From: Talaromyces rugulosus
Taxonomy: Eukaryota > Ascomycota > Eurotiomycetes > Eurotiales > Trichocomaceae
NCBI RefSeq assembly: GCF_013368755.1
Contig: NC_049564.1
Span: 814,001-878,000 of the forward strand
Reading direction: 5' to 3'
DNA: 64,000 nt
Positions 1-64,000 of this stretch are shown here, piece by piece. The notes beneath the pieces were generated by a model, which saw only the letters and a list, made by a program, of their open reading frames with translations, did not search any database and had not been told where the DNA came from. Position numbers and translations under genes: made by a program. Every line of letters begins with the position of its first letter. Within the stretch, counting starts at the first letter, position 1.

Positions 1-1624
1 TCAAGTGAGCGAAAACGTAGCGCGTCAAGGTGTGCCTATTCCAACTGGTACCCCAATTGCTCCGCATATCCCACCGGGGCAACATGCCTTTCAGCAATGG
101 TCACCTCATCCCCCTCCGCCTCACTCTGCTGCCTCGGTTCGTACACCTGGCATTCTGCCGGCGGCACAAAGACCGATCATGCCTCAGCAAGCACACCATG
201 CACAACTGGAGTTTTCCAATACAGTTCCTGCGTCTGTCCATGGCCCACTTCCTGTTACGCCAGGTGCGCAGGCCCCTTTTGCACCGATGAGTGCTCCACA
301 AACACCCCTTCCTGGAACTCCAACTTTCCGCCCAGGCATGAAGCCAAGGATGTCTCGCGCATCTATAGATACTGCCGGGTCTCTCACGCCTTGGAAGCGT
401 ACTCCAAGCTTGAGCATCAGCATTCCGGATACTCCAGGGTCACCCCCACGCCCTCAGCCTGGAGATGTTAGCCCCATCAGCGACAGAGAGCCGTCGCCTA
501 TCGAATTTCCCGAGCCTGCTGTCAAAGAAGGTGTGGTGCAGAGGAAGCCTAGTCAATCCGAATCCGAGAAGCCACGCCGCGGTAGAAAACGAAGTGTTCA
601 GCCTCCGAGTCTAGAGAAAGCAGAACCAAAGAGCGACAGAGCGACGCCAGCGAGGAGAGGGAAAAGAGGTGACAGCATTACATCGACAAGGGGCAGAGCA
701 ATATCAGCAGCTTCTCGTGAAGATGAAGAAAGTCTTGATTCGGCAGCTGCACAAAGGAAAATCAAAGACGAAGCCCCGGCTACTCCGGCTGGTATCTCGG
801 AAGACACCGAAGCAGAGATGAGACCGGTAACTCGACGAAAGTCAACCGTAACGGTGGGGCCGAGCGAGGACATGCAAGTAAAGGGAAGACCAAAGCGTAA
901 ACGTGGTGCAAGTGAAGTCTTGGATATCGAAAGAGATCAACCTACACCGGGTCGTCCTTCAACATCACAACTCATATATTGCACTCGCAATTTCCCACGA
1001 ACGGGTGCCCCTTTGATGAACGATGTTTCCGCGCACAAGCATGCTTCCATCTTCGGCAAACCGTTGACCGAGAGAGAGGCACCAGGGTACAAGGACTTGA
1101 TTTACCGACCTCAAGATTTGAAAACCATCAGGTCGGCCCTTAACCAGGGAAACCGTGCGGTGGCTGCTGCTACAGAATCGTTCAGTACTCCGGTTGATGG
1201 GGAGTCGCCCAATCCCGCTGCCACCGGCACTCCTTCGAAAAACGCTGCTTGGCTTCCCAAGACAGCCGAGTTGATTCCACCCAAGGCAATTGTAAATTCG
1301 TCCCAGTTGGAGAAGGAGCTTATACGCATGTTTGCCAACGCTGTAATGTTCAACCCAGCCCCCGAACGCGAGCGTGGCTTTGGTCCGTCGTTTCCTTTAG
1401 GAACAGCCAACGAATCCCGATCAAGTTCGCAACCTTGGCAACTCGATGAAGGGGGAATCTTTCGTGACACCCGCGAGATGTGTGATGATGTCGAAAAAGC
1501 GGTCACAAAATGGCGAGCGGCGGAACGCACCACGGCAGATGACCTCAGTAACAAGAACTTGTTCACGCTTCGAGGCAACAGTGGCGAAAATGCGGAGAAC
1601 ACGGACAGTGATATGAAGGGGTGA
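1..1624 (+). CDS. Bromodomain-containing protein, 3' part (5' end outside window)
   Basis: The frame is open from the first bases of the window (no ATG at its beginning), so this is the C-terminal ~540 residues of a longer protein; the stop is at 1622-1624. The first ~300 residues are low-complexity, rich in Pro, Ser, Arg and Lys, and look disordered. The last ~200 residues resemble the second half of a bromodomain: a helix around 'KDLIYRPQDLKTIRSAL' and the typical final-helix pattern 'FANAVMFNP'. Known fungal proteins with this layout (Brd8/Bdc1-like subunits of the NuA4 histone acetyltransferase) read acetylated histones in the nucleus. A long insertion separates the two bromodomain segments, so acetyl-lysine binding is not certain. 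It converges on the DPH1 gene (114-bp gap). Family assignment is moderately sure; the NuA4 link is inference. Confidence 0.6.
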   Translation, partial: QVSENVARQGVPIPTGTPIAPHIPPGQHAFQQWSPHPPPPHSAASVRTPGILPAAQRPIMPQQAHHAQLEFSNTVPASVHGPLPVTPGAQAPFAPMSAPQTPLPGTPTFRPGMKPRMSRASIDTAGSLTPWKRTPSLSISIPDTPGSPPRPQPGDVSPISDREPSPIEFPEPAVKEGVVQRKPSQSESEKPRRGRKRSVQPPSLEKAEPKSDRATPARRGKRGDSITSTRGRAISAASREDEESLDSAAAQRKIKDEAPATPAGISEDTEAEMRPVTRRKSTVTVGPSEDMQVKGRPKRKRGASEVLDIERDQPTPGRPSTSQLIYCTRNFPRTGAPLMNDVSAHKHASIFGKPLTEREAPGYKDLIYRPQDLKTIRSALNQGNRAVAAATESFSTPVDGESPNPAATGTPSKNAAWLPKTAELIPPKAIVNSSQLEKELIRMFANAVMFNPAPERERGFGPSFPLGTANESRSSSQPWQLDEGGIFRDTREMCDDVEKAVTKWRAAERTTADDLSNKNLFTLRGNSGENAENTDSDMKG

Positions 1625-1738
1625 TGACAAGGAGGAGCAACGTTTTATTGTAGTAGATAGCTTCCGTTGGGATGAATGTATGAATTGCTATCAACTTTTA
1701 AGTTGTGATCCTCGTAGCTTCTGTCACCGTTCTTTTCT

Positions 1739-3094
1739 TCAAGCAACAGAGGTTCGTGGTGCCGGTCGAGTGCGCCCAAGACCTTCTTTTCCGTAGTAAT
1801 CCATGGGGTAAACACCATTATTGACCTGGTCCCAGCCCTCTCTCCCGCCCAGGGCAACCAGTGCCTCGTAAGGCGTCAGCAGAGGGCGGGAAAATGCATA
1901 ACCCCAATCGATACTCAGCCGCGGACAAGCTACTTGCACCCAGCACTCCACATCAGCCATGGACGCAAGCTTTCCAGGGAAGATCTCGCTGAGCAACAGA
2001 TTGACAAACGGTATGCCCTGGTCTTGAAGGTGTCTTTCGATTAAAGTCATAGTGTGTGGGTTTCCCTGGCGACCAAGCGCACCCAATATGATGCCCCATT
2101 TCTTCGCGGATTTGGCGGATTTGATAGCATCGCGACGTAGATCGTGCATCTCCTCGTGTTCGTATGTTTCTCGGGAGAGAACTCTCGAGTAAGGGTCATA
2201 TCGATATGCCGGTATGGATGGGTTGTGAATCATTGCAGATTCGAGATGGAAACGGCCATCTCCGAGGTAGAGAAGAGCGTCGACTTCCTTGTCGGACAGC
2301 TGGGGGGATGTGCAGCCTAGGATCTCTCCCTTTGACAATGGCATGATTTGCGGGATGACAACTTTGAAGCCCGCGCGTTCGAGCACCGGCTTGAGACCAT
2401 GCAGCGTGGCGTTAAACTGTATCGTGCCCACAGTGGCGATTGTCTTGCCTGGCTGGAAGTTTCGTTCAAGCGTCGCAATCAAATGGGAAGTATCGATGCT
2501 GATGTCGACAAAGATGTACAGAGTCTTGATAGTTGTCACGTCAACGGGAACCAGACAGCTGTGTGCGTAATGGACGAGGAGATCGCAGCCCAGTGCTCGC
2601 GCAGTATAGTCGTCGACGCAGCAGGCCCCATATGTCACATCCCCCATGATCAAGGTCTCGATGCCTGGGCAGAATTCTGTCAGGATATCTGATATCGTGG
2701 TTGCAAAGAGGAGCAACCCCTCGGGAAATTGCAAGGCAACTCGTTTGGCGTCCAAGGTGCGAATCCGGTGTATCGTCTTGGGGATCTCGAAGGAGTAATT
2801 CTTTGGTAGAAGCTCGACGGCGGCAAGGATATCGGGGTTTTCAGAAATCTCTGGTGGGACATGATTGAGAGTCCTTGGTGCTCTTCTTGGGGTTGCTTCG
2901 CGGCAATATTAGCTACGTACAACGAGAAAGAGAGTGCATTCATCAGACTGTGAAATACCTTTTTGGACCGTGGTGTCACTGTTTGTTGAAGCCTCATTCT
3001 GTGACTGTGCATCTGCTGTGCGTCTGCCGACGAATCTTTTTTTTGGCTGGCGAGTTTGGGTGCGAGAAGCCGCTGCAGGGTCTGTGTCTTCCAT
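1739..3094 (-). CDS. DPH1: Diphthamide biosynthesis protein 1 (2-(3-amino-3-carboxypropyl)histidine synthase subunit 1)
   Basis: With its partner Dph2 this radical-SAM-like Fe-S enzyme transfers the aminocarboxypropyl group of SAM to a histidine of elongation factor 2, the first step of diphthamide synthesis in the cytosol. Model: complement of 1739-2895 and 2959-3094, giving 430 aa. The 63-bp intron (2896-2958) starts GTATTT, contains GCTAAT and ends AAG; removing it joins '...TTVQK' to '[17 protein letters not shown]', a typical Dph1 N-terminus. The three cysteines that bind the 4Fe-4S cluster are visible in 'YGACCVDD', 'YAHSCLVP' and '[11 protein letters not shown]'. The motif '[21 protein letters not shown]' region is strongly family-like. 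Length is normal. Start at 3094 is the first ATG of exon 1; a basic, polar N-terminus is usual in fungi. Confidence 0.93.
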
Positions 3095-3404
3095 TGTCTC
3101 GGCCGTTTCAAATAGATAAATACTATTATTAGTAGTTCCTCAACTGTAGAAACTTCAAACAGAATTGTCTCCGAACGCAAGTTGACGACTTTTTTTTTTC
3201 CATGGAGGGGAACTAGGAACTAGTAAGCAAGAACCAAAGTGGAAGGAAGGTGGGGGGCGTTAACGCCGTCGATAAGCCTCGGGCTAAACTTAGTCTGTCT
3301 CTCCGCATTCCCTGTCCACGGTTCTCCTCAACTACGTCTTAACATGTCTTGACGCCTGGCTATTCTTTCATCTTACGTCCAAATCCAAGCGGTCGATCGA
3401 CATC

Positions 3405-4549
3405 ATGCATCAGCTTAGACTTCCCCTGCAGCTGCTCCGCTCCGCCCGGGCTGCTCGTCCCAGACCTGCTCGACGCTTCGCAACAGAGGCTCGGTTAACG
3501 ACGGATCATGTTCGCATCGTCGAGGTTGGTCCCCGGGATGGACTGCAGAATGAGAAGAAGTCGATATCGCTAGAAACAAAACTTGAGTTGATCGAGCGAC
3601 TTTCAAAGACCGGTGTGACTACCATTGAGGCAGGTTCGTTCGTGCCTGCAAAGTGGGTGCCGCAGGTGCGTTGTGAATATTACTACTGTCTACCACCAAG
3701 GGCGATATCTCTCTAACCCAATGCTAGATGGCCAGTACATCGGAAATCCTTCAGCATCTTATCAAAACACCTCCCCAGTCTCACAATCAAATAGCCTACA
3801 ACTACCTCGTCCCAAACATCAGAGGCTTGGAAAACTTGATCAAGGTCCTGGAAGCTGAAGGCGCCACTGCGGGTTCTCGTGGTGATTCCAAATCCACCAC
3901 AACTACCGAAGTATCCCTGTTTGCAGCTGCAACAGAGTCCTTCTCAAAGGCGAACACAAACTGCTCGATCTCCGAATCTATCGAACGAGCACGCCCGATC
4001 GTGACCTTGGCAAAGGAAAAAGACATCCGAGTCCGAGGGTATGTGTCTGTCGCGTTGGGCTGCCCGTACGAGGGAACGGATGTTTCGCCGTCCAAGGTTG
4101 CTGAGATCACAGCGACGTTACTGGAAATGGGAGCGGATGAAGTCTCAGTTGCAGATACGACGGGGATGGGCACGGCACCGCGAACACTGGAGCTCTTGCG
4201 CGCACTCGCAGCGGCAGGCATTGCTAACAGCGACCTCGCCCTTCACTTTCACGATACATACGGACAGGCACTCGTCAATACAGTCGTCGGTCTGGAACAC
4301 GGTATTAGAATATTCGACAGCAGTGTTGGTGGTTTAGGAGGCTGTCCATATTCCAAGGGGGCTACTGGCAATGTCGCTACAGAAGACCTGGTCCACACTC
4401 TCCATGGTTTGGGCATGCATACGGGAATCGACCTGGAAGAGATGTCAAGAATTGGGGCTTGGATTAGTGGTGAACTCGGTCGTGCTAACGACAGCAGGGC
4501 AGGCAAGGCAACTGTTGCGCGCCTTGCTGGAGAAAAGCCATGTTCTTGA
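3405..4549 (+). CDS. Hydroxymethylglutaryl-CoA lyase, mitochondrial
   Basis: Cleaves HMG-CoA to acetoacetate and acetyl-CoA, the last step of leucine degradation. Exons 3405-3665 and 3728-4549 (62-bp intron, GTGCGT...CTAG, phase 0) give 360 aa. The N-terminus is rich in Arg/Ala with 'ARRFATEA', a probable mitochondrial targeting and cleavage region. Family motifs are intact: '[12 protein letters not shown]' (metal and substrate site), '[11 protein letters not shown]' (metal-binding His pair) and '[21 protein letters not shown]', which carries the catalytic Cys. Length and domain order are normal for HMGL. It is divergent from DPH1 (310 bp between start codons). Start at 3405 is the first ATG in the frame. 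Confidence 0.95.
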
Positions 4550-4697
4550 TCGCATGATCAGTCACGATGGCAAATTGCATTATATGGTGGCGTAAAATTT
4601 GTCTTGATAATGTACATAGTATACTCTGACTGCAAGCTAACAGCAATAAATTGTGGATCTTGCTTGTTTATAGAGGTGGTTGTACATGGATGGATGT

Positions 4698-5138
4698 TTA
4701 GAAATCCGTCACACGGCCATTGTAACTCCAATCCCCTTGGTGACCCCAGCGCAATGGCTCGTTCTTCGGACCCCCAACCTCGCCCGTCTTGGGATTCTTT
4801 TCTCCTTCAAACTCGGGCTTGACGCCCTCTCTCACATGCGGGTGAAGTTCTTGATCGGATGATGATGACGATGCCTTTTGCGCGGCGTGTTCGGGCTGCG
4901 AATCGGGAGACTGGTTGATTTTCGGAGGCGTTCGCGGCGTACTAAAAGCGCCTGTAGATTGTTTCTGTAGTTCTTCGAATATTTCTTGCTCTTCTTTGGG
5001 CAGGCGTGGAGGCGCTGGGCCCGTCGCAAAGGGATTATTATTCTGGTCGGCTGTATGCCGGCTATTCGATGAGGCGAACGAGCGGCGGGGGCCTGCGAGC
5101 AGAGTTATGCTGGGGATTCTCCGTGATAACAACGCCAT
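4698..5138 (-). CDS. Succinate dehydrogenase assembly factor 4 family (DUF1674), mitochondrial
   Basis: Members (Sdh8/SDHAF4) bind flavinylated Sdh1 in the mitochondrial matrix and help assemble respiratory complex II. The diagnostic C-terminal block is present: 'NPKTGEVGGPKNEP' followed by 'GDWSYNGRVTDF' at the very end of the protein. I place the start at 5138 ('MALLSRRIPSITLL...'), which gives 146 aa and a typical mitochondrial presequence with 'GPRRSFASS'. The frame is open upstream to 5246, but that stretch is very Lys/Arg-rich and probably 5' untranslated. The middle is low-complexity and disordered, as usual in the family. No intron is needed. Confidence 0.85.
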   Translation of the reverse strand: MALLSRRIPSITLLAGPRRSFASSNSRHTADQNNNPFATGPAPPRLPKEEQEIFEELQKQSTGAFSTPRTPPKINQSPDSQPEHAAQKASSSSSDQELHPHVREGVKPEFEGEKNPKTGEVGGPKNEPLRWGHQGDWSYNGRVTDF

Positions 5139-5483
5139 GGTTTTTTTCTCTTCTTTCTTCTTTCTCGGACTGTTTGGTGCAAGTAGACGGCCTGTCTCGT
5201 CGCCACGAGGCCGTAGCTTATGGGCCGTGGGTCGCAGGAAAATCACGCTAAGCCGGAACAGTCCGAGCTGTTGAGTGTTCTATGTAGAGAAGACTTTTGA
5301 TAGTATTTATAACAAGCGTTTATCATTTTTGTTTTACTCTAGTAAGTTTTGGATAATAAGGACTGGCCAAACAGCCGAAGGCTTTTTGGTTAGCAGCTAA
5401 AATGCTGAGAGTAGGTATTGTTATCATGTTTATCATACAACTAACATGGTCTTCTCCGCAGTACTTGTTGTACCTGTTCTCCC

Positions 5484-6444
5484 TTAACCTCTGTGTTTCT
5501 GTGTAGCAACTTGGAACATAGATGCCTTTTCTATAATATCTTCCGGGCCAAATTGCCAAGAAGCGTTGACCCAGTAATGGAAGTCCGGACACCAAGTTTT
5601 CCCCGGCACTTCTTGGTACCGGGCACAAATATTGTATTTGGGTGTCGGTGTATCTTGTTCATATTTTACTTTCTTGGAAGATACGCCCTTTCCTTTCCTA
5701 TCGGTGCTTTCGTCCTCATCGTCTTCGTCGTCATGCTTCCGCTTTTCACTGGTGGCTGTCGGACCAGATTCCCCAGTTGTTTCGCTTGATTGATCGTCCA
5801 CAGTTGTTGGCTCAAAGTAAAGATCCATCAAGGTCCGCAGGTTAGCGATTTCGGTCGTCGTGAGTGCTGTCTTGATTCGTGGACTCCCAAGAGCATGGAA
5901 CGCTCTTCTTAGCGACGCCACCGGACTTCCGTGCCATGTATTCTTTTCCTTGAGACGGGTTGGGCCCTCTGGATAGGCAGGCAATGGCTCAACCATCTTG
6001 TAACATCCGCCGATTTCGGTATCTGCCTCCTGCTCCTGCCGGACTTGGTGGTCTTTGTAGTCATTGGCAGTCGGAATACTTCGTCCTTCATCGATGTCCA
6101 TTTTCTCCCGATTTTCGATTTCGAAGTCTCCAGGCCCGCAACAGACAAAATGTATGGCCCTTCCCTGATAGGGATATGCTACGGAACGAAAGGCATGAAC
6201 CCTATACCCATTGTTTGGTTTTACGGCAATGTCCGCGGCGTGAAAACGTATCGACCACTCTCTTAGCGCTAAGTCGTCCGTCTGTTTGATGGTTAGACCA
6301 TAGATGTCGTCGATGGTTTCGTTCTTTACAAGAGCCTTGAACAAACGTGTTTCAATCGTGAGTTGTGGTTGGCACTCGAGCCAGCCAAGCTGTCTTGTAG
6401 GCTTCTCGTCTCCATTTCTCACGTTCCTTTTTCAATGTGTCCAT
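5484..6444 (-). CDS. Protein of unknown function
   Basis: Not recognised. The long frame 5484-6422 has no ATG near its beginning (its first possible start is GTG), so an upstream exon is needed. A model that works in phase uses ATG at 6444, exon 6376-6444, a 52-bp intron 6324-6375 (GTGCCA...AAG), then 5484-6323, giving 302 aa. The N-terminus would be Lys/Arg-rich; a long acidic/basic low-complexity stretch ('KRKHDDEDDEDESTDRKGKG') lies near residue 230, and the C-terminus is rich in Trp, Cys and aromatic residues. The motif IDDIYGL at the exon-2 start recurs in another frame upstream (about 6511-6545). The protein may be nuclear (basic clusters), but no function is proposed. Exon 1 is tentative; exon 2 is fairly sure to be coding. 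Confidence 0.5.
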
Positions 6445-6937
6445 GAATCTATCATAGCTGAAATACAAGTGGTATATATTCTTGTATGGGATGTGCGTCT
6501 GTTTTTTTTTAAGGGCCAGACCGTAGATGTCGTCGATATCGATATCTAGGGGTTATGTTGAATCTGGTGAAAAACGGATCGACAACCACACATATTTGAT
6601 AAACGTGAATTTAGTGATGAACGTAAACGTAATAAAAATAAAAATTCGTAAATTCGTTGCAGCGTAAAATAGAGCTGTGTGGCATTTCATCAAAGGGTAG
6701 TAAGAGGTAGTGTGGTGAGTGAGTTGAGGGGAGCCAGGGCCCTGCTCCGAGCAGAGGCCGCGGGTTCTTATCGATAAGCGCGCATCGGCCGATCGTCGGC
6801 CTGGCGCAGTGAGCAATTTATTTCTCGATCAACCATGACTCACCCCAGTTTATCTTGACAACAAGCTTACGATTTGGAACGTCTGGACTCGAAACATCTG
6901 AACTCGACGATTGTACTTCGGTATAGCTATCTACACA
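6445..6937. other. Intergenic region, divergent promoters
   Basis: Non-coding spacer between the unknown gene and the acetylornithine aminotransferase gene. AT-rich around 6580-6660. Around 6511-6545 the minus strand encodes 'DIDDIYGLALKKKQ', similar to the beginning of exon 2 of the neighbouring unknown gene, and may be a leftover of a longer N-terminus or a local duplication. Confidence 0.4.
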
Positions 6938-8426
6938 ATGGCAATGCGAGCGGCCGCACGCCGCCTGCATTCGGTCAACCGCCCACTGTTTACAGCACGG
7001 TCATTCAGCACAACAGCTCGTGTGTCCAGCTTGCCCCAAAGCGAGAAATCGCGCATTAAGGTATTCAACCCATGCATATCTGACCTCTCGAACTCATCTC
7101 TGACGTTAAATCCAGAATGAAGCATCCCTACCGTCCGCCGACCCCGGCCCAGACTCGTCAACAGCCTCGTTCCTAAAAGAAAGAACCCCGTATATGGTGC
7201 CCACCTACATCCGCCCCATGCCCATGTTCGTCAAGGGCCAAGGATGCTATTTATGGGACATGGAAAACCGCCGGTTTCTAGATTTCACAGGCGGCATTGC
7301 GGTCAACTCGCTGGGCCACTGCGACCCTGAAATCGCACAGCTTATTGCGGAGCAGGCGGAGACTTTGATTCACTGTTCGAATCTGTACCATAACCCGTGG
7401 ACAGGCGCTCTCAGCAAGATCCTTGTTGAATCCACCGTTAAATCGGGAGGTATGCGCGACGCATCGCAGGTCTTCATTGCCAATTCCGGAACCGAAGCCA
7501 ACGAAGCCGCTATCAAATTCGCGCGCAAGGTTGGATCAACAACAGACCCTTCCGGCGCCAAACACGAACTCGTCTCGTTTCACAATTCCTTTCATGGACG
7601 AACCATGGGTGCACTGTCAGCAACGCCGAATCCCAAATACCAAGCCCCCTTTGCACCCATGCTACCCGGTTTCAAGTACGGCACATTCAACGATATTGAG
7701 CAGTTGGAAACGCTCATCACGGAGAAGACATGCGGTGTAATTGTCGAGCCCATCCAGGGCGAAGGTGGAGTCAATATGGCAACCCCAGAATTCCTTGCTG
7801 CTCTGCGCAAACGATGTGATCAGGTTGGCGCCGTGCTGATCTACGATGAAATCCAATGCGGTCTGTCTCGCACGGGCACGCTATGGGCACATGGGAACCC
7901 AGCACTCGCACCAAAGGACAAAAAATCTCCCGCTGCACACCCGGATATCCTGACCATCGCCAAAGCCTTGGGTAATGGTATCCCCATTGGCGCCACCATC
8001 ATCACCGACAAGGTCTCATCGGCCATCAAAACGGGCGACCACGGCACGACTTTTGGAGGCAATCCGCTGGTATGCCGCGTCGCACACCATATCGTTGAAC
8101 GCCTAAGCGCGTCTGAGCTGCAAAACGGCGTTGAGCTCAAATCGTCGCAGTTTGTTGCCGGTTTCAAGTCTCTGCAGGAAAAATACCCCGAGGTGATTTC
8201 TGAAATCCGTGGTCTTGGTCTGATTCTGGGCGTGCAGCTTGGCGAGAAGTATGCCTCTAGGGCATCGGAGATTCTGACTGCTGCGCGAGAGCGTGGGTTG
8301 TTGATTATTACTGCTGGCGAGGGTTGTTTGCGGTTTGTGCCGCCGTTGACGGTTACAGAGGAGCAAATTAAGACGGGGCTTGGGATTCTGGAGGATAGTT
8401 TTCAGGCTGTGTTGGGGAAGCAATGA
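6938..8426 (+). CDS. Acetylornithine aminotransferase, mitochondrial
   Basis: PLP-dependent class III aminotransferase of arginine biosynthesis: converts N-acetylglutamate semialdehyde to N-acetylornithine in the mitochondrial matrix. Exons 6938-7060 and 7116-8426 (55-bp intron GTATTC...CCAG, phase 0) give 477 aa. The N-terminus 'MAMRAAARRLHSVN...' is a clear mitochondrial presequence. PLP-site features: 'IANSGTEANEAAIKFAR' (phosphate loop), 'YDEIQCGLSRTG' (Asp/Gln contacts to PLP), 'TIAKALGNGIPIGA' (Schiff-base Lys) and 'GTTFGGNPL'. Length is normal. The ArgD/Arg8 assignment over ornithine aminotransferase rests on overall motif pattern and the mitochondrial signal. Confidence 0.93.
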
Positions 8427-8674
8427 GGTTTCAAGTTTTATATAGGTGTTTTTGGATGGAAAAATACTCAGTATTTAGAGTTTAGAGTAAGTATTTCGTA
8501 AAGTTTCATCTGTCTTACATACATATATCAATTTGTGTAGTCTAATAATTGAAACCTAGATTCGTTTATCACCCAATATCATTCAACTCTCAATGCTATG
8601 TCTTTATCAATCATCTATATCCAAAATAAATGTAACTAACAATGTTGTAAACAAATAATTCAAATGGTAATATA

Positions 8675-10735
8675 TCACGGCGTCCTCACACCCTCTCCCA
8701 ACCCCATCAACCCCCCCGCAAGCCCATTCATGCGACGACCTATCAAGTCCTCTTCACTAGGCAAGCGCGTAATAGTCGATCCATTCTCCATTATACTGCT
8801 TGTAAGCACCTGCTCTACCGAAGCCGGCTGCGATGATGCTGCCCCTTTGAGCTTTGGAAGAGTGAGCGGGAAGGCGAATGTGTTATAAGCATCTGAGGAT
8901 GGATCGGAAGGTTTCTTGTTGCTGGAATATTTGTTTTGTTTCGATGACTGTTTAAGGTTGCTAGAAGGCGTCTTGTCTTGCTGGGCTTTGGTCATCGGCA
9001 TCAGTTTTCCCCCGCCCATTTCCAACGGATGGTCTTCGTCTGCTGATGACTCGCCTGTCGAACTCCGCCTGCTTCTCTCGTGAGACGACACCAGGGTATA
9101 CTGCCCCGACTCTCTTGGTTTCGGCAGGTCCTGACTCAGTGACTCGGCTAGACTCGACGTTGATGCTTTCAGCTCTCGCTCGGCTGCTTGGTCCAACAGC
9201 TCGACAATCCATTTCGCGCATTTGTTAATATGTCTCCATCCCTCGGGAAATAGACCCGGAAAATTGAGGAATCCGTGCGATATGGCCGGGACAAGGTTGA
9301 CTTCGACATGGTCCTTTTCGTTGAATGAGAGTGTCGATTTTTCTAGACCCAGTTCTTGACGTTCGCGGAATCGAAGCAGCTTGGCTTGCCTGAGGCGGCC
9401 CGCGAAGATGACCGTGTCGTCGACAAGCGGGTCTCGCTCTCCAGTGAGGAAATACGTCTTGGGGAAGTTGGCCAGGATGGCGTCTGGGGCGAGGATGGGC
9501 GACAGCAGGAAATCCGTCTTGAAGTCTGGCCGGTTATGCGGTCCGACGTAGAGAATAATCATGGCGCGCATCATCTCTGGTGTTAGGATTCGGTCGCCAA
9601 AATAGGAAATCATCGAAGACACGGCGATGCGAGTCTTGATTTGCGTGGGGTGATTGTTGTTTTTGTCGTCGGCAACAGGGGCAATTGGGGATGATGACAA
9701 CAGGTCTGCCTTGCTCTTGCTTTGGTCAGGGAAAAAAGTGTCTTCCGTGTGGGAAGAGGACGGCGTCAATCGGTTAAAGTCCTCGCTTTTCCGTCTCAAG
9801 ATGTTCTCATTTGTCTTGCGCATGCCTCTCTCCTGAATGAGAGACATTTGCTCCTCGGTCATCCAGCTGCCAATGTTCATATCCAGTGAGGGATACACCA
9901 AAACCAGCCCGTCTGGCGGAGGAAGTGGTGTTTCTCCTTGCCATCTTCTCGTCTCGGTTCGGCCAGATTGCAGGATCATGATCATCATGCCCGTGGCCAG
10001 GTTACCGCCGGCACTGTCGCCAGAGACAATAATACGTGGCCGGCTTTTACCACTGAGGCCGGCACACCGGCCGCGGCTATGGACTATCGACTGGTAGACA
10101 TCGTAGCATTCATTCAGAGCATACGGATACGGATACTCTGGTGCCTTTTGGTAATCCAGGCTCAACACCGGAACTCGCGTTTTGCCAGCCCAGGCCAGCA
10201 GCTTGTCATCCGCCGTCCGAGGACTCATAGCCACGAACCCACCACCGGGCACATCCAGAACCAGCTGATTCTGTTCACGCAGCTCGGCAAGGGTTCCATC
10301 AAAATAGAGCCATGCATTGACTGGTTCCCGGTACGACGACCCGCGCGGACGCGGAATCCTAATCTCTCGCGGCGGATATCGCATAAACCGCGGGCGAACC
10401 AGAGTACTCAGCAGGGACAAGTACGGAGTCGTTGGCTTATTCCAAGAAGTCCGCATATGCTCGACTGTTAGAGTCGCCCGCACACGCCGGACTTTTTCGT
10501 CAGCCCGTTCGGCGGCGATTAGATAGTAGACGGAGAACGCCATCGAGGCTATGTCCTTGAGCCAGGCAGGCCGGATTTTCATGGCGGTCCAGAATCCAGC
10601 ATCGAGGGCGGTGGTCACCCAGGTTGCGCGGAAGTAGGACCGCGAGTACAGATTTGCCAGCGGTTCAGGGCTTTCAAAGCCCATGATTTTGGCAAAGTTG
10701 CGCGAGATGTACAGCCAGAGCAGGGTTACTACCAT
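8675..10735 (-). CDS. Hormone-sensitive-lipase-type alpha/beta hydrolase
   Basis: A 686-aa protein with an alpha/beta-hydrolase (fold 3, HSL family) core at about residues 150-560. Catalytic Ser lies in 'SGDSAGGNLATG', the acid probably in 'GERDPLVDDTV' and the His in 'AISHGFLNFP'. The oxyanion motif reads 'PGGGF' where the family usually has HGGGF. The N-terminus ('TLLWLYISRNF') could be a membrane anchor; the last ~130 residues are Ser/Lys-rich and probably disordered. Family members are lipases or esterases acting on lipid esters; the substrate here is unknown. The frame stays open without an ATG for ~230 nt upstream of 10735, and a GTAAGT lies there (about 10858-10863), so a short upstream exon coding a membrane segment is possible. 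Confidence 0.8.
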   Translation of the reverse strand: MVVTLLWLYISRNFAKIMGFESPEPLANLYSRSYFRATWVTTALDAGFWTAMKIRPAWLKDIASMAFSVYYLIAAERADEKVRRVRATLTVEHMRTSWNKPTTPYLSLLSTLVRPRFMRYPPREIRIPRPRGSSYREPVNAWLYFDGTLAELREQNQLVLDVPGGGFVAMSPRTADDKLLAWAGKTRVPVLSLDYQKAPEYPYPYALNECYDVYQSIVHSRGRCAGLSGKSRPRIIVSGDSAGGNLATGMMIMILQSGRTETRRWQGETPLPPPDGLVLVYPSLDMNIGSWMTEEQMSLIQERGMRKTNENILRRKSEDFNRLTPSSSHTEDTFFPDQSKSKADLLSSSPIAPVADDKNNNHPTQIKTRIAVSSMISYFGDRILTPEMMRAMIILYVGPHNRPDFKTDFLLSPILAPDAILANFPKTYFLTGERDPLVDDTVIFAGRLRQAKLLRFRERQELGLEKSTLSFNEKDHVEVNLVPAISHGFLNFPGLFPEGWRHINKCAKWIVELLDQAAERELKASTSSLAESLSQDLPKPRESGQYTLVSSHERSRRSSTGESSADEDHPLEMGGGKLMPMTKAQQDKTPSSNLKQSSKQNKYSSNKKPSDPSSDAYNTFAFPLTLPKLKGAASSQPASVEQVLTSSIMENGSTITRLPSEEDLIGRRMNGLAGGLMGLGEGVRTP

Positions 10736-11604
10736 GGTCTGCCATGGTGTTAGGCGGGCTGATAACTTGCTCGAAATGGCGCGAATCCCTGGAGGGCCAT
10801 GATGGTTTCCTCTAGACGGACTCAGTCTTGTTTTCTTTGGGGCGGCTTGGACTGCTTGACTTACTTGAATAAGTATACAGACCAGAAGAGCACCACGGAA
10901 AACACTTGGATCTTGCGGAACTGGGTCGACGGCCGACCCAGGACGTGGTCTGTTGTCTAGTCAATATCCAGAGGGTCAAAACACAGAGGATAATAAAACC
11001 AACCAATCATTCCAAACGTAAACTATAATCACGAGTATATAGCAAGGATAGCAATCAACACATGCCGGGGCTAGAACGCGAGTGCCAGGGATCAAACCCA
11101 GAAAAAGAGTAGTAAGTGGGCTGTCAGGACTAGGTAGAACCGCGAGCTATGGCCGTAGTCTTTCTTCAGGTGAAGATGAGTTGTTTGAGGCCAGTCACAT
11201 GCAAAGCCAACGCCTGCCAGTCATCCGCTAGTAGCCGATACAGGGATAAAGAAAGATCATGCGCTAAAAAGATGAAAGGAGAGACAATAATACAAATTGT
11301 TGGCAAGGTCTGTGCAAGGAGCGAGAAAGTCAAAACGACATGAGTAAATTGTATTAGTAAAAGGAGTGGTAAGAGTGGTGGTATTTTCCAATGTAGCAAT
11401 GTGGTCGTTCCTTTTCACATGCAGAAGTGCGCCGCATGTGAAGATCACGCGGGTGTGGCCAATCATAAATTAGGAACGGGGGCTTTTTTTGCGGGGGCAT
11501 GTGACATCACATCCAAAGCGGAAATCCGACAACATTTGGAATTTATGTAGAGTAAAATATATGTATAATAAAGTATGTATAGTAAAGTATGTATAGTAAA
11601 ATAG
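10736..11604. other. Intergenic region
   Basis: About 870 bp without a convincing gene except the possible upstream exon of the hydrolase (minus strand, 10736-11006, hydrophobic). At 11547-11602 there is a short AT-rich tandem array based on about 14 bp (GTATGTATAGTAAA repeated with variants). Confidence 0.4.
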
Positions 11605-13090
11605 CTACGACTGCTTGCAATACGTCCTCCCCCCCGCAACCTGCCACCGACACAGCCACACTTCCATGGCCATTCCGAGAAACCCGGCGATGCAGATGCC
11701 CCCGGAGTCGCTCACCGTGGTCGCAGCCAGGGAGAACTCGCGGTCCTCTGCCGGCACTCGATCGCCAATTTCTGCAAACGTGTTTACATACACCAGTCCG
11801 CCGAGGAGGCCTTCCCAAAATACGACGAGGAAGATGAAATACACGTTCGGGATGAAGTTGAACAAGGCATGCAGGGTGAGCAGCGTCAAGTTGATCACCT
11901 GCAAAAAAGACGGAAGGTACAAGTTGTGGACTCGGAAAAAGGGCGTAGAGGACCGTGAGATAAAGACACCTATTTGGTAGATGGCGTTGTAGGCCGGGTA
12001 AAAGGCTCGAAACTGTTTAAAAGGCGTCTCGTCCAAGGGGAACAAAAGAGTAGGTGCGACTCCTTGATTGATGGTGTATTCTGCAACATAGACCAAGAGC
12101 AAAGGCAGCATACTAGGAATGTGTTAGTGAGTGGTAGAAAAAGTAGAATATCGGATGGCAAGCTTACAAGGGCATGAAAAGACCTTTAGAGCGCTCAAGC
12201 TTGGCCATTAAAAGCGCCCATCCATTTGAGCCTGCGCTGTTTCCTGTAGCCTTTGAAGCTATGCCGTCTCGCGGTTCAGCAACCAGGTCGGCATCTTCGA
12301 CATCATCCGTACCAGCTATGGGCTGATACTCAGATTGCATGCGAGATATATAGCGGATCGGCTCCAATGGCAAAACCATGAAGAAGTTGACGAGCATCAC
12401 TGCAGGCAGACAAGCGGACGCCAATAGAGTGGATTTGACACTCAGGCCAAATGAAGTTGTTGCAAGGGCGTAGGCTCCTGCACCAACTAGACCTGCGGCA
12501 CCGGTGCCGCTGCTCCATGCTGCAAGGCTGAATGGGCCGTAATAGTGCGTCAGCCCTAGGAAGCTGAGTTCTCCACCACCGCTGGAGAGACTGGCCAGGA
12601 CTATGCCGGCCAGCTTTGTAGAAATAGCACCGCCATCGGTCGTTGCAGGCGTGAGGGCAATTATTAACATGCCTAGAACCGAGAGAGCGACAAAAATGAT
12701 GACGCGGACAGGGTAAGGTACGAGGTGGATGAAGTAGGGGGCTGTCAGTTTGCACGCGAAAGAGGGCACCACATCGGCCAGAAGCACGACGCCTTTTGGA
12801 AAGCCCGAACCGACCAGATCGAGCGCGGCGGAGAGGATGACCACGTAGAGGACATTATTGATCAATCCTGACGTTGAAAAGAAAGTGCGTAGTTAGTGAA
12901 TGTGCTATCAACGAGAGGTCACGCGACTAGCCAGAGAGGAGCACCCACCAAAGAACCAGAAAGCGGTGCAAACGCGAGGATCGACCCCGTTGAAGATGGC
13001 CTTGAGTCTGTCGCGGAAACCAGCCCATGACGTACCAGGGCTTCCGGGGAGAGGCAGCGGCATGGGCAGTGGTGGTGTTTCAGCTGGCAT
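11605..13090 (-). CDS. BTN1: Battenin (CLN3 family) vacuolar membrane protein
   Basis: Multi-spanning membrane protein of the vacuole/late endosome; yeast Btn1 affects vacuolar pH, basic amino-acid transport and endosome-Golgi trafficking. Model: complement of 11605-12112, 12168-12867 and 12949-13090, giving 449 aa. Intron 12868-12948 joins 'CTAFWFF' to '[20 protein letters not shown]', and intron 12113-12167 joins 'GLFMP' to '[23 protein letters not shown]', both very characteristic of CLN3. Ten or so hydrophobic helices can be seen, including '[12 protein letters not shown]' and the C-terminal '[17 protein letters not shown]'. The start is uncertain: 13090 gives a proline-rich N-terminus of normal length, while the frame continues to an ATG at 13309 and a splice-like CTAATCACAG lies just upstream of 13130. 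Confidence 0.88.
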
Positions 13091-14419
13091 ACCAGACGAT
13101 AGTGATTGTTTGGCAGATGCTAAGACAGGGCTCGTCACAAATGCATTTCTGTGATTAGCAAGCAGTGGCACAAGAGCATCTACACGGAGGGCTTGGCGAG
13201 AGTCGAGACAGCGCCCTGGAGAGAGAATCCTAACTGAAGGAGATGGAGGTGGTTGAATTTGTCGTCCGCTTCCGATCTCGTGGTCGTTGGATGAGCGCAC
13301 GGGCCACATTCACGAGATCGCTGATAAGAGCGTCACCGCCTTTATTTTCTACTATAAATACTCTATGCTTAAACTATATATTTTGTTCAAAAAAAGAAAG
13401 AAAAAAACCAACGACGGAGGAAAACAGAAGCATGCCGACTAGGAAAATCACTGCATGCTGCCAGGCAACATAACTGGACCACGGTAATTCTCCGAGTCGT
13501 CATCCCCAAGTATGCTCGGCCATTATTATTGTTATTGTTATTGTTATTATTATTATTATTAAAGCGGTTTCAATCGGACGGTATGCTCCGGACTGAGCAG
13601 TTGCACAGGGAGATTGAGTAGCATGCACATATATGTTTGTATATATATATATTCTGTAGAATAATATGAATGAAAGAATATAATAGAAGCGGTCAGGTCG
13701 CGCGCGCTGACATCAGCGGCCGATCCACCGCGAGTACACGCTAGTCCGGGAAAGGACTAGCATACGGACCCGCGATGCCGCGTTGTCGATCCAGGCCAGC
13801 CAATCACAGTGCAGTGCATCGCGCATCGCCATTCCAATGTTGAATGATTCCATGTTTTCTCTGCTGTTTGCTGGCAATTCTTTCCCCGCGCATTGCGAGT
13901 GGGGGGTCCTTTAGGTAATGGGTGAGATTAGTGGCTGCTAGTGTGGGCCGGCCAAGGCAAGGCACCGAGGGATAGACGCTAGTGCTACGTACTTGCTGCT
14001 TAGTGCTGGGACCCACCCGCACCCCATGCGGTGCAAAAAACTAAAAGTCGGCCATCCCAGACTTCTCCACAGTGTGTGTTTTTCACTCCAACTTGCTCTT
14101 CCGACTTGCTACATCCTCGCCATCGCCATCACCATCACCAGCCTGCGCCCAGCAGCACTCTCCTCCTCCCCCTCCTCCTATCTTATCTCTTCTTCTTCCT
14201 CTCCCTCTTCCTTTCCTCCCTCCTCTTACCGCCCGTCATCTCCTCGTCGTGTGCACGTGTGGCGTCGCGCGCCCAGATCTCCACCCCCAAAACACCTTGC
14301 TCCGTCTCCACCGCTGTTGTCTCGTCTTGCCAACGCCAACGTCAACCCTCTCGAGTCCAAATAACCCCTGATCCGGTGAATTCCTTTCTCGTCGTCGTCA
14401 TCTCCTACGAAGCGTCTTC
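13091..14419. other. Divergent promoter region of BTN1 and the Rxt3-like gene
   Basis: No independent gene seen. Contains a trinucleotide (ATT/GTT) microsatellite at 13522-13560, a TA-rich tract near 13634-13652, and a long pyrimidine-rich stretch at 14090-14340 (CTCCTCC, CATCACCATCACC), which is typical of the 5' leader of highly expressed or regulatory fungal genes and probably belongs to the Rxt3-like transcript. Confidence 0.5.
13522..13560. repeat. ATT/GTT trinucleotide microsatellite
   Basis: Seen directly: about 13 trinucleotide units of ATT with interspersed GTT, in the BTN1/Rxt3 promoter region. Confidence 0.9.
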
Positions 14420-17400
14420 ATGGACCACCAACGTCCACCGCCGCCGTTTTCTCGATCGTCGCTGTTCAACACTGCTCCCCAGTCTACCCGTCAGTATGGT
14501 TCAGAACAACAGCAGCAGCAACAACAACAACAGTCACGCCAGGATGGACGAACGCATCCCTCGTATAATGCGCTACACCATCCAGAGACGGAATCGTCGA
14601 GAACAACTTCCTCCTTCGGCTATGGTCCCCCTTCGTTCGCGTCAGATATGAGACCCAGGTCCCGACCTCTCTCGCCCATGCGATTTGGTGCCATGCGATC
14701 AGCTGCCTCTTCGCCTGAGAAGCAAAATGGCGCCGCTGCGAAAGAATCATCAAGCGCGCTATACCATGATGGTAGGACTTTTTTCCCTTTCCTCCGTCTT
14801 TTTTTCCATATCTTCCCGTTCCCCGTCGCACTTTGAGACCATGTACATTATTGTTCCTATCCTTGTTACCCTCTCTATGACTTTCCTGCTACGGCGTTGC
14901 TCATGCCACGTCTACTCCGTACGCCAACGGGACGCTGCTGTCAAAGGAAGCGCTATATGCGACTTGGTGTTGCACACGCTGTGTGACGCGGTTATTCGCC
15001 GACATGTCAGCCCTCCTGCCCAAAACAAGTCGTCTTTGTTGAGTTGGTTGGCCCGTTGGTCCCGGGAGCGCTAGCCCGTTTGGGGAAGCTGCACGCTTGG
15101 CCCGATCTGGCATAGCGCCCCTGCATCAGCCGCGGCCGCGACTTCCGTTTGTGTTGTTGCTCTATTGTTTCCTGCCCTTCGATCTTCTCCCTCTGCTCTT
15201 GTGGATGAGCTGCTGCTGCTTCTTCTTCTTCTTCTTCTTCCTCTACTATTACTGCTCCTATATCCATCCTCCCTCTTGTTCTTTTATCAGTACAGCACTT
15301 GCGCCCGCGCAGTTAGCCCGTTTGCGACGCAGTGCCGGACCCCTTAGTGGCGGTGAGTTGCGACGACAAGGCTGCCGACGTTTTCCACCAGCAATTGACG
15401 AGACCGCCTTTTCCTTTTTTTTTTGGTTTTTTTTTTAATTTTCTCATTTTTTCATCGTGGATGTTCAGGCTAACGAGCACTTCTTCCAGGCCCAACCGAG
15501 CCGTCGACGTCCGGACTTGGCTTCAATCGCCGTCAGATGCCTCCCCCCTCGCCTCCGCAGCCGTATCCATCTCGGAGCCTACCCGGAACATCGTCGCAGC
15601 CTGCCCATCCGCTTCCACGTGACTCGGCCTCGGCTCCCTTGCATCGTCCCGGAAGTAGCATGTCAATATCCTCCATGCTGGGGGGCTCAGATCCAGATCG
15701 CTTAGCCCGTGAAGCCCCGCCTTCCATCTTCTCACGACCTTCAATGTCGTCGTCCTCCCCATTCGGAACTACACGCACCCCTGGAGGAGCCATGTCACCC
15801 CCCACCGCGCCTGCCCGACCCGCTTCTTCTGTCGAACACTCACTTTTGCGGCGATCGCGGACTCCGGACAAACAGTACTCGAAAGACCGCCCCTCATCCA
15901 AGTCGAGCTCTAACAGTATATCATCTGACGCCTTCAAATTCGTCTTTGGAAGAGCTCCCTTATCCCAGTATTCCGAAAAGGCTTCCAGACCACAAGGGTC
16001 CCCACCCTCCTCCGAACCGCCTTTAACACACTCCCGTCAACATAGCCTGGGTGGACAGAGAGCTAGCAGCCAACCTATCCATGAAGAACAACGCGGTCCT
16101 GGATATAGTCCTCGGTCTAGAATTTTAGGCGAGGGTCTTCTAGGCAGTACCCAGCGCCCAGCCTCCTATGCAGATCATGATAATCGGCCGATTCAAAGAT
16201 ATGGTGGCATTTACTCGGACCGGGCTCGAGAAGAACAGACAGCTCGAGAGCGAGAACGTGAGCGTGAACGAGAAAAGGAACGAGAAAAGGAACGGGAGCG
16301 GAATCGAGAAAGAGAGCGAGAGCGAGAGCGAGAGAGAAGCTCCTTCAACGAGTTAGATAATAAGGGCACTGTTGGATCGCTCCATGGCAGATACGGAGTG
16401 CCGTTTTCTGAACGTGAACCGGATCGACTGCAAAGCCATGCACCGTGGGAAATCAATCGATCTCAACCGGGATCACCTGAAAACAGGCGGTTTGGAGGCT
16501 CAGAGTCTGGGTCTGGATTTGGCTTCGGTGCTATACAAAGTTACACAAAATCTCTTGGTTCCCAACTGGGAACTTCTCGCGTCTCTCAACCCCCGCCACA
16601 ACACTCTGGTGTCTCCCTTCAATCTCGCCAGGATCAGCCAACACCACCTCCCCATGATAACCCATTCCACCACAAACCTACCCCGGGCCGCCCAATCTCT
16701 GTGACCTCTATACCTTCGGGCAACCAACAGCCGACAAGCGCTCCGGGGTCTTCGACAAACGACGAGCAACGCCGGAAGGGCAGTGATGATTTGATGCAGC
16801 ATCGGAGTTTTCTCGGAATCAATGCTGACGGTCGTCGTGCCGGAAGAGCATCGCCCCTACCGCAAGCTGTTCAAGGCGCCCAAGCCCAAATAATCGGGCC
16901 GGCTGGAGAATCCGGTATCAAAGGAGAGCTAGGACGAGTGTTTGCAGGCATTGGCAGCGGAGTAGGCACCGGTATATCGGGCTCGGTAGGAAGTGGGCAT
17001 TCGACGCCAATGACGGCGAGTCCCTTCAAGCGAGAGAGCCTACCTGGCCACCCGGAAAGTGTAGATGATAGCAAGTTTGGTCGTGGGGCGTCTTCTACCA
17101 ATGGAAGGAAACGAAGCGCGAAGGACGAAGACGTCCAATTCGAGGCCGGTGAACAATCTCTTGATGGACGAACCACATCTTCCTCTCGAGGTAGCTCTCG
17201 TCGCGGCCGCCATGTCCATCATCACCATCATCAGTATGTTGACAGGGCCGACACGTACCTACTAAAATTTGCTACTAATCCAGATTCTAGCCATCATCAT
17301 CACCGCCACAAGAACGAAGAAGAGGGAGCGACACAGCGTACACCTTCTGGGCCAGCGAGCATTTTGGGGAGATATGCACCCGCTGAGACGGCTGCTGCTC

Positions 17401-18314
17401 CTACGAGCGCACCACCTTCAGCACATCATCACCATCATCATCACCACCACCACCATGGCTCACGTCCTGCCGTGTCAGCTGCAAACACCGCTCCAGTACC
17501 GCCACCTCGGGAAGTTCACACGGTCGTGAATATCAAACCACTGCTGAAGAGTATCGCACATTTGCCGCGGCATCATCTTGGATCAACGTTGTATGCCCCA
17601 CGCATCGGTGTACCAAGCTCCAACTCGGGTGAAAGCCGCAAGTTTGGCTACACTAGCACTCCAGTGCCTATTCCACGCTTTGAAGGCAAAGAAAACTGTA
17701 CATTCACTGTGCGTGTCCCTCGATACCGCATTGACACTGGCCATCGAGAAGAGATATGTGCACGCCGAGCTCTTTGGGGTACGGGCGTTTATACGGATGA
17801 TTCAGACCCTGTGGCAGCCGCCATTCACTCTGGATACATCCGTGGAGAATGGGGAGACAATGTTGACATTTCGATGCTGGATCTTGAGGTCAAAGATGGG
17901 TACAATCACGTACCGCCGGCCGACGGAGATGAGAGTTCGACAGGCAACAAAAGAGTGCCGCCGGTATTTGAAGACAACAAGGACCTGCATATAACACTGC
18001 TCATTCTTCCTCGGTTGGAAAAGTATGAGCCTAGCCTCATGTTTGGCCTCAAGTCTCGCCTGTGGGACGGCTCGCACGATGGCATGAGTTTCAAGGTCGA
18101 GCGTATTGAGTGGGTTGACGAGGGTTCAACCCGTGGAGAGGAGCGCAGCGGAGCAGCCCGGCGAAAACGGCTGCAAAACATGATGCAGTCTGGACGAATT
18201 TGCACTGGGCCTAGTTTGCTACGCATGCGTGGTGGGGCTACTGGAGGAGTGAGGCCGGAGAAAGATATTGGTGCCAGCACGGCGGCAGCGTCTGCTACTG
18301 TGCAGCCTGTCTAG
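14420..18314 (+). CDS. Rxt3-domain protein, Rpd3L histone deacetylase complex subunit
   Basis: The C-terminal third carries the Rxt3 domain ('CARRALWGTGVYTDDSDPVAAAIHSGYIRGEW', read in two halves around residue 850), a subunit of the large Rpd3 histone deacetylase complex. Exon 1 is 14420-14771; a long 718-bp intron (14772-15489, GTAGGA...CCAG, phase 1) joins it to 15490-18314; unspliced this gives 1058 aa. A second, in-frame 57-bp intron is likely at 17234-17290 (GTATGT, branch-like GCTACTAATC, TTCTAG), which would fuse two His runs and give 1039 aa. The long N-terminal part is disordered: poly-Gln, Ser/Pro-rich segments, an alternating Arg-Glu block at about residues 345-380, and an 11-His run at 17424-17456. 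Domain identity is firm; the exact exon 1 is less so. Confidence 0.82.
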
Positions 18315-18875
18315 TAATTGTGTAATAGATAATAAAGGTTTTTCATGGATACTTTCACATGTACGTGTTGAATAATTACAAAACTGATTGCGAACGACAT
18401 CAATTGTGAAGTGAAGCAATATACTGTCTACAGCGTTGGTCTTGTGATGTCTACTTTACTTGTATTTGAGACGGCATCAACGAGGCCGTCAACTACATGT
18501 AGTACATAAATGTATGTTTACTATTTACATATGTGCTTCAATGCTATATGTCCAGGCAGCATATAAACAAGTTGATAACTTTCCGTTTTAGGAAGTGCCT
18601 ATGTAGTATCGGCCCAGCCGCAGTCAAGTAGTATGACTCACTATACAGGTATGACTCAGTGCTCGCACATACAATTTTTTTGTTTTTTTTTTAATATTAT
18701 TTAGACTTTTTTTCGTCTCATCAATTGATATACTTTTTTTTGAACAAAATATTTTTTATTTCAACAAGGAACCGGTAGTCAACACGCCACATCCTCAGGT
18801 TCCTTCCTGCGACGCGCTTCGTAATACTCTTGGCCTTCGCCTCGGACACCTGCACAGTCTTGTGCTCTATTGAGA
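18315..18875. other. Intergenic region
   Basis: AT-rich spacer between the Rxt3-like gene and the valyl-tRNA synthetase gene, with poly-T runs near 18675-18760. No gene or structured element seen. Confidence 0.5.
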
Positions 18876-21800
18876 ATGGCATCTACAAACGCTCCAGATA
18901 AACCCATGAGTGAGAAACAACGACTTAAACATGAAAAATTCATCAAGAAGCAAGCGCAGCAGCAGCAACAACAACAAGCCATTAGTACTGTTTCCAAACA
19001 GAGCAAGGCTAAGACACAGGATGCTTCTTATTCTACTACTAGTACTGTTAAGACATCAAAGGACTGGATTGATGAAACCCCATCCGGACAGAAAAAGATC
19101 CTGAAACCGCTAGACGACGACTTGCACAAGGCGTACATTCCGAAAGTTGTCGAGTCGGCCTGGTACAGTTTCTGGGAAGAGCAGGGGCTGTTCAAGCCAC
19201 GGACAAACGAGGAGGACGGCAGTTTCAAGGCAAAAGGGAAATACGTTATTGCTATACCGCCACCTAATGTACAGACTCATTTTCCCCTGCGTATAGCGAT
19301 TGGTTTGCTAATAATACTGGTTGCAGGTGACTGGCAAACTACACATCGGCCACGCCCTGGCGCTCTCGCTCGAAGACACGCTCATCAGGTGGCATCGCAT
19401 GCGGCAGTTTACAACACTATACATCCCCGGCTGCGACCACGCAGGCATTGCCACGCAAGCCGTTGTCGAAAAGCAACTGGCCAAGAACCCCAAGGATGGT
19501 AAATCCAAGAGACAGGATTTCAGCCGCGCTGAATTCGTGCAGCTGTGCCAGGATTGGAAGGAAGACTATCATCGAGCGATAAACAATACGACGCGGAAAC
19601 TAGGTGTTTCTGTGGATTGGTCGCGCGAGGCATTTACAATGAGTCCACAGCTTTCAAAAGCCGTGACTGAGACTTTTGTGCAGCTGCACTCTGAGGGACT
19701 GATATATCGAGCTAATAGGCTTGTGCATTGGTCGTGTCGGCTCACCACGGCGTTGTCGACACTGGAGGTGGATCAAAAGGAAATCGAAGGCACGACGAAG
19801 CTTAGTGTGCCTGGCTATGACAGGAAGGTTGAGTTTGGAACGCTCACGTATTTCAAATACCCGATCGAGGGTTGTCCGGGACAGACAATAGAAATAGCAA
19901 CAACAAGACCGGAGACAATGCTCGGCGATACTGGTATTGCTGTGCACCCGCAGGACGAGAGATATAAGGATCTTGTGGGCAAGATTGCGCAACACCCGAT
20001 CATACCTGACCGGAAACTGAGGATCGTCGCCGACGAATATGTGGAGCGGGATTTTGGCACTGGTGCAGTCAAGTTGACGCCTGCTCACGATTACAATGAT
20101 TTCAATCTGGGCAAGAAACACAATCTGCCATTCATCAACATCCTAAACGAGGACGGAACTCTCAATAGCAACGCTGGACACTACGCCGGCGAGAAGCGGT
20201 TCAATGCAAGATACAAAGTGATTGAGGAGCTAAAGACGCTCGGCCTCTATACAAAGCAAGAATCAAACAAGATGGTCATCCCCATCTGCAGCCGGTCTGG
20301 CGACGTCGTTGAGCCGCTGCTCAAACCCCAATGGTGGATGAAAATGGAGCCGTTGACGAAACCCGCCATAGATGTGGTTGAGAGCGGCGAGCTCGTGATC
20401 AGGCCGGAGCTACAGAGAAGACAGTATCTGCAGTGGATGCAGAATCTGCAGGACTGGTGTCTGTCGAGACAGCTCTGGTGGGGTCATCAGATACCGGCTT
20501 ATTTTATCACTATTGACGGTGAAGGTGATGGGGATGATTCTAACGATGACTACTGGGTATGTGGCAGGACAGAAGAGGAAGCTCAGCAGAAAGCAGAAGA
20601 GAAATTCCCGGGCAAAAAACTGAAACTCAGGCGAGACGAAGACGTCTTGGATACCTGGTTTAGCTCTGGACTTTGGCCATTTAGCATCCTCGGATGGCCA
20701 GACAAGACGTCGGATTTCGAAAACTACTTTCCCACCACGACTATGGAGACTGGCTGGGACATTCTACCATTCTGGGTCAGCCGCATGATCATATTCTCTC
20801 TAAAACTGACCGGCAAAGTGCCCTTCAAAGAGGTCTTTTGCCATGGCTTGATACGGGACAGCGATGGTCGAAAAATGTCCAAATCGCTCGGGAATGTCGT
20901 TGACCCGCTTGATATACTTGACGGAATCAGCCTGGATGACCTGCATAAAAAGCTGCTACAAGGTAATCTAGCCGAGAGCGAGGTCAAAAATGCGCAAAAG
21001 TACCAGAAAAAGGCCTTCCCACAGGGCATTCCTGAGATTGGGGCCGATGCCTTGCGGTTTTCGCTCGTCAACTACACTCAAGCATCTGGCGGTGACATTA
21101 GCTTTGATGTAAAGACGATGCAGGGCTACCGGAGATTCTGTAACAAAATCTACCAGGCTACGAAATACGTGCTTGGAAAGCTTGGCAATGATTTTGTTCC
21201 TCGCGAGACCAGTGCTTTGACAGGAAAAGAAGGGCTAGCAGAGAAATGGATCCTGACAAAGATGAATACGGCCGCAAAACAAGTTAACCAGGCGCTGGAA
21301 GAGCGTGAATTCGCGAGGTCGACTCAGATCATTTACGGGTACCTGTACGATCAACTGTTTGATATCTACATTGAGAATTCCAAGTCGATCATCTCGGATG
21401 GTACGCCTGACGAAGCTCGTTCTGCCATGGACACGCTCTACACCACGCTTGAGTCGGGCTTGCGGCTCATGTCTCCATTCATGCCCTTTCTGACTGAAGA
21501 GCTGTGGCAGCGGCTGCCGCGCAGACCTAGCAACAGCACATCCTCGATTACTATCGCGGAGTATCCAGAGTATGAGACGGCCTTTGATGACCCCAGGTCA
21601 GAGACGGCCTATGAGCTTGTACTAGGCTGTTCAAAGGGTATCCGGTCACTGATAGCAGACTATGCTGTCAAAGATAAAGCACAGGTTTATATCGCACCTC
21701 TAAATAAGAAGTCATATGAAACTGCGTCCGCTCAGCTCTCATCTATCAAGTCACTCAGTGGGAAGATACCAGTGGATATCAGCATTCTCAACCCCGAAGA

Positions 21801-22095
21801 ACCCAGCCCTGATGGTTGTGCTGTATTCCCTGTGTCTGCTGACGCGAACGTCTATATTGAAGTCAAGGACCGCATACAAGATGCTAGAAAGGAGGCTGAA
21901 AAGTTCAAGGCCAAGTTGGACGAGGCAAGAAACGACCAAGATGAAGTTGACTCGCTCGTGGCCGAGCTGAACAAAGTACAGGATAAGGGCGTCACAGAGG
22001 CCATGCAGTCGGCCGAGAGCCGGAAGAGAGATGTTGGGGCCAGATTGCGAGCACTGGAAGACACGGTTGCCATGTTTGAGAAAATGTCGATTTAG
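18876..22095 (+). CDS. Valyl-tRNA synthetase
   Basis: Class I aminoacyl-tRNA synthetase that charges tRNA-Val. Exons 18876-19268 and 19327-22095 (58-bp intron GTACAG...GCAG, phase 0) give 1053 aa. The splice restores 'IPPPNVTGKLHIGHAL', which contains the HIGH motif; 'GRKMSKSLGNVVDP' supplies KMSKS. The CP1 editing domain ('TTRPETMLGDTGIAVHP', 'AHDYNDFNLGKKHNLP') and the C-terminal anticodon-binding and coiled-coil domains are present. The N-terminal extension (residues 1-60) is Lys/Gln-rich, as in fungal cytosolic enzymes. In yeast one gene serves both cytosol and mitochondria through two starts; no upstream in-frame ATG is available here without another exon, so dual targeting is not shown. 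The ATG at 18876 is the first usable start. Confidence 0.95.
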
Positions 22096-22886
22096 TGACT
22101 GTCCTTAAAAATTCACATTCACGTTCATTATCTTTGCATATTTCATAACCGTCGGTTGACATATCATTGTTGGTCTTGTGATATCTTCATCCGCTGTAAT
22201 TACATGTTCGACCGGGTGACCGGAAGACTAGCAAGTATATTTCTGGGTATAAGATGTGGTTGGCCACGTGTACTGGCAAGGTAAGATGGCGTTTTCAACA
22301 ATAACGTTTAAGTTGCTAGACTTACGACCGAGTCCAACACTGAAGCTAGGATGACTCCAAGTACAAAAATATAATACATGTGTAAAGATTACGGTAATTA
22401 CCAACATACAGTTTGAGTCAGCGACGTCCTCTGCCAAGCTCCGAGGCCCGGTCAATCCGGGGATCTATGAGAGCACTCAATACACTGCGTAAACAACGTA
22501 TTCACCCAGGTATAATAGAGATGACCTTTAAAAATTTCTAATATATCACGCGACAGGATTAGATGCCTAAAAATACAATAACAAAAATAAATACCACTTG
22601 GCTGATGCTACTTTATATAATTATTATTAGTGCAATTGGAGGGGCAACGCGGCCGTCGTTCAGCCGAGGTCCAACGGCCCACGGGTAACGCAGCTTCCCA
22701 GCGCCGTCCCGAAGTCGACCTTAACTCTCACTCTGGTTCACGGTTCACGGCGAATTCTAATATTTCCCTAGCTTGTGATCTTGAGAAATTTAATTCTTTC
22801 TCTTTTTTTCCCTTCCCCTTTACTTATATTATTCCCTCAATCCTCCTTCCTCCTTCCTCTCCAAGCTGAGCCCAACAGTCGAGGGG
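22096..22886. other. Intergenic region
   Basis: About 790 bp of spacer. The last ~150 bp are pyrimidine-rich (CTTCCTCCTTCC) and look like the promoter/leader of the carnitine acetyltransferase gene. No gene seen. Confidence 0.5.
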
Positions 22887-24985
22887 ATGTTTCTGGCTTC
22901 TGCACGAAGTCGTGTCCTGTCGCCTTCTCTCGGACGTGCTCCTGCTTTGCGACTCTCTAACCGGACTTCTCCTGTAAGCGATTGACTTTTTTTTTTGAGA
23001 GATTCTCTTTTATTGACAAGTTCTTTCAGACTCTAGCAATGGCTCCTCAGCGACGGAAGCAATCGTCAGTCCCCGAGGGTAAGATGGCAACACCGTATAC
23101 CGCTTGACACTCACTAAGCAATCGATCCAACAGGCTACGTCGAAGACCTGTCCAAAGGCAAATTGCTCCGCTTTGAGGACTCGCTTCCCAAGCTCCCCGT
23201 CCCTTCTCTGGAAGAGACCAGTAGCCGCTACCTGAAATCCGTCCACCCGCTGCTATCGGCCTCTGAGTTCGAGCGCACAACCAAGGCCGTGCAAGACTTT
23301 GTCAAACCCGGCGGTGTCGGCGAGACTCTTCAGAAGAGGCTTGTCGCGCGTCGCGATGACCCAAAGAATAAGAACTGGCTGACCGAATGGTGGAACAATG
23401 CTGCCTACCTCGGCTACCGTGACCCCGTGGTGCCGTATGTTTCGTACTTTTACTCATATCGCGATGATCGCAAGCGTCGCAACCCGGCTGTCCGAGCAGC
23501 GGCTATCACTACTTCGGTCCTCGACTTCAAGCGCCAAGTCGACGATGGTTCCCTTGAGCCCGAGTATCTGCGCCGTCTGCCAATGGCCATGAGCTCTTAC
23601 CAGTACATGTTCAACTGCACTCGCATTCCCGCCGAGGGCGCCGATTACCCTCAGAAATACTCTGCCCAAGAAAACCAGCACATCACTGTTGTTCGCAAGA
23701 ACCAGTTCTTCAAGCTTCCCGTCGTGGTTGATGGCCAGCAGCTCACTAACGCCGAGCTGCAGCAGCAATTCGAGCGCATCTACGAGCGTGCCGAGCACCC
23801 GGTGACGCCTGTTGGTGTTTTGACCGCTGCAAACCGTGACCATTGGACTGCTGCGCGTGCAAAGCTTCTCAGTGTCAGCCCAGCAAATGCCAAGGCATTG
23901 AAGGATATTGAATCTTCTGGTTTCTTGGTCTGTCTGGACGACGCTGCTCCTGTTACCCTCGAGGAGCGTGCTCACCAGTACTGGCACGGAGATGGCAGCA
24001 ACCGCTGGTTTGACAAGCCGTTGCAGTTTATTGTCAATGATAACGGTACTGCTGGATTCATGGGCGAGCACAGCATGATGGACGGCACGCCGACACACCG
24101 ACTGAACGACTACGTCAACAAGCTCATCTTTGGCAACAAGCTCGATTACGACAACACTTCTGTCCGATCCACACTCTCGACACCGGCGCCTATCAACTTT
24201 GAGCTCAGTGCCGAAGTTGAACAAGCCGTCAACGAGGCACTCCAAGAACACCGCTCCCAGATTGCGTCCCACGAGTTGCGCGTGCAGGCATTCCAGGCAT
24301 ATGGCAAAGGCCTCGTTAAGAAGTTCAAGTGCAGCCCAGATGCTTACGTGCAGATGCTCATCCAACTGGCCTACTTCAAAATGTACGGCATTAGCCGACC
24401 AACATATGAGTCGGCCACGACCCGTAAATTCCAAGAGGGACGTACCGAGGCCACGCGAACCGTGTCTGACGAAAGTGTCGCCTTTGTTCGCGCTCACCAA
24501 GACCCGCAGGTGCCTCGTGAAGAGGTTGTCAAGCTCTTCCGCGCCGCTCTTAAACAACACACCAAGTACACCTTGGAGGCTAGCGACGGTCTCGGTGTCG
24601 ACCGTCACTTGTTTGGCTTGAAGAAGCTGTTGAAGGAGGGTGAGAGCCTTCCAGAAATCTACCAGGACCCAGCCTTCTCATACAGTTCTTCTTGGTACCT
24701 CTCAACCTCGCAGCTCAGCTCCGAGTACTTTAACGGATACGGATGGAGCCAGGTTATCGACGATGGGTTTGGCATTGCTTATATGATCAACGAGGACAGG
24801 TGAGTTTTTCTTTTCTTCTTGTATAAAGTGACTATACTGATAATTTCTTTAGCCTCCAATTCAACATCGTCTGCAAGAGACTCGGCGCTGAGCGCATGAG
24901 TTTCTATCTCAATGAAGCTGCCCTGGAGGTCCGCGACTTGCTGATGCCTGATCTCTTGGCCGAAAAGGAAAAGGCCAAGCTGTAG
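22887..24985 (+). CDS. acuJ: Carnitine O-acetyltransferase, probably mitochondrial and peroxisomal
   Basis: Moves acetyl groups between CoA and carnitine so they can cross organelle membranes; needed for growth on acetate and fatty acids. Exons 22887-22973, 23030-23078, 23134-24799 and 24853-24985 give 644 aa. Exon 1 encodes 'MFLASARSRVLSP...', a mitochondrial presequence; exon 2 begins with a second Met ('MAPQRRKQSS') that could start a non-mitochondrial form, and the protein ends in AKL, a peroxisomal PTS1-type signal. Choline/carnitine acyltransferase features are intact: 'FMGEHSMMDGTPTHRLNDY' with the catalytic His and the C-terminal 'SLQFNIVCKR'. This organisation matches the acetate-utilisation gene acuJ of Aspergillus nidulans; the symbol is by homology only. 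Confidence 0.92.
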
Positions 24986-25256
24986 GTTTGGGTAGAAGCA
25001 CGTTTGAACTTTCCAAAATGTAGATTTTTTTTGTTAAACTTTTTTTTTTGTGTTGACATATCAACTGATACTATTCGGGATTGTTTTGCATTGTATCCTA
25101 GATAGTTTTGGTATTTGAGACTTGAATCTGATATTTGTCAGATCTGACATATTGGTCTACATTATGAATATGTCTAATATTCACGGACAGAGTAGTTTAT
25201 TGATTGCCCAAAAAGGTAGATCTCTCCTGTCCTGGTAGATTATACACTACCAGTCA

Positions 25257-26583
25257 CTAGACAAGCCCCCCAAACCACGTCCACAAGTCCCGAGCCAACA
25301 ACTCTGGAACCTCGTACGCTGCAAAATGTCCTCCTCGCGTATGGACATACCTCACCTGCACATTCCCTTCTCGTTGCGCCCAGTCCAATGGCAAGCCAAA
25401 CCAGGCGTCATACGGAAACTCGCTGATCGCTGCGGGCTGGCTGACATAGGGCAAAGTGCCAAAGGAGAATCCTTCAAAATTGCCTTCTTGTTGGCTCTCT
25501 TTGTAAAATCTTAGGCCGGCATAGGGTCCCTGGATGGTGTACATCATTGACCAGGTGATGAGTTCCTGTGGCGTGAATTTTTTTATTGCTGGGTCAAGGG
25601 TGTGTTTAATCAGGGACCAGATCCAGACTGCGAACCCCAGCGGAGAGTCAGTCAGTGAATATGCCACAGTGAGCGGCTGCGTCTGCTGAATAAATCTGTA
25701 ACCGGAATTTTTGGTCACGTAGTTGTTCAAGGCCGTCATGTATTGTGTTTCGTCCGGCGTTGTCGTATTTGCTGCGAGGCGGGCATTGTCTGTAGCATTT
25801 GGCCGTATCACCCAAAAGTTTGATAGCACGGAGACGACGTTTTCCGGGTATGCGTTTGCTTGGAAGCGAAGGATGACGCTTCCAAAGTCGCCTCCATTGA
25901 TTAGGTATTTGGTATAGTTTAACTGGATCATCAGGCTGTTGAAACTATGTGCTGCTTCTAAGGGACCGTATCCGGGATATTGGGGAGCAGGCGAAAAGCC
26001 AAACCCGGGGATTGATGGGGCTACCACATGGAATGCAGGTAGTGAGGAATTGGGCGGGTTCGTTAACAGGTCAATGATATGTTCAACTTCTAGAAATGAT
26101 CCTGGCCAGCCGTGGATGAAGAGAAGCGGAGAAGCGTCAGTCCGGGGTGATTGATGATGCACAAAATGCAAGGGCACTGGATGGGAGTAATTGGACTGTG
26201 GCGATTCCACGGTGGTTGTGAATTGCTTGAATCTAGTTTATGTTAGTCTGGCTTGTTTATGTATGTATAAACGAAATAAAGACAAACTTCTCGTTGATTG
26301 ACTGCTGGGTCTTGTTCCAGTCGTATTCGTGCAGCCAAAAGTCGCGTATTTTATGGAAATCGTCAAGTCCCGGTCCATCTGCATTAGCCGGATTTAGTCC
26401 ATCGAGGGGGGCAGGGGATCGGGCGTGAAGAACCCGGTCATAGACACTGTCAATAAACCCGGGGTCAACTTCTACTTCAAAAGGGCTTGGTGAGGACCCA
26501 AAGGTAGCACCTGGTACATTTGGAAGAGAGGAACAGAGGATGAATCTGCTCAGGAGAGCGAGTGTGACCAATTTAGATATCAT
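25257..26583 (-). CDS. Epoxide-hydrolase-like alpha/beta hydrolase (EHN type), predicted secreted
   Basis: Exons 26288-26583 and 25257-26232 (55-bp intron 26233-26287, GTTTGT...CTAG) give 423 aa. The start at 26583 gives a signal peptide 'MISKLVTLALLSRFILCSS'. The N-terminal EHN domain is followed by an alpha/beta-hydrolase fold with 'IHGWPGS' (oxyanion HGWPG), 'GGDFGSVI' (nucleophile Asp; GGDWGS is usual) and 'RGGHFAAYE' (catalytic His). Family members hydrolyse epoxides to diols, and some act in secondary metabolism. Several Asn-X-Ser/Thr sites fit secretion. It is the first accessory-type gene after the core region and lies on the same strand as the dehydrogenase and polyketide synthase, so it may belong to that cluster, but a signal peptide is unusual for a tailoring enzyme. 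Confidence 0.85.
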
Positions 26584-27264
26584 TTTGCGCGCCGGCAGTT
26601 TTAAAAAGGCTTGATTTTGAGCTAGCACTTGAGATGTACTGCAAAAATATTCGCCGGCGTAACAAGAGAGAGTTTAGAAATTTGGCAGTTCGCTTCCAGG
26701 GGGGGTTTGTTTGTATAAATTCCATAATGCAGCGCAATATCCTACTTTCAAGTTGCCTTTCAATAATCACACTTTTTTATTTTTTCCTTTTTGTTATAGA
26801 GTCAATTTGTAATCCACTTCTGCAAACATAGACTACATGTAGGTTTATTGATGTAGTCTTATTAATTGTGTTACCAAGTGACGTTGGCAGAGAGCCCGGG
26901 TGTTATCTGATTGGTATATGATATATGCATGCGTGCCTTGTATGGTGTGAGGTGAAGTGAAAAAGGCTGATTACGTACATGGATTTGTCTTATGATCTTC
27001 GTACTATTAGAGGCTAAACCAACTCTCATTAATGTGCTCTATGGTGCCATGCATTGAAATCTTGGCGGTGGGCTGAAGAGCTGAATCTATGTGATTTTCT
27101 GAGGAATTTCTTGCAAGGAGGACCGGTTTCTTATTTTTCAAAATAACCCTAACTCTGGCCCTAAGACAGTATCGGAAAAAGAAATAACTTGGAAACGTAT
27201 CGAGGCCGAACAATCCTCACCCCGTGTTTCGAAACATACATTAAACTCATATACACCGCGAGTG
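26584..27264. other. Intergenic region
   Basis: Spacer of ~680 bp between the epoxide-hydrolase-like and dehydrogenase genes. Small frames occur on both strands, none with recognisable domains or clear coding bias. Confidence 0.4.
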
Positions 27265-28834
27265 TTACAACTTTGTTATAGTTGGGGCTCCTTTGGTTGC
27301 AGGTGCTGAGTGCCTGGTCTGAACAAATACCTTTTGCACGCCGAACTCTCTTTTATTAAACAAGGTATAGACCTTCTCCATATCTCCAATATCAAAGCGG
27401 TGCGTCACCATGTCCAAGGGCTCAATTTTCTTCTGCTGGATCAGTTCCAAAAGGTGGTCCCAATACTTGTGGACAGGCGCTTGGCCGTTGCCGATCAAGC
27501 GAATCCCGGTCTGCATCAAAGATCCGATATTCAAATGATTGACCTGATAGGCTCCGATGGTTAGTATGACTTCGATTTCCACAAGAGACAGAAAAAACAA
27601 GTAGGCACGTACATATCCAGCATATACGCCAGTGATTCCACAGCGTCCAAAAGCGCGAACTGAAGTGATCATCTCATTCAGCAGCTCCGACGTATCTGTC
27701 TCCATACCCAACAATGTTTCGAAATAGTGCTGCCAACTCTGCGCATACTCACCGGCAGCGCACTCGATTGCCACGTCCGGGCCACGGTTGCTGCACATCT
27801 TTTTCAGCTGGCTGCTGACACTCTCCCCCTTGGAAAGATTGCTAAAGTCAATGGTCTCTAGCTTGGGCGCGTGCTTTTTGACAAAGTCAAGTCGCCATGC
27901 TGCTGGTCCGCCATCAATCAAAATGACTCGACTCGCCCCATGCAGAAAACTGAATTCTGCCACCATCTGGCCGATTGGGCCAGCTCCCCAGATTGCTACT
28001 ATGTCATCCTGGACGACCCCGGTATCAACGACTGCATGCCACGACGTTGCCAGGACATCAGAAAGAAAGAGGCCCTTTTCATCAGGAACGTCATCGGGCA
28101 ATGCGAGCAAATTCACATCGCCATATGGCACCCTAACCCATTCAGCCTGGCCACCGGCGAATCCGCCCGTGAGATGTGAATATCCAAATATTCCTTGAAC
28201 ATATTGATCAATAATGTTTCTTCAAACGGTCTGGTACTCATCTTACCGGCAGTGCGGCGCCCATACAACTTCTTCTCCAATTCACTCGAATTTGTTTGTT
28301 CGCAAACCGATGACAGTTTCCGCTTACAGTAGAAACAGTTGCCGCAAGCAATCTGGAAAGAAGCCACGACTCTGTCCCCCGGCTTATACCGTTTTGCACT
28401 GGGTCCAACGCTCTCGACTATGCCACAGAACTCATGACCGAGAATATCGCCCTTTTTCATCTCCGGAATTACTCCTATGGAGATTCAGCCGCTTTGAAAA
28501 CGTACTTGATGAAAAGAGCAGGAAAAGAAATACCATGATAAAGGTGGAGATCACTGCCACAGATGGTGCTGCCAGTAACTTTGATAATTACATCTGTATC
28601 ATCAATAATCTTTGGCCTCGCCGTGTCAACTGGAGAGATTTCCGTCAATATTTGAATCGATGGTAGAGCTCTTGACTGACCGACTTTGACGTTGTTTTTT
28701 CCTTGCCAAGTCAGCGCCTTCATTGTTTGGCTGGACTCGCCATGGGAGCTGTAATGAGGCACATCCTCTGTGATTGGCTTTTGCTCATGAGACATTCGCT
28801 TCTCGACTAGATTAGCTGCCTGTGAAGTTGCCAT
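27265..28834 (-). CDS. Zinc-dependent alcohol dehydrogenase (formaldehyde-dehydrogenase-like MDR family)
   Basis: Exons 28534-28834, 28247-28474, 27613-28193 and 27265-27543 (introns of 59, 53 and 69 bp with good GT-AG sites) give 462 aa. Catalytic zinc ligands sit in 'STICGSDLHLYHG' and 'LGHEFCGIVESVG'; the four structural-zinc cysteines in 'CGNCFYCKRKLSSVC'; the NAD(P) Rossmann loop is 'IWGAGPIGQMVA'. The block 'GSLMQTGIRLIGNGQAPVHKYW' near the C-terminus is typical of the fungal glutathione-independent formaldehyde-dehydrogenase-like group. A 38-residue N-terminal extension precedes the core. It oxidises or reduces an alcohol/aldehyde pair; the substrate is unknown. It lies 238 bp from the transposon, beyond which is the polyketide synthase on the same strand, so it is a plausible cluster member. 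Confidence 0.88.
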
Positions 28835-29072
28835 TTTCTTCTTTTATGCTCTTTTATAAGGCTATGTGTATAGTCGCATAAAATAAAGAGCTGGTCAAGG
28901 CTTTAAAATGTGATACAGTGCGAACATTGCGGATTACCTCTTGATGACGTACTTGAACTGATATCATCTGCTAGTAAGGACAAGTCATGGTAATGTAATG
29001 GTTGTGTCATGGTTGACGGGTCTTGGCACTATCTAGGTGTGCGGGTCTATAAACTCACTTTCTTACTAGATA

Positions 29073-29118
29073 ACGTATTTCACGACCCCCGCGGGCCACC
29101 CGAGCCAGCCGGGCCACC
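29073..29118 (+). repeat. Left terminal inverted repeat of the pogo/Fot1-like element
   Basis: 46 bp, identical to the reverse complement of 30903-30948; GC-rich after the first 14 bases. Confidence 0.95.
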
Positions 29119-29182
29119 AGACCCACTAAAATCATATATATCGACAAAAATGTAACAAATTAACAGAATTACTATATAATGT

Positions 29183-30841
29183 CTATGTAGAATTGTTCGG
29201 GCAATACGTGCGAATATGTCCGATTTGTTTACAATTTGAACACGTCCGCGGCGCGCGCCTGCGTGCCCCCGAAGCCACTTCCGGATTAGGAAGTTGTAGA
29301 GCTTCCTGGGCTGTCAACGCCGCTGCAGTGATTTCACGACCCTCGGAGACTGTCAAAATCCCAGATCGGTCAATTGGACGACCCTGGGTTGTACATTTTT
29401 GCTTCTGGCGATTGTTTGCTGCTCGTAAATCGTGATTTTCTTGTGCAAGAATAGTGGCAGAATTCATTGCTAAAGAGCACCCTTTTATCAACTGGTCTAA
29501 CGCGCGCCTAGTGGGTGAATTTGAGTTTGTAAGCCGGTGTCTTATAAGTCGATCTATTGTCGTTGTCTGACGTGTCAAATTTTTGATGTTATTTGGTGTT
29601 TTTGGGGACCAATTTGCACTAGAATGGGCCGTACTAGGGGGGGTAGGTGTTCTCAATTGGACGTCAAGCTTCGATAACACATGTTCCGGGTTGAATGGAG
29701 AAATCCCAGTTCCTATAAAACCGCTCTTGATATTTTGTATGGAATAGGCTTCATCCCGAATTTCCGAGTACATCGTCAAAAAATCGTCTTTATCGATATG
29801 GTTGACGCCGCAGCGCATCCGGTTCTCAACCGCACGTCCATATAAGCGCTTGAGAACTGCAAAAACACCCACATCAAGCGGCTGAAGCAGGTGCGACAAG
29901 TGTGGCGGCATGCATACAGGAATAATGTCATTCTGGGTGCAGTATTGATCGAATAAAGGTGTAAGATGGCTGCTATGGCCATCAAGAATCAGCATGCGAT
30001 ACCTTCCAGTTGTTAGTGGTCTTGTATAAGGGTCGAATATTTTTTGAAGCCATTCAATTCCCAATTCGTCAGACGTCCAACCGTTTGATGACTCAGTAAT
30101 TGACCAATCAGGGGGTAAGCAGGGTAGATTATACCAGTCAAGCAGCTTATTGACTGACTTCAATATAATAAGTGAGGGTAAAGCGATTCCACGCGCGCTT
30201 ATACATTCCACAGCTGTGACCCATTCCCGGTTTCCAGGCTGAAGCAGACGAGGTTTCTCTCTGCGATCAGAGCTGCATACAACTTTTGCTGTAGAAATGA
30301 TCCCCATAGCGAATCCGGTCTCGTCAAAATTCCAAATGTCGTCCTCGACAATCCCGTACTCCATGAAAGCGCTCTCAATCTTGCAAAAAAAGTCATTTAT
30401 AATTATTGGATCCTCGCATAAAGCGCGCTCATAATTATATTTTCGAATGTAACGAGTCTTCAGGTCTTGCTGGCGCTTCAAATAAGTGCCCACCCAGTTC
30501 TTACCAACGGTAGGTGGTGAGTCAATGGAATCGCGTTTTGCAAGCAAGCAATTGGCCATAAGCTCTACCATCGAGGGCCTGACGGGGCAGCCACGCTTAT
30601 CCATAGAAATAATCCAATCGCGAAGCGTGGATTCCTCGGTTTCTGACAATTTGGTATTGTGTGCGCGCTTATATGAGCGTTGCAATCGACCCTTATAACG
30701 GGCTTGAAGCGTCGATCTTGGGACGTTGAAAAGGCGCGCCGCTTCGCGCACACTGGTGATTTGGCCTTTTTTTAACGCGTTCACAGCAAGCTGAAGTCTT
30801 CCTTCATCGTTTGAAGGGGTTTTCGCAGCTTTTCGAGGCAT
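29183..30841 (-). CDS. Pogo/Fot1-family DDE transposase
   Basis: A 552-aa intact transposase. An N-terminal Psq-type helix-turn-helix ('SVREAARLFNVPRSTLQARY') and a CENP-B/Tc5-type DNA-binding region ('VGKNWVGTYLKRQQDLKTRY') precede the DDE catalytic domain: first Asp in 'IWNFDETGFAMG', second in 'MLILDGHSSHLTP', third probably in 'HLLQPLDVGVFAVLK'. Unlike the simplest family members it ends in a CCHC zinc knuckle ('CSNCKQIGHIRTYC'). It recognises the terminal repeats and moves the element by cut and paste into TA sites. No stop, frameshift or missing catalytic residue is visible, so it may be active. Confidence 0.95.
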   Translation of the reverse strand: MPRKAAKTPSNDEGRLQLAVNALKKGQITSVREAARLFNVPRSTLQARYKGRLQRSYKRAHNTKLSETEESTLRDWIISMDKRGCPVRPSMVELMANCLLAKRDSIDSPPTVGKNWVGTYLKRQQDLKTRYIRKYNYERALCEDPIIINDFFCKIESAFMEYGIVEDDIWNFDETGFAMGIISTAKVVCSSDRREKPRLLQPGNREWVTAVECISARGIALPSLIILKSVNKLLDWYNLPCLPPDWSITESSNGWTSDELGIEWLQKIFDPYTRPLTTGRYRMLILDGHSSHLTPLFDQYCTQNDIIPVCMPPHLSHLLQPLDVGVFAVLKRLYGRAVENRMRCGVNHIDKDDFLTMYSEIRDEAYSIQNIKSGFIGTGISPFNPEHVLSKLDVQLRTPTPPSTAHSSANWSPKTPNNIKNLTRQTTTIDRLIRHRLTNSNSPTRRALDQLIKGCSLAMNSATILAQENHDLRAANNRQKQKCTTQGRPIDRSGILTVSEGREITAAALTAQEALQLPNPEVASGARRRAPRTCSNCKQIGHIRTYCPNNST

Positions 30842-30902
30842 ATTGCTGTGTTGGTGCGATTTTCAAATTTGTGTAGGGTAGAAAGTGGGAGAAAATTGAG
30901 AG

Positions 30903-30948
30903 GGTGGCCCGGCTGGCTCGGGTGGCCCGCGGGGGTCGTGAAATACGT
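30903..30948 (-). repeat. Right terminal inverted repeat of the pogo/Fot1-like element
   Basis: 46 bp, exact inverted copy of 29073-29118, followed by the TA target duplication at 30949-30950. Confidence 0.95.
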
Positions 30949-31121
30949 TAGCTACTATAAATTTATATCTTACTAAAGCCAATTCACTATAATTAGAATA
31001 TTATTCTTTATAAAATTATCAATTTGAACCCATGTTTTACTTCCAATTTGTACCACGAAGCGTGGTTAGTAAGCATGCGCCAAGATCCCATAGGGTTATG
31101 TTGCGTTGCGCAGAAGTCTAA

Positions 31122-34100
31122 TCAGACCTCCTTGGATTTCCGATACCGTTGAGTGATGGTGTTGGACAAATCCACAAAGGAAGCACTGTTCAGAAGCTCC
31201 GGTAAACTCAGGCTTGCCTTAAGTTCACGCAAAATCCAGTTGCGGATTTCGCTGGCCACCAACGAATCTACCCCACAAGTACCAGGGGGCGTCGAGGGTA
31301 AGATATCATCCGGGTGCAGCGACAAGACCGAGACGAACTTGCCCACGACGGCATCATAAATGATAGATCCGTCGTCCTCAAGAGACTGACTGTTGGACAA
31401 CAACTGGCCAAGCGGAATAACTCGTTTGTCATCGATGCAGTCGGTTCCCTGTTCGTCCGTGAGACGGGGGTGCCGGCAATGGGCGAATCGACTATCTGCA
31501 AACCAAAAAGGAACATAGGAGGAGGGTGGAAGTAAGCAGGTGTAACATTCAGCATCCCAACTGGGACTATATCGTCCACTGATCACCGTATCCATAATGG
31601 CATTGATATCCATGTCGGTGAGACCAGAATCCCCCCAGTTTTTGTCAATGATCTGCTGTCGACTGGTTTGCTCAGCAATGTACCCAACTTTGATCACTGG
31701 ACCCAAGTCGATGGAGACACCAGGGAGGCCTTGAGCCTTCCGCATCCGTGCCAGTGATCCTAGATATGTTGTGGCGGCACCGTAAGCGGCGTGGCTCGGG
31801 GGCCCAACAGTGCCAGTAATGGATGAAATGATGATGAAGAATCGCAGACTTTGAGGATCACTGAAACGTTTATGCAGGTTCCATGCACCCTGTACCTTGG
31901 GACTGACCACCGCGCGATAATCTTGGAAGGGCATGTTCTCGAACAGCCTGGTCTAGAGGACGGGGCTTAGAACATATCACAAATTGAACGAAGAAAATTC
32001 AGATGTACTCACTTTGAGCACCATAGCACTATGGATGACACCTTTTATGGGCGGAAGGATTTTTGCACTCTCCTGGATAACAGCTTCCAGGCTGCTGGCA
32101 TCTGCGACATCGCCTTGAAGCACGACCAGTCGTATTCCCTTCAGCTGCATCTCCGACTCCAGTTCGCGTACCCTTTGGGATTGTAGCCCACTGCGAGTCA
32201 TAATGATGATGTTTTTGGCTCCTCTGCGGCTCATCCATTGAACGATGCTACGTCCGATGCCACCACCGCCACCAACGACAAGGTAAGATTCATTGGGCGT
32301 GAACAACGGCACGCTTGACTCTTTCACCGTCACCTATTCTCGCAAGTCAGCATTTTGCTACCAATGTTACAATGGAAAGTGTGCCTAACCGATACTGGGA
32401 CTGGCGATGCGAAGTCTATGACTAGCTTCCCGATCGTATTACCCTGGCTGAGATCGTTGAAGGCATCTTCTATCGCCCCTATAGGGTAGCACTTGGGCGA
32501 TATTGCCGACTTCATCACGCCAGTAGCGTACCGATCAACCCCACGGATCAGAATATCGTGCAATAGCTGGGGTTTGTCTTTCATTAGGGCCTCGAGGTCT
32601 ATCGAGAAGAAGGAGGCGCCTCTGCTGAATGGCCTCATAGAAAGGTGGTTGTCATCCAAAATATCGGCGAGGGCAAGATTCACAAATCTCCCATGTGGTC
32701 CGACAGACTTCCACGACACATCCAATGCTTCATTGGACCGGGTATTCAGAACAACATCATATCCTCTCCCTGTGGTCGCGTTCATCAGATCATCGTATGA
32801 TGACATTTGATCCTCACAAAAGATGTGGTCAAGTGGAATGTGGAAATTATCTGAGATTGCTTGTTTCTTGTCGGCAGAACCGGTGGTAGCATATACCTCT
32901 GCGCCAATACATTGGGCAATTTCCAGGGCCATTTGACCCACACCACCTGCAGCTTGGTGGATGAGGATTGTTTCGCCTCGCTCAAGGTGACCGATCGTTA
33001 TGACAGAGTAGTAGGCTGTGGCAAAGGCCATTGGGATGGCGGCGGCGGTTGTGTATGTCATTTCATTGGGAATTTTGACCACCTGGACCGAGGGGCAGCG
33101 CACAATGGATGCGTATGAACCTCGCGTCAAAGCGCAAACACGATCGCCACTGGCGAGGTCATTGACTCCGAGCCCAGTGGCTGTTATCAAACCGCTGCAT
33201 TCGTAGCCCATGTCTCCAACAACCTTGCCATTTCTAATCAGGACATCTTGGAAGCTGACGCCGCAAGCTTTGACCTCTATTTCGATATCCATGTCCTCGA
33301 TGGTCGATTGCAATGGTCCATTTTCAACGAAAGAAAGCTCTTTAGAGGTCCCCGGTGTTTCTGTATTCATTTTGAGTGAATGTCCACTATCCCAGCCGAT
33401 TTGAGACTTCGGTGCAAATTGATCCCGGGTGTCAACGATTACCTGGTTCATTTCTGTGTCTTTTTTGTATCGAGGAATCCGAATGATCCCATTTCTTTCG
33501 GAGAGTTCGATCTCCGCCATGGTTGTATCGGGCTTGACAAAGGAGTGCGCAAATACGTGGATAATCATGGCAGCTGCTTCAGCACTTGGGAGCCGACTAT
33601 CGAGATCCAGATCCAATACAACCAGCTTCTGATTGTGATTTTCTTCCCGGATGCTTCGAGAGAGCCCCAAAGTCATGCTCGCCTTGGGGTTTACGGATCC
33701 CTGGTTGGCCCCTGCTACTACCCACAGGTTTCTCTCGGCCTTGCAGATGCACTGCAGGCCCTGGTATTGAAGCTCGTTGACACTGCATAGAAGAGGGGCG
33801 TCGAAGTCCTCCAGTACAATATAGCTTTTTGAAGTATTAGGCTCGGTGGCAATGGCCTCGAGTGACTTGACACTTGCAGTTATTTGTAGAGATGTCGCTA
33901 GACTGGCTTTGAGCGCTTCAGCAAGGCCCTCTGAGGAACCGCATGCGACAATTGTGAGATCACCGGTTGGGCTCCATTGATCGGGTGCCATGGCCGAACT
34001 CAGCATCAAGCTACATTCTTGCTCCGGGGTGCCAGGGTAATCGTAAAGCTCTGCCTGAATACCAGAGAAACCTGCTGATTTCAAAACTGTCTCCCAAGTC

Positions 34101-37100
34101 ATGGAGGAAAGAGTGGGCCCATTTTGACGGAACTCCTCTTCCCCGAGCCACCACCCGGGCAATGTTGCAAAGGGGAATGATGCAATGCTTGGGCTCGTTA
34201 TCTCCAGCAAAAGCAGCTTACCGCCGGGTTTGAGAAGGGATCGAACGTTTGTCATCGTTTTCGACATATTGACCGTTGCATGTAAGACGTTGGCTGCGAT
34301 GACTAGATCGTAGGACCCTTCCATGAAACCCTGATCCACCGGCGAGGCTTCGATATCCAGAACTCGGAATTCCATCATATCCTTCCAAGACTGGAGTTTA
34401 ATCTTGGATTTTTCAAAGAACCCGGCACTGACATCGGTGAAAACATAGCATTCGAAGAGGGTTTGCCCGGTTACCACCGGCTCGCCGAGAGCTTGTAGAA
34501 TGGGCAACGTCGTTCCCCCTGTTCCAGCCCCAATCTCCAAGATGCGTAAGTTGGGATTCTGGTGAGCCAAGGCAGCAACGATCGATGCTGCTGCAGGGTA
34601 AAGACGGTTCTTCAGGGGGTCCAAGTTCTCGTAATAGCTTGTGAGTAGATCGTCTTCCAGCATCAGGCTCAGAGGCTCCACTTCTTCGCGGACTATACGG
34701 GCAATGTTTTCACCCATCCGGCAGAGGAACTTTCCAACCGACCCAGCTTGGCCTGCCGTTTTTATAAGTTCCTGGGCATGCTGGTTATCTATAGCATTGT
34801 GGCGTTGCTCTTCGACCTGTTCTTTCATCCACCGGTGCATGTTCACATGTCTTGGCGCGTCATAGTCCTCGAGCTGCTTCAGTGCCTCGCGAATGTAGTA
34901 CAATGAAACATCCTTAAATAGATTGACACGCAATTGCTCCTCAGCGAAGCCGTCATTGGACGATTGAAAAATCCGGCGAAGTTCATCGCTTGAGAGGATG
35001 TCCACCCACGGTCTCCATTCCACCTTGTAACAGAAATCTGTGATCTCCGAAGAAACTTGCGGTAACTGTTGCCCACGGCATTGTAAGCCTTTGATAGAAA
35101 TGAGACTTTCACCACCATGTTGTGCAGACAAAGAAAATACTGGAGAGTCTGGAGAAGGGTCCGAAATGATCCCGCTAATAGGGAATTCCTCGCCTTCTCC
35201 TAGGGCGGAGAGTGGCTGAACCTCGATTTCCTCAATATAGCGGGGCATGTAGAGTCGGTCTAATCCACCAAATTTGGAGTGTGCAAGGAGTAAAATCGTC
35301 TGCATTAGGATATCGACTGTAGCTGGATGCAGCACATACGAGCTTTCGCACATAGAGGGCATGGTTTTGGCGGTGTCTGGAATCCTTAGTTTTGCGATTG
35401 CTTCACAGCTGGCGGCTTTGATGTCATGTAGACCTTGGAAAGCAGCACCGTACTCAATACCGGAGCGCTTGACGGCTGTATAGAAATCGGTGTTATCCAG
35501 TGCTGCTCCAATAAAGCCGTCCGGGTCAATATAGCCACTTTTGACTCCAACTGGAGGTCTATGTAAGGCACAGATTTTACCTCTGCAGCGCTCTTCAAAT
35601 TCTGAATCTTCAGAGCATGAAAAGATGGCAAACTCATACCACTTCGTTGACTGAGTTTGGGGTCCAATGATATACGGGCGAAGTGACAGGGTCATGTCAT
35701 ACTCAGCCAACTCAGAGAGCATCAATGGATACCTGACCAACATCTCGCGGAGAACATACGTAACGCCATGAGAAATCCCCTGGAGCAGTCTATACTGTGA
35801 TATGGCCTCGATGGCCATCGAAATATAGCCAGCCATTGGGAAGACTACTTCCGACTGCACACGATGATCGCGAAGCCACGGCAGGTCATCTAGGCGAACA
35901 ATGTTCCTCCATCTAGGCTCCAAAGTGTTGAAATCAGTGGCAAAGGAGCCCAGTAGATCGTTATAAGGAATCTTGTTTTCCCGGTAAAACTTGTTGATTC
36001 GTGGTTCTTGCCAGTATTCTTCCTGATGCCTCCACGGATATGACGGAAGGTCCCCCAAAACAGCGAACTGCTTGGATAGGTTTGCGCTGTTACCAAAATT
36101 GACTTCCTCCAGATTGATGGGCAGTCCCTTCGAGCTCAGCGAGGCGGCCAGTTCATGCATGGTGTCGATCCCATTCTTGCCCCTGACCAATGTCGGGAAG
36201 TATTCAATGTCTTTTGTCTTTGCAATATCTTTTAGAACCTGCAAAACAGGACCTTTGAGCGCTGCATGGGGACCAACTTCGACGAGAATTTCAATTCCTC
36301 GCTTCTCGTCGCGTACTGGTTCAAAATAGCGAGACATAGCCGACAGGGAGTCATAAAATAAGACTTTGCCAGTCAAATTGCTCGTCCAATAGCAACTGTT
36401 CAGGTTTGGCTGTTGGAGCAGGCTACCTTCGGTTGAGGAGAAAAACTTCACTGAACTCACGCCACAATCGATGTCGCCTAGGGCTGCAAGGTAACTGTCG
36501 GCAACAAACCCCATGTGACTCGAGTGGTAGGCAATATCAACATTCAAAATCCGGTTGAAAATCTTCCGTGACTCGCATAGGACATGAAGCTCTTCAATTG
36601 CGCTGCGGTCACCAGATACCGTAAAGCTAGAGGGACTGTTCTTACACGCGATGTTAGCCGAGCCAGAGGCAAGTAGCGCCAGGAGGCTCTGCAACAAAGC
36701 CTCACGGCATCCCACAGCAATCATCGATCCCTTCAAATTTGGGAACTGCTCTTTTATCTCCATTGTGGCCATCCCACGATGATATGCTACCCTGATACAG
36801 GTAGCGGCAGATAGGATGCCGGCTGCATAACCAGCAGCAATCTCGCCGCTAGAATGGCCGACCACGGCGGTGGTATCTAGTCCCCATGAACGCAGCAAGT
36901 CCACCAGAGCAATTTGGATGGCGCAGCAGGCGGCTTGACTTATCTGCGGGACACCCAACTGTGAGTCTTCGGGACTCTTGAACATTTCATCTATAGCTAG
37001 TCAGCGTACAGCTCAAGATATGGTCTGAAAAATAATATTCTAACCTTGTAGCTTCCAGGTGGCCCCTAACTCTAGGAGCATACTTTGCGATTGTTCCAGT

Positions 37101-39023
37101 GACTTTGCAAATACGGGATAGCAGGCAAGTTCTTGGCCCATTTGTGGCCAGTGGGCACCTTGGCCGGTAAATACCAGGCCCACCAATGGTTGCCTGGTTG
37201 AACGTATCGCAGTCGTAGACTCTGCACGTAACTTCTCAATAAGCTGATTCGGACTCTTTGCAGTTACAGTAGTCCGCCAGGGCAGCAGAGATCTTCGTGC
37301 TGAGAGTGTGAAAGCGAGATCTTCCATGATGGTCTGATTGAAGAACAAGGGATGTTTTCGCACATAGGCCGACAACTGGCTCAACTGCATGCGGCTTGAA
37401 TATTCGGAGCTGGCTGAGAGGGCAAAAATATACGAGCAGTTTGACGGCTTTGGACTAGGCTTTGGTGGTGCTTGCTCAAAAATGCCGTGCGAGTTAGATC
37501 CACCGATACCAAAGTTATTGACGGATGCCCTGCGGATCCCAGACCTTGGCCAAGGCTTTATTCCAGTGAGAACTTGTAGATTGTTTCCTTGCAAGTTTAG
37601 CTTGGGATTCGGATTTATAAAGTTGGCGTTTGGCAACAGCATTCCCTTCTCAAGCATCATGGAGGTCTTGATAATCGAGACTAGGCCGCTAACCCCTTCT
37701 AGATGACCGAAGTTGGACTTCGCGGATCCGACAAACGTCGGCTCCAAGCCAGTGCCCTGTTTTCCAAAGATTTTGGCAATGGCCTCCACTTCTATTGGAT
37801 CGCCAATGGCAGTTCCGGTTCCGTGAGCCTCCACGTACCGAGTCTGGGATGGATCGAGGCCACACGCGGCGTACACGGATCGAATCAATCTCTCCTGGGC
37901 CTCTCCATTTGGCACGGTGATTCCAGCACTTGCTCGGCCATCTTGGTTAACACCTGTGTTCTTAATGACACTGTAGATGCGGTCACCTGCTTCGAGTGCT
38001 ACGCTGAGAGGTTTGAGCACCAAACATGCGGCTCCCTCTCCCCGGCCGAAGCCCCCTGTAGCCCGATCGTCGAATGCGTGACACTTTCCTTCGGGGGAGA
38101 GGAGACTGTTTGTCCAATTAGCCAAATTCAAGTCTGAGAAAACGAAATATAAACAGTTGAACTGACTGAGACAAAGAATACAGAATTGTGCTCTGGGGGT
38201 AGATATTCAGATGTGCAGCGGCGACGATGGCGTAAGGTGCATCTCCTGAACGAAGGCTTTGACAGGCCAAGTGGATGGCAGTCATGGCCGAGGAGCACGC
38301 GGTATCAACGGTAATGCTAGGCCCGCGGAAATCGAAGAAGTGAGAAAGCCGATTTGCGATCATACAAGGATCACAGCCGGTCATGGCAAAGGTGGCTGCT
38401 GTTTCAGGGTCCCGTGTGATGCCATGCAAGTAGTCCGAAAAGGAGTTGGCTGTGAAGACCGCAACATCCTTACCGGCCATCTCCTCCATTGGAAGCCCAC
38501 CTGTTTCAGATTTGGTCAGGAGAGCAGCACTCAACCACATCGAAAGCTTGGTCTTATCACTTACCATTCTCCAACGCTTCGTAGGTGACCTCGAGGAGAA
38601 ACCGTTGCTGCGGATCCATAGCCTATATAGTAATAGAACTAATCAGTTTATTGAATAAGTAATATCAAGCCCTCTACTGCCCACCTTGGCTTCGTTGGCC
38701 GTAATGCGGAAAAAGGGAGCATCGAAATGGGCAAGGTTGTGGTTCAAGTAATGACCTCCTTTGTTGTTGATCTGATATTATACATATGGTCAAATAAACC
38801 AACTTCTATTGAGAATGGATACTTATACCTTTCCTTTACGGTCCGCGTTCTTGTTCCAAAATGCCGCGTTCTCAAAACGGCCTTCAGGGTTCTCGGTCCA
38901 GGCACTTTTTCCGTGTGCGCAAAAGCTCCAGAACTCTGCCAAAGTAGAAATATCTGGTGGGAGCCGGCATGCCATTCCGACGATGGCAATAGGCTCCAGA
39001 CTAGAGTTGTTGGTTGATTCCAT
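31122..39023 (-). CDS. Highly reducing type I polyketide synthase (KS-AT-DH-MT-ER-KR-ACP)
   Basis: Iterative synthase that builds a reduced, possibly C-methylated polyketide from malonyl-CoA. Eight exons (38829-39023, 38685-38771, 38565-38622, 38167-38500, 37045-38105, 32390-36990, 32013-32333, 31122-31952) give 2495 aa. All domains look active: KS Cys in 'VDTACSSAM' (about residue 184) with 'EAHGTGT' and 'KSNFGHLEG'; AT Ser in 'GHSSGEIAAG' (~620); DH His in 'LRDHRVQSE' (~950); methyltransferase SAM loop 'LEIGAGTGG' (~1410); ER 'HQAAGGVGQMA' (~1965); KR 'GGGGGIGRS' and Tyr in 'HAAYGAAT'; ACP Ser in 'GVDSLVAS' (~2450). There is no thioesterase or reductase at the C-terminus, so release needs a partner, probably the FSH-type hydrolase at 41436. 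The exon 4/5 join (38105-38167) is the least sure. The product cannot be predicted. Confidence 0.93.
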
Positions 39024-39404
39024 GATAAACAGTGAAATATTGAAAATCGTTCGTTGGTGTAAAAGTGAAAAATGGGAGGGGAAAAGCGTCGCATTTATGT
39101 CAACTGGTATCACCGCCCATCACAACGTACGTATTCGAGTGTCCGTAGATTCAGCTAGTTGCACTATCCTACCGATATGGAGCTTCATATTAAGCTATAG
39201 ACGACATATTACACACCTCACATAAAATGTCATCATGTTATACCAAACGAGGAATGCTGCATAGGTTCTTGCAAATCTTCACATTGCCATGTAGATTGAA
39301 CAGACTACTTTCCTAATAGGGCAATATCAAGCCCTAATATCAGCCAAATTAGGAAAATTTCAAAACTCCGGAACGGCCCGTCCCTTTCCCTGTTCCAACT
39401 TCTA

Positions 39405-39497
39405 AGGGATCTTCGACCGCCAGTGCCACGTCAGTATCTACCTGCATAAGATAGTGGATTATACGAACTGCCTCTTACATCACTCTAGTCCTGCAAG
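39405..39497 (+). repeat. 93-bp direct repeat, copy 1
   Basis: Aligns without gaps to 39548-39640 (offset 143 bp), 75 of 93 positions identical by hand count. Both copies contain ACCGCCAGTGC and ACGTCA. Confidence 0.9.
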
Positions 39498-39547
39498 TCA
39501 ATGGAGCATAAGAAAGAAAATTACCAGCACATGACTATAGTGAGGCG

Positions 39548-39640
39548 AGGGATCTACAACCGCCAGTGCTACGTCAATATCTGTCTGCATAATACAGCAG
39601 ATTATATGGACTGCTTCTTATATCAGTCTAATCTTACAAG
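39548..39640 (+). repeat. 93-bp direct repeat, copy 2
   Basis: Second copy; 15 of the 18 differences from copy 1 are transitions and 11 of those are C-to-T or G-to-A in this copy. It ends 57 bp before the thiolase ATG. Confidence 0.9.
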
Positions 39641-39697
39641 GCATTGAGGAATAAAGGGAATCAGATGCACATGACCATCCACTATCACAAAGACAAC

Positions 39698-40999
<1,302 letters not shown>

Positions 41000-41435
41000 A
41001 TGTGTGCTTTTAGGTCTTCAACAGTTATGAATAATTGCGGTTTCGCTGTATTTAATGGTAATTTGCTTAAAGCCTGAGGTGTCACCATATATTTGCGTAA
41101 TCTGATCACGTTAGGATTTTGGTCTTGTTGGGAAATTCAACATTATTAACTAGCATAATACAAATCAGACTCTGGCTTGTAGTCTACACATACATACAAA
41201 ATAGAAGTATGCTCTCTTCGGTATATGAAATGATCAAGTCGTTTATAAGGAATTTTCTAAAACTTCTCTATGTGGTTAAATCCCATGAACAGAGCTTTCA
41301 TAATTATGTAGATAAAGAAATACCCACATTTAAGTGGCAAAAGAAAACCAAGTTTCTGTACTAAATTCAAGTAGAACAGTCATTCACTGCTAATACGCCC
41401 TACCTGCTATCAACCACTTTCTAGTTGTTCCCTAT
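41000..41435. other. Intergenic region
   Basis: Spacer between the convergent thiolase and FSH-type hydrolase genes. AT-rich; nothing recognised. Confidence 0.5.
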
Positions 41436-42335
41436 CTAGGTAACAACTGCCGTTTCCACCATTTTGCAAAACGCAATATTTACGGCGTCAATAGCGAGGC
41501 TATCCTGTGGCATCAAGTGACCGGCTCCTCCCTCCACCACCGTCGCTTGAGCACTATCACACAGGTTCAAAAGTGCTGTACAGCCGTCGATCATAGGATC
41601 ATCTGATCCAATGACATGGCAGGTAGGAAAGTGAAAGACTGTTCCAACCTCATCGGCGAGGACAAATTTGGATCCGTCGGCGGTATACGGTGCGTATCCA
41701 CCGTAGAAAAGCGCACATTTAAACGGATTAGGGAGATGGCGATCCAGGCGGGAGAGAATTAGAGCAGCGCCAATCGAAGCTCCTTCACAGTACCCAATTA
41801 GGCCATCGAAGGGCCCGTCTTGGTCAATGATGTCGTTCAGATACCCCACAGACCGGCCAATGCTCTCCTTGAACTGACGCTGCTCGTCCAATCCTTTCGG
41901 ATAGAGCCATTCAAACGCATGACGCCATATCTGTTCAGCACTGCCCTCGCCGGGCGTACCATTTACCATTTCGAGCAAGCCTGGCACCGTGGCTTGCAAA
42001 GGATACTCGACATAACGCAGGTGTGGCCCTACGCCTGCATATTGAGCTAGGTCATCGGAAACATTTGGTATTTTATGCAACGGTGGCGCGTATTGGAATT
42101 GGGCCTGGTATTTGGCGGGCAATGCGGTGCCAAGGGGGTCTTCAATATACTTAGGAGAGATTCAACACAACATAACATCTACAGGTAACTCACCTAGCTG
42201 TTCCTTGAACAACTACCATCAAAAACTCATTGTCTTAGCATTCCTCCTTGTTTATTACTGGAATCAACCAACCGTATGGCGAAGTGTACTTACCTGCTCG
42301 CCCATCCCGCCGCCATAGAGACAGAGGAATTTCAT
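41436..42335 (-). CDS. FSH1/LovG-type alpha/beta hydrolase, candidate polyketide-releasing enzyme
   Basis: Three exons (42294-42335, a 19-nt micro-exon 42194-42212, and 41436-42139) give 254 aa with a start 'MKFLCLYGGGMGEQLFKEQLDPLG' typical in pattern of the serine-hydrolase FSH1 family. In several fungal clusters (LovG with LovF in lovastatin synthesis) such a protein hydrolyses the finished chain from a highly reducing synthase that lacks a thioesterase, as here. The nucleophile motif is 'LIGYCEGASIG': Cys (codon TGT) where GxSxG is expected. The acid and base are visible in 'IGSDDPMIDG' and 'GGAGHLMPQDS'. Introns are 81 bp (42213-42293) and 54 bp (42140-42193). The protein may be a Cys hydrolase, transferase, or inactive. 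The micro-exon is inferred from phase and family fit. Confidence 0.8.
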
Positions 42336-44984
42336 ACTGAATGAGAATAGAACTCTTCAAGAAGAAATGTGAGATTGCGTCTTTGTCTTTATTCTACAAG
42401 TTTAAGAACGGAATTCAACTCATTTTTATAGGTTTATCAGCTCTCGTTTCTTCCTTTCGTGTCTTACCGAAAACACACCTATGACCGGTAAAGTATTTCC
42501 TGGCTGCGAAAAGGCAGAAAAGGCTCGAAGAGTTTCAATCGTTTTCAATATCCGCCCATCTGCATGAGATGACCAACCACCCTATTTTATATCCAGCCTA
42601 TTGGCTACATGTATGGTGTGCAAACAGCGAAACTTAGCGGGGTTTTCCCGATGAGCCAGTGCCTTCTACCCCAATTGCTACCTGAACATGTAATAATCTA
42701 GGGCTTTCCTCGTCATATGCGCAGGAAGATTTGTCATGGTGGGTGGCAGGCCCACTTCGCCCTTCTTCCCAGCCGGTAGCGCCCGACTCTGCTCCCCTTA
42801 CTTACCACCAGCTTGAATCTATATCAGAATATTATATGCTTGCAAATTTTAAGAACAGGCTCAGTAAACAGCTGAGAGCATCTAAGAGGAATTTTTCCAA
42901 ATTCAGACCTTATACCACTAGGAAAAATCGGGTTTCTGTAGACTGTATTGTTGCTATGACCTTCTAGTCGACTTTGTTGATTGGATTTGTGAGATTATGC
43001 CCCACAGAAGTACTAGTAGCATATCTCAACATCACCAGGCATTAAAACGCACGAACCGTCTACTATTGGGCGCTCACATTTTAGATTTAGATAAGATTTA
43101 AAAACGACCAACTACCGAAAGGTAGTATATTGAAGACATCCTAGGTGATGAAAAATGAGGCACATGTTCTCTGACGAAAGATCTGCGTGCGGACTCTCTG
43201 CAGCGGCGGAGGAAAAGTTTGAGACGAAGGTCTTTGGCAATACGCTAAACCCTGTATAAAAAATTAAAACAGAGGGTCGATTTGCTCATATAAAGGTCTT
43301 GCTTACACCTAGGTGTGGCCAGGTACATCAATTTACACTTAGTAAAAAGGTTTTAAGTTGCTTATATGGAGGAGATACTTATCAATTGATATAAACGGTT
43401 GCCTTTAGACAGGTTTTACTGTAGTCCAACGTACATTTGTACATGTATGCAGTGTTAGATATGAGGGTGCCTCTGAGTTGAATTCGATTGGTCACCAAGT
43501 AAGCAAGGGAGTTCGTCAATAGGAAGAAATACGTGTAGTTTAGAAGGGTCTGACCGTCCGAATTCTTCAACACTGAAGATAGTCTGTTGACCGTTAAATC
43601 CCACCAATCCCAGTAATGGCCCAATTATGATGGTGAATGCGTAGTACAAGCCCAATGTGGTTTCTCACCAGCATCGATGCTCTCAGACACTTATGACCAT
43701 TATGCTTAAGCCAATGTAAATGTCACATCTAATACATATGATTACTACCTTCTTTAATTTGTTATCGCGTGCCATCTTATCAATCCCCGAGAATGCCGTG
43801 ACCCTCCGGCAGATATCCAGATTACACGGCATTTATTACCCACTAGTAGATCTATGATGGTAACATGAGATCAATATAGGAGTGTAGACTGATCCTTCGC
43901 CACCCTCTCCCGGAGAGCCAAGTCAACATGCCCTAGATCCGCCGCCAATAGATATCTCTGAGCAGCCTGTGTTTTTGAGGGTACATAGAGTTCAGTCTGT
44001 TCCTTTGTTTACAAATATATGTATATATATATATAGGTGACGCGGGTGAATCTGCTCCGAATTATAAGGAAGGCTTGTGGGCCTGTTCTAGATTGAAGAT
44101 TATCTCATTCCATGAGGCATTTTTCATCTATACAGTGCCAGCGATAACACGTTTCTAAAAAGCGAGACCAATTCATGTCGATACGAAAGTACCAGACGCT
44201 ACTACACCTATCGAGATGGTATAATGCCGGGGACAAAGAAGACTACAATATCCCAATTCTATTCAGATCTAACGACTTTTCACTTACCAGGGATCCCAAT
44301 GACGAACAACAAACGAACAGTTTTATATTGGGTATGTATTAAATCAATTTACTCGATGGAGGCTTGGTTGATATAAATCAATAGTCAGTACATGTTCACA
44401 TTGATAAGCAATGAGGTGTGTTGAACGCCCATTCTGGTAATTAAGGAACCACCTAGTTGTTTTAATATAGTGTCTTTTCTACTATTCCTATAGGACTCCT
44501 AATTTTCTAATATTATAGACTTTACCAACCGATTGAGAACTTCCTGCTTGATAGCCATTTATAAGACTATCTGCAAGTATTTTTTCAGTAGATGTATAGC
44601 TTTCTCTAGTATAAATATCACCAAAGATCAAGTGTAGGGAACCAGAATCGTGGTCTAGGATCAGGTCACCATTTATCCATTTGCAGTTTGTTAAATTGAA
44701 ATTTCCAAAGTGCCTCAAATAATGTAAAAGTATATTGATATAGCAAAACTAGAGTCTTCCTGAGGTGAAGTATAATCCTAAGAACTTTGAGATAGGAACA
44801 ACAATAGAAGCCAGTCATTTCTGAAATATATCCTAGAGATCTTAATGTATAGTTATAAGATTAATAGATAATAAATTATAATATAATATTATTAGTATAT
44901 AGATTCTATATTTAAATATTTAAGGTTATATTGGAACTATGCTGAAACTATTCTAGAACTAGTATAGATATAGATTTTCTAGTG
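42336..44984. other. Gene-poor, partly AT-rich region
   Basis: About 2.6 kb with no convincing gene. The first ~250 bp are the promoter of the FSH-type hydrolase. Short frames (for example minus strand 43455-43655 and 44488-44718, plus strand around 44174-44340) show no recognisable domain and may be relics. A TA dinucleotide tract lies at about 44018-44036. From 44760 the sequence is strongly AT-rich, merging into the methyltransferase relic. Confidence 0.5.
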
Positions 44985-45200
44985 CTATATATTTAAAAAA
45001 AATTAGATAAAATCCTTAATATTAGCTATGGACTAGGAATTATGATTAAATATACTAGTGAAGGTGTAATAACGGGAGTTGATATCTCTAAGCAAGTCCT
45101 ATAGAAAGTAAAAGAACTAGCTGCTAAGGCTAATGTGCATATAAAGGTCCCTGGTTCTGTGATCTTTGATCAAGGCGATGTCCTCAAGGGCCTTGAATTG
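44985..45200 (+). pseudogene. Relic of a class I SAM-dependent methyltransferase
   Basis: One frame reads 'ILNISYGLGIMIKYTSEG', then 'VITGVDISKQVL', a TAG stop, 'KVKELAAKAN' and later 'FDQGDVLKGLE'. This follows the UbiE/methyltransferase-11 pattern (ILDvGcGpG...GxVTGvDIS..vL.kA...a...V.F..GDvl.gLp). The replacements (Asp to Asn, Cys to Tyr, Gln or Glu to stop) fit C-to-T/G-to-A decay. No intact start or C-terminus remains, and the similarity runs straight into the hydrolase relic on the other strand. Confidence 0.55.
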
Positions 45201-45512
45201 ACTACCGCCGAGATAAATTGGAGGGGCGTATGGCGAAGGGTGAATATTTTGAGTCAGCAAGCTCGCTGTTAAATGTCCGCCTGCGCTATCGCCGCCGAGA
45301 ATAATGCTTTTTGCTTGGGTGCCTTCCTCCTCCTCGAGGAGAAACCGCAGACCGACCACGCCTTGGAGAGGCTGACACGGATAGTACTGCTCGGGGGGGG
45401 AGGGGGGGGAGGAAATACTCCAAGAACATGACCTGTTCCACTTTACAGGCTGCCGCGCAGCTGCATCAAAGAACCAAACGTCATGTTGTAACCTAGCGAT
45501 TCCATATTCCAT
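45200..45512 (-). pseudogene. Relic of an HSL/steryl-acetyl-hydrolase-type alpha/beta hydrolase
   Basis: The minus strand keeps a nucleophile elbow 'IILGGDSAGGHLTASLL' preceded by 'LQGVVGLRFLLEEE'. Upstream the frame shifts at a C/G homopolymer tract (45393-45410, G on the plus strand): 'QVMFLEY' is in a different frame from the rest. Both ends of the domain are missing. Read as a decayed fragment of a fungal lipase/esterase. Confidence 0.6.
45393..45410. repeat. Homopolymeric G tracts
   Basis: Two runs of eight G separated by one A, inside the hydrolase relic; a likely slippage site that explains its frameshift. Confidence 0.9.
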
Positions 45513-45914
45513 ACCTCGGTCACCGCTTCATTTTTCCACAAGATTAACATTTAACCTTGAAGAACCCGTGTGTGGTTCAATTTGTCAACACCTCAGTACA
45601 ACTAAGCCGGATCTAGATCCGTAACATCCGAGTATCGACGCGGAGTTTTCCCCAGTACTCCGCGAGAATAGAGTTCCCCGTATAAATAATATGGAGCAGC
45701 CCAATGAAATTATTTTCAACTACTCTAGTCAGCTTTTCCACGACTTGGTAAAATGGCTACCAGTGACTTATTGATACTGAACAACAATAATAGAAGTTAT
45801 AACAGAGAGGCATGAAAAGAAATACTTGTATTCCAATACTCTTTGCCTAGATAGGGAGGGACGTCTTAGAACAACTCCGGCATGCTGATCAATCGTGGAA
45901 ACACTGTTGTTTGC
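45513..45914. promoter_or_regulatory. Former promoter and 5' region of the GH32 relic
   Basis: Contains the inverted repeat at 45639, a TATA-like box at 45681 and an ATG at 45753 that might have been the original start. No intact coding frame here. Confidence 0.4.
45639..45664. promoter_or_regulatory. Inverted repeat CGCGGAG-N12-CTCCGCG upstream of the GH32 relic
   Basis: Perfect 7-bp arms, 12-nt spacer. CGG...CCG triplets fit a Zn2Cys6 dimer site. It is followed by TATAAATAAT at 45681 and lies upstream of the GH32 pseudogene. The same palindrome occurs upstream of both transporters and the membrane-protein/regulator pair. Confidence 0.6.
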
Positions 45915-47240
45915 CCAACTATCCACATCACAGTATCTTGTTGGATAAATGACCCCATGTGCCCCTGGTTATGACCCTAGGTCCAAGCGTTACCATCTCT
46001 TTTATCAATGTGAGTAGCTCAACGACTTTCCCACCGTGAAATAAAAGCAGGTAACTGAGTCGCAGTTGCAATAGGTAATCCATGGGGAGCTGAGTAGGGA
46101 AATATGTCCCGGGGTCATGTAACCAGCCCTGGTCTACTCACATGGCGCCGTTCGACCTACCAATCGGCTCTGGAGGCTGATCAGGAATATGGCAAGGAGG
46201 GCGTCTTCACAGGTTGTTTTTTATAACCACAGGGTATGGTTGAAGGGGTGCTTTACCGTCTTCTACTCCTCAATCTACCGCTTGTCTTCCCATTGGAGCA
46301 CACGACCATATCCGCGAGATGCTACCGGCTTGGCCATGGCAATTTCCAGCGATGATGGGAAGACGTGAAGCAAACCATCAGAAAATCCAATTTTGGGAGG
46401 TGAGCCGGCTGATGTAGAGGTAAAAGGTTTCAGAGACCCGTATATTGCCGTTTGGCCAGCAATGGATGAGCTCCAAGGCCTAATCTCGCTCTACACTATT
46501 GTTTCTAGTAGTATTCAGGGCGCAGGGCCAACGGTGTTTTTGTACGCTATATGCCTGGACAACTTGACTCATTAGGAATATCTAGGCCCTTTAATCATTT
46601 TGCCGGAAAGGTTCGAGCAGTCGAAGAAGTGGTCAGGGAACTATGGGATCAACTGGGAGTGTACCAACTTCATGACTCTGGAGACAGAATCGACGGCACG
46701 ACATTGTTTGATTCTAGGAATTGAAAGGGATGTGGAGCGGGATCATATCAAGGACCACCCACAACCTCTAAGCGGGCCAGTGAGAACGATTCGTTGTTCG
46801 GAGACCTCACCACGCAGAACAATGGAGTGAAATTCCAATGCAAGCACGGCGGGTACCTCGATCACGGCCAATTCTTTCCTTGATCCTACATCTGGGAGAC
46901 GCATTATGCACAGCTGGATAACAGAAGAAGATATCACTTGCGACTATGCCCGTCAGAAAGGTTGTAACGGCGCTCCGTGTATTCCACACGAGTTGGTTCT
47001 TCTCTGCCTACACAACGTCATAGCGGCGCTCCGCAGCGAGCTTTCAGAGATCACTAGCGTCGAGGTAATGTCTCACCCAGATGGTTCAACATCCCTATAC
47101 ACCCTGGGAATTCATCCGTTCTTTGAGTTCATGCGGCTCCGAGAAGACTGCAACGCAGGTCTTCCCGTCTTCCCCGCTTCGCCCTGCACCAAGTCGAAAT
47201 TTGCACCATCCAGGCTCCATGACTTTGCACACCAAATCTA
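45915..47240 (+). pseudogene. Broken GH32 gene (invertase/inulinase-type fructosidase)
   Basis: Family blocks appear in order but in different frames: 'TVSCWINDP' (nucleophile Asp of WMNDP), 'CAPGYDPRSKRYHLFYQ', a likely GTGAGT intron start at 46010, 'GNMSRGHVTSPGLLTW', 'ALEADQEYGKEGVFTGCF', 'SLAISSDDGKT'-like, 'GFRDPYIAVWP' (RDP motif) and 'WSGNYGINWECTNFMTL' (acid/base Glu in EC). Breaks: a 1-nt frameshift after WINDP, TAA after GCFL, TGA in place of Trp after DDGKT, TAG after DNLTH, and further frameshifts near 46835 and 47080. The C-terminal beta-sandwich is degraded where it meets the end of the neighbouring regulator gene. Intact relatives hydrolyse sucrose, inulin or levan. Next to an intact GH172 gene this suggests former fructan use. 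Confidence 0.8.
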
Positions 47241-49150
47241 CTATAACATATTTTCCAGGCCGTAGGCTTGATTCTTATCCTCTAGAAGCCGTTTCTTCAA
47301 CGTCTGCTGCAGGATTCTCAAAGACGGACTGTTGATTTCTACACTGCAGCCCGCTTTCGCGACCGAGGAAAGACACTCGGGAAGCAGGTCGAGACTAGCA
47401 TTGGCCAGGCAAGGAGTTTGTGCCGCTTTCAAAACCACCATTGTGGTAATGAATACGCTGTTCCCGAAGTGAATATTTGACGTGAGACGAGCCGCAGTGG
47501 AATGGGATGGCTAGTCATAGGCTTACCTGAGAAAAAGCGACCATTTGTGAATTAGACAGTCCTGGAAGGCAAATATGATGCTCGGCATCAGCTGGATGTA
47601 GGAATCAAAGAATCGCTGACAGTGATTGAGCAGCTGGATTTCGGCTACACCATCCTGCATTGCCTGGTAAACAGCCGGCCAGTAGATGGACAACTTGCAG
47701 CAGTAGTACTGGACACGGAGGAAGTTCGATAGTGATCCAATTTGATTTGCGCAATTTTGACTAGAATCCCTAGGGAACCGAATGCTTTCCGGCAGATAAT
47801 CATACCATTCGTCTAATTGGCGTTCCAATTCTATGGCAACTCCTGGCGCATAGGCTGACTGACCTGTTGAAGTTAGCGCCACCGCGGAGTTACACCGGTT
47901 CAGCATTCGCCGCATCGCTATCTCAGCTAGAAAGAATGACTGTGCCTGGTCTGGCCTGGTGCTGCCAGCTGAACAGGCGCTCGCGGGGAAATGGCTAGCT
48001 GGGCTGGTGGAGAGTTCTTCGGAAGGGAATTGCCATATATGAAGACAGTTCGGAAGCGGAACATAGTAATCAAGTTTCCATATGTTGCTTTTGGCAACAT
48101 CGAGCTGGACGCTCAGTTCACTGTGAGACCATCTTTAGCATCAGGAGTGCCTATTTGTGCAAGCGACTTGCCTCTCCAGTAACAGAATCGCCCAGTACGC
48201 TCGGTGGGTCAATTCAAGTACATCTGGATCTGTACCTTGTAAACCACTTCATGACAATCAGCATAGTAACTATGAATTCGTGTAGTCACCTACCTTTTAA
48301 AGAGGTTCTGGATCTTAAACGACGCCACTAGGCAGTAATCATGAGCCTGGCAGGGTTTGAGAAGGCAAGCGTAATGGATGCTCAAGAAGACCAGGCATTG
48401 AACAGAAACTAGAGAGCATTCCGCAACAACCAGCGGCAGTGATGAGAGAGCAGCTGTAAAGAATGGGTTCTCGCGGTCTGATGTGGGATCATGTGCCACA
48501 CAGCCGATAGCAGCCACCAGAAGAACTAAACATGACTGGCACGATGGCGTGAGAGGCTCAGACAGGACCCGGAAGTATTCCTCCGAGAAGTCTGATGCTA
48601 GGATTGGATAATAGATATGGATGCGCTCCGAAAAAGCGGCCAGTACCGTCACAGCCTGCTGGTGGGGAACGAAGAAGAGTCGTGCGTCGGTGCCGCTCGT
48701 TGAGCCCGTAAGGAAGTTGATTCTCTCGAGCCGGATGAGGTTTTGGGAGAAATCAGGCTCGAGTTCCAACACTACCATGATGGAGCTGGTTGCGAGCAGC
48801 CGAAATGGAGAATCTTCATGAGAGCTGAGCGCGGCCACATCTTCGTGGGGTTCTTGCACCGGTCCCGGATGCTTTTCGAGCAGACTGGTGATGTAGTCCA
48901 GGCGCTGGTTCACGACTTCTAGTTCCGATTCGATCCTGGAGGCGACGCGTAGCAGTTGTCTCAATAAGAGAATCATGTATTAAGAGGGTGGTGCGTACTT
49001 GTTCGGCGGGTTTGGGGGAAGCTCCTGATAGAAGCAGTCCAGTCCGCGCGCTCGGCAGGGATTGCACGAGGGTTTCAGACCGTCGCATTTGGTCCTTTTC
49101 GACCGGCAAGTGTCGCAGGCGAGAACCAATCTCTTCCGGGTCTTGACCAT
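47241..49150 (-). CDS. Zn(II)2Cys6 transcription factor, paralog A
   Basis: Fungal binuclear zinc-cluster regulator of 559 aa from exons 48999-49150, 48294-48935, 48172-48246, 47527-48120 and 47241-47457. The cluster is near the N-terminus: 'ACDTCRSKRTKCDG' then 'CNPCRARGLDC'. A short coiled region and a middle homology region follow ('RIHIYYPIL', 'AHRAYWAILLLESELSVQLDV'-like, 'SIYWPAVYQA'). Intron 48121-48171 uses a GC donor (GCAAGT), needed to join 'ILLLE' to 'SELSVQLDV'. Most introns are phase 2 and match those of the paralogs at 56925 and 61820. It is divergent from the GH172 gene with a 364-bp shared promoter, so it may control it. A start further upstream (49246) is possible but less like the paralogs. 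Confidence 0.85.
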
Positions 49151-49514
49151 GCTGACTGGTGATAATCCTTTTCCTTGATTCGTAGAGATGCGGAGTCGCT
49201 GCAGGAGACCGCGTGAGGCTGTAGCGTTTATGTCATCCCGCAGCATCTGTGGGGGAAATCACGGGCGGAGTGCTCAGACGATTCCACGGACACTACGCAA
49301 CAAATGTGATGATTCCTTGCAGAAAAACCGAGAATCATGGCATCCTTTGCTGAGGGGGAAGTCTTGCCAAACCTATCAGCGCATCTTTTAGGGAATCAAT
49401 GCTTGCGGTTGGACAGGTGTAAGAAATGACCAGCAATGGGCGCCTTTTCTTCTCTTTACCACCGAAATAATCGAAACAAGCGAAACCCCTTCTTCATCTT
49501 GTCTCAACATCACT
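49151..49514. promoter_or_regulatory. Divergent promoter of regulator A and the GH172 gene
   Basis: 364-bp shared promoter. It contains only degenerate versions of the cluster palindrome: GGCGGAG at 49264-49270 followed by ATTCCACGG (about 250 bp before the GH172 ATG), and TGCGGAG...GACCGCG at 49189-49213. These may be weak sites or chance. Confidence 0.4.
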
Positions 49515-50888
49515 ATGAATCCCCTCCTTGGAAACCACCTCCTGGCGGACATTACCAGGCACAGGGTTTCCCGCAGTGCCCGGGTCTCCAGCTGGGATCA
49601 GAAGGGGCTGAACGAAGATGCCTTCGTGGTCTTGCCTGGTGAAACTATGCTGCTCGCTGATCTCGAGGGCCCTGGTGCCATCACGCATCTGTGGTTTGTC
49701 CAGACGTGCAGAAAGATTCTGGGACCTGGGTTAATCCCATACTCGAAGTCCGGGGTGGCCATGATGGAGATTCACAACGCCCTCGGGCTCAATTACGAAG
49801 TAAATGACCCTGACTACTATCGCAAAGTACTCATCAAAATGTACTGGGACGATTCCGAAACGCCCAATGTGCTCGCACCTGTCGGCGATTTCTTCTGTCT
49901 GGGCCACTCTATGGCTGCGAATTTCCAGTCGCTGCCATTCACTGTATCCGTAAAGCCCTCGGAGGAGAAGAAATTTGGCGGGGCGGCCGCCTTCAACTGC
50001 TACCTGACGATGCCGTTCAACAAGCGTGCTCGCATCGAGATCGAGAACCAGAACGACGAGGCCTACATTCAGTATTTCTATATCGATTACGAGCTGTATC
50101 CCGAGCCCCTTCCCGGGAACACGCTGTACTTTCACGCCCATTGGCGCCGGGAAAACCCAACCAACGGCTGGGCCCCGTCTGGTATTCAGACAAACGGTCT
50201 GGAGACGCAGGTCAAGAACCTGGACGGCAAAGATAACTATGTTATTCTGGAAACTGAGGGCGCTGGTCACTACGTTGGCTGCAACCACTCGGTCCTCCAC
50301 TTTCAGGGGACCTGGTGGGGCGAAGGGGACGATATGATCTTCATTGATGATGACACATGGCCGCCCAGCATGCATGGCACGGGAGGGGAAGACTACTTCT
50401 CCCAGGGCTGGGGTATGCAGAAGAACGCCTATCCATTTTGCGGCACCATCATCCACGAGGAAGACGTGCCTAATTACCAGGTGAGCTATCGCTGGCATCT
50501 GGCCGACCCCGTCCGATTTAGCAAAAAGATCAAAGTTACTCTGGAATCTGGTCATGCCAACCACCTTCGTGACGACTGGTCAACCACTGCCTACTGGTAC
50601 CAAACATTGCCGGGTCCCAAGCTTGAAATCCTACCCGTAGCGAGTCGTCTCCCTCGGAAGCCCGAGATCCTCCCACCCGTCCTGGATTTATCTGATCAGG
50701 AGATATCCACGCTGAGTTTGGAAAAGAGAGAAAAGTTGACACAGCATCAAGAGAGGTATGATTTGTTCGTTAAGGATCGGAACGAATGGTTGGAGCGACG
50801 GGCAAAGGACTCGAGAGAACGGGCGATGAACAATGTGCAAATCTGCAAGGATATTCGTCTACGGTTCTTAAAAAGCCTTGAGGGGTAG
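49515..50888 (+). CDS. GH172 family (DUF2961) protein, predicted intracellular fructan/difructose-anhydride glycosidase
   Basis: A 457-aa intronless protein. It follows the DUF2961/GH172 pattern: 'LLADLEGPGAITHLWF' at the N-terminus, 'GDFFCLGH', 'LPFTVSVKPSEEKKFGG...NCYLTMPF', 'IDYELYPEPLPGNTLYFHAHWRRENP', 'ETEGAGHYVGCNHSV' and 'MHGTGGEDYFSQGWG' (Glu292 in the conserved GTGxEDYF block, a candidate catalytic residue). Characterised GH172 enzymes, from bifidobacteria, make or hydrolyse difructose dianhydride I and act on alpha-fructofuranosides; others act on alpha-linked furanosides. No signal peptide is visible, so action after import is likely. The last ~70 residues are a charged helical extension. 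It is divergent from regulator A and beside two sugar transporters and a GH32 relic. Family is firm, substrate inferred. Confidence 0.85.
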   Translation: MNPLLGNHLLADITRHRVSRSARVSSWDQKGLNEDAFVVLPGETMLLADLEGPGAITHLWFVQTCRKILGPGLIPYSKSGVAMMEIHNALGLNYEVNDPDYYRKVLIKMYWDDSETPNVLAPVGDFFCLGHSMAANFQSLPFTVSVKPSEEKKFGGAAAFNCYLTMPFNKRARIEIENQNDEAYIQYFYIDYELYPEPLPGNTLYFHAHWRRENPTNGWAPSGIQTNGLETQVKNLDGKDNYVILETEGAGHYVGCNHSVLHFQGTWWGEGDDMIFIDDDTWPPSMHGTGGEDYFSQGWGMQKNAYPFCGTIIHEEDVPNYQVSYRWHLADPVRFSKKIKVTLESGHANHLRDDWSTTAYWYQTLPGPKLEILPVASRLPRKPEILPPVLDLSDQEISTLSLEKREKLTQHQERYDLFVKDRNEWLERRAKDSRERAMNNVQICKDIRLRFLKSLEG

Positions 50889-51717
50889 ATCAAAGCAGTC
50901 AGCTACAGACCTGGTGAGGTAAACTGAGAGATCATTCAGCCTGTGGTTGTAGTACATTATCACAGGAGTGCTATTTTTCAGATCTCCTCGGGGGAATCAT
51001 CAAAGTTCCTAGCAGTAAACTTTGCTAACAAAGAAATATATTTTCGAGGAACATCACATGCAGTTTTGGGGAACTCCGGTAGAAATTTCTGATCATTTCC
51101 CGTTCCCCTAGGACCTTTTTATTTATTTTTATTTATTTTTTACATGTATTTTATGTTGGATCAGGTTTTCTATACTACGGCATCAGACTAACTTCCATTT
51201 AGAATTTCTGCTCATTTACCAATACGAATTTTAGAAGGCGGCCTTTGTGAATCCTTTCTGTCTCCACGGGATTGAGTTTTCCCCCCTCAAACCCTGTCCA
51301 GAAGCCGAACAACGAGTGGAATGTTGTGTTTTTTGTATATTCCAGTCCACTAGTTAGCGACTACTTTGCCTCCATGATCTCCGTCCAGATGTTTAGCCAA
51401 AAGCAGGTATCCGAGACATCCTAGTCTTCGTCGCGGAGTGCTGGACTCCGCGAGAAAACTTCGCCCCGCAGCCTCAGCAAGATCGCGCCACTCCCCCCGA
51501 CTTCCCCAATACTGTCGAACACATAGGCAGACAACGACATGGTAGCTCTGATCAATCGTCACGCCGACTTGGTAAACACTCTTCATAGGGAAGGAGATGG
51601 AGAGCGCCACTGAGATTGAGATCGATAGGCAAGCTTCAATCTTCGCCAAATGTCCTTGAGGATAGAATCACTGACTTGCAGAAGGATCGATTACTCAGTG
51701 GTTGACCCGTCCCGCAG
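50889..51717. promoter_or_regulatory. Intergenic region and promoter of the first sugar transporter
   Basis: About 830 bp. TTTATTTTTATTTATTTTT-type sequence at 51118-51140; the cluster palindrome at 51431-51453. No gene recognised. A frame upstream of 51718 is interrupted by TGA at about 51703. Confidence 0.5.
51431..51453. promoter_or_regulatory. Inverted repeat TCGCGGAG-N7-CTCCGCGA upstream of the first transporter
   Basis: Perfect 8-bp arms with a 7-nt spacer, ending 264 bp before the transporter ATG. Candidate Zn2Cys6 binding site shared with three other promoters of this locus. Confidence 0.7.
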
Positions 51718-53775
51718 ATGGCAAATGCTTATTTCACAAAGGCGGTTCTGCTTATGGTGTAAGTTCTCCTGTAACCCCTTGTGGAGGTCCTGGTTGACAG
51801 GAAACACCCCTCCAGGTCTCTGGATATCTAGCGGGGTTGTCATGCAAGGATTCGATTTGGTGGCTGGAGGTCAGCTGGCTGCTTTGCCAGAATTCCAAAG
51901 GCGATTTGGATATCCGCAGCCAGACGATTCTTATCTGATTCCTGCTCACTACCTTTCCGCCTGGAGCTCGATCGCTCCTGCATGCGAAATAGTTTCCACT
52001 TTTATCTTCGTTCCGTTGCTCGAGAGGTTCGGACGGAAAACAGGAATCCTGGCTGCCTCCCTCATTTCCACCGCGGGTGTCATTCTCCAGCAGCTGGCAA
52101 CTGATTGGCGAGTGCACCTGGCCGGTCGAGGTGTCAATGGTTCGTATGGACCCTGGGAGCGCCGATGAAGTTAGAATATACGACTTCTGTTGCTGATGCA
52201 GACCCAGGTATTGCGATTGGTATTATGTTCACCATCTCTCCACTATGGATTGGTGAAACTTGTCGGCCGGAACTTCGGGGTTTCTTCCTCTGTTTTTTCA
52301 ATACTAGCATTGTCTTCGGACAGTTTGCAATGTCGGTTTGGTATTTCTCGGTCATATAAAAATACATTGCTAATCTGTTCCTAGAGCCGTGGTGACTAGA
52401 GGTAGTAGCCATTTAGCTGGCAAATGGTGAGTTCGAGTATTTGTTCCCATCATAGTTGAAACATTTTGAGTGACCGTGGCAGGCAATGGTGGTTACCGAT
52501 AGTGGCAATGTATATCTTTCCAGGTAAGGAACATATTTCTCTCCTATTTTGTTTAACCATATCACTCTCTTACTTAATTTTTCCTTTTGCCCGCTCTTCA
52601 GCTATTCTCATATCTGGTTGGTTCTTCTTCCCCGAGTCTCCATACTGGCTGGTGCGACAGGGAAAGAACAGAGAGGCCCGGATATCTCTCCGGAGGGTCT
52701 ACGGCTTCAAAAACGAGGCATTCTATACAGCAGAAGTTCTCCGAATGGAGGCAGAAAACAAACGAGAGATTTCGACCCACGGTAGCCTCTCTGAGGGCTC
52801 CTACAGGTTTCTTGGCATCGATGTGTCGACTGAAGCCGAATGCTTTAATCGCACTAACCTTAAGAGAACTCTAACTGCAGTTTTCGTCGCCAGCGGACAG
52901 CAGATGATTGGAGCCACCTTCGTTATTGGCTACGCAACATATTTCTTGGAATTGATCGGAGTAAAAGATTACTTCGATGCGTCCATTGTCCTTTATGTCG
53001 TGATGCTGCTGTCCAGCATGCTGACCTTTCCACTCTCTGAAATCCTTGGCCGGCGAACGATGATAGTGAATCCTCAGTTTTTTCTGTGCTTCGTACTTTT
53101 CCTAATCGGTATTTTGGGATGCATCCCAGACCCAGAGAAAGCAAGCTGGGGTATTGTTGTCCTCATATATATCTGGGCCATCGTATATCAGCTTTCCATT
53201 GGAGCCGTAGGCTTCGTGTTGGCTTCGGAAATTGCTACAGCTCACCTGCGAAGTACTACTCAAGGTCTCGTTACCATCACCAACGCGTTGTGGGGGCTCA
53301 TTATGCAGTTCACGGTCCCATACATGGTATGAACACACGCGCCCTCTCAATCCATGTCAATGTCTCAAAAGTCTGCGACACTAACGATGCATTTGTCCGC
53401 TAAAACAGATCAATACTGATGCGGGCCACCTGGGCGGCAAAGTTGGATTTATCTTCCTCGGAACAGGTTCGATCGCAGCCATTGGAGGATGGTACCTCTA
53501 TCCAGAGACTAAGGTACAGCGAGATCACTTTGGAAGGGAAACCGTTCGATTATGAACTGACAAAAATGGCCCAGGGTATTTCTTTTGAAAAGATAGATGA
53601 GCTTTACGCAAGCATGACCGCTCCTCGACACTTCAGCCGAGCCGTGACCGTGCAGGGTGAAATAACGCCCCAGACAGGCAAGATAGAAGGCTCTGATCAT
53701 GTAGACGGGACCAACCCTTCTTCGCGATGGAGGGAGACTTTGAAGTCAGTAGCACGTCAGGTATTCATGATCTGA
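51718..53775 (+). CDS. MFS sugar transporter (oligosaccharide/alpha-glucoside permease-like)
   Basis: Plasma-membrane proton symporter of the sugar-porter family, 528 aa from eight exons: 51718-51758, 51832-52139, 52208-52331, 52385-52426, 52483-52523, 52602-53326, 53409-53513 and 53575-53775. Family signatures: '[20 protein letters not shown]' (TM1), '[10 protein letters not shown]' (between TM2 and TM3), '[10 protein letters not shown]', '[18 protein letters not shown]' (PESPRWL motif), 'LGRRTMIV' and 'YPETK' + '[11 protein letters not shown]' near the C-terminus. The pattern is closer to maltose/alpha-glucoside permeases than to hexose transporters, which fits uptake of an intact oligosaccharide. 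The N-terminal cytosolic part before TM1 is unusually short, because a TGA stops the frame just upstream; an extra exon or a shortened protein is possible. It lies downstream of the GH172 gene on the same strand. Confidence 0.82.
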
Positions 53776-54372
53776 AATCCCACCGTATTGAAGTATGGTT
53801 TCTTGCTTTCTGCTCTCTCGTTTGAAATGTGGTGATCTTGCATTCCCGGCGTGGATGCACGGGACTCGATTGCATTACACTCACTATCTACTGCTACGCT
53901 GTCATTTAAACAATAGGTCTATTCGTGATATAAAAGATTAGCAATATAAAAATATTTCTCATGCAGATTAAGGAGGACCGAGTATAATATGCTAGGATTT
54001 TACTCTACTATACGTCGTTTGACCAGCATGGTCCCTTCTAGCGCTATTGTATGCAAAATGTTCTTTGTTGGAGTTTTAGAATTGGGGTCACAATGTTTAA
54101 TCAGAAGAGAGCGAACTATAGTCGTAAAATACGTGCCTCTGACTCTTGATGTCTTCTCACTCGGGTACAAGTACAAAGGCAAAGTCACAATTTTAATCGC
54201 ACTATGTCATTGTATACTGTCTCACACCTATACCTCAAATATACAATGAGAAGCGAAGACTAATCCTTTGCCAAGTATTCCCCCATCATCGTCACATGGA
54301 CCACCATCGATAATGACCCTTCCCAGCTGTATACGATCGAGCACTTATCTTTCTTCCCTTCTCGCGATGCGA
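53776..54372. other. Intergenic region
   Basis: Spacer of ~600 bp between the convergent transporter genes; AT-rich, no gene seen. Confidence 0.5.
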
Positions 54373-56269
54373 TCATGCGGAAGTTTCGTGACCTTTGTCA
54401 AACTCGCGTTGCTCTTCTGTTGCTTCCTTGTCCTCAAATGCCTCGGCCTTGCCTCTCATTTCCGTGAAGGTGATGCTCGGCTTCCAACCCAAGCTCTTTC
54501 TTGCATCCTTAACTTCGCCGTAAAGCTCATCCACCTCTTCCAGCGTCAGACCCTTTGTCTCATAGATCATAAAGTAAACAAACGCTATGCACAGGAAACA
54601 GCAACCAAACCAAACAAAGAAAATCTTGGATTGCAGGTTCGCATTCCCGGGCCCGTAGTTGACCAGGTAAGGTGTTGCAAAGCCTAATGCCCAGTTGAAA
54701 AGCCAGTTGGTCGCAGTAGTTATAGAGAGCGATTTGGCTCTAGTCTTGAGAGGGAATATCTCTCCAGTTACGACCCTATTTAATTGGTTTTTCCTTTCAG
54801 AAAAGCTGCTTCAAAAGCGGGTGGGGAAAAAATGAAGGAAAAAGTAAGATGAGAAGAGAGAAAGATGAAACTTACCAGGCTATCGGACCCCATGAAGCTG
54901 CGAAAAAGAAAATGTATATGCAGATAAAGGCAATTGCGGCTTTCTGAGCGGCAGCATTGTTGACAATAATATTGCCGACACTGTCCTGGCTTGTGGTCGT
55001 AGTACCGAGAACTGCCACAAGTAGCTGTGAGATTGTCATGCCAAAAGCTCCCAGGAGCAGAACTGGTCGCCGACCCCATTTGTCAATTGCATAGAGACCA
55101 GGAAGAGTAGAAACGGAATTGACACAGTTAATGATGAGGTTAATCGCAAACTCATTTTTGACACCAGAGTTCTTAAAAAATTGTGTGCCGTAGTAGATGA
55201 TGAAATTAATGCCTGATAATTGCTGCAAGGCCTGCAGGAGACAGCCAGTAAGAAGACGCTTTGCCAAATTTCCCCGGACACATTCACGATATCCAGAGTT
55301 CCCCAGGCTGATTTCATACTGGTGGTTGGCTTGAATCTCCCCTAGCTCATCACGCAGAGCAGGATCATCCTCAGGAAGGCGACGGAGCCTGGCTAGGCTC
55401 TTTACAGCGCCGTTATAGTTGTCTTTTTTAATGAGATACCGAGGCGTTTCTGGGAGGAGAAGGACACCAATCACCAGGATAATCGCCCAGGCGAACTGGA
55501 CTGCAATTGGTATGCGATAGGACCCGGAGTCATTCCGATTATGGGTTGCATTGTTCACGACCGACGCAAGGAGAAGACCGATAGTGATTGCGAATTGATA
55601 AGAGCCAACGATAAACCCTCGGATCCATTTTGGAGCAGTCTCTGACTGATAAAGTGGAACTAAATAAATGCAAACGATATAATTAGCCAATTCTTTTCTT
55701 ACTTTCTTCCCAACACATATTCAACGAACAAGAACTTTGCTTGTCTGAGAAAAACGACACAAGAGACAAGTATTATACTAACCCAATGCAGAAATAAGCC
55801 CAACGCCAAGTCCTGCAAAAAAACGTCCGGCAAGAAAGAGCGGAATGGACGTTGCAGCGGTCTGCAAGATGACACCAAATACAAAGACACCGTTCGAAAC
55901 AATCAATCCCCAGCGACGCCCAATACTGTCGCCCATCGGGGCAGCACCGAGAGCTCCGAAGAAGGTTCCCGCCGAGAGAATTGACACAATCGCTGACGTC
56001 TGACTGGATGTGATAGTCAACTTGCCGGTGCTATCTCTATAGCCGGTTGAGAAGGTTTGAGACCAATAGGGCATGGCGATAATGCCGCTGATAGTGCCGG
56101 TGTCATAGCTAAAGCAATCAGCATGAGATCGAAGGCATCCTGTCCTGGATGTCGATAAAGACCAGACTCACCCGTATAGAATTCCCCCAAACGCTACGAA
56201 CCCACTAATCAGAATTGCAGGCCACGTCTTACCAGCGCTTTCTTTAGGCTTTTCCAATCGAAACCCCAT
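54373..56269 (-). CDS. MFS hexose transporter
   Basis: Sugar-porter family member of 536 aa from exons 56172-56269, 55783-56108, 54876-55659 and 54373-54775 (introns 63, 123 and 100 bp). Signatures: 'FGGILYGYDTGTISGIIAM' (TM1), 'GDSIGRRWGL', 'VPLYQSETAPKWIRG', 'LLPETPRYLIKK', 'LQQLSGINFIIYYGTQFF' (TM7, hexose-transporter QQLSG), 'DKWGRRPVLL', 'GEIFPLKTRAKS' and 'YETKGLTLEEVDELY'. Twelve membrane segments fit. It resembles fungal monosaccharide transporters, which import glucose or fructose at the plasma membrane. The cluster palindrome lies 255 bp upstream of its start. Confidence 0.92.
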
Positions 56270-56924
56270 TTTTTAGAAAATTGAAACAAAGGTAGTTCTC
56301 GGTCTTCTTGAATGTCCCAAAGACCCTAATGAGGGGGGCGGGGGCTTGGTATTTATGAGATAAACGGATAACAAAGACGTATGAGAACCTCCTGTGTTCC
56401 AACATTGTTTGTTATTATTGGGCATGATCAAGAAGTCACTCGCATTGGTAACAGCTAACTAGGGCATAGTGCTCTAGTATCTAGGTGGCACTTAGCAGAC
56501 CAATCAGACTAATCAATGGTGAACTCGCGGAGGGTGGAGATCTCTCCGCGAAATTGACAGAAGGCATTCGCAAATGGTTCCGAGGACATTCACCCAATGG
56601 TTCTGGTGGTTTGTTTGCTTAGTACGCTTCTTCCCTGTCTGTCTGTCTGTATGTTGGCATTAAATCCCTCAGTATAGCCTGTGCTACTCGGTACATTCAA
56701 GGGGATAGATCATAGGATCCGCCTAACCCCCGGTAAAAAGATAATTAGCGCTGACCAGCGGTCCTGACCGGTCACCAATTCGGACAAGATTGGGGGCCAT
56801 TGCTATGAGGAGTGAGGTAACTAACACCAAACCTTGAGCAATTATTTCTAGTAACGTTAAATAATAATAATAATACAGTAAACTTTCTACGAACAATAAT
56901 AATGTAAAGTGACTTCGTACAGCG
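56270..56924. promoter_or_regulatory. Promoter of the hexose transporter / 3' flank of regulator B
   Basis: 655 bp between the transporter start and the 3' end of regulator B. Holds the palindrome at 56525-56551, a short CTGT repeat at about 56636-56650 and an AATAAT run near 56860. No gene seen. Confidence 0.5.
56525..56551. promoter_or_regulatory. Inverted repeat TCGCGGAG-N11-CTCCGCGA upstream of the hexose transporter
   Basis: Perfect 8-bp arms with an 11-nt spacer, 255 bp upstream of the minus-strand transporter start (56269). Confidence 0.7.
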
Positions 56925-58975
56925 CTAACTTGAAGGCGATGCTTGATGGAAAATTCTCTCCTTCAGAATGGCCTCCATTTTGGCCAGCGAGGGACTGACT
57001 TCTGCCACGCTTTCGAAAAGATGAACTGCCTTTCCCAAACTCTGCAGGACTCCCGGCGAGACTGCACTGAGCAGGCACGGGGCCGTTGATGCTGTCAAGG
57101 CTGCCATCGAAATTGTAAACACGCTATATCAGACGTTCGGTTAGCTAATAAGAAATCGCTTCTACATATTGATGGAACAAATTACCTTGCATATAATGTC
57201 CAGATATTAGGTTTGCAGGTGCTCACAGAAATAGCCGCACATGCAATAAACTCAATGTAACTATCAAAAAAGCCACGACAGTGAAGAAGGAGGTCATCAT
57301 CGGCCTCGCCAGTAACCGATGCCTGGTAGACCGCTGGCCAATATATTGAAGCCCTGAATGCATAACATTGCGTATGCAGGAATTCCGCTTGCGCTAAACC
57401 CCTAGAAGGGACGCTGTCGTCGTTATCACCCCTAAGAGCCAATTCATCTGGAAGAAGATCGTACCACTCCTGCAATTGCTGCTCCAGTTCTGCTGCAATT
57501 ACAGGCGCATATGAGAATTCGACTTGGGACAACCTTCGAACAGACGATGTGCAACGTTGAAGCATCTTCCGCATCGCAATTTCTGCCACAAAATACGACA
57601 AGTCGTGGTGACGCAGAGCTTGCTCGTGCATTATCCCTTCGGCTTCATCTCCGCTAGCCTCGACTGGGAGGAGAGATGGGTACCATATCCAGGTCTCGTA
57701 GCTGACTGGAACTGTAGTAACTGAATCCATGCTCCAAATACTACTGTCGACCAGATCCAGCTGGACAGTGATCTCACTTTGAAAACGGTCAGCCAAATTG
57801 TAGCTTTCTGACGCCATATTGTTTGATAGCAAATTGTTCGAATAGGGTCAAGAACCTTTCAATCAAAACGGCAGTCCAGTAGCAGTTTCCAATAATTGAT
57901 GGCCGAGATAAATCATTCTCATCATCAGGGTGACTAGGAATAGGCCATCAATATTAGACAAGAGGGCCTTTTTTTTTTGGCGTTCAAGTCTGGGCGCTCA
58001 CTTTATCAACCTATCTTGAATTTTATGTGAGGCTATAGCCACGAAATCGTGTGCTCGGCATGGCTGGGCGTAGCACAGATAGAACATGCTAAATAAAAGC
58101 AAACACTGTGTGCTTCTAGTGCTGCTATCTGCCAGAACGCAGGGGAGCATGTCTTCCGCTGCTTGAATGTATATGTTTTCTGGGCGATTCTTCTGTGCAT
58201 GCACAATTGACTCATATCTGGCCAGAGAACCTATCGCTAAAACGAGGAGGGCTAGGCAAGAGTATACGGAGGGTTGAAAGGGTGCTGATATCACCTGCAG
58301 AAATTCATCCATATAATCCACGTGGAGAATGGGATACCAAATATGGACATGTTCAGCAAACGCGTTCAAAAACCTAGATTCCAACGGTGCTTGATGTTAG
58401 TCAAGAGGCCAAACTACTAAAGAGATAAGTGATCCCCTTGCCACTTACTCTAATGCCTGAGCAAAATCGACCATCACAACTGGGACACTGGACGGACGAG
58501 AGCAAAATGATTGACCTCTGCTTTCCATCTGCTCCAGTAGGACCGAAAATGATCGATCCAGCTTGAGAAGCGCCATGAATGACTGGTTCTTGATGGTCAT
58601 AATCGGGAAGCCGGCTAATGGATCCTGGTCACCAAAGGGATCCCACGGCAATTGCTCCTTGACCGAGTACGCACGCTCGGAAGCTTTGGTGTCTATGACC
58701 CTGGTAATGTGGTCCAGCTGTTTCCAAATCCTCGATAACTCTACTGCGAAACTGAAATTCAGGTTAGACGCTGGGCGAGATGCGGCGCAGTGCTTCACTC
58801 ACGGAGAGGGAGGGTCTGGGTTTCCATCGTAGAAACAGTCTTTGCTCCGACGCATACAGAACGAGCATTTGGGCCGCCGACCATCACATTTTGTCCGCCT
58901 TTCTCGACACGTATTGCAGGCCAGAGGACTCCGGTGTCGTCGGCCGTTCCGCGACAAGTGACTCTTAAGACTCAT
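56925..58975 (-). CDS. Zn(II)2Cys6 transcription factor, paralog B
   Basis: 571 aa from exons 58803-58975, 58449-58751, 58002-58373, 57856-57933, 57186-57776 and 56925-57123. Zinc cluster: 'ACNTCRERRTKCDG' and 'CSFCMRRSKDC' at residues ~19-45. Later blocks are shared with the other two paralogs: 'HVHIWYPIL', 'RAHDFVAIASHKIQ', 'YWTAVLIESEITVQLDL', 'VAEIAMRKMLQRC', 'SIYWPAVYQA' and 'SPSLAKMEAILKERI' at the end. All five introns (51, 75, 68, 79 and 62 bp) are phase 2. The DNA-binding and middle domains look intact. It sits between the hexose transporter and the small membrane protein, so a role in controlling sugar genes is plausible; it could equally be a competing or diverged duplicate. Confidence 0.87.
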
Positions 58976-60261
58976 GGGCTTTTTGCTTTCATCTACGGGA
59001 TTCTTTTCCTTTACGGAAGTCGATTAGAGTAACCTGTAATAATATAGTAATCTTTAATAGAATCATTTCAGGTGCCAAAAAGACCAATATAGGGAAAGGA
59101 ATGTTACGGCCGAGCCTCCAAAAACCGGCATCCCGTGCTAGGTACTAGTGTTCACTATCGCCCGGCACGAACGCTGGCTGTCCAATTGCATAGAAGGAAT
59201 GGGTCGTCTCCTTTGCCAGAATGTTTCTAAAATACGTCTAGTGCATTCTACTGCGGCTGGGAAACAACCCGGAAGGGAATCTCGTGACACTATAACTACA
59301 TGAAACTCATCTAGGCAGTCTTGTGACCAATGAGGATGCTGAAAATTCGGATTTCGCGGAGTGTGTGATGTTGATGGTGTGCTTTGCCAGTCAAATCTTT
59401 GCATGGCTTAGATTCTACACGATCAGCTATACGCAAATGCTCCGTTATTTTCCCGTTCCTGCTAATTTCATGAAGGTACGAATTCATGGGCGCATGCATC
59501 TCCTCTATACCGGAGCATGGTGGTCCGATAGAAAGCCTCGCTTTCTTACCTTGGATCCCTACCGTATTTCAACAAGCTCAAAGGAGATTTTAGGGCATCC
59601 GCTCGTCACCGGACAACGCCAAACGCACGTTTCGATAGGTTAGATAGCCCCACGTCTTCACTAGTAAATATTATTACATTTAATTAGTGCCTCTCCACAG
59701 GGGGCCATAGCAAAACTGTGCATGCTTGGCAAGGATGTATTTTCTTTAGGTCTCCAGGGAAATATTCATTTTTCCAGGCTGTACAAAATTTGCCAACGTG
59801 GGAATTGCTAGTGTGCCTCAAGAATGGTTAGCACACATGAGACAGCTTTGCTTGATGGAAATAACTGAATTGACTGTGTGTAAAGGTAATTACAGAGTTT
59901 GTGTTAATAAAAACCGTTTTCTTTGTTTGCTTACACGTAGGTTGGTCTGAGGCAGATGTGTCGACGTATACTGACATTTTCTCAACAGCAGTTTTCCACC
60001 ATTATATACTACAGCATGTCTCTTTTCCCCTCCTTGTCTCTTGTATGTCCCAGATAATGATATTCGGCTCATGCACAATGTGCGACGCTCACTGGACTTT
60101 TCAATGGCGAGATCTCATGGTGGTGGACGCTTTGGGGCGCATGCTCATCGGGGAACATCGATTGATTTCTGCAGTCTGATGCACGTCCGATCGGTTCAGT
60201 GGGCTCGTTCATCCAACACACGGGGTAAAAAAGAACAACTAGAGAATAGTTGGAAACAGAA
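58976..60261. other. Intergenic region upstream of regulator B
   Basis: About 1.3 kb with no convincing gene. A single TCGCGGAG half-site occurs at 59354-59361, about 380 bp upstream of regulator B. A 106-aa plus-strand frame (59323-59643) shows no domain or family likeness. Confidence 0.45.
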
Positions 60262-61307
60262 CTAACCTAAAGGGTGCATTCCGCGTTGTAGCAACCACCG
60301 GGCATTGAGTTTATCGAGCGCAGTCTTGAAATCATCTAGAATAACAGTGTCGCAGAGACATTTGAAAACGAAACACAGCTAGTGATTCGCTCCCATTCAG
60401 TATGTTGTTTTGGTCCAGGTGACATCTCCGAAAAGAAAGAAAACTCCCACCTTCCAGAAAGGATTGATCCCCATAGTCGCAGTGACCCGCAACGTTCCAG
60501 TCACGCTCAAGATATCAAGAATGAGAAATGTAATGGAGAGACCCATTGAAGCCAGCATGAGGCCAAATCGCGGAGATTCACGCACGAGCTCAATGATACC
60601 AAAATTATAATGCGTCTTGATCACCCAAAAGATATTACATGTTGTGAAGATCCACCAGGGGTCACTGGATACGCCAATATGTTAGCGAACAAGCCTGGAC
60701 ACAGAATGCATTGACACGATAAACATTGTGATCATACCGAAATAGCGCTTCCAGTGGTCGCATCTTCTCGTAGAAAGCAGCATCGATATTGTTGAAGTAG
60801 GCAAAGTTGGCGAAAATCTCTACTGCCCAGTACGGTTGAACGAGGACAATGGTCCCAATATAGGCGAGTGACAACCATCGTGCCATGAAGGCCTTGTTTT
60901 TCATCCAGGCGATCACATTATGCAAAGACCAGGAGATGATCAACCCAATCGCCGTTGATGCCAAATACCACCCGTACGCTGGTTCTGGGGCGAAGATGAA
61001 GGTTCCATGAGGCATGGCTAAGATCAACTGAAGTGACGCAATTAGGTACTGGGACAGGTGGTTGTGTTTCAGGTACAAATAGCTACTTTACCTCTAACAA
61101 GATCATCTTGTGCAGAAATACGCCTGATCGCATGTTTACATAGGTGATCGCGGCCATGATGACTAGGGAACCCGTCATTAGACCCTGCGACCAGGCCTCC
61201 AGGATGAGAGCGGCAGGGTCATCGACTGGTCGAGAAACGTCTCTCTTGACGAGGAAGGGCGCATGATCCAAAACATTTGGTTTTGAATAGATACTAGAAT
61301 TGTTCAT
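60262..61307 (-). CDS. Small fungal multi-spanning membrane protein of unknown function
   Basis: 278 aa from exons 61092-61307, 60738-61027, 60451-60664 and 60262-60378 (introns 64, 73 and 72 bp). It has about seven hydrophobic segments, for example 'GLMTGSLVIMAAITYV', 'YLASTAIGLIISWSLHNVI', 'LAYIGTIVLVQPYWAVEIF' and 'MLASMGLSITFLILDILSV'. Conserved-looking blocks are 'AMPHGTFIFAPEPAYGWYLAST', 'FANFAYFNNI', 'ELVRESPRFG', 'GINPFWK' and 'DDFKTALDKL'. It belongs to an uncharacterised family of ascomycete integral membrane proteins as far as I recall; no function is proposed. It is divergent from regulator C and shares with it a promoter carrying the cluster palindrome. Confidence 0.8.
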
Positions 61308-61819
61308 AATGGTAGATGGTAAGTACCATAAAATCCAGATCTTGAATGTAGGTTTTCACCCCGTGGGGTTGAGCTTTCTGCCCTTGCATCTCATTTATTA
61401 TTTCATCTTGCTATGCCCTCAAGGGATGGGCCCATGCTTTCCTCCTCGATCTCCCCGCACTGGAAATCCTGGAGAATGGATTCTCAGCAACGGTTGGGTG
61501 AATAATCAATAAATACGGCAAACGAGCTGTTATTGGTAGGGATAGGCATTGTCAGTCAGCCTCGCGGAGAGGAGGGCTATTCCGCGATGACTTGGCCAAT
61601 CAGACTCAAAGTTGCCCGCAAATTGCGAGGATACGTTATGAACCAGACCTCGCTTAAGTATAGTACGATACGCTTCATGGATCACACAGGTCCGTTAAGA
61701 AAGAAAAAGCAGCTTCAAACAGGTCAGAGCAGTTATATCAGCCGATCACTCCTAGAGGACAGGGCAAACTGGAATAGGATATACTACTTAGATCAAGATT
61801 CGATTAATTTGTAGGGCGC
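61308..61819. promoter_or_regulatory. Divergent promoter of the membrane-protein and regulator C genes
   Basis: 512 bp. Contains the palindrome at 61562-61587, 254 bp from the membrane-protein start and 232 bp from the regulator start. Confidence 0.55.
61562..61587. promoter_or_regulatory. Inverted repeat TCGCGGAG-N10-TTCCGCGA in the divergent promoter
   Basis: Eight-base arms with one mismatch and a 10-nt spacer. Same motif as at 45639, 51431 and 56525. Confidence 0.65.
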
Positions 61820-63842
61820 ATGGCCATGAATGCCCATCGGTCCACCTTCTTCGCCTGTGAGCAATGCCGGGAGCGCAAAAGAAGATGTAACAGAGCCAGG
61901 CCCAAATGCTCGTCGTGCATCGTTCTGGATGTGGAGTGTTTCTATACACCGGCTTCAGCTTCTCAGCCGTCACAGTCAGTCGTTTCATAGTGCTCTTCAT
62001 TTTCACTATTTTGTCTAGATTAATAATATTATAGCAGACAAGTGCAAGAATTCTCCAACATTCGAGAGAGGTTGGATTATATTGCACCATTGGTTAAAGA
62101 CCTCGGGGCTCCGCCTACATTCTGGAAACACGCCCCGTATCTCCAACCACAGGCTCCCCCCATCACCATCAAATCCCAATTCCTAATGCAGATGGTTGGA
62201 TTGCGATTAGATTTTCCGGCCTTTGTCTATCGTCTAGAAGAAGCCACACCGTATATTCCCGCGGCCTCCGTGGAGGGTAAGCTGCTCAGACTATCAGAGG
62301 AAAAAGTTACCGCGTATGTATGTTTCTTATCAATCAGCAATTAAAGTTCAAAAAAAAAAGGGAAACCTCTAATTGCGTCTCACTAATAGGGTTATACGCA
62401 TATTCACAGAGGAGGTTCACGTGTGGTACCCCATCCTCCATCCGGACATCACCAATCACTTCTTTGAGACGAACAGCTCAGGTTTCCCACCTTCAACCAA
62501 GTCCTGCTCATGTCTCCTCGTTGCATCAATCGCGTTTATACTGAGGAAGGCACAATCAGAGTCTATCTATTCTGAAGCTGCCTTGTCAATGGTTCCGATA
62601 GTGCTCCAAGAGGACAGTGTGGTCAGTATTCAGTGTTTAATTCTCTTGAGTATACACTTTGCCTGTCGAGTGCAGCCACGGCAATCCTACGATTATATCC
62701 GAATAGCCTCCTTCCGTATACACTCTCTCCTTAGAAGGTACGTTTCTCATCTCAGCCACTATGAAGGAAGACGCGGGCTTTGTGTGGCAAAATATACACA
62801 CCATATGCCGCTAACTTGCAGCTAGAGAAGAAGCCTTTTCGGAGAGGTCGACAGAATGGCAACTGCTAAAGCGCATATATTGGGTAATATACATGATAGA
62901 AAGGTCTACCTGCGATTGATTTCCCTTCACAACCTGAAACATGCGCCTAACGATAAAGACAGTGAGATTTCCATGCATTTAAACTTATCTACAGCGTACA
63001 ATCGGCGACGACCTGGTGGCTCTTATGCCCCAATTCCCTTTACCACCAATGACAAGTCTTGGGACATCCTCGCTGAATCAAGTCCGTCTAGCTCATGCTT
63101 GACTCCGTCACCAGATACTCCTAGTCAATCGCAGCATTATCCCCTCGACTTTACCAAAGAACTCCACTTACAACAATTGTTAGACAAGTGCATGGACTCA
63201 GCGACAGGAGATTCATACCCTATCCACCCAACTAGTATATCCTCTGCGGAGGAAAGGCTCAGTTTGCAACAGTTATTGGATTCTCTGCCACCCATACCGC
63301 CGTTCAGGGTGACTTCAATGCCCCAGGATATATCCACTCGCCACCAGCACGGTACTCTGCTTCGGGCGAAATATCACGCATATGAGATCTCCAGCTACTG
63401 GCCGGCAATATACCGTGCCACTCTACTTAAATCTGCTGACTCAGAGCTACTACCTTACGGTCCACTCTTCGTTGAATCGATAGTAAGCTTCTTGGGTACA
63501 GCCAATGTCGCCGGTCGGTCATGTATCCCGAAGTCCTGGTCACTTTGTGCAAGGTATGTGTGTGAAATCACAGCAATTCTGCTTCTCTCCCTTTTTATTT
63601 TTTTTTTTTTTTTTGCAGTTGTCGGTTCTAAACTGTTACATCTGAATAGCCTTTTTATCGTGTCCATGGTAGCTGTTTGGACAGTAGACAATCTGCGCCT
63701 CCAAAGCCCGTTTCTACCTAGGCTCCGGGGATATCTCAAAGATACCTTGGATACTCTTAAGCAATTTAGCGAGCTTAGCCCGTCAGTGAAATACATGGCA
63801 GAAGTGCTAGAGAACAGGTTGCAGGAGATTGACGTTCTGTAA
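61820..63842 (+). CDS. Zn(II)2Cys6 transcription factor, paralog C
   Basis: 546 aa from exons 61820-61974, 62038-62313, 62390-62737, 62826-62903, 62963-63553 and 63650-63842. Zinc cluster: 'ACEQCRERKRRCNR' and 'CSSCIVLDVEC' very near the N-terminus. Shared blocks: 'EVHVWYPILHPD', 'YDYIRIASFRIHSLLRR', 'RIYWVIYMIESEISMHLNL', 'SSYWPAIYRA' and 'SPSVKYMAEVLENRL'. All introns are phase 2 and lie at the same places as in paralog B, so the genes arose by duplication. It lacks the fourth-helix residues 'AEIAMRKML' seen in A and B, which may mean divergence in that segment. Regulation through the palindrome upstream, possibly by itself, is inference. A second Met at 61826 is an alternative start. Confidence 0.85.
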
Positions 63843-64000
63843 AATATCATGGTTGGAGTAGGCCATTGTAAGGGGTTACACATATGAGGAAAAGATGAGG
63901 TGAAATTATTGTCGTAGGGTATAGGAACTTTTAGCCGAATCTAAGAAGGATACTGCCTAGTGTTTCCGAGGCCATCTGGCCCTATTAAATCGAAAGTAAG
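63843..64000. other. 3' flank of regulator C
   Basis: Presumed untranslated region and spacer to the right edge; nothing recognised. Confidence 0.4.

What the first reader, a model, noticed from the sequence alone, without database searches (positions are those of the whole stretch)
45600..63842. Candidate fructan or difructose-anhydride utilisation cluster built around a GH172 enzyme
Seen: an intact GH172/DUF2961 gene without signal peptide, a GH32 relic, an oligosaccharide-permease-like transporter, a hexose transporter, a small membrane protein and three Zn2Cys6 paralogs are contiguous. Known: characterised GH172 enzymes act on alpha-fructofuranosides and difructose dianhydride I; GH32 acts on sucrose, inulin and levan. 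Inference: the fungus imports a fructose-containing oligosaccharide, cleaves it inside the cell by GH172, and regulates the set locally. I do not know of a described fungal GH172 pathway.
Basis: partly seen in the sequence, partly recalled or inferred. Interest (0 to 1): 0.88.

Follow-up and report, generated by a model that had tools for sequence, protein, structure and literature searches.

The report
Fungal inulin cluster with GH172 enzyme
A mould carries, side by side, two apparently secreted enzymes that cut the plant sugar store inulin, two sugar transporters, three gene switches and a gene of bacterial origin for an enzyme that makes or opens a rare ring-shaped fructose sugar, which gives a fungal reaction first reported in 1982 a concrete candidate gene and pathway.

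The parts
45950..47265 (+). GH32 pseudogene (relic), several stops and frame changes; nearer to the C1 GH32 gene than to the two inulinases; limits approximate
   Evidence: PF00251 39.7 bits with 3 stops; frames read with stops shown; tblastn 34% over 152 aa to the C1 GH32
47241..49246 (-). TF1, Zn2Cys6 regulator with Fungal_trans domain, divergent from GH172
   Evidence: gene model; PF00172 4.1e-9, PF04082 4.6e-8
49515..50888 (+). GH172, predicted DFA I synthase/hydrolase, single exon, no signal peptide seen
   Evidence: PF11175; 7v1v best solved relative; active site; model and fold search
51718..53778 (+). MFS1, sugar permease that sources name alpha-glucoside transporter (TRUGW13939_07070); start chosen after the Talaromyces proteolyticus protein
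   Evidence: PF00083 2.9e-76; exons; homologues and linkage; N-terminus
54373..56269 (-). HXT, hexose transporter (sugar porter family)
   Evidence: model; PF00083 7.1e-129; nearest solved chains are plant Sugar transport protein 10 and other sugar porters
56925..58975 (-). TF2, Zn2Cys6 regulator, paralogue of TF1
   Evidence: model, motif, PF00172 2.4e-8; start estimated by hand
60397..61307 (-). MEM, small membrane protein of unknown family
   Evidence: model; no Pfam hit
61820..63842 (+). TF3, Zn2Cys6 regulator, distant paralogue of TF1 and TF2. Next to it, beyond the window, follow the exo-inulinase (C4:878213-879954, -) and the endo-inulinase (C4:880710-882260, +)
   Evidence: motif at 61856-61939 and blastp to TF1/TF2; first exon placed by hand; inulinases:

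Best explanation
A fungal inulin-utilisation gene cluster of about 22 kb. Outside the cell a secreted endo-inulinase and a secreted exo-inulinase cut inulin to inulo-oligosaccharides, inulobiose and fructose. The hexose transporter takes up fructose; the second permease (MFS1) takes up a short fructo-oligosaccharide such as inulobiose, or DFA I. In the cytosol GH172, a retaining alpha-fructofuranosidase acquired from Actinomycetota, interconverts inulobiose and DFA I. One or more of the three Zn2Cys6 proteins regulate the set locally. Shown here: gene content, kept active site, predicted fold, position inside an actinobacterial tree, and linkage of GH172 with MFS1 homologues in other fungi. 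Inferred: secretion, substrates of both permeases, cytosolic location, enzyme activity, regulation, and the direction in which GH172 works.
Against: No GH172 row shares a contig with an endo-inulinase row in the lists (0 of 81), so outside T. rugulosus the link to inulinases runs only through MFS1; 20 of 29 named fungal GH172 rows showed no MFS1 partner in the capped lists. The three GH32 genes with open frames all begin with a hydrophobic stretch; no cytosolic enzyme for inulobiose is seen. CGGN8CGG sites are absent from both intergenic regions beside GH172 and weak overall (4 seen, about 2 expected; 63 patterns tried). The five Streptomyces loci nearest to the fungal clade have no GH32 directly downstream by the best hit, and L014 has none at all. 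No expression or activity data.
Confidence: 0.75

Rival explanations
1. Same enzyme, opposite direction (compatible with the cluster reading): GH172 mainly makes DFA I from inulobiose, as a non-reducing, poorly accessible reserve or privately held sugar, rather than opening DFA I for food.
For: Equilibrium about 9:1 towards DFA I for alphaFFase1 and a similar bias reported for the A. fumigatus enzyme; no cytosolic-looking intact GH32 in this genome; one GH32 neighbour is a relic.
Against: The bacterial loci pair GH172 with GH32 and transporters, as for catabolism; a cytosolic fructosidase of another family was not sought.
Confidence: 0.35
2. GH172 acts on D-arabinofuranosides of bacterial walls, as other GH172 enzymes do, and stands by the inulinases by chance.
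For: alphaFFase1 itself also cleaves alpha-D-arabinofuranosides; GH172 includes exo-alpha-D-arabinofuranosidases (8ic8).
Confidence: 0.06
3. A decaying or accidental neighbourhood: the genes do not work together and the cluster is being lost, as the GH32 relic suggests.
For: One broken GH32 gene; the distance between GH172 and MFS1 differs between species by locus number.
Against: The other nine genes have open models; GH172 is 93% identical to its nearest listed relatives, with every catalytic residue kept; the endo-inulinase is 83-88% identical to those of four other Talaromyces species.
Confidence: 0.12

Closest known systems
alphaFFase1 (BBDE_2040), DFA I synthase/hydrolase of Bifidobacterium dentium, PDB 7v1v, GH172 founder
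   Same: Fold, catalytic glutamates, -1 and +1 subsites, no signal peptide, GH32 and transporter genes nearby
   Different: Fungal; N272 of the calcium site is Asp here; MFS permease in place of an ABC system; the GH32 neighbours look secreted
Difructose-anhydride synthase of Aspergillus fumigatus (EC 3.2.1.134), with AFUA_5G00510 suggested as its gene
   Same: Fungal enzyme reported to make DFA I from inulobiose; GH172 homologue
   Different: The gene link is a suggestion in PMC8605356; a search for its locus numbers found no other paper; its sequence was not compared here
Three-stage inulin pathway through DFA I proposed for Streptomyces davawensis (PMC8605356)
   Same: Intracellular GH172 beside GH32, with uptake
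   Different: There a secreted GH91 makes DFA I outside; here endo/exo-inulinases cut inulin; GH91 was not sought in this genome
InuR inulin regulon of Aspergillus niger
   Same: Secreted inuA/inuE, sugar transporters, Zn2Cys6 control, CGGN8CGG sites
   Different: The passages that I saw name no GH172 member; kinship of TF1-TF3 to InuR was not tested
GH172 exo-alpha-D-arabinofuranosidase 8ic8 and the related chains 8ah3, 4kq7
   Same: DUF2961 fold
   Different: Lower structural similarity; the +1-subsite Lys is missing in 8ah3 and 4kq7 where aligned

Membership tests
GH172, DFA I synthase/hydrolase type | DUF2961 (PF11175) domain over its full length | tested here: met
   profile positions 1-235, E 1.2e-85
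GH172, DFA I synthase/hydrolase type | Nucleophile E291 and acid/base E270 | tested here: met
   E292 and E270 here
GH172, DFA I synthase/hydrolase type | +1 subsite E85 and K147, needed for inulobiose | tested here: met
   E85 and K147 here; among the 120 listed homologues E in 103 and K in 98
GH172, DFA I synthase/hydrolase type | Calcium ligands N31, D33, N272 | tested here: inconclusive
   N33 and D35 kept, third ligand Asp instead of Asn, as in 119 of 120 homologues
GH172, DFA I synthase/hydrolase type | Two jelly rolls plus C-terminal helix | tested here: met
   model pLDDT 91.9; 442 residues, 5-454, aligned to 7v1v
GH172, DFA I synthase/hydrolase type | Hexamer with active site between protomers | not testable with these tools
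   only a single chain was modelled
GH172, DFA I synthase/hydrolase type | Interconversion of inulobiose and DFA I | not testable with these tools
   needs an assay
Exo- and endo-inulinases (GH32) | Both GH32 domains and best match to a solved inulinase of that type | tested here: met
   1y4w 689 bits, 3rwk 846 bits; PF00251 and PF08244
InuR regulon | InuR homologue and CGGN8CGG promoter sites | tested here: inconclusive
   sites weakly enriched, none beside GH172; homology of TF1-TF3 to InuR not tested
Exo-alpha-D-arabinofuranosidase type of GH172 | Closer similarity to 8ic8 and kin than to 7v1v | tested here: not met

The most novel reading that the evidence does not exclude
Fungi across Ascomycota, with related GH172 genes in Basidiomycota, carry an actinobacterial GH172 that travels with a dedicated permease, forming a eukaryotic route of inulin use through the cyclic sugar DFA I. 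In T. rugulosus, lacking a cytosolic inulobiose hydrolase, the enzyme locks imported inulobiose into DFA I as a private reserve.
Probability: 0.35. Interest if true: 0.75.

Novelty: new variant of a known kind. Interest (0 to 1): 0.56.

Why it matters
An enzyme activity reported in 1982 from a mould (DFA I synthase, EC 3.2.1.134) had, as stated in the 2021 paper, no identified fungal gene beyond a suggestion. This locus gives a candidate with both catalytic residues and both inulobiose-specific residues, a matching pathway context and a permease partner that recurs in distant fungi, so the question can be settled with a few assays. It would also be a clear case of a bacterial sugar enzyme adopted by fungi together with fungal transport and control genes.

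Full report
Identity and extent. The window is G000:C4:814001-878000 of a 35.76 Mb genome. The endo-inulinase past its end is identical to TRUGW13939_07076 of Talaromyces rugulosus on a contig of 5,361,510 bases, the length of C4, so the organism is T. rugulosus. The gene row is: GH32 relic, TF1 (-), GH172 (+), MFS1 (+), HXT (-), TF2 (-), MEM (-), TF3 (+), exo-inulinase (C4:878213-879954, -), endo-inulinase (C4:880710-882260, +). MFS1 is TRUGW13939_07070, which leaves five numbers between it and the endo-inulinase, as in my models. To the left lies a polyketide-synthase region with a DDE transposase; to the right, after 68.3 kb counted in window coordinates, a Zn2Cys6 gene, an NmrA-like gene and a methyltransferase. 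I place the cluster at about 45.9-68.3 kb.

GH32 genes. The genome shows four GH32 loci by PF00251 (counts are lower bounds): exo-inulinase, endo-inulinase, the relic, and one on C1 whose exons are open but which I did not model in full. The exo-inulinase scores 689 bits to the solved exo-inulinase 1y4w and the endo-inulinase 846 bits to 3rwk, sharing with it the WMNEPNG motif. The relic is nearer to the C1 gene (34% over 152 aa) than to the inulinases. None of the three open ones looks cytosolic, so inulobiose in the cytosol has no obvious GH32 hydrolase. This is the weak point of a purely catabolic reading.

Linkage in other fungi. No fungal genome collection was at hand, so I used contig lengths and locus numbers in the homologue lists. 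Of 81 GH172 rows that I entered (of 120 listed, chosen mainly from the fungal clade), 11 share a contig length with one of 117 MFS1 rows. Nine of these are named, of 29 named fungal rows. The locus numbers are close in Exophiala sideris (PV11_04163/04160), Cadophora M221 (IFR05_007124/007127), Elasticomyces (LTR27_008126/008124), Saxophila (LTR77_001928/001931) and the yeast Trichomonascus (TRICI_005049/005048, permease 53% identical); Aspergillus spectabilis has model numbers 206337/206335 on one 84.7 kb contig. For Xylogone, Fusarium oxysporum f. sp. vasinfectum and Cadophora MPI only a shared contig of megabase size is known, so closeness is not shown. Nine of 119 endo-inulinase rows share a contig with an MFS1 row, T. 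rugulosus included; Aspergillus hancockii (BBP40_010624/010626) and A. nanangensis (FE257_003688/003687) are close by number. No GH172 row shares a contig with an endo-inulinase row (0 of 81). A survey of DUF2961 proteins (PMC8812541, passages seen) reports that in Talaromyces amestolkiae DUF2961 is fused to a fungal regulator domain; whether that is a true fusion or a joined gene model I cannot say, but it again puts GH172 beside such a regulator.

Bacteria. 79 loci with GH172 were fetched (the best of 385 relatives). 68 of 79 hold a GH32 match and 58 of 79 have it directly downstream on the same strand within 600 bases. From 135 GH32 match rows in 105.6 Mb of 20 of these 79 genomes (summed by hand, split genes counted more than once, the paired genes themselves included), about 2 are expected in all loci together. 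Many loci are close relatives (Arthrobacter, Paenibacillus), so the counts are not independent; 11 of 79 have none. The five Streptomyces loci most like the fungal proteins (L013, L014, L060, L064, L082) are the weakest here: by the best hit none has GH32 directly downstream, and L014 has none. In Phytoactinopolyspora and Jiangella, the next nearest, GH172 lies with LacI regulators, a solute-binding protein, permeases, GH32 and a PfkB kinase.

Origin. In a careful tree of 59 rows (30 fungal including the window, 29 bacterial) the fungi are one group (100/99), next to Streptomyces (95/90), then Jiangella, Phytoactinopolyspora and Solirubrobacteraceae (100/98), then Nitriliruptor (100/97), when rooted on alphaFFase1 by my choice; six long end branches were flagged there. 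A quick tree of 135 rows, 76 of them unnamed, agrees that all 30 fungal rows fall in one 71-row group without a named bacterium. This points to transfer from Actinomycetota to fungi. The GH172 gene is one exon, while its neighbours have introns, except the endo-inulinase, which is also one exon.

Regulation. PMC5468973 (passages seen) gives CGGN8CGG as the putative InuR site. Four occur in 3,978 bases of intergenic sequence, two of them between the inulinase genes; about 1.9 are expected from 50 in 104 kb. Two of 200 shuffles reach four, but 63 patterns were tried, and none lies beside GH172. I take this as weak.

What was known. DFA I formation from inulobiose by A. fumigatus was reported in 1982 and 1989 (cited in PMC8605356; originals not seen). 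Kashima et al. noted 16 fungal homologues and suggested AFUA_5G00510. The InuR papers (PMC10142829 and PMC5701360, passages seen) list A. niger inulinase genes under distant gene numbers, and the passages name no GH172. The library searches named under Tried and rejected showed no description of a fungal GH172 gene cluster.

Verdict. A real, functional-looking inulin cluster with a DFA I-type GH172; a new variant of a known kind. The direction of GH172 in the cell is the open and most interesting point.

Noticed in passing
window 23118-42161: Highly reducing polyketide synthase pieces (31.1-38.2 kb) with thiolase, FSH1 hydrolase, epoxide hydrolase and carnitine acyltransferase genes, and a Tc5/pogo-type DDE transposase at 29186-30862.
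   Followed up: partly
window 44500-45000: AT-rich stretch (27.8% GC) beside the alpha/beta hydrolase fragment at 45117-45512, at the left edge of the cluster.
   Followed up: no
window 51718-53778: MFS1 has a 65% identical relative named EcdC of Aspergillus pachycristata, which I recall as the transporter of the echinocandin gene cluster; a sugar permease may have been taken into that cluster.
   Followed up: no
window 49515-50888: GH172 of T. rugulosus is 88% identical to that of Aspergillus spectabilis over shared columns (78%) while A. ambiguus and Monascus are at 63 and 67%, which suggests transfer between fungi.
   Followed up: partly
L071:10001-11353: The GH172 match of this Paenibacillus locus contains a stop codon when translated over the reported range.
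   Followed up: no
window 60397-61307: Predicted multi-pass membrane protein without any Pfam match inside the cluster.
   Followed up: partly
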